Origin: Azadirachta indica
Lineage: Eukaryota > Streptophyta > Magnoliopsida > Sapindales > Meliaceae
Assembly: GCA_022749755.1 (NCBI GenBank)
Contig: CM040443.1
Coordinates: forward strand, 17,327,244-17,391,243
Direction of reading: 5' to 3'
DNA length: 64,000 nucleotides
Below the pieces are notes generated by a model that did no database searches, was not told the origin of the DNA, and saw only the letters and a list, made by a program, of their open reading frames with translations. The position numbers and the translations under genes are program-made. Positions 1 to 64,000 of the stretch are shown piece by piece; position 1 is the first letter of the stretch; every line of letters begins with the position of its first letter.

Positions 1-185
1 CCCTAATAGTTAATAATATTAAATTTACATTCAACAAGTAACAAATTCATTTTATTTTCATCATATTTGAACATTGGATTTGTAAATCTTGTCTAACGCA
101 TTCTCTGTGGACCGACATTCGGATTTCTTAACTTTATTACTTGAAACAACCTATACTTAAGCGTTACAACCTTTAAGTTGTAGCA
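1..185 (+). repeat. 3' end of a family A (Athila-type) LTR, cut by window edge
   Basis: This matches the last part of the intact LTRs at 12079-13489 and 16568-17980, including the CCTGTGGACCGACA-like block and the terminal GTTGTAGCA. It ends at 185 and the next bases begin a copia gag, so the LTR is inserted in that copia element. The expected 5-bp target duplication would be ATGGG (186-190), but its partner lies outside the window. Confidence 0.85.
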
Positions 186-1320
186 ATGGGCTCTCTGGAA
201 GCACATGAAAAAGGATTAGAAAGGCGTTATGAAAATTATACAAAAAATGCTTTTCAATCTAAAGTAAATATGCGATCTCAAAAATTTTAGAAAGGTGGAA
301 GTAAATCTAGCGAGAAAAACAAAAAGGCAAGTACTCTCTATGTAGCATATGTAAAAGAAAAAGCCACCTAGAGAAAGACTATTAGATTAAAAGAAAAGCA
401 CACAGTCAAAATTGTAAAAAGATTGGACATAGAGAAAAATCTTGCCGTTTAAAACAAAATCATCAAGCTAATTTCTCCAAAAACCAAGATTCAGAACTAC
501 TCTCTTCTATGTCCTTCAAGATACATCAGTAGCGAAAGAAGATATATGGTATCTAAATAGTAGTTGTAGTAACCATATGACAAAAGATGAGAGTATTTTC
601 TATAACCTTAATAAAATCAAGATAAGAATCAAAATTGGCTACATGAAGGCAACAGGCAAAGGCACTATTGCTGTTGACACAAAGAAGGGTAAGAGATACA
701 TCAACCAAGTACTCTTAGTCCCAACAATAGATTAGAACTTACTCAATGTAGGACAAATGATAGAGAATGGATACTCTTTGCATCTTGAAGGAGACTCTTG
801 CACAATCTTTGACGAGAAAGAAAAATCTCTTATAATTGCAAAAGTCAAAAAGCAAGAGAATCGATGCTTTCCAATCCAATAGAGGTATTCCAACAACATT
901 GTGATGAAGTCACAAGTGGACAAGTGATGGCTTTGGCATAGGAGATTTGAACATTTTAATTTTCTTGGATTGAAGATCCTTCAACAGTTTATGTGAGACC
1001 TACCAACGATCAAAGAGCTTGATGAAGTTTGCGAAGGGTATATCCTCGGGAAGAAACAGCGGTAACCATTCCCATTTACCAAAGCTTGGAGAGCCAAAGA
1101 GCCACTAGAGCTGCTCTATACGGACATTTATGGCCCAATGTAGACTCCATCACATGATCAAAATAGGTACTTCATTCTCTTTATCGATGACTATGCAAGA
1201 ATAACATGGGTTTATTTTTTACATAAAAAGTCGTAAGTTTTTTAAGTTTTCAAAAAATTCAAAACACATGTCGAGAAGCAAAGAGGTTGTTACATAAAGA
1301 CAATAAGAAATGCTAGATGC
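186..1320 (+). pseudogene. Ty1/copia gag-protease-integrase fragment, degenerate
   Basis: Reading across frames gives a copia polyprotein. It starts with a gag segment MGSLEAHEKGLERR, followed by a zinc-knuckle-like CKKIGHREKSC near 420-455. A protease-flank block (DIWYLNSSCSNHMT, 541-582) has the SNHMT form in place of the usual D-[ST]-G-[CA]-[ST]-xH. A GAG-pre-integrase block with WHRRFEHFN follows near 938-962, then the start of the integrase core (LYTDIYGPM, YFILFIDDYAR) near 1111-1200. There are many in-frame stops and at least two frame changes. The polyprotein stops near 1320 in the integrase, where family B sequence begins; RT and RNase H are absent. It cannot be functional. Confidence 0.85.
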
Positions 1321-1329
1321 AAAGAATAA

Positions 1330-4300
1330 AATTGACAATTGTTAATGCGTTCTAATTTAATCCACTAATCACAGGTTATAAACTGACCTAGTTCCCTCTC
1401 CTGAGTGCTGAACAAAGTCTTATGTATAACTAACCATGTCAATATTCGTATCTAACTAAATTAGATTATACAATCATTGTGCTCTACCTATAATTAACTA
1501 CCAAGGACTTGATCACCTCCTAATTTCACAATATCTAACTTATGTTAATTTCATTATCTAGTTGTTGATCTTGTCCCGATATTACAACTTCCTAAATTCT
1601 GTTACCTCAACTTGATAAACAACTTAATCTTTCTCAAGCATCAAATCATTCATCATCAATAAACTAATTTATCGTAAAATAAGTTAGAGACATTAAGCAT
1701 TAGATAACACGAATGAATAAAATTGTACTAACATGAATAGAAATACCAACTAATCCTAATTAGTTATTATCAATGTTTTCAAGTTCAATTCACTAATCAC
1801 AGGCTAAAATTATCTTATTATCTCTCTTAAATGTTAAACACAATCTTATGCCTAATCAAATTAAGTCAATATCTCTATCTGACTCGTTCAATTAAATACG
1901 CATTAAAAACGATTTGTTATTAATTATTCAAAATTCAACTACTTCTTTGAATCTTGTAATTTTAAAAGTTGATATGATTATCTAGGTCTTAAGATCCTCC
2001 CAAATTCTTAGAAATCCAAATTGTATTTTTCCTATACTAGTGAATAAATTAAACTCCTCGAAGTATTAACATATTCACACAAATCAATCAATTCATCTGA
2101 ACAACAAATTGAAAGCATTACGAATAAGGATAAACACAAGTGAATGAACATAGCTCAAATAAATATTAACAACATTAAAGTATATCAATCATAGTTCAAA
2201 TAAGCTAAATTAACTATCTAAAATATAAAATCAAGTCTATCATAGAAAAATCTATAACAATCATTAACAAGAAATTTGTAAATGTAAATATATCCAAAAA
2301 CAATATTTCAAAATATAAATTTCAAGAGGTAAAATGAAGGAAGAGAGTAAACTCGGATTGAGAGATGCTCTAAGCCTCTAATTTTTTAGGAATTCGCCAA
2401 GAAACTTCAAGGAATTGTTGAACTCCAAGCTTCTCTCTCTACATTGTAAGAAATGAATAGGTATAAAACATATTTAGCTACATATTTTTTTGTTAAAATG
2501 TTGCTCCATTTGCAAGCCTCAAATAATACTTTATGCAGAGCTTTAATCTATTCAAACCCACTTTCAATCATGCAAATACTGGTGTCAAATAAATATGGTT
2601 GGAAATGAATAGGTACAAAATATTTTAGTTCATTTTATTACGAAAGGTCTTATAATTTTACTTAAATTCAAATTTACGATCATTTCTATTTTGTCTTTAA
2701 TAAGTTAAAGAAACCTCTAGGGCACACCATAGTCATTATATGGCTTTCAATACAGATACTCAAGTTGATTCACCATCACAAGAGAACATATGGAAGTTTG
2801 TTACTTTATTAATATAATGAAACAAACTAATTATGGTTTCTTACTCTATATTGGCAATTAGGTGTTCTCTATTAGAACTACAATATTATCATGTCCATTA
2901 CAATGCTTAAATTCATTTAGAGACTAGATTTTCTTAAAAACCTGAAAAATAATATTGTTTAGGTTAGGATGATCATGTGTTTAGATTTTCTTAAGTAATT
3001 TCGTACGAAGGAAATTAGAGGATCTCTGTTAGTTTTGAAATGTTGTTGCTTTATGTTACTGTTTCGTTTATGGTTAAGATATGCTAATGTTATGGTTATG
3101 ATATACATGTTAGCAGTTGGTGTTGTTCTAATTTTGTGCAATGTACATGCAAGGAGTGCAATGTGTTTAATTGAAGTTTGAGCTCTGGCAGAACATTTGG
3201 CTTTGCCAACATGTATCAAGTTGCACATATAAAGAAGTTTTGTAAAACAGGGCAATGTAATGCAGTTAAGAGGTGACTGTTTGTGATTTTTTATTGGTAG
3301 TTTTAGTTGTGCTGAATTTAGTTAACTTTACGATTTTAGGAATGTTAATGGTAAACTTAGTTCAAATTTTTGCCCAAACGTTTTCTAGAGGTGACTGCTA
3401 GTAATCAATGGATTAAAATTTTTGGTTTATTGTAGCTTTTCTACAAATTTTATTGTATATAAAATAAAAATTTCATTGTATATAAAATAAAAATTTCAGT
3501 CTTACTTTTCAAGTTTTTAGTGCTATCTAATGTTTTACAATATTTAACCAATTAAATTGTTCAAAATTGGTCTTGATATTTTGTTCATATTTAATATTCA
3601 AATTAATTTAATGGGATCAATATTTAAGTGAATAAAAGTATTATGAAATAGCTAATATTTTTTATGCCAAACATTTGGCAACAAAAGGTGTTAGTAAAAA
3701 AAGATAATTTATTTCAAATTATTTGCAGCTGTTACACATCGGTTGCAAAATGGTTGCAAATCAATTGTAGCTAACAAAAATTTTTTGCGACATGTCTTAT
3801 TGCAGCCAATGGAATTTGGCTATAAACGACTAGAATTTGGCCATAAAAATGATTTTGCGATTGAATTTGTATTATTTGCTGTTGAAAAATTTAGCCACAA
3901 AAGACAATTTTTCTTGTAGTGCTAGAAAATTTAGCCCATCTCTCATACTTGTGTTTCTCTCACTAAAAGCTGCCTTTTATATTTGGATCCGTGGTGGCTA
4001 ATCTTAGAAAAACACAAAAACCTAGGAATGGTCAAATCTGGCCATCTAATGCTGATCTAACGGCTTACAAGTCTTCAAGGGACGTCATTTAAAACATATA
4101 GGGCGTGGGTGCGCCATGCTTGACCACTTCCCTTTTTGCAATTCTTGCATTCTGGTCCCTGTTTTCTTGTTTTTTTGGTCATCATTTTGGTGGATTACGT
4201 TTTAGTCCTTGTTTTTGTGCCATTAATTACTTTGGACAAGGATTTTCTACATTTTTGCTCAAAAAGATAAAATTTTATCAAAACAACACTAGGACTTGAG

Positions 4301-4350
4301 GATTTGTTCACATATTCAAGTTTGAAAGCCTAAGATAAGTGAGTAAAATA
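1330..4350 (-). repeat. Degenerate family B Ty3/gypsy LTR, split by a CACTA element
   Basis: The blocks 1330-2441 and 3922-4350 line up in order with the B LTRs at 10317-11782 and 32813-34284: CTAATCACAGG, a CTCTCGAGTG-like block, the GAGGAAGAGT block, CTCTCTCTAGAAA, then ACCTAGGAAT. Orientation is set by the copy at 19572, which has a primer-binding site on the minus strand. The copy is older and more diverged than the others. The junction CTCTCTA/GAAA is interrupted by the CACTA element at 2442-3921. The right edge near 4330-4350 is approximate because a second B-like LTR start (AATCGCAAGTATACGA) follows. Confidence 0.7.
2442..3921. mobile_element. Non-autonomous CACTA (En/Spm) DNA transposon
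   Basis: The right end, TTTTTCTTGTAGTG, is the reverse complement of the canonical CACTACAAGAAAA terminus. The left end CATTGTAAGAAAT is a degenerate version (about 9 of 13 bases match). Both ends are flanked by the trinucleotide CTA (2439-2441 and 3922-3924), the 3-bp target duplication expected for this superfamily. The related B LTRs near 11260 and 33765 give the uninterrupted empty site (TTTCTAGAAAT). Subterminal GGTTGCAAA / TTTAGCCACAAAA motifs at 3725-3905 are typical. No transposase is present; the 98-codon minus-strand ORF at 2959-3255 has no recognisable domain. Length is 1,480 bp. Confidence 0.85.
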
Positions 4351-4489
4351 CTCAGTTATCACTAACTACTTTCAAATCTTGGTATTACGCTTCTGTTATG
4401 AAACCTCACAATCGCAAGTATACGAGATCGTACAAATAGTATAATGATCAAAAGGGTTTATCTTGACCACATGACTAAGCTTTTTGAAT

Positions 4490-6805
4490 TTTACGCTAAT
4501 TACTGCAATTATGATAATTCTACTTTATCTAGGCAAACCTTAATTTAAGAGATGGAAATAAGAAAATATTAAACTATATCACTAATCATCTTTTTGATAA
4601 TATTACAATCGAGCATCCAAAGTTTGGTTCTAATGTAGAAATTCATTATAAGCACCTCCCTTCCAAGTGTACTGAATGTCATAGAGTACAAAGTTGTCAA
4701 TATGCTAACATAAAAACAAAAGAAGCTACTAATATGTAAAGTTCAACTTTGCTTCTGAAAATTATTTGAATGGCAGCAAACTAAAATAGAGCTATAGGCT
4801 ACTTGCTAAGGACGCGGGAAGCAATTCATCAAAGAATAATGAAACCCAACTAAATCTCAATTGTGAGGGTCAAGAAAGTCTTCCTGCAACCATAAACATT
4901 GATGAAAAGATTCAAAGAGAGATTAAACCTAAGCTGAATACAAATACTAGTTCTACATAAGAGAGGTTGCCTATAGTTACTATGGACTTGAATAATGCCA
5001 TCTCTACAAGTGGCAAAGATAAAAATCCAAGTATTGATGAGAAGGGGCAAAGCGTGATAGAATTGAAGCTGAACAAAGATACTAGTTCTACATAAGAGAA
5101 ATTGCCTTTTTCCACACTAGGTTTGAGTAATGTCATTTCTCAAGTGGCAAAGATAAAAATCCAATTATTTCTAACACTTTAGCTTCCAATGTGGCAGATG
5201 TTATAAAGGATTTAACCTTGTGTCTTTCTCCTTCTTTCCAAGTTTGTTTTCCAAATCTATTCAATGAAATTTATAAGGTACTTTTACCTAGAGTTCCTTC
5301 TTGTGATAAGTTAGTTTGGATTAATTCTAAATCTGGTGACTTATCTCTTAAAGACAGCCATGAATTTTGTCAAAATAAAAAACAAGCATCCTCTATATTC
5401 TCAACTATTTGAAAGATTTCTATTCCTCTAAAGTATGCTATTCTTATTTGGCGTCTTCTACACAATAAAGTCTCTACAGATGATATTCTTTTAAGGAGAA
5501 GACTGCATATCATTTCAACATGTCAACCCTGTCCAAAGTTTGCACATATAGAAAACCATAGAGCATTTATTCTTTCATTGTAGCTTTGCGTAATCTATTG
5601 ATGATAATGGTTTATCATTTCAGTATTCTCTTATGACAAAACAATTTCCTTCTCAAATTCAGAACTTGTGGGTTGTAGCTTGTTGTCATGTGACTTATAC
5701 TATTTGGAGAGTTTGCAATCTACTTTATTTTGAGAACTTGAAACAACTATTTCTAGTGCGATGGCATATTGGAAACACCTACTCATCACCATTGCCAATT
5801 CTTTCTAGGTCATGTGGTTCGTTTTAATGATCTTAGAGTCTTGAATCATCTTAGAATCAATCATAAATTTGGTAAAACACCCAAGATCTACACAATTAGC
5901 CAGCAAAATAGTGATGGTTTATCTAAGGGTAATCCAGGCTTGTCTGCTTATGGTAGTGTTTTCCGAGATCACGATGGTTCTTTTATTGGTGGGTTTTTGG
6001 TGATCCTTGTTTATTATTCATCATTCTATGCAGAATTTATGGCAATCATTATTGCCATTGAAAAAGCCTAGACTAAGGGTTGGCATCATATTTAGATAAA
6101 GAGTGACTCCCGTTCACTAGTTTATTGTTCAAATGTTGTACAATTTTCTTCTTCGTAACAACTAGCAATTCAATGGTCCAATTTTTTGACTCTAATTCAA
6201 AAAATAATGGTTTTTATCTCTCACATTTTTCATGAGAGAATTTGTCCTTTCTTATGTGCAGGCTATTGGTTTATGGTTGCCAAAATGTGCAGCCTTCATT
6301 TGTCTACTACTCTACTATGCTTCTATTGATTGTTTTTTAGCTTATTCTTCTAGTGAGGGCCACACAGTCCTTTTGTAATTTTCTGTTGGAAAGATTTTGT
6401 TCTACTGTTACTTTATTGCTGCTATGGCTGCTAGTTTATGGTTACTAGGTATTAAATGTGTAGTGTTTAATAGTCTACTACTTTGCTCTGCCTTTGGTAA
6501 TGAATTAGGCTAACTACTACTAATGTAAGTACAGCTGCTAGGACATTGCTACTGCAATGTTCTAGTGTTGGGGCTAATGATTTTTAGGCTTGCTGCTACT
6601 AATGCAAGTACAGTTATTGAGGGTTTAATACTGTAGTGTTCTAGTGTTTGGAGGCTGTATTTTTCTTTTTTTCATGCTATTGTATTTGCTACGAAAGTGT
6701 TTTTTCTTTGCCACAACTTTCACTTTTTCGGTTCTTCATTTGTAATACTGTTCTTCTTGTATCATCTATTTAATATATTATTTTAATTATAAAAAATAAT
6801 AAAAA
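4490..6805 (+). pseudogene. LINE (L1-type) remnant: ORF1 end, zf-RVT and RNase H
   Basis: Translated in pieces, 4600-4740 gives a degenerate LINE ORF1 zinc-knuckle region (VEIHYKHLPSKCTECHRVQ). Then 5191-5580 gives the zf-RVT region downstream of RT (LVWINSKSGDLSLKDSHEF followed by IPLKYAILIWRLLHNKVST). Finally 5850-6150 gives a type I RNase H with DGLSKGNPG, YAEFMAI and KSDSRSLVY, so three acidic positions are still visible. Endonuclease and RT are missing, so the copy has a large internal deletion plus many stops. A short 6-bp A run and an A-rich segment near 6785-6810 mark the probable 3' end, beyond which B-type LTR sequence begins. Confidence 0.75.
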
Positions 6806-9685
6806 GAAAATTAAACAAGAAGCAAAATTTATAGAGGAAGCGTGTGAAAATGGTGTGGAAATGGTTTGAGGCCTTGACTTCACGTAATTTTCAATATATT
6901 TATCCAAATTAGGACTTGCTAATTGATGAATGTTTAAAAGTGTAGGTTTATCAAGAGAAATATTATGATTTACACTTAATAATGTCCTTCTATTCCCCAA
7001 TAATGAAGCATATTCTTTTATATTGAATTGTAAAACGTGAATTGGACTATACAGTCAGTTTTGCGCAGGTTTCGTATAATGAGCGTATCTTTCAATCCAA
7101 ATCATCAATTGATACAATTCTTGGGCTAGACAAACATAAACTCATCATTTCACAACTTTGTAAGCCAAAGGTTAGACCAGTTCGAGCAATTAATGGGACA
7201 AAATTGGGCTTCAACAGAACTCAAGTGCATCTTTGAACCAGTCCAATATACTTCGATATTTGGACCATATCTATCTAAATACGTAACAAAAAATTATATG
7301 GTTAGGTGATCTAGAAATCTAAGAAAGGGATCTAAATTGTTTATGTTTTGCACTTTCTCAAATTTCAACTGATCGATTACCAAAAAGAGCTATCATTTTA
7401 GAAGGGCGGTGGAGAAATGTGACTTGAACATCTCTACCTATTTTCAACACAACTCATGGTCTAAAATAGCAATAAGGGTGAGATATGGGCCATTAGAAAG
7501 ATGAGTCATCCACCTACAATTTTGAAGAAGTCCATTTTATGAAATTTGGTGGTTTTCATGGTTAAAAATATGTTGGAAATTGGTAGAGCGTGAATAATTA
7601 GAAATTGACAAAATTATGTTCACATATGTAAAATGTCTTTTGTTTTACCTATATAAAGGAAGATGCGGAAGTGAAGAAGAGATGAGTTTGTTTCCATTTT
7701 CTATTTTCTTTTTGTAATTTGAACTTCAATTAAATGATGTATTTCTAATTTCGTAATTAGGGCTAAGGGTGAACTTTTGATGATTTTATAATTTTGTTCT
7801 TTGATCCTTTGTTTTGTTCTTCATTGCCAATCTTTTTATTGATTGAGTACTATATTTTGCAAGTGATTTTGAATTGTTAGAAACCTTGATTCATTGTTAA
7901 CAAATGGTAATTGAATGCTTGGATGTTTTCTACATATCTAGAGTAAGACAACTTATAGTTTTTCACCATCAACTAAAAGGTAAGTCTTTTGATTTCTTTG
8001 TGCTTAAATGTTTTTTTTTTCATCATCCAATTAAGATTACTTCTTTTGATTCTTAATTGTGTTTTTCTTTAAAAAAAAAAAAGATCAAAAATAAGTTCTA
8101 TGCAAAACATTAAAATGGATCCCTAATGCCCTAATATATAATAATATTGAATTTAAATTTGACAATAAGCAAATTCATTCCATTTCTTATAATTTTTGAA
8201 TATTTGGATTTGTAATATTTAGACCTTTGGACTTATGAACCTTATATAACGTATTCCCTGTGGACCGACACTCGGACTTCCGAACTTTATTACTTGAGAC
8301 AACCTATACTTAGGAGTTACAATTTTTAAGTTGTAGCACTTGGAAATTACAACCTTTAAGTTGTAGTACTAATACTTTCTACTACAATCACTAATAAATA
8401 GTTATAATTTGGCATTATTAACATTCTCGAGTGTCAAACTAGGTCCTATGTCTAAGTAACCTAGTCGATTTCCCTATCTAACTCGATTAATCACACGTTC
8501 ATTGAATATTACCAATTATTAATAACAAAAACTCAATTGGCTCCCAGTCTCTCAACGATCCTAGTATTAATTTGATTGTCTAGATAATGATAGCCTTCCG
8601 AACTCTCAATATTTGTAAACTATGTTATTCTAATATTAATGAACAAATTAGTCTCTCCCAAGCATTCATTCATTTATGATAATTCAAATAATTCATTTTT
8701 CAACAAATGATAAGCATTAAGTACAAGAAAACATAAATGAATGAAATATACTTATATTAACAAAATCCTAATCAATCAAAACATATTCTAACTAGATTAT
8801 ATCAAGACCCTAGAATATAGATTTTAGCCTAACATATCCAAATTCAACATCAAAATCACATGTTTAAATTCATCAATCTTAAGAAATAGAACAAATAACA
8901 ATAACAAATGAAATTCAAGAGAAATTAAGAGAATAAGAGATAAAAACTAGGTTGATTGATGCATCCAATCCATAATTCCTTGAGTAATCTTTCAATTTCC
9001 TCAAAGAATTTGATATTTTCTACCTTTCTATCACAAGAATCCTCCCATTTTTCTTTGTTTTCTATACTCTCAAAATCCCTTTTCTAAAATTGAATAATGG
9101 TGGTTAAGCCCCAAAAACATAAAAACCTAGGAGAAGTCTAAATTAGCCATAAATTGGTGATCCAAGAGCCAAAATCTGTACAAAATTGTCAAGTTAGAAC
9201 ACAGGTGGTGCAGGGGCACTAAGTTGGCAGACTCGGTGACGTTGTTGCTGCTTTACTTTTGATGCTTTGTTGCTTATGTTCATGCAAAGAAGCAGAGAGC
9301 ATGGCGTGACCAGGCACGTTGATGGTGCAGGTGCACCATACTACTATCTATAATTTTAATTTAAAGCTTTGGATGTCTAGTTTTGAACACAAGAAATAGA
9401 ACATTATTCTGAGCTATGTAGACTAAGTTATGATCATTTTAGTACCGCGTACTCAGTATGTCCATTTCTACTGCTTTAGCTAAAAATCATTAAAGAGGCT
9501 CGTAGATGCGCGCTTGTGCTCTGTTTTCATGTATTTTCATTGAAACACCTCCATACCTACGAAATAAAAATAAAAATAAAAAAGCTTAAAAGAAAAATAA
9601 ATACTCAAAATAAACTAAACAATGTTAGGTGTTCTATTCATGATAGATAAATCAAGCATAATCTTGTAATAAAATAAAGATATCA
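6806..9685 (-). repeat. LTR of a B-type element (B'), holding a nested solo LTR
   Basis: The blocks 6806-6923 and 8369-9685 carry the B LTR order (CACTAATAAAT, CTCGAGTGTCAAAC, GATTAATCACACG, GAGATAAAAACTAGG, CATAAAAACCTAGG). The right edge is set at 9685 because minus-strand sequence beyond it reads as a polypurine tract. The copy is interrupted by the family A solo LTR at 6924-8368. The left edge against the LINE tail is uncertain by about 20 bp. Confidence 0.65.
6924..8368 (+). mobile_element. Solo LTR of Athila family A with TSD CTAAT
   Basis: It starts TGATGAATG like the other family A LTRs. It is flanked by perfect 5-bp direct repeats CTAAT at 6919-6923 and 8369-8373. No primer-binding site or coding region follows, so this is a solo LTR left by LTR-LTR recombination. 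Its 3' end is unusual: the normal terminus GTTGTAGCA occurs at 8330-8338 and is then repeated in a 30-bp extension ending GTTGTAGTA, and the target duplication abuts the second copy. A TATATAAA box lies at 7650-7657. Confidence 0.9.
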
Positions 9686-10316
9686 AATATCCCTTAACTT
9701 AATATTTGTTAGTCCTCAAGCAAAAGAAAAATAGAAAGACTCAATAAAATGAATTAGCTTCCTTACTTAACAGTTTCATGGCCAATGAGAATGCAACAAG
9801 ATACAAACTTAATCACTCAAACATCCAAGTACCAACAAGGGTTCATTTGATATGGTTATGTGTAGTGTGTGATAGCCGTAAATTGATCATCATCTATCAT
9901 ATCATCCTTCACATTATCAGAGCATAGCATGCATAGAAATCTTGAACTCTAAATCTCATTAACATGATCACTTTGAAGCAAACACAATTGAAATTTTGTT
10001 AACACTCGAAAGTATATGAGATAAACATTATGCTTAGATTTTTACTAGAAGAACAAAGCTAACATATAATTGAAATTATATGCTATTTCTAATATGACGA
10101 TGGTAATCCTATGAATGGAATAGTACTAACTTTATTGTCATGTAAATGGATGCAAACTAATCAAACGACATAGAAGATCAATATAAGACTTTGCCTATAG
10201 GTTGTAATGAAGCTAATGGGTAAAACAATTACAAGAAAGAATGGGTAAAAGGTAAATCAAAATTTTGGGAACTTCATACGTATGCTTTACATCAACTCAA
10301 ATTCCGCCTCAATTTT
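9686..10316 (-). repeat. Polypurine tract and 3' internal region of element B'
   Basis: On the minus strand, 9686-9702 reads AAGTTAAGGGATATT followed by TGATATC. It is preceded by TTGCTTGAGGACTAACAA, the GCTTGAGGACAAGCAA-like signature next to the 3' polypurine tract in many plant Athila/Tat-like elements. The rest has no ORF of note. Element B is inserted at 10317. Bases 10206-10316 recur at 32701-32812 next to the second B LTR, so the flank was duplicated with the element. Confidence 0.6.
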
Positions 10317-11782
10317 TGCGACAGCACTAACGTGTGTGCATATAATTGCAAGTGCGCTGGTTGTAACAAGTAATAAAGTGATAAGTAAGAGTATCATCCC
10401 ACAATGATTGAAATTTTGAATTAAAGCTAAGTACTATGATTATGGTCACTTAAATTTATCTAACAAACTAATTTAATGAAACAAATTTAATTATAAAAAC
10501 ATAATTAAATAACAAACTAAATTAAAGTAGATGAGAATTTCTATGAAAATAGTTTAAGGGTCTTAACTTCACTCAAATCTCAACATATTTCTCTTAATTG
10601 GTAATTGTTAATGCATTCTAATTCAATTTACTAACCACAGGTTCTAAATTGATCCCATTTCCTCTCTCGAGTGTCAAACATGATCCTATGCTTAATCTAC
10701 TTAAGTTGATAACCCTATTTGATTTGTTTAATTAAACATGCATTAAATTCGCCTTATTATTAACTATTCAAAATTCAATTATCTCAGGTATCTTGTAATT
10801 TTAAAGTTAATATGATTATCTAGATCCTTAAGTCCTCTTGAACTCCCAGAAATTTAAATTGTGATTTTCTATTTTGGTAAATAAATTAAATTATCCCAAG
10901 TATTAACCCATGCACACAAATCAATCAACGCATCCAAACAACAAACTAAAAGCATTATGAACAAGGGTAAATACAAGAGAATATACCACAAAGAATATTA
11001 AAAAAAATCAATCAAAAATAGTTCACATAAATTATGTACCCCTAGAATATGAAATTTAGCCTATTATAAGAATCCATAACACAAGGCAACAAGAACTTTG
11101 TAAATGCAAATATTTAATTAAAACAATAACAACAATATAAATTTCAAGACAAAATAAAGAGAGGAAGAGTTAAAACTAGAGAAATCGAGGCTTTAAATCT
11201 GTAAATTTTCAAGTACTCTCCCAAATTTCTTCAAGAAATGATAGTTTTCCACCTTTCTCTTTCTAGAAATCTCCTCCTCCTTGTGCGTTTCTTTGCCTCT
11301 CTTACATTTTTTTCTCCTCCTCGCCTATTGTGGCTAACACCCAACAAACATACAAACCTAGGAATAAACTAAATTAGGCTACAAATTGGTAATCCATAGG
11401 CAATAAATTGGGCAAGATCGTCAAATGAAGACGTAGGTAGCGTGAAGGCGATAGCAATGCCATATGCCTTAATGGTGCAGCCACGCCATAGTTACTATAC
11501 TTGGCTGAGGCTTGGGCAGCATACACGGTGCAGGCGCGCCATGCACACTAGCCCTTATTTTATGATTTTTTCACGTTGACCCTCGAAGCTTTGCATTTTG
11601 GTCCCGATCTTCCTCCCAACATCTCTAATACTTTTTTTGATATCATAATCACCTTGGATAACTGTTTTCTTGCTTTCCTACACATGGGCACTTAAAATCA
11701 AGTAATAACAATACGGCTTAAGAATTTACACAACATTTTGGGTTTGGAAGGCCCAATAAACGCGTATTTTACAAGCTTATCA
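10317..11782 (-). repeat. 3' LTR of B element (minus strand)
   Basis: The LTR runs from TGCGACAGCAC at the left to the minus-strand start TGATAAGCTTG (left end CAAGCTTATCA at 11772-11782). It is aligned in order with the 5' LTR at 19572-20932 and with the duplicate at 32813-34284. Length is about 1.47 kb. No long ORF is present. The GGTGCAGGCGCGCCATG-type GC-richer patch near 11530 recurs in all B copies. Confidence 0.75.
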
Positions 11783-11798
11783 AATACCCACAAACTTG
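11783..11798 (-). other. Polypurine tract of B element
   Basis: On the minus strand this reads AAGTTTGTGGGTATTT directly before the LTR start TGATAAGC. Just upstream is TTTGCTTAAGGATAA, a decayed GCTTGAGGACAA signature. It is the expected site for plus-strand priming and defines the LTR edge. Confidence 0.65.
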
Positions 11799-12078
11799 AA
11801 TGTCTATTTATCCTTAAGCAAATCAAATAAGAAAAAATGATCACCAATAGAGAGGCCATGCCCAACATAATGCACAATAGGACAAAAAAAAAATTAGTAT
11901 ATGCTCAGTCAAAACAAAATCCAGCCTTATAGATAACGTAACATACTTAATTAAGTTAAGAAAAACTTCAAAATACTGACATTTTGTCTAGAATTTTGAC
12001 TTGAAAATCAAATGTCACTTTGCTCAAAGATTCCTTATGTAAGTATGTGAATAGCCACTCAAACTTTTTTTTTTTAAG
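11799..12078 (-). repeat. 3' internal sequence of B element, left of the nested insertion
   Basis: Non-coding AT-rich sequence that continues at 17981 on the far side of the family A composite. The interruption is flanked by TTAAG (12074-12078) and TAAAG (17981-17985), a 5-bp target duplication with one mismatch. Confidence 0.6.
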
Positions 12079-13489
12079 TGATGAATGTTTAAAAGTGTAG
12101 GTTTATCAAGAGAAATATTATGATTTACACTTAATAATGTCCTTCTATTCCGCAATAATGAAGCATATTCCTTTATATTGAATTGTAAAACATGACTTGG
12201 ACTAAATAGTCGATTTTGCGCAGATTTCGTATAATGAGCGTATCTTTCAATTCAAATCATCAATTGATACTATTCTTAGGCTGAACAAACATAAACTCAA
12301 CATTTCACAACTTTGTAATCCAAAGGTTGGACCAGTTCGAGCAATTAATGGGACAAAATTGGGCTTCAATAGAACTCAAGCGCATCTTTGAACCAGCCCA
12401 ACATGCTTCTGTATTTGGGCCATATCCCCCTAAATACGTAACTAAAAATTATACGATTGAGTGATCTAGAGACCGGGATCTAAATCTTTTATGTTTTGTA
12501 CTTTCTCAAATTTCAACTGGTCAGCTACCAAAAAGAGCTATCATTGTTGAAGGGCGGTGGAGAAATGCGACTTGAACATCTCTGCCTATTTTCAACACAA
12601 CTCACGGTCTAAAATCGTAATAAGGGTGAGATATAGACCATTAGAAAGATGAGTCATCCACCTACAACTTTGAAGAAGGCTATTTTATTAAATTCGGTGG
12701 TTTTCATGGCCATAAATATGTTGGAAGTTGGTAGAGTGTGATTCATTGGAAATTGACAAAATTATGTTCACACATGTGAAATGTCTTTTGTTTTACCTAT
12801 ATAAAGGAAGATGCGGAAGTGAAGAAGATATGAGTTTGTTTCCATTTTCTATTTTCTTTTTGTAATTTGAACTTCAATTAAATGATGTATTTCTAATTTC
12901 GTAATTAGGGCTAAGGGTGAACTTTTGATGATTTTATAGTTTTGTTCTTTGATCCTTTGTTTTGTTCTTCATTGTCGATCTTTTTATTGATTGAGTACTA
13001 TATTTTGCAAGTGATTTTGAATTGTTAGAAACCTTGATTCATTGTTAACAAATGGTACATTGAATGCTTGGATGTTTTCTACATATCAAGAGTAAGGCAA
13101 CTTATAGTTTTTCACCAGCAACTAAAAGGTAAGTCTTTTGATTTCTTTGTGCTTAAATATATTTTTTTTTCATCATCCAATTAAGATCACTTCTTTTGAT
13201 TCTTAATTGTGTTTTTTTCTTTTCAAAAAAAAAGATCAAGAATAAATTCTATACAAATCATCAAAATGGATCCCTAATGCCCTAATATACAATAATATTG
13301 AATTTAAATTTGACAATAAGCAAATTCATTCTATTTCTTATAATATTTGAATATTTGGACTTATAATATTTAGACCTTTGCACTTGTGGACTTAATATAA
13401 CGTATTCCCTGTGGATCGAAACTCGGACTTCCAAACTTTATTACTTGAGATAACCTATACTTAAAAGTTACAACCTTTAAGTTGTAGCA
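12079..13489 (+). repeat. 5' LTR (+) of the family A composite
   Basis: Length is 1,411 bp with TG...CA ends. It carries a TATA box at 12798-12805 and the conserved block CCCTGTGGATCGAAACTC near the 3' end. It is aligned by eye with seven other family A LTR copies in the window. Confidence 0.9.
12798..12805 (+). promoter_or_regulatory. LTR TATA box
   Basis: TATATAAA in the context TTACCTATATAAAGGAAG. The same box is at the equivalent place in the other full family A LTRs (for example 7650-7657), which makes it the likely core promoter. Transcription should start about 30 bp downstream, near 12830. Confidence 0.65.
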
Positions 13490-13495
13490 AATTTT

Positions 13496-13513
13496 TGGCG
13501 CCGTTGCCGGGGA
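13496..13513 (+). other. Primer-binding site, tRNA-Asp
   Basis: TGGCGCCGTTGCCGGGGA is complementary to the 3' end of plant tRNA-Asp (GTC) including CCA. It lies 6 bp after the LTR end. Asp priming is the usual state in the Athila and Tat lineages of Ty3/gypsy. Confidence 0.9.
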
Positions 13514-13884
13514 GTACTGTTTGTATAAAGTTTACTAGTTCTTATTTAATTTTCTTTTACTAACTTTAACCTCTAACTCTACCTTTCACATTTTTTTTAT
13601 TTACTTGTTGTTGTTTATTTTTATTGGGAGGCTCAACCTCCCATTTATATCTACATTATGGTTGGTTCTACATATACCACCTAATTTTTGTTGTTTATTT
13701 TGTTCATGGTAGGCTTTGCCACCTTTCTTAATTTTTTCTATTAATTATTGTGTTGTTATTTTCATTTACAATAATTTTATTAAGAGGAAGGTTATACCAC
13801 CTCTTTTCTTTTTTTATTATTTTATTGTGCTAACATTTTATTTTATTGTATTTTACTTTATTGTGTTTTATTATTATTTTTTTC

Positions 13885-14097
13885 ATGCTTGAATGGTATC
13901 GTGATCCTCATTATCATCGATTGGTGAAAGGTAATTCTGAAACCTCCTTTGGAAATTTGTTTGATTCATCTTCAAACTCACACACAACTAACACTATGGC
14001 TGAAAATGAAAATATACATAGAGAAAATGAAATTCATCATGTTCGAACCATGCGTGAATATTTGCAACCTTCTCGAAATTCCAAAGCTACAACTTAA
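13885..14097 (+). pseudogene. Start of family A gag, truncated by inverted LTR
   Basis: The ATG at 13885 opens an ORF that begins MLEWYRDP and continues through TMREYLQPS, an N-terminal gag motif of plant Ty3/gypsy elements. An in-frame upstream Met at 13846 precedes a hydrophobic leader from the T-rich 5' UTR and is less likely to be the start. After about 65 codons the frame enters the minus-strand LTR at 14086 and stops at 14095-14097, so the rest of gag is missing. The duplicate copy at 36390 has an additional internal stop. Confidence 0.65.
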
Positions 14098-15471
14098 AGG
14101 TTGTAACTCCCAAGTATAGGTTGTCTCAAGCAATAAAATTCCAAAGTCCAAGTGTCAGTCCATAGGGAATACATTATATTAAGTCCACAAGTCCAAAGGT
14201 CTAAATATTACAAGTCCAAATATTCAAATATTATAAGAAATGGAAAGAATTTGCTTATTGTCAAATTTAAATTCAATATTATTATATATTAGGGCATTAG
14301 GGATCCATTTCAATGATTTGTATAGAATTTATTCTTGATCTCTTTTTTTAAAAGAAAAAAACACAATTAAGAATCAAAAGAAGTGATCTTAATTGGATGA
14401 TGGAAAAAAGAAACATTTAAGCATAAAGAAATCAAAAGACTTACCTTTTAGTTGATAGTGAAAAACTATAAGTTGTCTTGCTCTTGATATGTAGAAAACA
14501 TTCAAGCATTCAATGTAACATTTGTTAACAATGAATCAAAGTTTCTAACAATTCAAAATCATTTGCAAAATATAGTACTCAATCAATAAAAAGATTGACA
14601 ATGAAGAACAAAACAAACGATCAAAGAACAAAACTATAAAATCATCAAAAGTTCACCTTGAACCCTAATTACGAAATTAGAAATATATCATTTAATTGAA
14701 GTTCAAATTACAAAAAGAAAACAGAAATGTAAAAATTCTTCCCCTTCCTCACTTCCACATCTTCCTTTATATAGGTAAAACAAAAAACATTTCATATGTG
14801 TGAACATAATTTTGTCAATTTCCAATTAATCACGCTCTATCAACTTCCAACATATTTTTGACCATGAAAACCACCGAATTTTGTAAAATAGCCTTCTTCA
14901 AATGATCCATATCTCACCCTTATTGCTATTTTAGATCATGAATTATGTTGAAAATAGGCAGAGATGTTCAAGTTGCATTTCTCCACCGCCCTTCTAGAAT
15001 TATAGCTCTTTTTGGTAGCCAATCAGTTGAAATTTGAGAAAGTGCAAAACATAAAAGATTTAGATCCCTTTATCAGCTCTCTAGATCACCCAACCATATA
15101 ATTTTTTGTCACATATTTAGGGGGATATGGCCCAAATATAGAAGCATGTTGGGCTGGTTTAACGATGCACTTGAGTTCTTTTGAAGCCCAATATCGTCCC
15201 ATTAATTGCTCGAAGTAGTCCAACCTTTAGCTTACAAAGTTGTGAAATGATCAGTTTGTGTTTGTCCAGCTCAAGAATCGTATCAATTGATGATTTGTAT
15301 TGAAAGATACGCTCATTATACTAAACCTGGGCAAAACCAACTATTTATTCTAATTCATGTTTTACAATTCAATATAAAGGAATATGCTTCATTATTGGGG
15401 AATAGAAGGACATTATTAAGTGTAAATCATAATATTTCTCTTGATAAACCTATACTTTTAAACATTCATCA
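14086..15471 (-). repeat. Inverted family A LTR inside the composite
   Basis: Full LTR on the minus strand: its 5' TGATGAATG end is at 15471 and its 3' end at 14086. The terminal dinucleotide at 14084-14085 reads AG rather than TG, and the copy at 36591 shows the same change, so the junction predates the duplication. The LTR faces the plus-strand LTR at 12079-13489 across a 596-bp spacer. Confidence 0.88.
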
Positions 15472-16252
15472 TATCCCCCAACCAGCTTATTATGAGTCCC
15501 TAGTAATCTAAGCAATACCATTTAGAGTTGATTTATAAAATTTACATTCAAAGTAAAAATTATTCTTTTCCTTTTCATCTTCTCAAAATAAACAAACTCT
15601 CACTTAAAAATTTACTTTATATGTGCCAAATACTCATCAGTCAACTTATTAATAAATCTTCTTTTTATGCTTTTGTAACTAATACATGTTATGGGACTTA
15701 ATTGGAATCAAACAACATTGGTTCTAAATTTTGTCAAGATAAACTTCTTTGGACAAATATTATTTCTATCTCCATTTTTTTTTTTGTTTGCGCATAACCT
15801 AACCCGTGTAGCGAGTTTTGGGCCAATAACTCCCAGACAAGTTGGCGTTAAGGTATTGGGTGTTAAAACACCTCTACGGGCTTAATTACTCGAGTTATGA
15901 CTATGAACTTATTCATACCAAAACTTTACCGTTTTACGCGAATATTCACTGTTGATTAGGCAAGAAGCCCGGTTACTATAAAAAAGATTTGGTTAGAATT
16001 TTTACTTCTTTTTTTTTTTAACCCTTAGTTGCTACCTTTGACAAAACAAAAGAGCTCAAATATTGTAAAATTCCAATATGTCATCCACAATCATGTATCA
16101 AAGTGTATGTGTGAAAAGAGGTGGTATAACCTTCCTCTTATTAAAATTATTATAAATGAAAATAACGACACAATAGTTAATAGAAAAAATTAAAAAAGGT
16201 GGCAAAGGCTACCATGAACAAAATAACACAAGAAAACAAGTAATGTATATAC
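15472..16252 (-). repeat. Inverted family A internal sequence (PPT side, then 5' side)
   Basis: Minus-strand 3' internal sequence with a polypurine tract (TTGGGGGATA) is next to 15471. It runs to about 16114, where it joins directly to minus-strand 5' internal sequence (the reverse of 13680-13830). The source element therefore already lacked gag-pol. The small ORF at 15691-15885 has no recognisable domain and lies in this non-coding DNA. Confidence 0.75.
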
Positions 16253-16567
16253 AAAAAAAAAAATAGAAGATAGAAATAATCTTTGCCCAAAGAAGTTTAC
16301 CTTGACAAAATTTAGAACTAATGTATTTTGATTCCAATTAAGTCCCATAACATGTATTAGTTATAAAAGCACAAAAAGAAAGTTTATTAATAATTTGACT
16401 GATTAGTATTTGACACATATATAGTAAATTTTTAAGTGAGAGTTTGTTTATTTTGAGAAGATGAAAAAGAAAAGAATGACTTTTACTTTGAATGTAAATT
16501 CTATAAATCAACTCTAAATGGTATTGCTTAGATTACTAGGGACTAGTAATAAGCTGGTTGGGGAGTG
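16253..16567 (+). repeat. Family A 3' internal sequence and polypurine tract
   Basis: This is the plus-strand copy of 3' internal sequence, an inverted repeat of 15472-15780. It ends with AAGCTGGTTGGGGAGTG (tract at about 16558-16567) immediately before the 3' LTR. Confidence 0.75.
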
Positions 16568-17980
16568 TGATGAATGTTTAAAAGTATAGGTTTATCAAGA
16601 GAAATATTATGATTTACACTTAATAATGTCCTTCTATTCCGCAATAATGAAGCATATTCCTTTATATTGAATTGTAAAACATGAATTAGACTAAATAGTC
16701 AGTTTTGCGCAGGTTTCGTATAATGAGCGTATCTTTCAATCCAAATCATCAATTGATATGCTTCTTGGGTTGAACAAACATAAACTTATCATTTCACAAC
16801 TTTGTTAGCCAAAGGTTGGACCAGTTTGAGCAATTAATGGGACGAAATTGGGCTTCAAAAGAACTGAAGTGCATCTTTGAACCAGCCCAACATGCTTTCG
16901 TATTTAGGCCATATCCCCCTAAATACGTTATGAAAAATTATATGGTTGGGTGATTTAGAAAGCTGAGAAAGGGATCTAAATCTTTTATTTTTGTACTTTC
17001 TCAAATTTCAATTGGTCAACTATCAAAAAGAGCTATAATTCTATAAGAGCGGTGAAGAAATGCGACTTGAACATCTCCGCCTATTTTCAACACAACTCAC
17101 GGTCTAAAACAGCAATAAGGATGAGATATGAACCGTTAGAAAGATGAGTCTTCCACCTACAACTTTAAAGGTGGCTATTTTATGAAATTCGGTGGTTTTC
17201 ATGATCAAAAATATATTGAAAGTTGGTAGAGCGTGATTAATTAGAAATTGACAAAATTATGTTCACACATATGAAATATTTTTTGTTTTACCTATATAAA
17301 GGAAGATGTGGAAGTGAGGAGGGGGAAGAATTTTTACCATTTTTGTTTTCTTTTTGCAATTTGAACTTCAATTAAATGATGTATTTATAATTTCGTAATT
17401 AGGATTAAGGGTGAACTTTTGATGATTTTATAGTTTTGTTCTTTGATCCATTGTTTTGTTCTTCATTGTCAATCATTTTATTGATTGAGTACTATATTTT
17501 GCAAGCGATTTTGAATTGTTAGAAACCTTGATTCATTGTTAACAAATGGTACATTGAATGCTTGGATGTTTTCTATATGTCATGAGCAAGGCAACTTATA
17601 GTTTTTCACCATCAACTAAAAGGTAAGTCTTTTGATTTCTTTGTGCTTAAATGTCTTTTTTTAATCATCCAATTAAGATCACTTCTTTTGATTTTTAATT
17701 GTATTTTTTTCTTTAAAAAAAAAGAATCAAGAATAAATACTATACAAATCATTAAAATGGATTCCTAATGCCCTAATATATAATAATATTGAATTTAAAT
17801 TTGACAATAAGCAAATTCATTCCATTTCTTATAATATTTGAATATTTAGACTTATAATATTTAGACCTTTGGACTTGTGGAAGTAATATAACGTATTCCC
17901 TGTGGACCGACACTCGAACTTCCGAACTTTATTACTTGAGACAACCTATACTTGGGAGTTACAACCTTTAACTTGTAGCA
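16568..17980 (+). repeat. 3' LTR (+) of the family A composite
   Basis: Length is 1,413 bp from TGATGAATG to ACTTGTAGCA. It is followed by TAAAG, which nearly matches the TTAAG before the 5' LTR. Comparing it with 12079-13489 would date the composite. Confidence 0.9.
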
Positions 17981-19547
17981 TAAAGCAATCCTTTGATAGG
18001 CTAATTCATTAAAATAAAAGGAATGTACAAACAAAACAAAGGAATATCTAATCAGACCCTACAAAACTTCCACAACAAAGGTGGCCATGCAAAATGAAAG
18101 ATTAAGAAAATTGATAACTTGGGAACCCATTTCCGTTGTGGGATAAGAAACCCATAATCATATCAGGAGGAGAAGGCCACTAGTGTCGCGTTTCATGTTG
18201 CAATCCTAAATTAGCTAAAGCATCGACAACGGCATTGGTTTCCTACAAGGTGTGAGAGCATTGAAAGGATATTTTAGTTATCAAATGTAAATTTAAAGAA
18301 CATTAGGACTTAAATAAACTTGTAATATTAGGCCAGGGTTAGGTTAAGAAATTGGACATTTTAGTGAGGTTTAAGCACCCTAAACACACCAACCATCCTA
18401 GAACATCACCTTTAACTCACTTATTATTTTTTTTTTTTTGGTTGCAAATTAAAACCACTTCTCATGTATAAAGGGTACTTATATCCCTAAACTTACTTAT
18501 TTATATAAATACGCATCTCTTTTATATGTATATATATATATATATAAAAAACAAACCAATATAAACCAAACATATATATCATCTCAAACATCAATCATCC
18601 ATTGATAATAGCCCTAAAATGATTGATTACTTAAGAGTACTAGACTACAATTGATAAGAATCTTATTTTGAAGATTGGCTAATTTTATGGGTGACAAGAA
18701 AAGAACGTCAAAATTTAGGCTTAATGGGTGTGAACTAAGGATTGATTAATTCTAGGTGGACTTGAAAGGCTCAAACAAACCAAAAATGGCCTAATTCATT
18801 TTCCTAATGATGCATCCCCTAGGATTTCGCATCAAGTGACAATCAAACAAGTAATAAAGTTTGATGAAGCCCTACAAAGTTGCTTTATTCATATGAACCT
18901 TCTCTAAAGTTCCATACAATCAAGTAATTGTGGCTAAGTGCTAAAATGTGTAAGGAATTATGAAGTAAAGCAAAATTTGACTACAATTCAAGCACATAGA
19001 CTAAGACGATATTCATCATTTTCCAAACTTTACGCACTCTCAATTAGAGTCATATCATTGGTCTTACATTTAGTTTGATAAAAGCAAACTCAAACAAGAT
19101 TTTCAAATCAAATAGAGAAAGATCCACAAACTTCTCGTAAAGCAAGGAAGTGACTCAATAAAAGAAAACAAACATGAAAAAGTTATCATAAAATCAAAAA
19201 GAAATTACCACGAAAATCTACGTAAAGCAACTTCACCTGCAAACTTAAATCTAACATTTTCCTTAATGTTCAAAACTAAAGATCATGCAATGGAAAGATT
19301 AATTAAGTTTCAAAGGAGAATAAAATACTAAACATGCAAAGAGAAGGAAAAGAAGAGATAGCACCTGATCTTGAATTCATTCTGTCCTTATCCAACACAT
19401 TGGATTACCTCCCGAGCAGCGCTAAGTTTAACGTCTTTAGCTGAAACCTTCAGCAAAGGTTATTCAATAGAACCTAAGAAAATAAAAAACTAAATAAAGA
19501 TCTAGTTACTCAACCACAATATTAGCAAAATAATTCAACATTTTCAA
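17981..19547 (-). repeat. B element internal sequence, non-coding
   Basis: No ORF of note is present. On the minus strand, 19405-19440 reads GACGTTAAACTTAGCGC followed by CGGGAGGTAATCCA, close to a conserved non-coding block seen in plant Athila/Tat-like elements. A TA microsatellite lies at about 18521-18546. With 11799-12078 the B internal region totals only about 1.85 kb, so B is a non-autonomous or deleted element. Confidence 0.6.
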
Positions 19548-19565
19548 TCCCTGGCAATAGTGCCA
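19548..19565 (-). other. Degenerate tRNA-Asp primer-binding site of B
   Basis: TCCCTGGCAATAGTGCCA matches the reverse complement of the family A primer-binding site at 14 of 18 positions. All four differences are C to T or G to A. It lies just inside the 5' LTR and fixes the minus-strand orientation of B. Confidence 0.75.
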
Positions 19566-19571
19566 AAAACC

Positions 19572-20932
19572 CGTTCGGAACAATACTAATGTGTGTGTGT
19601 GTGACCATAAGTGCACGGGTTGTGATAAGTGATAAAGTGATAAGTAAGAGTATTGTCCCATGATGATTGAATTTTTGAATTAAAGTTAAGTACTATGATT
19701 ATGGTAACTTAATTCTATCTTGGAAACCTAATTTCATGAAACAAATTTAAATATAAGAACATAATTAAATAATAAATAAAATTAAAAGACATAAAAATTT
19801 TTATGACAATAGTATTAAGGTCTTCACTTCACTCAATTCTCCTCACGTTACTCCTAATTGGTAATTATTAACGCGTTCTAATTTAATTCACTAAGCACAA
19901 GTTCTAAATTGATCTCATTCCTTCTCCCAACTGTCGAACTTGATCATATGCCTAGTCTACTTAAGTCAATATCCCTATCTAACGTGTTCAATTAAACACG
20001 CATTAAATTCAACTTGTTATTAACATTTCAAAATTCAACTACCTCTCGGTATCTTATAATTTTAAAAATTAATATGATTGTTTAAGTTCAGAGGTCCTCC
20101 CAAACTCTTAGAAATCTATGAATAAACACAAGTGAATGAACCATAAATAGCATTTAAAAAAAAAATCAATTAAAACATGGTTCAAATAAATTACATCAAG
20201 TCCCTTGAATATGAAATTTAGCCTAATATGAGAATCCATAACCAAAGCAACAACTTTATAGATACAAATATTTAATTAAGAAAATGACAACAATAAAAAT
20301 TTGAAGACAAAAATAAAGAGAGGAAGAGATAAAACTAGAGAAATCAAGGCTTCAAATCCACAAATCTTCAAGTATTCTCCTGAATTCCTTCAAGAAATGA
20401 TGATTTTTAACCTCTCTCTCTCTATAGAAATTTCCTCCTCCTTGTATGTTTCACTCTCTCACCCTTACATTTTTTCTCCTCCTCCACTTGCCTCTTGTGG
20501 CTAGCCCCCAAAAAACATAAAAACCTGGGAATGAACTAAATTAGGCCATAAATTAGTGATCCAATGGCACAATATCGTGCAAGATCATTAAATGAAGACC
20601 CAGATGACACGAGGCACTTAGTTGGCAATAAGGATGGCACGACTGCACTCCTTAGTGGTGTGGTTGCACTATAGCTGCTATGGTTAGTTAAGGCTTAGGC
20701 AATATACATGGCTTGGCGCAGGTACGCTGTGCACACTAGCCCTTGTTTTGTGATTCTTTCACTTTGATCGCTAAAGCTTTACATTTTGGTCCTGATCTTC
20801 TTCTCAACTTATCTACTACTTATTTTAATACCACAATTACCTTGGATAACCGTTTTCTTGCTTCCTTACATATGGGCATCTAAAAATCATCAAATAGCAA
20901 CACGACTTGAGGATTTACACAACATTTTTGGA
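19572..20932 (-). repeat. 5' LTR of B element, truncated at its outer end
   Basis: It matches 10317-11782 in order, from GTTCGGAACAATACTAATG to the GGATTTACACAACATTTT block. Homology ends near 20932, about 60 bp short of the expected LTR start. The following 20935-21143 holds a second copy of a short LTR patch (CTTGGTTGAGGCTTGGGCAG) and a long polypyrimidine run, not coding DNA. Confidence 0.7.
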
Positions 20933-21322
20933 ATGGATCAAGTATAGTTGCTATGCTTGGTTGAGGCTTGGGCAGCATGCATGGTTTTCCTTTTTCTATT
21001 TTTCTTTTTTCCTTCTCTTTTCTCTTTTTCTTCTCTTCTCCCTCTTTCTCTCTCTCTCTTTTTTTTTTGGCTTGTGCATCAATTAGTAAAGTTTTTTTTT
21101 TTGACAAAAAGCACACAAATAACATGCAACAACTCTCAAACTTATTTTTTTTTAATTAAGACCACCAATTTGGTGGAGGGTTAGGCTAGACCCCTACTTG
21201 TAATATAAATCAAAATCATTAAGAGTACAATATTGGAGGTGTAAAATCTCCAGAAAATAGAGATAACAAGTGAACAGTGATAAAATAGCATTGTCTCCTA
21301 ATATAAGGGAACTGTTGCGAGT

Positions 21323-21823
21323 CTAAAATGATGATGCTCGAAATACCGGTCGGGAGATCCTGTCTGTCGTAGAATCTCTAGCGAGGTTGGCGTGTGTATG
21401 CCCAATTAGCCATGAAATCTGCTGCATGGTTCGCCTCTCTAAATATATGTTTGATCTGCAATGGAGGCGAATCTGTGCCAAAATATACACATAATCCCAA
21501 TGACGCGTGCCTCGTGACGAAATCCAAGAAACAGCCGTGGTCGAATCTGACTCTACTATAAAGTGTGAAAAGCCCAACTCTAATGCTATCTCGAGCCCCT
21601 CGCATATAGCTGTCAACTCTGCATAAATGATAGGTTGATAACCCAAAAAGTGTGCGAAGGCATGTAGTATCTGCCCCCTACTATCTCGAAAGATCCCTCC
21701 AATAGCAGACATACCTAGGTTACCTTTAGAACAGCCATCCACATGAAGCTTCACGATCCCCTGTTGTGGTCGCTCCCACGATATCAATCTGATTGGCCTT
21801 TGCCTAGGAAAAACAGTCCTCAA
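21323..21823 (-). pseudogene. LINE RNase H domain (RVT_3-like), frameshifted
   Basis: The 166-codon ORF contains a plant LINE RNase H: KLHVDGCSKGN (first Asp), YAELTAICEG (Glu), FIVESDSTTAVSW (second Asp). The last part (REANHAADFMANWA, with the final catalytic Asp) is in a different frame, read at 21378-21605, so a frameshift near 21440 separates it. The domain would cut RNA in RNA:DNA hybrids during target-primed reverse transcription. As it stands it is inactive. Confidence 0.8.
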
Positions 21824-22789
21824 GCCGCTAACAAAATTGACGTCCCTGATGCCTTTAATCTGAGATGATCGTTATCCAAAAGCTAACCCAATCATGCGCA
21901 GGTCATTGAGGGTCTGATGAATGACTGCAAAAGGCTAGAAGGCAATGGAATCGAAACGTGAAGCGTTCCACGCCTTCCAAATTTGCCAAAAAATGAGGCT
22001 AGCGATGATGACTCTAACGTGCATCGTAAACAAAGCTGATCTAGTCCAATAAATCAGGAGAGCTCAAGGAGATAAAAATGAAGGTTGCTGGAGTCCAATC
22101 AAGGAACAGAAATACCTCCATACCTGTCATGCCTGTATAGAATAAAAAAGTAGGTGTTTGGTAGTCTCGATGGAGCTGTGATAAATGCATCTCGATACCA
22201 TGTAGAATCCTCTCGAGCATAAGGCATCATTTGTAGCCAAGAAACCACAAATAAGCCTCCATAGAAAAAAAAAGATGCGTGAGGGAATGTGACGCTGCTA
22301 AATGCTGGTGTAGACCTCATCTATAGGTGCAGAGCGACAAATAAGCTCCTAAGTTGAGCGAAGAGAGAAATCCCCATCTAGGGATAAGCTCCATCTAATG
22401 TCGTCAGGACCATCCAAAGTGATAGGAACAGTCAGTATCTACTCGACAATAGATGGTGGAAGCACTATTGACAACTTCCCTCTATCCCATACGGTACTTA
22501 TCCAGTAGACCGATACTAGGGCCATGGTAGCTGCCTATGAATTATAAAAATAAAGAGGGCAAGAACCTAACTAACAATCATACCAGAAGCTGCAGTCACT
22601 AGATCTTACCATCTATCTCACCGGAGGCTCAGCAGAACTCCTTATAGCACAAAGGCGTCTCCAAATAGGGGATGCAAGATACCAAAATATAACAATACTC
22701 GAATGTTCTAATCTGCAATGACTACTGGGATCAAAACTGCCAGCACAGTTTTAGCTCACATGCCTTTGCCACATCACTAAAGGAGTGAA

Positions 22790-23390
22790 AGCCCAGACCA
22801 CCCTTCTTAAAGGGGTAACAAACTGATTACCACTTACCTCTAAAAGAGAGTAAGCGATTCGCCCATCCTGAGATCCGCTCTTTAATCCTCTGAACCAAGT
22901 CATCAAAGTAGCAAGACCTCAGGTTCCCCAAGTAGATGGGGCACCCGAGGTAGATCATAAGTAGTTGCCTCTGCTGGAAACCTATAACCAATTGGACAAT
23001 GGTCCGTCTAGATGCCGAAAAAGAACTCTCTACGAAGAAGCTACTTTTTCCCTAACTGATCATCTGGCCCGACATCATCTCATAATGATGAAGGGAGTCC
23101 ATAATGCTCTGAAAATTGGCCCTGTCTCCATTAGCGAAAATCACAATGTCATCTACGAAACTCAGGTGCAAGATGGTCAACTGGGAGCTAGTGCGATATG
23201 CCATAGATGGATACCTAGCATACAAGTCATCTAGACCTCTAAATAAGAACTCAACAACAATTATGAACAAGCAATGTGAAATAGAGTCGCCCTGCCTGAC
23301 TCTACCCTGTGACTGGAAGAAACCGTGAAGGACCCCATTCACCATCACTAAGAACCATGGACCCATAATTACTCTCTTGATCAAAGAAAT
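22790..23390 (-). pseudogene. LINE reverse transcriptase, C-terminal part
   Basis: The 110-codon ORF at 23052-23384 shows RT motifs in order: GRVRQGDSISHCLF (block 4), then LSFVDDIVIFANG with the FVDD catalytic site, then the downstream helix. Past its stop the alignment continues in other frames to about 22790 (YLGCPIYLGNLRSCYFDDL, RISGWANRLLSF), which is the usual RT connection segment of plant L1 elements. It is joined to zf-RVT debris at 22099-22320. Confidence 0.75.
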
Positions 23391-23425
23391 TCACCGGTCT
23401 GAGAACCATGACTCATAATTACTCT

Positions 23426-23668
23426 TTGGAATGAATTTGCTTATTGTCAAATTTAAATTCAATATTATTATATATTAGGGCATTAAGGATCCATTTTAAT
23501 GATTTGTATAGAATTTATTCTTGATCCTTTTTTTTTAAAAGAAAAAAACACAATTAAAAATCAAAAAAAGTGATCTTAATTGGATGATTAAAAAAAGACA
23601 TTTAAGCGCAAAGAAATCAAAAGACTTACCTTTTAGTTGATGGTGAAAAATTATAAGTTGCCTTGCTC
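23426..23668 (-). repeat. 3' LTR fragment of the Athila element
   Basis: It matches about 240 bp of the middle of the family A LTR (for example 31480-31715). The outer end is cut at the LINE junction. The inner end jumps from CTTGCTC straight to internal AGTAATCTAAGC, so the rest of the LTR and the polypurine tract are lost. Confidence 0.8.
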
Positions 23669-24871
23669 TAGTAATCTAAGCAATTACTAGTCCCTAGTAA
23701 TCTAAGCAATACCATTTAGATTTGATTTATAAAATTTATATACAAAGTAAAAATCACTCTTTTCCTTTTCATATTCTCAAAATAAACAAACTCTCACTTA
23801 AAAATTTACTCTATATGTGCCAAATACTCATCAATCAAATTAGTAATAAACCTTCTTTTTGTGCTTTTGTAACTAATACATGTTATGGGACTTAATTAGA
23901 ATCAAGCAATGTTGGTTCTAAATTTTGTCAAGGTAAACTTTTTTGGGCAAAGATTATTTTTATCTCCATTTTTTTTCTTTTTTTTTCTTTGTGCATAACC
24001 TAACCCATATAGCGAGCTTTGGGCCAATAACTCCCAGACCAGTTGGCCTTAAGGTATTAGGTGTTAAAACACCCCTACGAGCTTAATTACTCAAGTTAAG
24101 GTTATGAACTTATTCATACCAAAACTTCACCGTTTTACGTGATATTCTCTGCTGATTAGGCAGGAAGCCCGGTTGCTAAGTAAAAGTTTTGATTAGAATT
24201 TTTACTTATTTATTTTGTTTTTAACTTTTTTATTTTTATTTTTTTTTTGGAGATTTTTTTTAAAAATTTTTTAACCCTTAGTTGCTACCTTTGACAAAAT
24301 TCAAGAGTTCAAACATTGTAAGATTTCAATATGTCATCCACAATCATGTATCAAAGTGTGTGTGTGAAAGATGGTTTATAAATACTTTACTGATTGAGTA
24401 TCTGAGCAGAATTTATTATGTGATGATGATGTGAGAGTTCGTATATTTGATCAATTCAAAAGAAAGTAAATGATGAATTCTTTGTTATGAAATTCAAAAA
24501 TTAAAACAAATGATAATGCATATCTACTAAGATGTGTCTCAGGAGTAAGATTACTCCTTACTCTACCATCCTTACAAATTATGAATCTAATTTTTTTTTA
24601 GTTGTATATATAAAAAAAATGGTTACTTATGTCGACTACACTCCCCTTAACCACATTGCAACATTGTCCCCAATGTTAAATTTAAAGAGGTACAATATAG
24701 AGAACATTATCTAAGATAGTAGTTATTGAAACACAAGTAAAGCCTGAAACAAATTTAAGCAAAAATAACTAAAAAAAATAACAAAATGCAATGAGTAGAA
24801 AAAAGAGATAAGAAAAGTTACAAATGAAGCGACAAATCCAGCTTTCGCTTTTTACTGCTTTCACTTGACCA
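23669..24871 (-). repeat. 3' non-coding region of the Athila element
   Basis: The part 23669-24377 matches the 3' internal sequence of the composites (15472-16114 and 38004-38640). The part 24378-24871 is seen only here. It contains ACATTGTCCCCAATGTT (24661-24677), whose minus-strand reading is the ATTGGGGACAATGT signature typical of the region after pol in plant Athila-like elements, next to TTAAGGGGAGTG. These markers place the LOG-like ORF inside the element. No ORF of interest is present. Confidence 0.75.
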
Positions 24872-25468
24872 TTATAATCGTGCCATTGTTGGATTTGGTT
24901 CATGGACAAAGTTCTGCAACTGATTGATCAAGTCATTAGCAGTCGAAGTAGAAATGAGGAGTTTGCCAGTCATCTGTGAAATAAAATTCTGTTCTACAGC
25001 ATGATCAAGAAAAGACAGCAACTTGTTAAAGAAACCATTAACATTTAACAATCCTATGGGTTTTTGATGAATGGTGAGTTGTGCCCAAGATGCAATTTGA
25101 AAAATTTCTTCTAAGGTCCCAAAACCACCTGGTAAGGCAATAAAAGCATCTATAGAATCAAGCATTTTAGCAATTCTTTCATGCATTGTTGAGACTATTA
25201 GTTCTTCTCCAACTGTTTTGCCAGTTATGTTAAATGCAGATAAAGCCTTTGGTATGATACCTATGACTTCACTTCCTCCTATATGTGCGGCAGTTGACAC
25301 ACACGCCATTAACCCAAGGCTACCTCCTCTATACAGTAGGTTAAGTTTTCGCTCAACTAAAACTCGACCTAGGTTGTCCGCTGCTTTTACAAACTCTTCA
25401 CCTTTCCCAGAGCTTGACCCACAAAAAACACAAATAATTTTAAATTAATGAATAAAAGCTCCTTCCAT
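24872..25468 (-). pseudogene. LOG-like: LOG-like cytokinin-activating enzyme gene, intron-free, captured in Athila
   Basis: The ORF starts MEGAFIH, has one TAA at codon 8, then runs open for 190 codons to 24872, so it has nearly full LOG length (198 codons). LOG enzymes remove ribose 5'-phosphate from cytokinin ribotides to release the active base in cytosol and nucleus. Visible motifs are ICVFCGSSSGKG near residues 12-23, MHERIAKM at 95-102 and PGGFGTLEE at 113-121; the Arg of the first and the final Glu of the second are the catalytic pair in this family. SWAQLTIHQKPIGLLNVNGF follows. Changes from canonical LOGs are YRGGS for YGGGS and MHERIAKM for MHxRKxxM. Host LOG genes have several introns; none is seen here. 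An in-frame Met at codon 54 could restart translation but would lose the N-terminal nucleotide-binding segment. It lies 235 bp downstream of an accessory ORF, in the orientation of pol. Confidence 0.88.
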
Positions 25469-25703
25469 TTTTTTTTTTTTGCAATCTTTTACTCTCGTCA
25501 GTGATTCAAATTTTTTTATGAAAATAAAGAAGTAAGGTCCTGCATTTACACAATTTAAAGAGAATACATTAATGAAACCAATAGAGGTAAGCCAGCTATT
25601 GTCATAAAAGTTAAAATTTAAAAATGTAAAAATGTCAAAGATAATAGCTAATATAGGAATCTAAAACATAAAAATTTCAACAATGACAGCTAAAAGTAAA
25701 TAT

Positions 25704-26321
25704 TTATAGATAGTTGTGATTGTGGCTTACATCTTCCTCTGATTTTACGTCCAGTAACGGCTTAAACGCCCTCTATGAGTCGAGGATTGACTTCCCATCT
25801 AATTTTCTTACAAATTGTCAAACAGGGTCTTTTAAAGTCAGATTCCCAAGACTATAACGATCATGTTCTTTTTGAAATAATATATACAAATTGTGAATTT
25901 CACGTTGCACATATCCACAAGGATGCATCTCAAGAGTCAATAAGATATTATCTAAAGACTCCTAACTCAGTCCATCCTTGATGAATTTAATTTTATCTTC
26001 TCTATTAGTAGACACCATCCCTAGAAAACGACATCGCTTGTTACAGGTTGAACGTGCACAATTGTGACACACTTGTAACCTTTTCGCTCTTCGTTTCTTT
26101 GCAAAAGAGCTCTTACCTAAACCAGGCATACGTGAAACAAATGAATCAGAAAACTCACCTGCTAAACGTACCTTTGCTTCAATTATCCATCACACATCTT
26201 CAGGAATACCTTTTTGCATAAGCATTCTTAATTTTGCACACCTAGCTTGGTATATTTTTCGTAGAACATTTTTAGGAAAAGAAGGAAAATATGTTTGCAA
26301 TCTAGAAATAATGACATCCAT
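25704..26321 (-). pseudogene. Unrecognised accessory ORF of the Athila element, Cys cluster, four stops
   Basis: From Met at 26321 (start MDVIISRLQTYF) one frame stays protein-like for 206 codons, interrupted by TGA at 26190, TAG at 25962 and two later stops. It ends with TAA at 25704. The product would be small and basic, with a KKRRAKRL run followed by CHNCARSTCNKRC (C-x2-C-x4-C-x3-C), which suggests a metal-binding or nucleic-acid-binding module. I do not recognise the family. It lies 181 bp after the integrase end and 235 bp before the LOG-like ORF, all on one strand, at the position where Athila elements may carry an env-like gene; no transmembrane segment is visible after the chosen start. 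A longer start at 26456 would add a hydrophobic leader. The last codons contain GAT/GTAAGC, which resembles a splice donor. Confidence 0.5.
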
Positions 26322-26502
26322 AATGAAAGAAAAGAACAGAAAAAGAAGTGAGAGAAAAAATATGGTATCAGTAATTTTGGGTAACTGAAAGAACCGACTT
26401 GAAGAGTCACGGAGTACCGTTATCCGCCACTTGACCGAGAAAGTAACTAAAAACAAACAATGGATTCAATAAAATTAGTAATGTCTATACAAAAAAAAAA
26501 AA

Positions 26503-28971
26503 TCATCCAGTGTTGTAAACAGGTTCATTCAAAGTGATAGACTCTAACTCGCTTGGAAAATTCTCAAAGAATGGCTTTAAACAGTGTCCATTAACTTTAA
26601 AAACGCTACCATTTTTAGGGTTCTCAATCTCAACAGCGCCATGTGGGTAAACCTTCTTAACAATGAAAGGACCTGTCCATTTTGAATGAAGTTTGCCAAG
26701 AAATAGATGCAATCTTGAATCATACAAAAGAACTTTTTGTGAAGGTTCAAATGATTTTCTAATGATATGTTTATCATGAAACACCTTCATTTTCTATTTG
26801 TAAATTCTAGAATTCTCGTAAGCTTCATTCCTAATTTATTCGAGTTCATCTATTTGGAGTTTTCTCAATGATCCTGCTTTATCTAAGTCAAAATTAAGCA
26901 TTTTAATGGCCCAAAAAGCTTTATGTTCTAATTCCACCGGTAGGTGACAAGCCTTTCCAAAAACAAGTCTATAAGGAGACATGCCAAGTGATGATTTAAA
27001 AGCAGTTCGATAAGCCCAAAGTGCATCAGTTAGTCTTAAAGACCAGTCCTTACGATTCGGGTTTACCATTTTTTCCAAAATGTGTTTTATTTCTCTATTG
27101 GCAAGTTCAACTTGTCCACTTGTTTGTGGGTGATAAGGGGTAGACACTTTATGTGTAATTCCATATTTTTTCATTAAATTCTCAAAAGGGTTATTACAAA
27201 AGTGTAAACCTCCATCACTTATTATGGTTCGAGGCACTCCAAATCTTGAAAAAATGTTTTCTTTCAAAAATTTCAAAACAATTTTATGATCATTATTTTT
27301 GCAAGAAATTGCCTCTACCCATTTTGAAACATAGTTAACTCCAACTAAAATGTATTGATACCCAAAAGAAGATGGAAAAGAACCCATAAAATCAATACCT
27401 CAACAATCAAATATTTCAATGACTAAAATAGGATTTAATGGCATCATGTTTCTATGAGTTATTCCACCTAATTTTTGACAACAGTCACATGTTTTACAAA
27501 ATGTATGTGTGTCTTTAAATAAAGTGGGCGAATAAAATCCACATTGCAAGATTTTTGCAGCAGTTTTCTTTGAAGAAAAATGACCACCACATGCTTCGGA
27601 ATGACAAAAAGAAATGATATTTTGAATTTCATTGTTAGATACATATCTCCTTATAATTTGGTCAGGGTGATATTTGAAAAGATATGGATCATCCCAAAAG
27701 AAATTGCGTACCTCCCTTAAAAATTTCTTTTTGTCTTGAGCATTCCAATGATTTGGCATTTGACCTGTAACAAGAAAATTGACAATATCAGCAAACCAAG
27801 GTAAAATAGAAACATTGAAAAGTTGCTCATCAGGGAAATTGTCATTAATTGGTGTTGTCTCAATCGATTCTTCAAACATAAGCCTTGACAAGTGATCAGC
27901 AACCACATTTTGTACTCCTTTTTTGTCTTGAATTGTAAGATAAAATTCTTGGAGTAGTAAGATCCACCTAATCAATCTAGGTTTAGCACCCTTTTTTGAA
28001 AGAAGATATTTTAATGCTGCATGATCACTAAAAATCACAATGGGTGAGCCAACAAGATAAGATCGAAATTTATCCAATGCAAATACTACTGCAAGTAATT
28101 CTTTTTCAGTGGTAGAATAATTCATTTGAGCACTGTTTAAGGTTTTACTACCGTAGTAAATCATATAGGGTTTCTTGTCCTTTCGTTGTCCTAAAACAGC
28201 TCCAACAGCATAATCGCTAGCATCACACATGATTTCTGAAGGCAAAGTCCAATTTGGAGGCTGTATGATAGAAGCAGATGTTAGCATGGTTTTAAGTTTG
28301 ACAAAAGTTTCTTGACATGACTCAGTCCACTCAAAAAGAGCATCTTTTAATAAGAGATTGCACAATGGTCTTGATATAACACTAAAGTCTTTGATAAATC
28401 TCCTATAAAAACTAGCATGTCCTAAAAATGATCTAATATTTTTGACAGAATTAGGAACGGGTAAATTGGCAATTAATTCAATTTTACATTTATCTACTTC
28501 AATTCCTTTTGATGAGACAATGTGACCAAGCACAATACCATTTGTGACCATGAAATGACATTTTTCCCAATTAAGCACAAGATTCTTTTCTTCACACCTA
28601 ATCAAAACTTTTTCCAAGTTAGATAAGCAATCATCAAATGAATCACCAAAAACAGAAAAATCATTCATGAAAACTTCAAGAAATCGTTCAACCATATCAC
28701 TAAAAATACTAAGCATGCATCTTTGAAATGTAGCTGGTGCATTACACAATCCAAATGGCATCCTTCTATATGCAAAAGTTCCAAATAGACAAGTGAAAGT
28801 GGTCTTTTCTTGGTCTTCAGGTACAATTTCAATTTGATTATACCCAGAATACCCATCTAGGAAACTATAAAATGCATGTCCAACTACCCTTTCTAACATT
28901 TGATCTATGAATGGTAACGGGAAATGGTCTTTCCTAGTCATTGAATTGAGTTTCCTATAGTCAATGCACAT
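26503..28971 (-). pseudogene. Athila pol: RT, RNase H, integrase
   Basis: One frame carries the whole region with a few stops. RT begins at CIDYRKLNS; the first catalytic Asp is in SFLDGYSGY. The key YxDD-type motif reads FMND (residues 101-104, near 28665), where Asp to Asn from a G to A change should kill the polymerase. RNase H follows (IMCDASDYAVGAVL). The integrase zinc finger has its His and Cys pairs (CHSEACGGH ... CKTCDCC). A TGA at 27402 replaces the Trp of FDCWGIDFMG. The integrase core has ISDGG and QVELANRE, 35 residues apart (D,D35E). Stops near 26835 and 26795 interrupt the C-terminal part. RT, RNase H and integrase make and insert the element DNA in the nucleus. Confidence 0.93.
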
Positions 28972-31368
28972 TCTCCAGCCAGTAATTGTTGACTACAGTA
29001 ACTCCAGATTTCTTAAGTACAACTTGTGTAGGATTTACCCATGTGCTATCAAAAATGGGATAAATGATCCCTACATCTAAAAGCTTGAAAACTTCATTTC
29101 TCACTACCTCTTTCATATTAAGATTTAGCCTACGTTGCATTTGTCTAGATGATTTGGCATTATCTTCCAAATATATCTTATGTGTACAAATCAAAGGATT
29201 AATTCCTTTTTTGTTAGCTATTGTCCATCCGAAGGAATGTTTATGTAATCTTAGAATTTCGAACAACTGACATTCTTGAACAGCACTGAGTTTAGAAGAA
29301 ATTATCACAGGAAAAGTTTGATTAGCACCCAAGAAAGCATACTTGAGGTCAGATGGTAATGGTTTCAATTCAAGTTTTGGTGGTTGAACACTCGATGGCA
29401 TCGGTTTATCAGCACGTTGACGTAAGTCTTCAAATTTTGGTCTCCATCCATTAACTTTCAAAACCTGAGAAGATTTTAAAAGAGAATAAATATGAGACAC
29501 TTCAAAATTTTTATCAAAATTGAAATCATTGCAACCGTTCAAACAAGCATCCAAGGGATCAGAAAAAGATGAAACATTAAAGTAGTCATGAACGAGTTTC
29601 TCAGTATAACTAACTTCATGCATGTCATCATTTTCACTAGGTTGCTTGCAAATATTAAACACATTCATTCCTAATGTCATGTTTCCAAAGGATAATTTTA
29701 GAACTCCATTTCTACAGTTAATTATTGCATTAGATGTAGCAAGAAATGGACGTCCTAATATGACAGGAATTTTGGTGCTTGAGATAGGAACAAGTTGTGT
29801 GTCTAAGACAATAAAATCTACAAGAAAGTAAAATTTATCTACTTGGACTAACACATCCTCAAGTATTCCTCGTGGTATTTTCACAGAACGATCAGCAAGT
29901 TGAAGTGTTGTAGAAGTAGGTTTAAGCTCACCTAAACCTAATTGCTCATACACTGAAAATGGCAACAAATTAACATTTGCACCAAGATCAAGTAAAGCAT
30001 AGTTTATCCTAAAGTTTCCAATTACACAAGAAATGGTGGGACAACCAGGATCTTTATATTTTGGTGGAGTGTTATGTTGGATAATTGAACTAACACTCTC
30101 AGTTAAAAATGCTTTCTTTTGAACATTAAGCTTCCTTGTAACAGTGCATAAATCTTTCAAAAATTTGGCATAAGAAGGAACTTGCTTAATTGCATCTAAC
30201 AAAGGAATGTTAATTTTGAGTTGCTTAAAAAGTTCAAAAATTTTAGAATTTTGGTTCAACTTTTGAATTGGTTGCAATCTTTGAGGAAAAGAAGCAGGGA
30301 TAGGGCATTTTTCAACATCACACATCTTAGATTCAACATTATTTTCCTCACTCACTAATTTTGATGGTTCTTTAGGTTCAATCTCTTTCAAAGAAATGGT
30401 TTTATCAATGACCTTACCACTTTGGAGAGTAGTGATGGAGTTGACATTCTCATGCTGTGTGCCATTTGAGTTAGAATCACTTACATGAAATTGACCCGCT
30501 GGATTTCGTTGTGGTTGAGCAGGAAATTTACCTTTTTCTTGACTACGCAAAGCTAAGGTCAATGTTGAAAGTGTATTCTTGATATCATTAATGGCTTGTG
30601 ATGTTTGATTGTTTATGCTTGTTTGCCCTTGCATGAATGTTTGCAACATTTTCTCAAGAGTTTTCAAATGTGGTGAATGGTATGATGGAAAACTTAAAGG
30701 TCTTTGAGGTGGTGGATGAGCATGATTATCATTTTTCCAACTAAAATTTGGGTGATTTCTCCATCCAGGATTGTATGTTTCAGAATATGGAGAATTAGAG
30801 GAAAAAGGTTTTTTGAAAGAATTCATAGAATTTGCTTGGTCATGCAACACTTCTTTAAAAATTGGAATATTTGGACAATGTTGAGTGGAATGTCCCATGA
30901 CTTCACAAATTTCACAAACTTCATCATTATGCACAGATTTGACTTCTTTAACTTTCCTTAATTCCATGGCTTCAATCTTTCTCGTTAAATTTGTAATTCT
31001 AGCACTTAGATCATCTTCTTGACTCAAATTATATTTACCCCCACTAGAACTAGCCATATTAGATCTAATTAAATTTTCAGAGGAACTAATGTTTTGCCAG
31101 GATTGAGAGTTCTCAGCTAAATGATCTAAATACTCTGAAGCTTCTTCTGGGTCTTTGTCTAAAAATTCACCATTACACATTGTTTCAACAAATTATTTTG
31201 TTTATGGTGTTAACCCTTCATAAAAGAAACTTATCGTATGCCATTTTTCAAAACCATGGTGTGGGCATGAATTCAACAAGTCTTTAAATCTTTCCAAACA
31301 TTGAAAATAGGTTTCATTTCCTTTTTGACAAAAATTTTGAATTTGTCTCTTGAAAGCATTTGTTTTAT
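28961..31368 (-). pseudogene. Athila gag C-terminal half, protease and RT start
   Basis: Gag begins without its N-terminus at NAFKRQIQNF (31368) because the 5' LTR is joined here. Two TAA codons between 31201 and 31195 interrupt EGLTPxTKxFVETM; both fit CAA to TAA. The long ORF from 31180 (739 codons) has a zinc knuckle CEICEVMGHSTQHC (CX2CX4HX4C, residues 89-102), a variable linker with TLQSGKVID, and a protease core ALLDLGANVNLLPF (residues 395-408). The DLGA form is normal for Athila-like proteases. It ends in VILGRPFLAT and the RT fingers. Near 28975 a deletion of roughly 30 bp with a frameshift separates it from the pol frame. Confidence 0.92.
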
Positions 31369-32695
31369 GTATAGGTCGTTTCAAGTAATAAAGTTCGGAA
31401 GTCTGAGTGTCGAGCTACAGGGAATACGTTATATTAAGTCCACAAGTCTAAAGGTCTAAATATTATAAGAAATAGAATGAATTTACTTATTGTCAAATTT
31501 AAATTCAATATTATTATATATTAGGGCATTAGGGATCCATTTTAATGATTTGTATAGAACATATTCTTAATCCCTTTTTTTAAAGAAAAACACAATTAAG
31601 AATCAATAGAAGTGATCTTAATTGGATGATGAAAAAAAATATTTAAGCACAAAGAGATCAAAAGACTTACCTTTTAGTTGATGGTGAAAAACTATAAATT
31701 GTCTTACTCTTGATATGTAGAAAACATCCGAGCATTCAATGTACCATTTGTTAACAATGAATCAAGGTTTCTAACAATTCAAAATCACTTGCAAAATATA
31801 GTACTCAATCAACAAAAAGTTGACAATGAAGAACAAAACTATAAAATCATCAAAAGTTCACCCTTAGCCCTAATTACTATATTAGAAATACATTATTTAA
31901 TTGAAGTTCAAATTATAAAAAGAAAATAGAAATGGAAACAAACTGATCTCCCTCCTCCTTCCACATCTTCCTTTATATAGGTAAAACAAAAGACATTCCA
32001 CATGTGTGAACATAATTTTGTCAATTTCCAATTAATCACGCTCTACCAACTTCCAACATATCTTTGACTACGAAAACCACTGAATTTCGCAAAGCATCCT
32101 TCTTCAAAGTTGTAGGTGGATGACTCATCTTTCTAATGGTCCATATCTCACCCTTATTTCTATTTTAGACCGTCAGTTGTGTTGAAAATAGGCAGAGATG
32201 TTCAAGTCGCATTTCTCCACCGCCCTTCTAGAATGACAGCTCTTTTTGGTAATCGACCAGTTGAAATTTGAGAAAGTACAAAACATAAACAATTTAGATC
32301 CTTTCTCAGATTTCTAGATCACCCAACCATATAATTTTTCGTTACATATTTAGAGAGATACGGCCCAAATACAGAAGCATGTTGGGCTGGTTCAAAGATG
32401 CGCTTGAGTTCTGTTGAAGCCCAATTTTGTCCCATTAATTGCTCCAACCTTTGACTTACAAAGTTGTGAAATGATGAGTTTATGTTTGTCTAGCCCAAGA
32501 ATTGTATCAATTGATTATTTGGATTGAAAGATACGCTCATTATACGAAACATGCGCAAAACTGACTATTTGGTTCAATTCATGTTTTACAATTCAATATG
32601 AAGGAATATGCTTCATTATTGGGGAATAAAGGGACATTATTAAAAGTAAATCATAATATTTCTCTTAATAAACCTACACTTTTAAACATTCATCA
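31369..32695 (-). repeat. 5' LTR of the Athila element
   Basis: Minus-strand family A LTR starting TGATGAATG at 32695. Its inner end stops at CGACCTATAC (31369), 32 bp before the expected TAGCA. It contains the TATATAAA box (plus-strand TTTATATAGG near 31970). The 5 bp beyond it (ATTGG) abut the start of the duplicated segment at 32701. Confidence 0.9.
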
Positions 32696-32812
32696 ATTGG
32701 AATGAAGCTAATGGGTAAAACAATTACAAGAAAGAATGGGTAAAAGGTAAATAAAAAATTTGGGAACTTCATACATATGCTTTATCATCAACTCAAATTC
32801 CGCCTCAATTTT

Positions 32813-34284
32813 TGCGACAGCACTAACGTGTGTGCATATGATTGCAAGTACACTGGTTGTAACAAGTAATAAAGTGATAAGTAAGAGTATCATCCCACAG
32901 TGATTAAAATTTTGAATTAAAGCTAAGTACTATGATTATGGTCACTTAAATTTATCTAGGCAAACTAATTTAATGAAACAAATTTCAATATAAAAACATA
33001 ATTAAATAACAAACTAAATTAAAGTAGATGAGAATTTCTATGAAAATAGTTTAAGGGTCTTAACTTCACTCAAATCTCGACATATTTCTCTTAATTGGTA
33101 ATTGTTAATGCATTCTAATTCAATTTACTAACCACAGGTTCTAAATTGATCCCATTTCCTCTCTCGAGTGTCAAACATGATCCTATGCTTAATCTACTTA
33201 AGTTGATAACCCTATTTGATTTGTTTAATTAAACATGCATTAAATTCGCCCTATTATTAACTATTCGAAATTCAATTATCTCAGGTATCTTGTAATTTTA
33301 AAGTTAATATGATTATCTAGATCCTTAAGTCCTCTTAAACTCCCAGAAATTTAAATTGTGATCTTCTATTTTGGTAAATAAATTAAATTATCCCAAGTAT
33401 TAACCCATGCACACAAATCAATCAACGCTTCCAAACAACAAACTAAAAGCATTATGAACAAGGGTAAATACAAGTGAATATACCACAAAGAATATTAAAA
33501 AAAATCAATCAAAAATAGTTCAAATAAATTATGTCACCCTAGAATATGAAATTTAGCCTATTATAAGAATCCATAACACAAGGCAACAAGAACTTTGTAA
33601 ATGCAAATATTTAATTAAAACAATGACAACAATATAAATTTCAAGACAAAATAAAGAGAGGAAGAGTTAAAACTAGAGAAATCGAGGCTTTAAATTCGTA
33701 AATTTTCAAGTATTCTCCCAAATTTCTTCAAGAAATGATAGTTTTCCACCTCTCTCTTTCTAGAAATCTCCTCCTCCTTGTGCGTTTCTTTCCCTCTCTT
33801 ACATTTTTTTCTCCTCCTCTACTTGCCTCTTGTGGCTAACACCCAACAAACATACAAACCTAGGAATAAACTAAATCAGGCTACAAATTGGTAATCCAAT
33901 GGCAATAAATTGGGCAAGATCGTCAAAGGAAGACGTAGGTAGCGTGAAGGCGATAGCAATGCCATGTGCCTTAATGGTGCAGCCACGCCATAGTTACTAT
34001 ACTTGGCTGAGGCTTAGGCAGCATACACAGTGCAGGCGCGCCATGCACACTAGCCCTTATTTTATGATTTTTTCACGTTGACCCTCGAAGCTTTGCATTT
34101 TGGTCCCAATCTTCCTCCCAACATCTCTAATACTTCTTTTGATATCATAATCACCTTGGATAACTGTTTTCTTGCTTTCCTACACATAAGCACTTAAAAT
34201 CAAGTAATAACAATACGGCTTAAGAATTTACACAACATTTTGGGTTTGGAAGGCCCAATAAACACGTATTTTACAAGCTTATCA
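32813..34284 (-). repeat. B 3' LTR, duplicated copy
   Basis: About 1.47 kb from TGCGACAGCAC to ACAAGCTTATCA, followed on the right by a polypurine tract in minus orientation (plus-strand AATACCCGCAAACTT) and B internal sequence to 34578. It is almost identical to 10317-11782. Confidence 0.75.
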
Positions 34285-34578
34285 AATACCCGCAAACTTG
34301 AATGTCTATTTATCCTTAAGCAAATCAAATAAGAAAAAATGATCACCAATAGAGAGGCCATGCCCAACATAATGCACAATAGGACAAAAAAAAATTAGTA
34401 TATGCTCAGTCAAAACAAAATCCAGCCTTATAGATAATGTAACATGCTTAATTAAGTTAAGAAAAACTTCAAAATACTGACATTTTGTCTAGAATTTTGA
34501 CTTGAAAATCAAATGTCACTTTGCTCAAAGATTCCTTATGTAAGTATGTGAATAGCCACTCAAACTTTTTTTTTAATG

Positions 34579-35991
34579 TGATGAATGTTTAAAAGTGTAG
34601 GTTTATCAAGAGAAATATTATGATTTACACTTAATAATATCCTTCTATTCCCCAATAATGAAGCATGTTCCTTTATATTGAATTGTAAAACATGACTTGG
34701 ACTAAATAGTCGATTTTGCGCAGGTTTCGTATAATGAGCGTATCTTTCAATCCAAATCATCAATTGATACGATTCTTAGACTGGACAAACATAAACTCAT
34801 CATTTCACCACTTTGTAAGCCAAAGGTTGGATCAGTTCAAGCAATTAATGGGATGAAATTGGGCTTCAACAGAACTCAAGCGCATCTTTGAACCAGCCAA
34901 ACATGCTTCTATATTTAGGCTGTATCTCTCTAAATAGGTAACAAAAAATTATATGGTTTGGTGATCTAGAAATCTGAGAAAGGGATCTAAATTGTTTATG
35001 TTTTGTACTTTCTCAAATTTCAACTAGTCGGTTACCAAAAGGAGCTATCATTCTAGAAGGGTGGTGGAGAAATGCAACTTGAACATTTCTGCTTATTTTC
35101 AACACAACTCACACTCTAAAATAGAAATAAGAGTGAGATATGGACCCTTAGAAATATGAGTCATCCACCTACAACTTTGAAGAAGGATGCTTTACGAAAT
35201 TCGGTGGTTTTCATGGTCAAAGATATGTTGGAAGTTGGTAGAGCGTGATTAATTAGAAATTGACAAAATTATGTTCACACATGTGGAATGTCTTTTGTTT
35301 TACCTATATAAAGGAAGATGTGGAAGTGAGAAGGGAAAGAATTTTTACCATTTCTCTTTTCTTTTTGTAATTTGAACTTCAATTAAATGATGTATTTCTA
35401 ATTTCGTAATTAGAGCTAAGGGTAAACTTTTGATGATTTTATAGTTTTGTTCTTTGATCCTTTGTTTTGTTCTTCGTTGTCAATCTTTTTATTGATTGAG
35501 TACTATATTTTGCAAGTGATTTTAAATTGTTAGAAACCTTGATTCATTGTTAACAAATGGTACATTGAATACTTGGATGTTTTCTACATATCAAGAGTAA
35601 GGTAACTTATAGTTTTTCACCACCAACTTAAAGTCAAGTCTTTTGATTTCTTTGTGCTTTAATTTTTTTTTTTCATCATCCAATTAAGATCACTTCTTTT
35701 GATTCTTAATTGTGTTTTTTTCTTTTAAAAAAAAAAATCAAGAATAAATTCTATACAAATCATCAAAATGGATCCCTAATGCCCTAATATACAACAATAT
35801 TGAATTTAAATTTGACAATAAGCAAATTCATTTTATTTCTTATAATATTTGAATATTTGGACTTATAATATTTAAACCTTTGGACTTGTGGACTTAATAA
35901 AACGTATTCCCTGTGGATGAACACTCGGACTTCCGAACTTTATTACTTGAGATAACCTATATTTGGGAGTTACAACCTTTAAGTTGTAGCA
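34579..35991 (+). repeat. 5' LTR (+) of the duplicated family A composite
   Basis: 1,413 bp from TGATGAATG to GTTGTAGCA, the partner of 12079-13489. It is preceded by TAATG in place of TTAAG. Confidence 0.9.
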
Positions 35992-35997
35992 GGTTTT

Positions 35998-36015
35998 TGG
36001 CGCCGTTGCCGGGGA
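35998..36015 (+). other. Primer-binding site, tRNA-Asp (duplicated copy)
   Basis: TGGCGCCGTTGCCGGGGA, identical to 13496-13513 and still a perfect complement of the tRNA-Asp 3' end. Confidence 0.9.
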
Positions 36016-36389
36016 GTACGGTTTGTATAAAGTTTACTAGTTCTTGTTTAGTTTTCTTTTACTAACTTTAACCTCTAACTCTACCTTTAACATTTTTTTT
36101 TATTTACTTGTTGTTGTTTATTTTTATTGGGAGGCTCAGCCACCCATTTATATTTACATTATGGTTGGTTCTATATATACCACCTAATTTTTATTGTTTA
36201 TTTTGTTCATGGTAGGTTTTGCCACCTTTCTTAATTTTTTCTATTAACTATTGTGTTGTTATTTTCATTTACAATAATTTTATTAAGAGGAAGGTTATAC
36301 CACCTCTTTTCTTTTTTTTTATTGTTTTATTGTGCTAACATTTTATTTTATTGTATTTTACTTTATTGTGTTTTATTATTATTTTTTTC

Positions 36390-36590
36390 ATGCTTGAATG
36401 GTATCGTGATCCTCATTCTCATTAATTGGTGAAAGGTAATTCTGAAACCTCCTTTGGAAATTTGTTTGATTCATCTTCAAACTCACACACAACTAACACT
36501 ATGGCTGAAAATGAAAGTATACATGGAGAAAATGAAATTCATCATGTTCGAACCATGCGTGAATATTTGCAACCTTCTCGAAATTCCTAA
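36390..36590 (+). pseudogene. Start of family A gag, duplicated copy with internal stop
   Basis: Same truncated gag start as 13885. It begins MLEWYRDPHSH and hits TAA where copy 1 has a sense codon (CGA). The frame resumes through GNSETSFGN and TMREYLQPS and ends at TAA 36588 by the junction with the inverted LTR. The copies differ in the last codons (TCC TAA against TCC AAA). Confidence 0.6.
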
Positions 36591-38003
36591 GCTACAACTT
36601 AATGGTTGTAACTCTCAAGTATAGGTTGTCTCAAATAATAAAATTCGAAAGTCCGAATGTTAGTCCATAGGGAATACATTATATTAAGTCCACAAGTCCA
36701 AAAGTCTAAATATTACAAGTCCAAATATTCAAATATTATAAGAAATGGAATGAATTTGCTTATTGTCAAATTTAAATTCAATATTACTATATATTAGGGC
36801 ATTAGGGATCCATTTTAATAATTTATATAGAATTTATTCTTGATCTTTTTTCTTTAAAAGAAAAAAACACAATTAAGAATCAAAAGAAGTGATCTTAATT
36901 GGATGATGAAAAAAAAACATTTAAGCACAAAGAAATCAAAAGACTTACCTTTTAGTTGATGGTGAAAAACTATAAGTTGTCTTACTCTTGATATGTGGAA
37001 AACATCCAAGCATTCAATGTACCATTTTTTAACAATGAATCAAGGTTTCTAACAATTCAAAATCACTTGTAAAATATAGTACTCAATCAAAAAAAAGATT
37101 GACAATGAAGAACAAAACAAACGATCAAAGAACAAAACTATAAAATCATCAAAAGTTCACCTTGAACCCTAATTACGAAATTAGAAATATATCATTTAAT
37201 TGAAGTTCAAATTACAAAAAGAAAACAGAAATGGTAAAAATTCTTCCCCCTCCTCACTTCCACATCTTCCTTCATATAGGTAAAACAAAAGACATTTCAT
37301 ATGTGTGAACATAATTTTGTCAATTTCTAATTAATCACGCTCTATCAACTTCCAACATATTTTTGACCATAAAAACCACTAAATTTTGTAAAATAGCCTT
37401 CTTCAAAGTTATAGGTGGATGACTCATCTTTCTAATGGTTTATATCTCACCCTTATTGCTATTTTAGACCATGAGTTATGTTGAAAATAGGCAGAGATGT
37501 TCAAGTTACATTTCTCCACCGCCCTTCTAGAATTATAGCTCTTGTTGGTAGCCGACCAGTTGAAATTTGAGAAAGTGAAAAACATAAAAGATTTAGATCC
37601 CTTTCTCAGCTTTCTAGATCACCCAACCATATAATTTTTTGTCACGTATTGAGGGGGATATGGCTCAAATACAGAAGCATGTTGGGCTGGTTCAAAGATG
37701 CACTTGAGTTCTTTTGAAGCCCAATTTCGTCCCATTAATTGCTCGAACTGGTCCAACCTTTGGCTTACAAAGTTGTGAAATGATGATTTTATGTTTTTCC
37801 AGCCTAAAAATCGTATCAATTGATAATTTGGATTGAAAGATACGCTCATTATACGAAACCTGGGCAAAACCAACTATGTAGTCTAATTCATGTTTACAAT
37901 TCAATATAAAGGAATATGCTTCATTATTGGGGAATGGAAGGACATTATTAAGTGTAAATCATAATATTTCTCTTAATAAACCTACACTTTTAAACATTCA
38001 TCA
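36591..38003 (-). repeat. Inverted family A LTR, duplicated copy
   Basis: Full minus-strand LTR matching 14086-15471, with the same AG rather than TG at its 3' boundary. Its 5' end is at 38003, next to a minus-strand polypurine tract (plus-strand CACCCCCCAACCAGC). Confidence 0.88.
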
Positions 38004-38702
38004 CACCCCCCAACCAGCTTATTACTAGTCCCTAGTAATCTAAGCAATACTATTTAGAGTTGATTTATAAAATTTACATTCAAAGTAAAAATTATTCTTT
38101 TCCTTTTCATCTTCTCAAAATAAACAAACTCTCACTTAAAAATTTACTATATATGTACCAAATACTCATCAGTCAAATTATTAATAAATCTTCTTTTTAT
38201 GCTTTTGTAACTAATACATGTTATGAGACTTAATTGGAATCAAACAACATTGGTTCTAAATTTTGTCAAGGTAAACTTCTTTAGGCAAATATTATTTCTA
38301 TCTCCATTTTTTTTTTTCGCATAACCTAACTCGTGTAGCGAGTTTTGGGCCAATAACTCCCAGACCAATTGGCCTTAGGGTATTGGGTGTTAAAACACCC
38401 CTACGGGCTTAATTACTTGAGTTAAGACTATGAACTTATTCATATCAAAATTTAACCGTTTTGCGCAAACATTCAGTGCTGATTAGGCAAGAAGCCTGGT
38501 TACTATATAAAAGCTTTGGTTAGAATTTTTACTTCTTTTTTTTTAACCCTTAGTTACTACCTTTGACAAAACAAAAGAGCTTAAATATTGTAAAATTCCA
38601 ATATGTCATCCACAATCATGTATCAAAGTGTGTATATGAAAAGAAGTGGTATAACCTTCCTCTTAATAAAATTATTATAAATGAAAATAACGACACAATA
38701 GT
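38004..38702 (-). repeat. Inverted family A internal sequence, duplicated copy, truncated
   Basis: It matches 15472-16177 and stops after GACACAATAG, where Tat-type sequence starts. No coding content. Confidence 0.8.
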
Positions 38703-38730
38703 ATTGTAATAACTCAAAGTAAAAGGAGAT

Positions 38731-40660
38731 TCCCAATTAGTGGTGAATTAGGTCAATTGGCAGTTTCACATAAAGGAAGATAACATACAAGCCTACCTAG
38801 CTAAAGTTAAACAATCGGTTGAAAAAATGAAAAAAGTAATGGTGGAAAGGGTTTCCACGTCGAAAAATTCACAGATTGATGCCCTGGCTAGGCTAGCTTC
38901 TTTATTTCAAGGAAAAAGACCAAGAACTATACATATGAAGCTCACGAATTATAAAAATATAGATCAAAAAGCTCCAGTCGAGGATCTAGCAGTTGAAAAA
39001 ACTCTAAAAGGAATATGGATAGACACCATCAAAGCCTACACCAAGCCATAAAACTACTAGAAGATAAGAACGAGGCTAAAAAGATAAAACACAAGTCTGC
39101 TAGATATAGCATTATTGACAGGGTGTTGTACAAGAGAAGTTTTGGATTGCCATAACTAATTTGACGCCAAAAAATGTAAATTATGTACTCAAAAAAGTCT
39201 ACATAAGGATCTGTGAAGATCATGGAGTGCTCAATCTTTGTCCCACTGATATAGCGATCCAATAATTTTAACCAATAGTCTAAACCTAAAATAATATATG
39301 TGAGTAATGTCATGGCTTATGTAACATATTTGTTGATGTCATTGCTTATGTAACATATGTATTGTTCTCATTGCTGGTGTAATAGTGTGGTAGGTGAGAT
39401 TTAATCTAGGCTCTTTATTATGTTAAAATAAGGTGCAGTCTTAATCATTCATTAAGGAGTTGCCTTACCCCACCATAAGCATAAATAGGGGAATGATATC
39501 TCATTTGTGGCTTCAAGCATTAATTGTTAAATAAAACTTCTTAATTTTCTCTCAATTTTCTCTTTAAGAATTCTATTATGTCTTTTCTCCTTGGAGAATG
39601 CAAGTTAGAGCAAAATTTAGCTAATTTTGTTGTGTCACACACTGAGTATTAAGACGAGGATATTACTAGTATACCTTGCACCAAGATGCTACTTAAGTAG
39701 CCTAATCTTGGTCGGGGTGTCAAATGCATAAAGATATGCCAAAGCAACCATTTGAAAAGCTTACAACACTTTTAAGTCTATGGTCATTTGCATATTGGGG
39801 GTTAGATCAAATCGACCTATTCCCACTAGACAAGCCTAAATGAAGTACATTGTGGTGGCAATTAACTATTTCACCATTGGGTCAAAGTGGAGCTATTGGT
39901 GAAAATCACAGAGCAACATACAGTGGCCCTTATTAAGCAAAACCTAGTTTACAAATTCAAGATACCATATGTCATCATTACTAACAATGGGAAACAATTT
40001 GACAATGAAAGGTTTGGGAGATTTTGTTTAGACCTAAACATTAACCTAAAATTTGTGTCTCTTACTCACCTGAAGGCAAATAAATAGGTGAAAGTTATTA
40101 ACAAGATCATTAAGAAAGCGTTGAAGAAAAGACTAGATGTTATAAAGAAGTATGGGTGGATAAGCTACCCCAATTGTTATTGGCTTACAAAACCATTGCT
40201 CGATCTCGAACTGGCGAAACACCCTATTCATTGGCCTTTGGTTTCAAAGCAGTAATCCTAGTTGAAATTGAAGCTTATATATTTCGAGTCAAGCATTTTG
40301 AGGAAAAAGATAATGAAGAACTCATGCATAATGACCTAAATTTGCTTTAGGAGAAGAGAGACCAAGTACTAGTACAATTGGCCGCATATCAACAAGAAAT
40401 GGCTAAATACTATAATAAAAATGTTCGCCCCAGGATGTTCCAAGTAAAAGATCTCATATTCAGATGAGTCATGTTAAATACAAGAAACCCTAGAGAAGGA
40501 GAAATATGGGCAAACTGGGAAGTACCCCATAAAGTCATAAGAATCATTTGACCAAAGGTGTACAAGCTCTAGTATCCCAAAAAAAGAAAGGTGAAAAAGT
40601 CCTAGAACGCTGGGATGCTTAAGGTGCATTATCCTTAAACCAAAGACACATCTATATAAT
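38731..40660 (+). pseudogene. Tat-lineage Ty3/gypsy pol fragment (RNase H end and integrase)
   Basis: The segment 38770-39050 encodes the end of a Tat-type RNase H and its linker (YLAKVKQSVEKMKK, STSKNSQIDALARLAS). The start of the integrase zinc-finger region is near 39100-39250, then coding homology is lost until 39723. From there MHKDMPKQPFEKL leads into the integrase core (YVIITNNGKQFDN with the second Asp), INKIIKKALKKRL near the third acidic position, then WIDKLPQLLLAYKT and TGETPYSLAFGFKAV. The C-terminal segment (EMAKYYNKNVRPRMFQVKD) ends near 40560. Many stops and frame changes. RT and gag are absent, so it is an internal fragment next to the duplication boundary. Confidence 0.8.
39255..39722. 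repeat. Possible LTR-like insertion in the Tat integrase
   Basis: Coding similarity to integrase stops near 39250 and resumes at 39723. The insert has an AT-rich start with a near-duplicated GCTTATGTAACATAT (39306 and 39344), a TATA-like CATAAATAGGG, and ends CGGGGTGTCA. I could not find a convincing target duplication, so its edges and class are open. Confidence 0.35.
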
Positions 40661-41790
40661 AGGTTTCTTGTTAATTAACTTAATAACTTTAGATATATAT
40701 ATATATACTTGAAATTTGCTTAAGTTAACTGTGTAATATGAGTACCTTGACAGAGAAGGTCATATACACACATCCATATACATGTATATGTAATAAAGAA
40801 AAACGCCGCCTTCTTGGTTACCTTGAAAGATGTGCCGAGATCAGTCCATGTCTAAATGAGATTTAGGTTGGGTGAAAAATACACCCTTACTCAGCTGAAA
40901 AAAGAATAGTACTTGAGAGCTCATCTAAGGAAATTCTCAACAACAACCCATTATTATCTTATATCAAATAGAAAATAAGCCCTCACTCAATTAAAGAAAG
41001 AAGAGTACTCGAGAACCTATCTTAGGAAATTCTCAAGCAGAACCCATTATTATCTCAAATCGAGTGAAAAATACGCCTATCTCGGTTGAGAAAAGAAGAG
41101 TACTTCAAAACCCATCTCAAGAAATTCTCAACCAAAGCCTATTATTTCTCATATTGTTTAAAAAATACACCCTCGCTCGGTTAAAAAAAGAATAGTGTTT
41201 GAGAACCCTTCTGAGGATATTCTCAACCAGAGCTTATTATTATATCATGTTGGGCAAAAAATGCGATTTCATTTAGTTGAAAAGAAAGAATACTCAAGAA
41301 CTTATCTTAGGAATCTCTTAACCTAAGCTAATTATTTCTCATGTCGGGTAAGAAATACTCTCAAGAAGTGAGTAATATACTTGAACTTCTTCTAAGTTAT
41401 TCTTTTATATATTTGAGCTATGTTCTATGTTATCGTATTATATTATGATATGAATAGTTAACCTAGTTTACATTATACTTTACATGAAAGTTGTCAAAAT
41501 TGTTTCAATGTTGATTTAGGTCAGGGTTATTATATATACATATATATACACAAAGATTTATTTAATCGAGCATGCAATGACAATGAGACAATATAGCTAG
41601 TTTATTAAAAAAAAAGCCCCACTAAGGATTTCAAGTTTTTATGGAACAAAATGCTCCACTTGGGGCTTTAGTTCATGACAGATAAAAACACCCCACCTAG
41701 GGGTTCAAGTTCATATAGAGAAAAGAAAAACATATTCTTTTTGGTTGGCTACTTCTATTGGGATAAGCTCAGGCCTTAGGTCATTCCAAA
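40661..41790 (+). repeat. Tat 3' untranslated region with about 95-bp tandem repeats
   Basis: Five or more diverged units of about 93-108 bp run from about 40870 to 41400. Each has GGGTGAAAAATACxCCCTC, GGTTGAAAAAAGAAGAGTACT, and ATTCTCAACCAGAGCCCATT, then TATTATCTCATATC. Tandem arrays in the 3' UTR are a known feature of Tat/Ogre-type elements. Short TA microsatellites lie at about 40692-40710 and 41530-41550. Confidence 0.75.
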
Positions 41791-42760
41791 AGTCTTCTAG
41801 GTATCCACCATTCTCTTAGGCAAGATGTCCTCAACTAGGTTCATTTTAGAGGTAGGTGCCTCAAAATCCTTAGGATTATAATCTACTTCGTCCCTATCGT
41901 CGTTGCCTTTACCATCATATTCCCCTTTTTCTTCCTGAGCAAAGGCTTCGAGTGCCAAAGGTTCGCAACCAAGTGCCTTGTAAATTAGGGTAATGTTATA
42001 GTTGGGATTAAGAGCTTCAATGCAATATAGGTTATATCGACCCCTTCATCAATCTTGATTTCTTTTTTAGAGTTCAGCTTCGCCTTGGAATTTTAGCATC
42101 CTCCCTAACTTTTTTGGCAAATATACTGGATTTCTTCTAGAGTAAGAGCGGCCCTATTCGCAAGAGTCTATATAATGAATAGGCCAGAGAGGATTTTCTA
42201 CCTATTGACATTTAATTGATAGGGAGCAATCTCAACCTAGTAGAAGAGGCAAGCAAAATACCCCTAAATGGGTAGCCTAAGGCCAAAGTGAAATAGTTTC
42301 TTGTGAAAGGCTATTTCGTCGTCTCCTAATTGGCTCGAAAAGCCCCTAGGTCCCGGGATCCTAAGGCAAATTTTGGTAGAGATTTTATAAAATTTTTTGT
42401 AAGCTGTTAGGTCGAAAGGTTTTGCGGTAAAACTTTATGAGTCAGCTTCATAGATGCTGGTTTTTCTATTCTGGTTAGAAGTTGATTTCTTCGTCATTAA
42501 AACTCTTTACATCATCAACATCATAACCTCCTTCTTTATCTCCTTCATCTTCGCCATCACTTTCTTTATCTCCATCATCTTCCTCATTCTTCTGGCCCTC
42601 GTCATCTTCTTTCTCTTCATCTTTACCATTATTCTCGTCATTTTCTTTATCAGTCTCTCATTCCCTACTATTACTTCCCCTAACTTCACCACAATCTTCC
42701 TCTTCATCATTTTTTCTTTCATTCTTATGGTCGTTCTTGTTCACTCTTAAGTTTTCACCC
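41790..42760 (-). pseudogene. Antisense extra ORF of the Tat element
   Basis: On the strand opposite to pol, the region reads as an acidic N-terminal part (42720-42480, runs of Asp and Glu such as DDGDKESDGEDEGDKE). A globular middle follows (42430-42060: KPFDLTAYKKFYKIS, DDEIAFHKKLFHFGLRLPI, EIAPYQLN, ALTLEEIQ), then another acidic part (42000-41800: EYDGKGNDDRDEVDYNP). The middle resembles the putative gypsy-type transposon domain (Transposase_28, PF04195). Such antisense ORFs downstream of pol are known in Tat elements (for example Grande and RIRE2). Function is unknown. Several stops are present. The Met- and Lys-rich 71-codon ORF at 42507-42722 is a shifted reading of the acidic stretch. 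Confidence 0.55.
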
Positions 42761-44870
42761 TTATTATAATTATTATTTTTGCTTTTTGCCTCAGGATTTC
42801 TAGTTTTTCTTTTGGAATATTACTTTAAGAGGAGGCAGTGTTTGAAGCCGAGCTCTAAAAGCCAGGGATAAGTATATCTAGGAAAATCCCATCTAATAGG
42901 TTAAGCAAGCCTAGGAGAACTCCCTAATCCTTATTATTGGGTCAGTTGACCTATGTTCGATCCTGCACAAAGAGGACGAATCATCAGATATCATTACTAG
43001 CTCGAGATTTTCAGGTTAAGTAAATTGTGGTAAGAGGAATTGAAGTTGTGGAGATTAAAGCACTAGGGGTGCTCAAGAACCTAAGTTTGGCTTTAAAGAG
43101 GATGCGAAATCAATTGTCATAATCTAGGCTATTTAAGCCAAAGGAATTGGAAGAAGGACTTTCTAGATTGAAGTTTGACAAGTTAATCCAAGAACTTCAA
43201 GCCTTATCAAATCTTGCCATTAAATCTAGGTCAATGTAAAGAGGCCCAAGTTAATATGACGAAGCCTAGAAAAGCACTAGGTAGAGATACAAGATAACTT
43301 TGAGTTAGGTAGAGTTATGTCTGAGGTGAATCAACTAAGTTTTTTATTCATGTCAAAGTTTTATGTTTCTAGTCAGAATATTCTAGTCTCTTGGGGGGTA
43401 ATCCCATAAGTTATAGAGTATTCTCAAATGCTAAAATAGTATACAAAACATAGAGAAACACATTCAAAAGTCTCAAAACACACAAAATCAAACACTTTCA
43501 TACAGTAAAAGATGCCCAATCGAGTTCACAATCACATTTCGTACTCATAGAGTGAACAAGTGTTTGTAATCATGCTATGTTTACCCAGAATTACAAAACA
43601 TACATGAATTATGGCGGTTTTTCAATTCATAACATACTCAAAAAAGTGAGATAGCATGTTCACACCCTATATGTATTCAAAAAAGAAGATGAGTATAGAG
43701 AACTTACAAGTTAAACTTCAAATTATTGAAAAAGAAGAGTCGTTCAATTTGGTGAATCTAGAAGTTCCCTCGGTGAACGGCATTGTTAAGGGTTGGTATG
43801 GTTATTGAAGAGTTTAAGTGAGCAAAGGGGTCTATGTGTTTTTACTTGGTAAATCTTTGCAAAGTTGAAAGATGAAAGAGAAAGCTGTTAATTTATACCA
43901 ATGTGTAGAAAGAAATCCCAGCTGTTAAAGATGAAGTGTCAAATTAAGCCACATCAACCACGTTGATGATGTAAGCAACAATTTAGAAATAAGCTGTGTT
44001 GGATCGATTAGAAGAGAAAGAGTTAGAAATTGCCATAATGAAATGCACTGTTTTAAGTCATAGCACGAGTCACGACGTGTAGCTTTGGGCAAGCACGACA
44101 ATAAATAAAGTCGTCGCTTGTAAAGGATTTAAAGAGACGCAAAGCTTGCCAAAAAAGTTTCTTCACAAGTTGGACAAAAACATTATACTTTCTACTAAAG
44201 ATTTTTTTCATTAAAAACTGAGAGGCTTGATGTTTGGGAAGAGGTATCCCAAGCTCAATAAAGCTCGATGCCAAATATTAACAGGGTCATTTCAATTGAG
44301 TTGAAGGGGCCAAATAATAATATAGTTTACCCCGAGGCAATCTATGTAATATCCTAGGGCCAATTTCTATTGACTCCAAATGGTTGGACTAGCTTAGTTC
44401 TAGATATCAAGTTAGGGCAAAAGGAAGGTTTCACCTCAGACATTCACAAAAATAATCATCAGTGAAAAACTTTGAGGGAGATTATAAGGATAACTACCTA
44501 AGACCACATTTCCCTTAAAGTTCACCTGATTGTTATCTGTTATCCAAGTGACATAGGAAATCTCTCCTAAAAACTCTCACCACAGCCAAGCAACACCCGA
44601 ATATCTCAGAGGAGGTCTTGCTCTTCAACCTGCAAAGGTCTTGAGCTCAGGAGGAAATCAAAGTCCCACCTTGAAAATTTTTCTAGAAACAAATTAGTTG
44701 CAACTAAAAGGCGAGAACATTGTTGAATAACTACCTACCAAAAGGCAAGAACATTGTTGAATAACTACCCATAATACTACATCCCATGAGAATCTCACTA
44801 GTTTTGAGCTCGTCACCAGATATGGTGCAAATGTATTAGACATATAAAAGATGACAAACAATGGAGACAG
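42761..44870. other. Probable Tat 3' end and unassigned sequence
   Basis: No gene is recognised. TTGGGGGG at 43391-43398 could be the polypurine tract of the Tat element, with the following 1.4 kb as its 3' LTR, but I see no second copy to confirm it. A 34-bp tandem duplication (AAAAGGCGAGAACATTG...) occupies 44706-44769. Short ORFs such as 44053-44274 have no domain. Confidence 0.3.
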
Positions 44871-44879
44871 GTATGTTGA

Positions 44880-47640
44880 AGCTTCCTACCCTTACCAAAA
44901 CTCTATTAAATTCCTGTTTTACTAATCTTCTTCCCAAAAAATGTTCTCAGAAAATTATCAAGCATAGGTTAGGGGAAATAAGGTATGTCACAATGCAATT
45001 TTGAATACAATTTCTAATGAATTATATAATGTATATTCACTCTATGATAAAGCACAAGAGATTTAGGCATCATTGGAAAAGAAATATATGATTGAAGATG
45101 CTAGTGCCCAAAAATATGTTATTACCAACTTCTTAGATATCAAGATAATTGACGATAACCAATCACCCCTTTAATTCATGACTTCTATTTTATGGTCAAT
45201 GATTTGAAGGATGAGCAAATTACTCTCCACAATCATTCCTTGCTATATGCTTGATTGAAAAGTAGCCTAACTCTTAGAAAATTGTAAGAAAAGTAACAAA
45301 CACAAGAAGAAGTAAATTGACATTGGAGAATGTGATTATACACATTCCAATTTAAAAGAAAATTAGGATGATGAAGCCTAAGGATATTTATTCTAAGGCT
45401 GATGTTGTCCAAGAAGCTACACCTCCTACAAGAAGCAAAAGTTGGATAATAAAGAATCCATGAATAACAAGAAACTAACATTCAAGAATAAATAAATCTA
45501 CTTTGTGTGTCTTAAGCTTGGTTATTATGCTATTGAATATAGGATCAGAAAGGGCGATAAAAAGTCTACTAAGGCCAACATGATTAAAGGAAAGGTTGTA
45601 GTTTCTGAAGCAGATATGGTTGCTAGGGGGAAAACATTGGATTGTGGATTTTGGTGCTACTAAGCATATATATGGGAATCAAAGCTCATTTTATGAGTAC
45701 AGTCAATTGAGTGAAGAAGAAAAACAAGTTTTCCTTAGAGATTATCTCTTCACTCTAGTTATAAGAAAAGAGAAAGTTTTTCTCAAGTTGACCTTTTACT
45801 TAATGTGCTTCATGTTTCAAATATTAGATACAATTTAGTGTCTAGGTTTATACTTTGAAAAGCAAATGTAAGAGTCTATTGTGGATGAGACAAGGTTGTG
45901 ATCTCTAAGACTAGGTGTTCATTGGGAAAGGCTATTGTTCCAATGATTTGTTCAAGCTTAATGTACTTGACCTAATAATTAATAAAAGTGCTTCTATTTC
46001 TGCTTATACTGTAGCCTCTTTTAACTTATGGCATGGTAGGTTAGGTCATGCAAATTTTTCTTACTTGAAGAAAATGAAAAGAGATGGCTTATTAAATATT
46101 AATGCTTCAAAAATCAATAAATGTGATACTTGTATTGAAACAAAGTTCATCAAGAAAATAAATAATCTTATTATGAGTAATTATGTATGGGAAATTATCA
46201 ATTTACCTCTCAGTACAAAACCAATTGGTTGTAAATGGATTTTCAAGAGAAAATTAAAAGTTGATGGGTTTATTGATAAATATAAGGCAAGATTAGTTGT
46301 CAAGGTTTTTACTCAAACAAAAGACATAGATTATTTTGATATCTATGCTACTGTAACCAGAATAGCATCCATTAAAGTCTTGATTACTTTAGCAATAGTA
46401 TATAATTTGTTTATATATCAAATAGATGTTAAATTGCATTTTTAAATGGTGACTTAAAGGAAGAAATATACATGACACAACTAGAAGGTTGTATAGCCCA
46501 GGATTAGAGCATAAGTTTTGTAATTTTGTTAAATCCTTATATGGATTAAAACATGCACTAAAATAGCGGCATGAAAAATTGATCAATTTTTAATATTAAA
46601 TAGTTATCTAATTAATGATTTAGATAAGTATGTTTATTTTAAATCTTTTGATACTAATAATTTTGTGATTATTTGCTTATATGTAGATGATATGCTTATT
46701 TTTAGTCCTAGCATGAAAGTGATAAATAAGATTAAAAGCTTTCTTGCTTTTAATTTTGATATAAAAGATATAGGAGAAGCAAGTGTTATTCTAACGATCA
46801 AGGTAATAAAGACAAGTAATTGTCTTATGTTATCACAAGAGCACTATATAGATAAATTTTTGAAAAAGTTTGGATATTTTGAGTGTAAATTAGTATCAAA
46901 TCCTTAATATGCAACTATTTAACTTAAAAAAAATTATGAACATAGTATTAGTCACACGAGATCTTCCCAAAAACTTGTTAGTCTCATATACTTAATTAAT
47001 AGTACAAGACCAAATATTGCATATGCTAGTGGTAGATTAAGTAGATATACTCAAAACCCTAATAAGGATCATTAATCTACTTTAGATAGAATTGCAAGAC
47101 ACTTGAAAGGTACTTTAAATTTTAGCTATTGTTTACTAGAGATCCACCAATGTTAGAAGGATTTTTAGTGATGCAAATTGGATATCTAAGTCCAATGAAA
47201 TAAAATCTATTAATGGATATATATTTCCACTTGGTAAAGGGTCTTTTTCTTGGAAATCTTCCAAGCAAACTAGTATAGCTAATTCAACCATAAAGTCCGA
47301 GCTAATTGCCTTAAAGAAGACATGTACAAAATCTAAGTGGTTAAGAAACTTTTTAGTAGATGTTCCCATTGGTGATCATCCTCCTATTTCAATCTCAATA
47401 CATTGTGATTGAAAAGCTGCTATAGCTAAAGGTAAGAGCAAGATATAAAATGGTCATACATTTAAGACATAGTATCATTAAGCAACTATTATAATACAGT
47501 GTAGTTAGCCTAGATTTTGTGAGGTCAGGGTTGAATTTGGCGGATCCTTTAACTAAACCTTCGAATAAAGGGTCAGTGGAACGAACGTCAAAGGGGATGG
47601 GATTTCTACCTAGAACATAAGGCAAAAATGATAGTAATCT
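44880..47640 (+). pseudogene. Ty1/copia polyprotein pseudogene 1, integrase deleted
   Basis: Order: gag (near 44960-45170, SLEKKYMIEDASAQKY, VITNFLDIK), a protease-flank block GKHWIVDFGATKHIYGNQ with the D-x-x-A-T-x-H form at 45627-45680, then GAG-pre-integrase (LWHGRLGHANFSYLKKMKR, CDTCIETK). This is joined directly to RT (KPIGCKWIFKRKLKVDG, DKYKARLVVKVFTQ) at about 46195, so the integrase core has been deleted in frame; that ORF is 176 codons long (45915-46445). RT continues with the catalytic ICLYVDDMLIF (46668-46700), then RNase H (TRPNIAYASGRLSRYTQNP), ending at NLADPLTKPSNKGSVE near 47580. Many stops elsewhere. Confidence 0.85.
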
Positions 47641-48530
47641 CATCTATATAATTGAAGACCTCATGAAGTAGGTTTATAGAAGTAATAACAAGTCACTTGT
47701 TGTCTTGAGTTACTATCATTGATAATGTTTGAGTCTTACCTATGACTAGGTAGTAAATAATATAGTGAAAAAAGATGAGTTTTTAGACCTATAATAAACT
47801 CTATAGCCCAAATATTGCATGGTGGCATGTTTAAACTATATGACATGCTTGATGAAGGGTTCACCTAAATAAGTGTGGAATTGGATCGATTTCTATAAGA
47901 GTCAGGCAAGCATTTTTAAAAAACTCATGCATACCAAAATAACGCAAGGCCATAAAAGCATCAAGCCTCAGAATAATAAAAGGAACAAGATTAAACTTAG
48001 TGTAAGCTATTAGTTTACTGATTCAAACTAAAGAGCCATGGTACATAGAAACTTATTACTTTTCACCTAGTTTTTGTAAGACACAATTAATTTGCTTAAT
48101 GTCTTGTTCATAGCCTGATAAGCTCCATTTCATTTGCATTACGTTTATTATCAAATGGTGATTGACAAAAGTCCAAAATTTTGTATTTTGAAATATGTGA
48201 GCAATTGTTGTATTTATATGTGTTATTTCAAAATATCAATATCCCAATTGACTAGTAACAAGCTTTATAGGTTATTTGTATATAGGAATACTCATAAAAA
48301 TGAGTTAACAATCTAATACAAAGGATTCCCAGCCGCACGCACAAGACAAGCTAGCTCGAGCCTAATTTTGGGGCTCATCTGGAAAAAAGTTTGATGTACA
48401 TCATCGTGTGCATGGGGACTCCCTTTCCCCCCCAGCTATGTGCACAATGGGCTTGTTTTTGGACTTTTTTTTTTAGGCCGTAATTACTTAATTATTTAAT
48501 TTGATTCCTACATCCTTTATCACAAATACT
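47641..48530 (+). other. Copia 3' untranslated region and unassigned sequence
   Basis: Non-coding after the RNase H end. I see no clear polypurine tract or LTR pair. A GC-richer stretch at 48330-48450 (GCCGCACGCACAAGACAAGC) stands out but has no assignable function. Confidence 0.3.
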
Positions 48531-48539
48531 ACTTCGTTT

Positions 48540-49759
48540 ACTGCTGCTAAGGCCATTCTTGACAGCTCTAAGATTGAGATGTTTGGAGGAAATCATTCTA
48601 AGCGATAGAGAGATCAAATATATGATACTATAGGTGTTCTCAACCTTACTGAATATCTAACACAACCACTACCAAATATTGCTTTAGAAAATTATCAAGC
48701 ATGTTAGGGGAAATAAGATATGTCGCAATGCAATTTTGAATACAATTTCTGATGAATTAAATGATGTAAATTCACTTTACATCAAAGCACAAGAAATTTA
48801 GGCATCACTGGAAAAGAAATATATGATCAAAGATGCTGGTGTCGAAAAATATGTCATTGCCAACTTCTTAGATTTCAAGGTGGTTGAAGATAAGCCAGTC
48901 ACTAGATGCTTGATTGAAAATTGCCTAATTCTTGGAAAGATTACATGAAGAGTAACAAACACAAGGAGAAAAAAATTAAAAAAAAATAAAAAAAGAATGT
49001 AATTATACACATTCGAATTGAAGAGAAGAATAGGATAAGGGAGCAAAAAGACAAGGCCAATATGGTCACTGTTGTAGTTTCTCAAGCAAATATGGTTGCT
49101 AAAGATGAAAATGATTGGATTATTGATTCTAGTGCTACCAAGCATATCTATAGGACTTAAAGCTCATTTTATGAGTATACTTTATGTTTCAAATATTAGA
49201 TACAAATTAAGTAAAGAAGAAGAACAAGTTTTCCTTGGAGATTCTGACTCTGCTCCAGTTGTGGGAAAAGGGAAAGTCTTTCTCAAGTTAACTTTTGGAA
49301 AGATTCTTTCCTTATGTAATGTGCTCCATGTTCAAAATATCATATACAAGTTAGTGTCTGTGTTTGTACTTGAAAAAGCAAACGTAAAAGTCCGGGGGAG
49401 AGTGAGGAGGGACAAGATTATGATGTCCAAGAATGGGTTATTCATTGGAAAAGGGTATTGTTCCAACGATTTGTTCAAGCTTAATGTACTTGATACAATA
49501 ATTAATAAAAATGCTTCTACTTTTTGCTTATGTTGTAGCCTTTGTTGATTTATGACATAGTAGGTTAGGTTATGTAAATTTTTCAAATTTGAAGAAAATG
49601 AAAAGTGATGGCTTATTAAATATAGATGCTTTAAACATCAATAAATGTGATACTTGTGTTGAAACAAATTTCATCAAGATAACAAATAATATTTTATGAA
49701 TAAAGAACTTGAATTACTTAATGTCATTCATAGTGATCTTGGTGATCATAAACAAACTA
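48540..49759 (+). pseudogene. Ty1/copia pseudogene 2, cut by a chromovirus
   Basis: Close relative of the copia at 44880. Shared blocks include the gag segment around CAATGCAATTTTGAATACAA (44992 and 48735), the AKHIY region (49085-49160, here ENDWIIDSSATKHIY), SEEEKQVF/KEEEQVFLGD, and FIGKGYCSNDLFKLNVLD (49441-49494). It is shorter by several deletions and full of stops. It ends within the GAG-pre-integrase/integrase boundary (ELLNVIHSDLGDH) at 49759, where the chromovirus LTR begins. Confidence 0.85.
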
Positions 49760-50088
49760 TGATGACACGTGCCACTGTTGATAGGACTGTTCATGCCAAT
49801 GCTGGAATGTGGATGAACTTTGTTAATTTATTTTCATTCAGTAAATCCATGATGTGCTAATATTTTAGCCTTAGTGGTGGGGTAGTTATATGTGTTCCAT
49901 TTATGCTAGTATTTAGCTATAGTAGGGCACTTTTGTTTCACTTTTCCATTTCCTATATTTCTAGTATTGATTGTTTTTTAGACTATTATATATAGCCAGG
50001 AAATTCTTAAATAAAGAAAGCAGAAAAGAATTCCAATTCTTCTACTCTTATGCTTCATTTCTTATTCCTTACTAAATTCTACGTTTCA
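49760..50088 (+). repeat. Chromovirus 5' LTR
   Basis: 329 bp from TGATGACACGTGCC to CTACGTTTCA. It has a TATATATA box at about 49987-49994 and is followed after one base by the primer-binding site. The start is inferred from TG and from the 3' LTR, so it may be off by a few bases. Confidence 0.8.
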
Positions 50089-50089
50089 G

Positions 50090-50105
50090 TGGTATTAGAG
50101 CGTGG
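50090..50105 (+). other. Primer-binding site, initiator tRNA-Met
   Basis: TGGTATTAGAGCGTGG resembles the common plant TGGTATCAGAGC site complementary to the tRNA-iMet 3' end, one base after the LTR. Confidence 0.75.
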
Positions 50106-50116
50106 TTTTGATTGTG

Positions 50117-52247
50117 GAAACTCGTGGCAAAACAAATGTGAAGTTTCATAATAATGTTAGTGAAATCCTAACACGACATGAGTCAAGCTTCGACCAGGTT
50201 AATGCTGCCTTACAAACTGTATTTACTGGGCTTCAAGCCTTGCGAGCTTCTTGAAATTCACATCCTAGCCATCCCAAAATCAACCTATTAGCCACAGAAG
50301 AGTCTTCACGTTCACAAATACTACTCATTTTAACACCAGCAATGACCATCACCATCATCACCTCAAATTGTCTTTCCCAAAGTTTAGCGGTGATGATCCA
50401 ACTGGTTGGGTCTACAAAGTGGAACAATATTTTGATTTTCAAAATATGGCATCTGAACAACAAGTTTAGCTAACATCCTTCCATTTAGAAGGCATCACCT
50501 TACAATGGCATCGATGGTTAACAAAATTTCATAGACCACTTACATGGGATGAGTTCACTAAAGTTGTCTTCTCCGTTTTGGTCCAACTGATTACAAAGAC
50601 CCATCGAAGCTCTAACTAGGCTTAAAAAAACCTTAACTGTTATAGTTTATCAATAAGCCTTTGAAAAGCTTTCCCATTGAGTCAATGGTCTACCCGAAAA
50701 TTTTCTTATTGGTTGTTTTATTACAGGACTTCGAGATGACATTCATCTAGATGTGAAAATTAAACAACCCAGCACTTTGGCACATATAATAGGAGTTGCT
50801 GACTAATCAAGTAACGAAATAAATTATAAAGGAAATATAGCTAACCATTTCACTCTAACTAGCTTCAATGGTACCAAAGGCGAACCTTAACCCAACAGTT
50901 GGTGTCCTAGGCCTTCTACCCATCCAACGTGTGAATCCAAGTACTACTCTGACAACATTCTGTCAAATCACTAATCAAGAGATAGGAGAACATTGAGAGA
51001 AGGGCTTATGTTACTATTGAGATGAAAAGTTCACTTTGAGCCATTGATGTGAATGTCCACAATTATTCATGATTGAAGATTCTCTATAGTCAAGCCTCGA
51101 TGATGATAACAATGCACAACAAGAACTAGAGAGCCAAGAAGAAATTCCTAAAATTTATTTTCATGCAATTGTAGTAACCAATCATCCATAAAATATACGT
51201 GTCTTAGGCAAGTTGAAAAACAACAATTTAACTGTGCTTATAGATAACAGTAGCACTTACAATTTCATTGATCAAGCCGTAGTCACTAAGTATGGTTACC
51301 TGTGATTTGGAACAAGAAGTTTCAAGTTATGGTGGCTAACCGAGAAAAGATAGAATATGCTAGGTAGTGTCTTACCATCGCCATGCAAGGTCATTCTGTC
51401 ATAACAGACTACTATGTTCTTCCTATCGCGGCATGTCAACTAGTTTTAGGTGTACAATGGTTAGAAACTCTCGAACCTATCAAGACAGATTACAAGCCAC
51501 TAACTATGACTTTCAAAGTTGGACGAGTTTCTTACACTTTTTAGGGATTGAGGCGTGTTGGCATTGACGCTTTGACAAACAAAGAATTCAATAGCTTACA
51601 AGGTATTGGTTTCTTCTTCTAAATCATTCCATTTATTAATGGCATCCACCCAAACACATATCCACTTGACATGGCGTGTCTCCTAGCTGACTTTCCCCAA
51701 GTATTTGATCCACACACTATTTTACCTCCAAAATGTTCACATGACCACCACATTCCCTTACAACCAAATGCCAAACCTATAAGTGTGGACCATACCTTAT
51801 TAACAAAAGCTGAAATAGAGAAGACACTGAAGGAGCTTATGCAGTTTAAGTTAATACAACCAAGTAATAACCCATTTTCATCACCAGTTTTGTTAATAAA
51901 AAAGGTCAACGGTGATTAGGGGTTTTGTGTAGATTATCAAGCTTTGAACAATATCATAATCAAAGATAAATACCTAATTCTTGTGATTGACAAGCTTGTA
52001 GATGAGCTTTATAAAGCTAAATTCTTCTCCAAGTTGGATTTACGGGCTGGCTATCACTAAATTCGAATGCAAGAGGAAAACATTCCAAAAATGGCTTTTC
52101 GGACAACGAAGTGCCTTACGAGTTTTGGCCTTATAAATGCACATGCAACTTTTCAAAGTTTAATGAATGAACTTTTTCGTCCTTATCTCCAAAAGTTTAT
52201 TTTGGTCTTCTTCGACGATATTCTGGTGTACTCACAATCCTAGTAAG
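50117..52247 (+). pseudogene. Chromovirus gag, protease and RT (first part)
   Basis: Gag: VETRGKTNVKFHNNVSEIL, RHESSFDQVNAALQT, then KFSGDDPTGWVYKVEQYFDF and LEGITLQWHRWLTKF (Retrotrans_gag). The GCFITGLRDDIHLDVKIKQP segment follows near 50720. Protease: VLIDNSSTYNFIDQ at 51233-51275, where the usual D-S-G triad reads D-N-S, so it should be inactive. [51 protein letters not shown], then LVFFDDILVYSQS with an intact FDD at 52201-52235. The frame is interrupted in many places. The hAT insertion is 13 bp after this point. Confidence 0.88.
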
Positions 52248-52255
52248 ATCATCTC
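52248..52255. repeat. hAT target-site duplication, left
   Basis: ATCATCTC, repeated exactly at 57516-57523. Removing the element and one copy restores the RT frame across the junction. Confidence 0.92.
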
Positions 52256-55200
52256 TAGGGATGGCAATAGGTCGAGGATGGGTCAGAGATATCACCGATT
52301 TAGGCTGGGGATCCCCGCTGGCCCTTAACTCCAAATTTAACCACTGCTTGACAAAAAAATTAAAATTAAAATTAAAAATAAAGTAAAATTGTTGTAGGTA
52401 TTAGAAATAAACTATACCTAAAACTTAATGAAAGGTTAATATAACACTTGCCACTACACCTCTTATATTTTGTTAATATAATATGTAAATAAAGGATATA
52501 TAAATAAAATGCATATTAAATTTATATTATTACATTGAATTAATATTTTGAATATAAAATAAATTATGTTCCAATTATATAAGTACATAAATTTAACATT
52601 TCTATTATTATTATTTAATTGGACATGGATGTATATATATATATATATATATGAAAGTGCAAAGCCATGAATATTTTCTTTTCAATTATTGTAATTTGAC
52701 ATGTAATTATCAGGTTTACAATGAAATATGCCATAAGCCAAACCAGAATCATGTAAAAATTGCATTCAACACAGAATCATGAGAAAATTACATCCTTAGG
52801 TAGGAAGCATGGCGCGAGCACACCATGTTTGCTGCGTAAGGATGCAAAAAATTGCATTAGTAATCAATTACTTCGCAACAAGCATGGCACAGGCGCACGA
52901 GGGCACCGTGCGACCGCGCCATCCTTGCTACCAAACGTCCATTATTTTCTATTTCTAGTCTTTGCGATAGCTTATTTCATCTATCCACTAGAAAATTATG
53001 CAACTATACCATAGTTATTCATCATCAAGAACCACTAAGCATCTAAAAGAAAGGGTAATATTATCAATTGCTAATTATCATCACCATGTAACCAAAAACT
53101 GCATGCAATAACCAAAGCATGATGAACATGAATTTGACACATAGCCTTACATGCATGGGTTAATTGTAAAATGAAATTTCTGATAAACAAATAAATATAA
53201 ACCATTGAAATTAATTACAAATAGAAAGAACAATAGAATATAAAAGCAAGAGATAGTAGCTTGTCAAAAGGCAATATATATATATATAATAGAACTACGT
53301 ACTTGATCAAAACAAATAACTATAAAAACAACGAGTATATTGCTAGTCAACCATCTTCCTAAGACTTTGTAACACTTTCATTGGTCAAAACCAAATTATA
53401 TTGCAAGTATAGAAGCAAGTACATTATTGAACAAATCAACAAGTCCAAATATTTGGGTGTTTGCACAAATTCTTCATCTTGTTTCATCAACCTATGAAGT
53501 GTAAAAAAAAAATACATAAGCAAAAGTATCAATTATCAATTTTGAAATTCAACTATTATAAATAAATTTTTCTCTTCAAAATCTTCAACATCGCCTTGCA
53601 TAAACGTGCTAGTGACATCTTCAATGGAAGTTAAAATGGGTTTGTCATCTATTTCAAAAAAAATAAATAAATAAATAGAAAATAATCTATAAAATCATAA
53701 AACACCAAAAATTTGGATATAAAATACTTCATATCTTTATGTAACCAACTTTAAGTATACATCAAAGTCTCTATTGTATCGAGATGTAGTCTACTACAAT
53801 GTGAGCTCAAACTCTACTACCCGTACTGAATGCAAACTCAAAAGCAAATATGGACACTGAGATTGCCAATATATCTTTAGCAATCTTCGATAACAAAGGA
53901 TATTTATATTGACTCAAATTCCACCAACTCAAGATATCAAAACCATCAAAATCAACTAACATCCCATCATCTAAATATAACTGAAGCTCACTCTTTTTAT
54001 GGTCAATCACCTAAGAATCCACAAAATTTCTAAACCTCAATCTATGCGCAGTTTGTTTCTCAGTAGAAGGCACTAAAGTATGAGAGATAGAATGTGAGGT
54101 ACTACTAACACTAACACTAGAACTAGAAATAGCAGAATACTCATGTAATTTAAACTTTAATTCATAATCTTTAATCAAATCAAAATAAAGATTACGAATT
54201 CTCTCAATTTGAAATGCTGAGGCATATAGTATACCATAGGAAAAACAGTACTCAATCATTTTCATCTTAAATCTCAAATATAACATGGTGGCTACCGTTA
54301 AAATCCCATGAACATCCTTCTAATATTTTTCAAATTTACCTATCATGATTGTTGTCATTTTCCTAATATCTTCATAGGAAGAATCAAGCCACTCATTCAA
54401 TAACAACCTAATTTCGCAAATGTGCACAAAAAACAAATTAGAAGTTGGGTATTTTGTACTTGAAAATATTTGTGTGACATCATAAAATGGCTTCAAATTA
54501 TTTGCTAATACTTGAGCCAACTCTCACTCTTGCTCACTTGGCAAACTTCTATATTGTGTCTTAAGCAACTTTAATCTACTAAACACAGCTTTATCTTCTA
54601 AGGCAACAAAAATCATCAAATAAGTAGAATTCCACCTAATTGCACAATCAAATACCAACTCCCTAGTACATGGAATGTTTAATCTACAATTAACTTCATC
54701 AAAATTTTCTCTTCTTTTAGCTGTAGTTCTCCAACATGAAACGCTCTCACAAATTTTAAAAATTGTACTACCAATGATAGACAAACCATCCTTAACAATC
54801 AGATTTAAAATGTGGGTAGTACAACGAATATGAAATAACCTCCCACTCATTATCAAGTCACTCTTATCAAGTTTCTCCAACAAAAATAAAGTCATGCGAT
54901 CATTAGTAGAACAATTATCGACAGATAAAGCAGATATCCTTCAATCCATATTCAGATCCATTAAAGCATTAAACAACACATCACATAACACTTCGCTGGT
55001 ATATGGACATTTGACATACATAAACCTATACACATAAAAGCATTAAAAAAACCTTTAGTTATTAGTATAATGAAAAATAAATCAATAAAATCAAGTTTTA
55101 TATTTATATAAAAAAATTACTTCAATATTTTCCCATGCATGACCAAGAATCATCAATAAAATGGCCGGTAATTGCCATGTATCCCATTGTTTGTAATCCA

Positions 55201-57515
55201 CATGTTTGTTGTGATAGTTACTTTACTCTTACTCTGCTCAAAAATACTTAACACTTTAGCCCTCTCCAATTGGTACATCTCTATAATATCATTTTTAATT
55301 GTGTTACGGGACACACAATTAAACATAGTATTAAGAGATTCTAGCGTCTTTCTAAAATACTCGTGATCCACACAACTAAAAGGATACTCATGTATAATGA
55401 TCAATTTAGCAATCATTTCTCTAGTCAGATTAGGATCAAAAGTAAACATATCTAATTTAGAATTTCCTTGATCATCCTTCACCACCTTCAACTTCTTTGA
55501 ATAACTAGTTATTTCTTTTTGTTTTCGCATGATACATGTCTTCATATGATCATGCAAATGTCTTGTACCATCTTTAGCTCGTGCCACCAACTTACTTTTA
55601 CAATACTTGCATACCGCCTTTCTAATCCCATCACTATCAATTCTATCAAAATGTTCCCATACAATAAACCTGAACCTTCATTTACCTTTTGTAACATTAC
55701 CATCGTCTATTATATCATCACCTATAATATCTGCTAATTGAGGTGCATTACTTGATGCCATTTCCTACAAAACAAAATTTAATGTACATGAAATTGTCAA
55801 TACAAGGTCAACATTTTATTTATTTTAATTAAGCATGCACAAGAGAAAAGGAAGAGAATAATATTAATGAGCTAATAAAACAATTGATTAAAAAGCTTTA
55901 GAGGTTTTATGATCCTAATTTAGGTCACATTACGCATGATGGAATTGAAGCTATAAATTATAAAGTGGTTAAGGTGATAAATGAGGTTGGTAAGCCAAGA
56001 TCTTTTATTATTTAATGATGCTATAGGAGCTGACACTGTAGTGCATATATATAAATAATAACATTATGTATGTAGCCAAGGCAACAGAGGTAAATTGGAA
56101 TATATGCTAATTATGATTACTTGCTAATCAGTAATGAGAAAGGTTAATTAAAATAAAAGCTACAGCACATTCAGCTGTTGTTGCTTAGCTTGCCTTGGCT
56201 TGTTTGAATTTGTATTCTATAAGTAAAGAATCTTCCATGCTTTTGTTTACTTTTCAAATTAATCCATGGTTGCTTTAATAAAATTACCGCTAGTTTGACC
56301 TGAAATGCTTATTTTAAGATCATCATCAATTTAAAAGTTACAATTGTAAGGTTAAAGTGGGGTTCAAACTATTGGATACAAAATAGAAGTGGAACCCACT
56401 ATGACAACAAGACTACACTAAAAAAATTTTCCCCAAATTTAAGATTTAATAATATAAAAAAACTTTCAAAGAAGCAGACAAAGAAAAATATATGTGGAGA
56501 AATAAAAGTGGCAAACTCAACAGAGAAAGTGAAAGAAACTAACGTACAGAGAAAAAAAAGTAGCAGACGTAGGTCGCAGCAACGGAGGAGCAGCTGTGCA
56601 CGAACCGTGAAGACTGAAGAGAGAACAGTTGCCACTACACCACTCTTAGCTTGTTTATATAAATTCATACATGAAATATATTTTTCTTTGTCACTGTCTA
56701 GTTTTAAACAATGTGTTCAACTTTTGAGGATAATTGTCACAGTTTAACATTAAGTAAATAATTTAAATTATATATGAGTAATTATAAATATTAAATTTAA
56801 ATTATTTTAAATTAAAAATTATTTCACTTATATCTAATATAAAATTTTTAAAATAAAGAGTATATTGAAAAAAATTTCAAATATCACCAAAAACTTTTTT
56901 AAAGTATTAAATTTAATGTCTTAATTATATACGTAAAGTATTTAACAAAAATTATCTTCTATGATTATCAATTTTTAATTTGTTATTAAAAAATATATTA
57001 TCAATTTTTAACCTTTATCATATATCATAACACAAATCATATTTTTACATGTTCTTAATAATAATTAAATTAATTATTTATATATGGAATCAGTATTTTA
57101 CATATCATCAAAATAATATAATAAAAATAAATATTTGATTTTTTAAAATTAATAATATGGTTGTATGAAGGAGTTAATTGATTATATTAAAAAATTATAA
57201 ACTTTTTTAAAGGACTTGTTTGATTAAAATGAGAACTATAAAACTTTTATAATTATTTATTAAATAAAATAGATATTTACATAATTAACTAAATTGATTT
57301 ACTGTTTACAATTGTTCTTTTGCAGCGGGAAAACGGGTCAGGCTGAGGGATGGAAACCTTTCCCTATCCCAACTCGATTTTGAAATGGGGATAAAAATTA
57401 ATCCCCAAATCCAAGCCGTCCCCTATTTTTTAGGTATTAACCTTTCCTAATCTTCGACTCGAATAAGTTGAGCCCCTTAGGGCCGTCGACCCTACGAAAA
57501 TTTTTGCCATCCCTA
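52256..57515 (-). mobile_element. hAT (Ac-like) DNA transposon, about 5.3 kb
   Basis: Terminal inverted repeats are TAGGGATGGCAA at the left and TTTTGCCATCCCTA at the right, with a perfect 8-bp target duplication ATCATCTC. Inside is a minus-strand hAT transposase pseudogene. The right third (56780-57300) is AT-rich and includes an inverted copy of the repeat found twice at 58.5-61.3 kb. The left third has TA microsatellites (52631-52652 and 53274-53288) and no gene. Confidence 0.93.
53740..55761 (-). pseudogene. hAT transposase (BED finger, RNase H-like core, hATC)
   Basis: Start Met at 55761 (MASSNAPQLADIIGDD), TGA after 22 codons. Then a BED zinc finger (WEHFDRIDSDGIRKAVCKYC with HLHDHMKTC), a helical region with MIAKLIIIHEYPFSCVDH, and the catalytic-core start TITTNMWITNN. 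A frameshift near 55175 leads to MAITGHFIDDSWS. A short AT-rich interval at 55025-55110 may be an intron. Then RFMYVKCPYTSEVLC, LSVDNCSTNDRMT, RCTTHILNLIVKDGL, FDCAIRWNSTYLMI, and the hATC dimerisation domain LVDFDGFDILSWWNL with YPLLSKIAKDILAISVS at the end. It resembles RICESLEEPER/DAYSLEEPER-type transposases. Several stops and the shift make it non-functional. Confidence 0.9.
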
Positions 57516-57523
57516 ATCATCTC
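57516..57523. repeat. hAT target-site duplication, right
   Basis: ATCATCTC, the exact match of 52248-52255. Chromovirus RT sequence resumes right after it. Confidence 0.92.
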
Positions 57524-58055
57524 TCACAAGTGCATACAGTTCAAGCAATCTTATCAACCAACAATTTATTTGCAAAAGAGTCAAAATGCAAGTTCGAAGT
57601 CTTGCTGGTTGAATACTTAAGCCACACTAGCTATTTCAGAGCAAGGAGTGGCTGACTCAACTAAAACACAAGCAGTCCTTGAGTGGCCTACACCAACGAC
57701 AGCGAAGGGAGTGTGTGGATTCCTTGGTTTAGCAGGCTACTACCGAGAGTTCATCCTTAACATTGGATGCATACCTACTCCTCTCTAATCATACTGTGTT
57801 GGTTTGTTAAGAAAGCTTTTGGGACCGATCACTCCGACCTCTAAGCAACTTCTGCCAATTGCAGCTGATTCTACCATTCTTCCACAACCTGAAGCCGTCT
57901 TAGATAAACGTGTCATTCGAAAAGGTAAATACCGTCCAAAGTCCGAGATCTCGGTTAAATGGAAAGGAGCACCAGCAGAAGATGCAACCTGGGAAAATAA
58001 GTGGTGCTTTGCCAAGACATATCCTGATTTTATCCTTGTGGAAAAGGATCTTTAA
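57524..58055 (+). pseudogene. Chromovirus RT end joined to chromodomain
   Basis: From 57524 RT continues (QVHTVQAILSTNNLFAKESKC, VEYLSHT, PTPTTAKGVCGFLGLAGYYREF). After FILNIGCI near 57775 the sequence jumps to the C-terminus of integrase, so RNase H and the integrase core have been deleted. The last 83-codon ORF (57804-58055) holds a chromodomain: VLDKRVIRKGKYRPKSEISV, KWKGAPAEDATWENKWCF, then YPDFILVEKDL. Chromodomains of this type steer integration towards particular chromatin. The aromatic cage looks only partly kept. Confidence 0.85.
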
Positions 58056-58236
58056 GCGGGGAGCAAATATACGCGACACTCTTCACAGGACTGTTCACGC
58101 CAATGCTGGAACGCAGATGAACTTTGTTAATTTATTTTCATTCAATAAATCCATGATGTGCTAATATTTTAGCCTTAGTGGTGGGGCACTTTTATTTCCT
58201 ACTTTTCCATTTCCCATATTTCTAGTATTGTTTGTT
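58056..58236 (+). repeat. Chromovirus polypurine tract and truncated 3' LTR
   Basis: GCGGGGAGC (58056-58064) follows the stop codon at once and is the expected polypurine tract. LTR sequence then runs from about 58069 and leaves the 5' LTR alignment at CTAGTATTG near 58236, so about half is missing. Confidence 0.8.
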
Positions 58237-58554
58237 TGTGAGAATAAAAATAAATTGATATCAAATAAAATAATCAAGTTATAATTAATGAATTTATTTG
58301 TTATAATAATACAGTGATATAAGATTAACCAAACAAAAATTTCTTAAAGAATTTCTTTTTATTTCAAATTTTATTTTCTCTTGTACCAAATAAAATATTT
58401 TTCTACAAAATTATCAAGAAATATTAAATTCTAATACTGATTAATTTAATATATTTTCTCTAACTTTTAATCAATTCTATTAAAAACTAGATGATAATTT
58501 ACTACTGTACTTATTTATTTTTTTTTATTTATATAGATTAATAGAGAAATTATA

Positions 58555-59665
58555 ATAAATATATCAATTAAATTTGATAGTTTACTCTAGCAAAAAGTTT
58601 ATGACAGGCATTATTTTTTATTAGGTGTCTCAATCAAATTGATGATTATTGTCAATTATCTTTTTTTAATAATTAATTTATAAAAATAAATATTTAGTTT
58701 TGTTATATTATTTTTTATGATAGTGAAATGGTAATTTAACGAATAAAAAATTAAATATTGATGATATATTTTTTAATAATAAATTAAAATTTGATAATTG
58801 TAGGGGCAAATTTTTTTTAAATACTTTAAATATGTCATCAAGTCAATAAATTTAATACTTTAAATATGTGTTTGTGATACTTGAAATTTTTATCAATATA
58901 ATCTTTATTTTTGAGAGATTTTGATTTAATTATCTATATATAATTTAAATTATTCACTAAATATTAAAAGGTAACAATTATGAGTAAAAATTAAATAGAT
59001 TTTTTTTAAACATTTTAAAATTAATTTTGGAAAGAAAATAATTATATATTCTATTCATATTTGTTTTATTAGAATTTAAAAATCATAATATTAAAACATA
59101 TTTATTTTTCCTTTAAATAATTACAAACAAAATTGTTATAATAAATATATTTTTAAATAATTGTTAAAGATAAAATTATGATTAGGTAGTATTTGTTTTT
59201 TTTTTTTTTTCAATATGATTGAAATCTGAATCTCATTGATATGTTTATTTTTCTACCTTCAATGTTTAATATAAATACTAAGTTATTTACTTTTTTAAAA
59301 ATAAAAATCTGAAATTTATATATTGATATATATGTTCTAAAAATCTTAAACCAATTTATTAAATTGTTAATATATATAAATATTAAATAATAAATTAAGA
59401 ATATTATTAAAAATAAAATATTTAAATTATTCAGACCACTCATTCATATTTAAATTGAAATTTTTAATTTAATTATGTTAATATGTTTTTAATAAAAACT
59501 CATACATAAGTTAAAAAAGCAAACGATTTTTAAATATTTTAATAATTATATTTAAATTTCATTCAAAAAAATAAATAAATTTTTAAATTATATAATTATT
59601 TCATATTAATAATAATAATTTTAAAATAATTAAATATTTATTTTGTATTAAATATATTTTATTTA
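58555..59665. repeat. AT-rich dispersed repeat (family C), copy 1
   Basis: About 1.1 kb, matching 60160-61300 in direct orientation with frequent substitutions and indels. Diagnostic blocks are ATCAATTAAATTTGATA, TTATGATAGTGAAATGG, AATATTGATGATATATTTTT and AAATTTAATACTTTAAATA. No coding capacity and no clear terminal repeats seen. Confidence 0.75.
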
Positions 59666-60159
59666 TATATTTTAATGAATAGGTAAGATTAGTCTAATAA
59701 CAAGATCGTTGTTCACCTTTCTTTTTCTTTTTTTTTTTTTTTCTTAAGATCTTATGTTCGAGTTTACAAAATTGTAATATTTTTTTTATTGAACATCAAA
59801 TCTAGGTCAAAATGGGTTCGGGCCCATGTGAATCCAAGACTTTTTCTTCTAATCCCCTCTTTTGTTACGCACCAAGTGTTCTACTCGTGGCCTAAAATTA
59901 TTTTTCTCTATCGTTTCTCCTTCAATCTATCTTCACAATAGCCACCACGCTGGGTTCAGTCTCTTTCCCGGTCAAACAGATATTTTGCAAGAGCAATTTA
60001 TTAACAATTACAGTATAGCGCCTAGTTTTTATCATTTAGATGCAGAAAACTGAGGAATAATTGCAGTTTTACCCCTATATTTATCATCTAGGTCCCAATA
60101 TTTTGTCTCCTAGCACTGATAGCATTTATCTGTCAGACCCCAAAATCATTCCAATGTAT
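59666..60159. other. Spacer between family C copies; possible SINE-like remnant
   Basis: No gene. The segment 59690-59780 has TTAGTCTAATAACAAGATCG and TCTTATGTTCGAGTTT around a T-rich run. TTCGAGTT resembles a polymerase III B box, so it could be a tRNA-derived SINE remnant, but no A box of good quality or target duplication was found. The 63-codon ORF at 59862-60053 has no recognisable domain. Confidence 0.25.
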
Positions 60160-61300
60160 AAATATACCAATTAAATTTGATATTTTATTTTAACAAACTT
60201 TTTATAACCGGTGTTATTTTTGTAAAGTGTATCAATCAAATTGATGATTGCTGTCAATTATTTATTTTTTTATAATTAATTTATAAAAAAAATATTTATT
60301 TTTGTTATATTAATTTTTATGATAGTGAAATAGTGCTTTAACATATAAAAAATTAAATATTGATGATATATTTTTTAATAATAAATTAAAATTTAATAAT
60401 TATAGGAGTTAATTTTTGTTAAATACTTTAAATATATAATCAAGTTAATAAATTTAATACTTTAAATATGTTTTTGTGGTACTTGAGATTTTTATCAATA
60501 TAATATTTATTTTTGGGAATTTTCTATTATATATAATAATAATAATTCTTTAATATAAAATAATTTAGATTTAATTATCTATACATAATTTAAATTATTG
60601 ATTTAATGTTAAATAATAACTAGTATAAGTAAAAATTAAATACAGTTTTTGAAACATTTTAAAATTAATTTTTGAAAGAAAATAATTATATTTCTAATCA
60701 AATTTATTTTATTACAATTTAAAAATTATAATATTAAAACATAATTATTTTTCCTTCAAATAATTATAATAAAAATATTTTTAAGTAATTGTTAAAGATA
60801 AAATTACGGTTAGATAGTACTTGTTTTTCTTTTGGTTTGAACATGACTGAAATTTAAATTTAACTGAAATCTGAATCTCATTAATATATTTATTTTTCTA
60901 CCTTAAATGTTTAAATATAAATATTAAGTTATTTATTTTTTAAAAATAAAAAATTTAAAATTCATATATTGACATATATGTCTTAAAATAATATATTAAA
61001 TTGTTTATATATATAAATATTAAATAATAAACTAAGAGTATTATTGACAAATAAAATATTTAAATTATTCAAACGTTTACTCATTCATATTTAAATTAAA
61101 ATTTTTAATTTAATTATATTAATATATTTTTAAAAAAATTCATATATAAGTTTAAAAAATAAATAGTTTATAAACATTTTAATAATTATATTTAAACTTT
61201 AGATAGAAAAATAAGCAGATCCTTAAATTCTATAATTATTTTATATCAATAATAACAATTTAAAAATAATTAAATATTTATTTATATTAAATATATTTTA
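60160..61300. repeat. AT-rich dispersed repeat (family C), copy 2
   Basis: Direct repeat of 58555-59665, offset by about 1.6 kb. A third, inverted copy of part of it (blocks around TTTGTTAAATACTTTA) lies inside the hAT element at about 56790-57010. Confidence 0.75.
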
Positions 61301-61815
61301 GAAAAATTTCCTAAAATGGCCTTAAATTTTTTTAGTTTACGTAAATAATTTCTTATAAAAAAATTTTAACAATGTATCCCAAAATGTATTTTTCGGACTA
61401 AATTACTCTTAATAACCCACTTTCATTTTATTTTTACGAAAGTTAGTCTTTTTACTTTCCGTATTATTCTGTACTTTGAAAAACTCAAACTCTCATAAAC
61501 TTAAACTTTTCTCTTCTCAAACTCACATCTCTTACTAATGACGATAGTAAATGGTACGACAATAGTGTAGTTTTGATAGTAAAATATTGGACACCTACAT
61601 TAAGTAATTTGTTTCATCATACAATTATGTGTTTTATATGTCAATTAAAAATATTCAATCCTTTCTCAAATTAAGATTTGTAATTCAATCTTATTTAAAT
61701 AGTAAAAAGTAATTGATTTAGTGTTTAAATTAAATTAACGGATTGTTGTATAAATGCAAAGATAAAAATTGATTTGAGAATATAAAGGTGTTACTAATTT
61801 TGATTCCTGAGTTTT

Positions 61816-62345
61816 ATTGCCCAAAGCCACTTTTTGGGTAAGACGAAATTTTACCTTACCCTAAAACCATATTTTGAGTAAGAGAAAATTTGTCCTTACC
61901 TTAAAAGTAGGTTTTGAGTAAGACAACCACTTTTTGATAAGAAACAATATAGCCTTATCTTAAAAATAATTTTAGGATAGGGCAAAATGTGCCCTTATTT
62001 AAAATTAGTTTTTGGATAAGACAACCACTTGTTGGGTAAGATAAAATTTGGTTTTACCCAAAAACCATTTGTTAGGTAAGGCCAAATTTTGCCTTACCTG
62101 AAAATCTATTTTCGGGTAAGGCTAAATTTTGCCTTACCCCACAAGTGATTTTCGAATAAGGCCAAATTTTGAGTTACCCAATAAGTGATTTTCGAGTAAG
62201 GCCAAATTTATTTTTGGGTAAAACAATTTTTCGGATAAGGCAAAATTTGGCCTTACCCAACAAGTGATTTTCGGGTAAGGCTAAATTTTGCCTTAACCGA
62301 AAAGTTTTACCTTACTCGAAAAATTTTCCCCTTACCTGAAAAATA
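61816..62345. repeat. 40-bp palindromic minisatellite
   Basis: About 13 diverged units with a best-conserved form GGGTAAGGCCAAATTTTGCC then TTACCCAACAAGTGATTTTC. Each core is an inverted repeat (GGGTAAGGC / GCCTTACCC), so single strands can form a hairpin per unit. Conservation is highest at 62070-62300 and falls towards both edges. It ends about 100 bp before the MULE start codon. Confidence 0.85.
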
Positions 62346-62438
62346 GTTTTAAGAAAAATAATGGGTGAATAAACATTACATATTTTTGGTGTATTTTTAT
62401 ATTATAATAATATTGAATTTTTATGTATTTACATAGGT

Positions 62439-64000
62439 ATGAAAGATTTAGTAACATTTTCTGTTCACTACGATGGGTCGTGAGAAACACTTGACGATGG
62501 TATTCAGAAATATGTTGGTGAAAAAATTTAACTTATTACTATAACAAGAAATTCTAACTACCAAAATTTAGCAAACATGATATATACCCAACTTCAGATA
62601 AATCGAAGAGAATTCAAAATTTATATAAAGGCAAAGTATAATGAGTATGGTGACTTGTCCATTGCACCTATTCCAACTGATATAATTTATAACCATGATC
62701 TGTTGTCTCTAGTGCATTTGTTTAATGCCAATAGTTCTCGATTAGGTGGTTCAACTCCTTTGTATATAACTATGGACCGCATTGCTAGAGCAAAAGTAAC
62801 AAAATCTAAAGAACCTAGAATGACGCGACCTACTTCCTTTGAAGATATAATTCGAGAATCACATGCATGTCCATTTGTCTCTTCTAGGGGCAGTAATCGC
62901 TTTAACAATGTAGACCCACCAACTTGTACACCATTAGATCATAACATGTCGAGAGATGATAGACAAAATTCTCAAGATCACAGTGAATTTCACTTCGAAG
63001 AGGTACCTTACCTTTCAACACCCCGTCATGAAAGACAAGTTAATTATGGTGTATGCTCACCGCCCCCATACAATGAAGATCCTATATATGACTATTTTGA
63101 CAATCAACCATTTATGTAAAGAACATATTGTTACGGGGAAGGAAGTAGAATGAATTATTATGATAAGGATACCACTGCAAGAGAGGATGTTAACGGCGAG
63201 GCACCTAATACATCAATGGCCTATGAAGATAATGCGATGAGGTGTTCAGCTCCTACCCGTATTATTCGTCCCATCCCAACAGCATTTACCATATTCCAAG
63301 ATGCTATGTTGAGTTCAATATATGGTAATGTCCACGTGGGGTAGATTTTTAGAACAAAGAAAGAGTTACGACATGATTTGAGTATTATGGTGTTGAGGAG
63401 GCATTTTCAATTCATCATTCATCGATCAACAACGACACGTTTTGAGACAAAATGTGTTGTAGATGGATGTAAATGGCAGAAATCTACCCCACGTGAACAA
63501 AATGTGTTGTAGATGCGTGCTATAAATAATGACAAAACTAATAGGTACTTCTACATCATACAAATTGTTGTGTGCACACATGTCGAAGTGATCAAATGCA
63601 GGATGGCCATTGACAAGCTAGTAGCCAGCTAATTAGTGAACATGTCTTAGCAAATTCCAAGACCCTAGCAGAATTTATGCACCAAAAAACATTTGAGACG
63701 ACAAACATAATGATTATGGGGTGCTTGTATCTTATATGAAGGCATGGTTGGCAAAAGAAGAAGCACGTCAATTAGTGAATGGAGACCTAGTTGAGTCATT
63801 TAAGGCACTTCCTCGACTTTGTCATGTGTTACAAGAGACAAACCCAAGAACAATCACACATATTGAAAAAGACAGCGAGAATCATTTCTTGTACTTTTTT
63901 GTAGCCTTTGGCGCATCTGTCTGAGGGTTTCGTGGAGCCATTCGTTCGGTAATTGCTCTTGATGGTACCTTTCTAAAAGGGACCTCTCGGGGAATTTTGT
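62439..64000 (+). pseudogene. MULE (MuDR) transposase pseudogene, 3' end beyond window
   Basis: One frame opens at ATG 62439 (MKDLVTFSVHYDGS) and has stops at 62481 and 62532. It then stays open from 62577 for 180 codons (RREFKIYIKAKYNEYGDLSI, typical of the N-terminus of plant MULE transposases). After a stop at 63117 other frames carry the MuDR DNA-binding domain (IFRTKKELRHDLSIM, CVVDGCKWQ) near 63340-63480. Then come a RYFYI...VCTHVE block, LAKEEARQLVNGD, and the start of the DDE core ALDGTFLKGTSRGIL at 63953-64000, where the first catalytic Asp is at 63961. At least three frame changes, so inactive as written. The transposase would cut and paste the element DNA in the nucleus. Confidence 0.88.

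Follow-up and report, generated by a model that had tools for sequence, protein, structure and literature searches.

The window, that is, the whole stretch of Azadirachta indica DNA that was analysed (64,000 nucleotides; contig CM040443.1, positions 17,327,244 to 17,391,243), contains a LOG-type gene within a Ty3/gypsy element that lies on the minus strand. The order of the parts, as read from the Pfam domains, is gag-protease ORF, reverse transcriptase (RT), RNase H and integrase, and the RT, RNase H, integrase series lies between LTRs, which were recognized in the window and in another copy of the family (the C8 copy). The following features were assigned:

31371 to 32695, minus strand: 5' LTR, from sequence and repeat matches; its start is at 32695, its inner end, at about 31371, is approximate
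28961 to 31180, minus strand: 739 aa ORF, assigned by its position to gag and protease of the polyprotein
27400 to 28971, minus strand: reverse transcriptase, RNase H and integrase zinc-binding domain (PF00078, PF17917, PF17921)
26836 to 27387, minus strand: integrase core (PF00665)
26503 to 26790, minus strand: integrase C-terminal part, by position; open frame, no Pfam match
25779 to 26465, minus strand: second accessory ORF, putatively of the flexivirus nucleic-acid-binding (cysteine-rich) type; broken in the window
25540 to 25541, minus strand: possible splice acceptor AG (TGCAG, then GACC), found by eye, 71 nt before the LOG ATG
24818 to 25468, minus strand: LOG gene, a 217-codon frame including the stop, as in copy L003
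24662 to 24674, minus strand: conserved ATTGGGGACAATG motif, downstream of LOG
23427 to 23669, minus strand: 3' LTR remnant of 243 bp, 90.9 per cent identical to the 5' LTR over 241 columns

The 5' LTR of the window element begins with TGATGAATG at 32695 (first letters TGATGAATGTTTAAAAG; the LTR of the C8 copy begins alike). Because it is joined directly to gag, the leader, the primer site and the gag start are absent from this copy. No Pfam match was obtained for the 739 aa gag-protease ORF at E 0.001. An ATHILA ORF-1 or an env-like domain is a mark of the Athila lineage; at the same threshold, Pfam found neither in the 739-aa, 88-aa and 95-aa ORFs of the defective window copy. The element can be called Athila-like, a name based on the ATTGGGGACAATG motif and the integrase tail and not on a tree. 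Adjoining the 3' LTR remnant, RNase H-like and RT pieces (21323-21823 and 23052-23384) were seen, which probably belong to a LINE-like element. Six more fragments of the same LTR, each of about 1.4 kb, lie in both orientations at 6921-8312, 12076-17951 and 34579-38003, some of them forming large inverted repeats; LTRs of the LOG-bearing family are thus clustered here, nested or rearranged.

The original prediction of a LOG gene at this place on the minus strand was confirmed: the ORF 24872-25309 matched PF03641 with an E value of 4e-40 and Arabidopsis At2g37210 with 6e-44, far beyond chance. The PF03641 domain is accompanied by the PGGxGTxxE motif of the LOG family, and the predicted sequences MHERIAKM and PGGFGTLEE are both present. 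With regard to the extent of the gene, position 25468 is indeed the A of the ATG, but the frame is not the nearly full-length open ORF that had been described, as it has two stops. Codon 8 is TAA (25447-25445), and a second TAA at codon 199 (24874-24872) ends the frame and removes the tail, with its LxLxL sequence, that other copies possess. The open copy L003 has 216 codons, and the equivalent end of the frame in the window would be at 24818. Moreover, in the window copy the glycine loop YGGG is changed to YRGG (Gly47 is Arg). The window LOG copy is dead. The predicted neighbours were found in place: upstream, and oriented alike, are the integrase core (26836-27387) and its C-terminal ORF (26503-26790), and downstream is the motif (24674-24662). 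A second accessory ORF (25779-26465), broken in this copy and lying between integrase and LOG, had been missed.

The genome examined (280.8 Mb, 21 contigs) has at least 150 LOG matches, pieces included, these being the best 150 of 326 candidates scored. Linkage between integrase and LOG was counted among the 150 integrase matches listed. A LOG was found downstream of the integrase on the same strand, at a median distance of about 2.0 kb, in 53 of the 56 matches with at least 90 per cent identity (that of the window included), in 25/43 matches at 80-89 per cent, in 1/2 at 70-79 per cent and in 1/49 below 70 per cent. When the results of a search with the complete LOG were inspected by eye, LOGs were seen at one of the three leftover integrase matches of at least 90 per cent identity and at five of the 18 leftover matches at 80-89 per cent. 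The ATTGGGGACAATG motif follows the aligned LOG end by 147-211 nt in 33 of 34 copies with flanks (at most two mismatches). LOG is thus part of the element, as predicted, and is fixed in the element family within this genome; the gypsy elements concerned are bearers of a LOG/YgdH domain. Several pairs or triplets of matches with identical scores on one chromosome, which include pieces of host LOGs, were noticed (for example C2:690766 and C2:2810551; C4:1109291 and C4:17160901; C5:1908287, C5:9103292 and C5:19067805); they are either recent duplications or an assembly artefact.

The element LOG is free of introns, as had been claimed, whereas two host-type LOG loci (L066 and L083) are split into separate frames; of these L066 looks partly decayed. 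Host LOGs were sought among 150 scored places, most of which are element copies, so the host genes named are a minimum. A further locus, L031 (C7:771375), is LOG3-like, intron-free and decayed, and is not of the element type; L032 (C7:5951074) has the same score. The two look like an ordinary processed LOG pseudogene that was later duplicated.

In 22 of 34 copies the DNA from integrase to LOG contains a frame of 170-257 codons, open from stop to stop; in the window it is broken by three stops (two TGA and one TAG). The protein of the C8 copy matched PF05515 (Viral_NABP) with 26.7 bits (cut-off 23, E 6.4e-6) and Carla_C4 with 17.4 bits, below the cut-off of 20.9. Among 19 copies, chosen from those with open frames, PF05515 was matched at E <=0.01 by 18 (best 1.4e-7) and Carla_C4 by 14. 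An HMM search listed 42 places in the genome, all above the PF05515 cut-off, with a listed LOG downstream of 33, and found no ORF of this type in 14 control genomes (kind of genome unstated). In a search with the C8 ORF, LOG was downstream of 123 of the 150 places listed (median 1045 nt), and near the integrases of less than 70 per cent identity the ORF was seen in 0/49 cases. With the cysteine-rich proteins of carlaviruses, allexiviruses and mandariviruses the second ORF shares the PF05515 match and a basic stretch followed by four cysteines; it differs from them in being encoded by an LTR retrotransposon, in its modest score and in the Carla_C4 match below cut-off. An AlphaFold model of the protein had a mean pLDDT of 48, which leaves the fold unconfirmed. 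The modest HMM score suggests that the second ORF is homologous to flexivirus nucleic-acid-binding proteins. According to PMC12172455, suppression of RNA silencing is a common role of the cysteine-rich proteins of carlaviruses.

The sequence TGCAGGA is present about 70 nt before the LOG ATG in 29 of 34 copies; four copies (L007, L024, L027 and L028) have TGCAAGA, in which a G of the site is changed to A, and L015 has TACAGGA. A donor-like AAAG/GTAATT is present in the leader of the C8 copy. Both sites were picked out by eye, with no control. In-frame splicing of the leader to LOG was considered and rejected: the donor and the acceptor picked by eye differ in phase, and translation of LOG would therefore start at its own ATG. 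Identity between the LTR pieces is 97-98 per cent in the C8 copy and 91 per cent in the window copy. At a plant substitution rate of 1.3e-8 this would correspond to ages of about 1 million years for the C8 copy and about 3 million years for the window copy.

At an E threshold of 0.001 a protein search with P0001 found 7921 matches, and ordinary LOGs are surely among these. The 120 matches listed include Melia, Diplodiscus, Reevesia, Pterospermum, Populus, Parasponia and Xanthoceras, with no row from Citrus; Reevesia contributed 40 rows from separate loci, and a single Pterospermum cluster comprises 327 sequences. The nearest named relative by identity among the matches listed is from Melia azedarach (87 per cent over 90 per cent of the length). 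A second search brought further Xanthoceras rows and Acer. The matches listed represent five rosid families; the assignments of Melia (Meliaceae), Reevesia and Parasponia were looked up, and those of Diplodiscus, Pterospermum, Populus, Xanthoceras and Acer are the ones we presume. Most of the rows from other species are known as proteins alone, and a link to an element was seen only for Melia and Xanthoceras. The N-terminus of the Melia azedarach model P0005 matches the element leader of the C8 copy in 21 of 24 residues, and a 44-aa piece of a Xanthoceras LOG gene model is 52 per cent identical to the window gag-protease ORF. P0005 runs from the 5' leader peptide straight into LOG (compare L081, around 5804, minus strand) and is either a deletion derivative, with the leader joined to LOG, or a spliced model. 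In the Xanthoceras sorbifolium model P0003 two LOG pieces are joined by a polyprotein-like piece; these are probably neighbouring elements fused by annotation.

A tree was built from 64 proteins chosen by hand from the match lists (36 element-like, 26 host and two bacterial rows as outgroup). All 36 element-like LOGs fall on one side of a branch with SH-aLRT support of 97, adjoining the plant LOGs, and the 26 host rows group with a support of 90. The tree comparison that the original prediction had proposed thus gave a single element-like clade. Within it, rows of the Xanthoceras and Acer type stand outside a clade (support 99) of the other 28 element-like rows. The topology fits one capture, and gives no date.

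For residue counts, 118 element-like rows (three fused Xanthoceras models were dropped) were aligned with 166 host rows; from the host set one row, the Xanthoceras and Acer rows and all rows with a tail or a truncated tail had been removed, so that it was partly chosen by the tail. Residue numbers of the element LOG are offset by one from those of the Corynebacterium glutamicum enzyme (residues 8-187 of the query correspond to chain positions 9-188). The catalytic Arg98 is present in 111/118 element-like rows, Glu121 in 115/118 and Thr118 in 117/118. In the 102 tailed rows Arg98 was kept in 95, Glu121 in 99, Glu120 in 98 and Trp128 in 100. The adenine/prenyl-site Lys99 was kept in only two of these rows and is otherwise Met (39), Ile (36), Leu (24) or Thr (1), i.e. 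Met, Ile or Leu in 99; Glu124 is Gln in 67 and His in 29 (Gln or His in 96). His96 was kept in 58/102 and Met95 in 88/102. All 166 host rows have the host letter at each of these positions. The lysine was also kept in ten Xanthoceras rows and one Acer row. Scored by pattern, RKAxM without LxLxL occurs in 14 of 140 rows (ten Xanthoceras, four unnamed), both together in a single row (P0112), LxLxL without RKAxM in 109 and neither in 16, one of the latter being an Acer row that reads MHERKVEM. The Xanthoceras and Acer rows shown retain LEELFE, and most of them end in a basic stretch. The AlphaFold model of the LOG protein had a mean pLDDT of 85, with tail residues 202-216 below 50, and its best Foldseek match was Arabidopsis 2a33 (TM 0.95 by target).

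In the C. glutamicum LOG, as described in PMC4979012, the adenine site consists of Met96, Lys100 and Glu121, catalysis is ascribed to Arg99 and Glu122, and the prenyl site seems to be made up of Met96, His97, Lys100, Glu125 and Trp129. Alanine replacement of the tested residues, with the exception of Ser19, nearly abolished activity (PMC4979012). On the classical reading, in line with the original suggestion of a hormone-activating enzyme, the element would produce active cytokinin by the usual reaction and so drive cell division or alter the tissue of its own expression. The LOG fold, the retention of Arg98, Glu121 and the phosphate loop, and the rows from Xanthoceras and one from Acer that keep the lysine (MHERKAEM, MHERKVEM) and Glu124 agree with such an activity. 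Against this, Lys99 and Glu124 are replaced in nearly all tailed rows, the counterpart of Lys99, Lys100 of C. glutamicum, belongs to the adenine/prenyl site, the exchanges tested in that enzyme, one serine excepted, left it nearly inactive (PMC4979012), and the window copy itself is dead. The replacement of Lys99 in 99/102 tailed rows makes ordinary cytokinin activation by the tailed LOGs doubtful, and we regard the classical reaction as an unlikely function of the element gene. Other residues that are invariant in hosts (His96 and Met95) have drifted as well, which is equally compatible with simple loss of function and with a new function.

Most element-like LOGs also differ from the host rows in their tail. 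In unselected rows, LxLxL was found within the last 15 residues of 102/121 element-like proteins and of 0/120 rows from a LOG3 search. Its leucines are nearly invariant (L212 in 108/111, L214 in 104/109, L216 in 107/109). LxLxL is the sequence of an EAR-like motif, and short motifs of this kind can arise by chance. To judge from its letters, the tail, with its basic stretch, could act as a nuclear signal and an EAR motif.

The comparison of dN and dS among element-borne copies, which had been recommended as a check, did not reveal constraint on LOG within the examined genome. Pooled dN/dS (561 pairs of 34 copies, near-duplicates included) was 0.74 in the true frame and 0.39 and 0.68 in the wrong frames; for 272 pairs of an old and a young copy the values were 0.68, and 0.54 and 0.64. 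A true-frame value below 1 can therefore be ruled out as evidence of constraint, the wrong frames having given lower ones. The fall of dN/dS with dS (1.04 at 0.02-0.05, 0.59 at 0.10-0.20) was discarded as biased by the binning. Shared variants (those in three or more copies, after removal of five near-duplicates) did not differ from singletons in their ratio of nonsynonymous to synonymous changes: 66/17 versus 79/31 in 37 copies (p 0.24) and 26/15 versus 75/25 in 29 young copies (p 0.22). The integrase tail likewise showed no difference (9/3 versus 31/13, 26 copies), which indicates that the test cannot separate constraint from decay and has no power. The within-genome selection tests do not support function. 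Stops are present in 20 of 34 LOG copies (the window copy and near-duplicates counted) and recur at codons 8, 40, 128, 130, 160, 165 and 190 (L001-L091). The idea that the codon-8 stop marks an amplified broken lineage was abandoned: on a tree of flanking DNA it needs three changes for four copies, which makes recurrent mutation likelier, perhaps C-to-T at methylated sites.

These stops and the null results of the constraint tests are what would be expected if LOG had been captured once and then copied along, without use, as passenger DNA. Against this reading stand the conservation of the element LOG, which follows that of host LOGs site by site (Spearman 0.52 for per-site entropy over 210 sites; 0.53 with 17 diverse element rows), the nearly invariant tail leucines and the rows from several rosid families. 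We consider the passenger reading improbable.

Some or all of the tailed LOGs of other species could instead be host genes, either of a LOG class that was captured repeatedly or derived from the element. The Populus rows, known from proteins alone, are annotated as LOGL10 genes. However, they fall in the element-like clade, and the element-like rows make up one clade; the 40 Reevesia loci among the 120 matches listed and the Pterospermum cluster of 327 look like a mobile element, and the domain is reported from gypsy consensus sequences of Populus (PMC9289625). We give this alternative little credence as well. Finally, the idea that a processed LOG pseudogene inserted secondarily into a single element, for which the decayed intron-free L031 elsewhere in the genome might be quoted, is refuted by the LOG at the same place in 53/56 close integrase matches, and no poly(A) tail, which the original prediction had named as the sign of such an event, was seen by eye after the window LOG.

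The LOG domain in gypsy elements is known in kind, although the original prediction knew of no described Athila family with this cargo. According to PMC9289625 (2022), gypsy consensus sequences from two species of Citrus contain a YgdH domain, in agreement with Steinbauerova et al. 2011, as do, under a looser filter, those of Populus trichocarpa; the link to LONELY GUY is named there. These are likewise LOG-type domains inside rosid gypsy LTR retrotransposons; the hosts differ, and the section concerned gives no position, pocket residues, tail, second ORF or phylogeny. PMC9289625 was the only report of LOG in gypsy elements found in a search of the open-licence literature, and among the titles and opening lines of abstracts listed none hinted at the tail, the altered pocket or the virus-like ORF. 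The pocket change, the LxLxL tail and the virus-like second ORF are the new part.

Between pol and the 3' LTR, Athila-type elements carry further ORFs, env-like or other (PMC7264820). In the present family, too, most copies have an additional ORF in sense orientation at that place as a fixed part, but the proteins encoded are a LOG and one that resembles flexivirus nucleic-acid-binding proteins, and Pfam did not find an env-like domain. A Phalaenopsis gypsy lineage has captured and kept another host enzyme domain, an AlkB m6A demethylase, for which in vitro activity was shown (PMC9289625); the enzyme is a different one. Compared with the plant cytokinin riboside 5'-monophosphate phosphoribohydrolases (Arabidopsis LOG3, 2a33, and LOG8, 1ydh), the element LOG has the same fold, phosphate loop and catalytic Arg and Glu, but has no introns, has Lys99 and Glu124 replaced and possesses the extra basic and LxLxL tail.

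We consider it probable that LOG is a fixed accessory gene of an Athila-like Ty3/gypsy family, namely a captured, tailed and nuclear LOG-fold enzyme with a changed pocket. In this scheme LOG was most likely captured once, as the copy of an mRNA of a plant LOG gene, most likely before the split of the rosid families that now carry it, and would since have been carried along by the element at its place between integrase and 3' LTR; its expression would most likely be from a subgenomic RNA made by splicing. The host-type pocket is retained in the Xanthoceras and Acer rows. The other lineages have lost the lysine and glutamate of the adenine/prenyl-group site, with retention of the phosphate loop and of the catalytic Arg and Glu, and have gained the basic and LxLxL tail. 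The product is most likely a nucleotide phosphoribohydrolase of LOG fold whose base preference has changed, and it most likely enters the nucleus, where a TOPLESS-type corepressor could be bound by the EAR-like tail; the neighbouring flexivirus-type nucleic-acid-binding protein could counter silencing. A more far-reaching version, which we put forward tentatively as a possibility, is a rosid-wide two-gene cassette between pol and 3' LTR, in which a nuclear EAR-type LOG effector with a rebuilt nucleotide pocket and a flexivirus-type cysteine-rich nucleic-acid-binding protein would let the transposon influence silencing and the host's control of hormones or transcription.

For most extra ORFs of plant LTR retrotransposons the role is unclear (PMC7264820). 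Here one such ORF is a recognizable enzyme with a solved fold that occurs in several rosid families, and its pocket changes and conserved short tail make direct predictions. A practical consequence concerns annotation, as element LOG rows may be filed as host cytokinin genes (e.g. Populus LOGL10). Through the virus-like second ORF, retrotransposons would be connected with plant RNA viruses. Should the tail recruit a corepressor, or the enzyme act on another nucleotide, the family would show how a transposon makes use of a stolen hormone gene.
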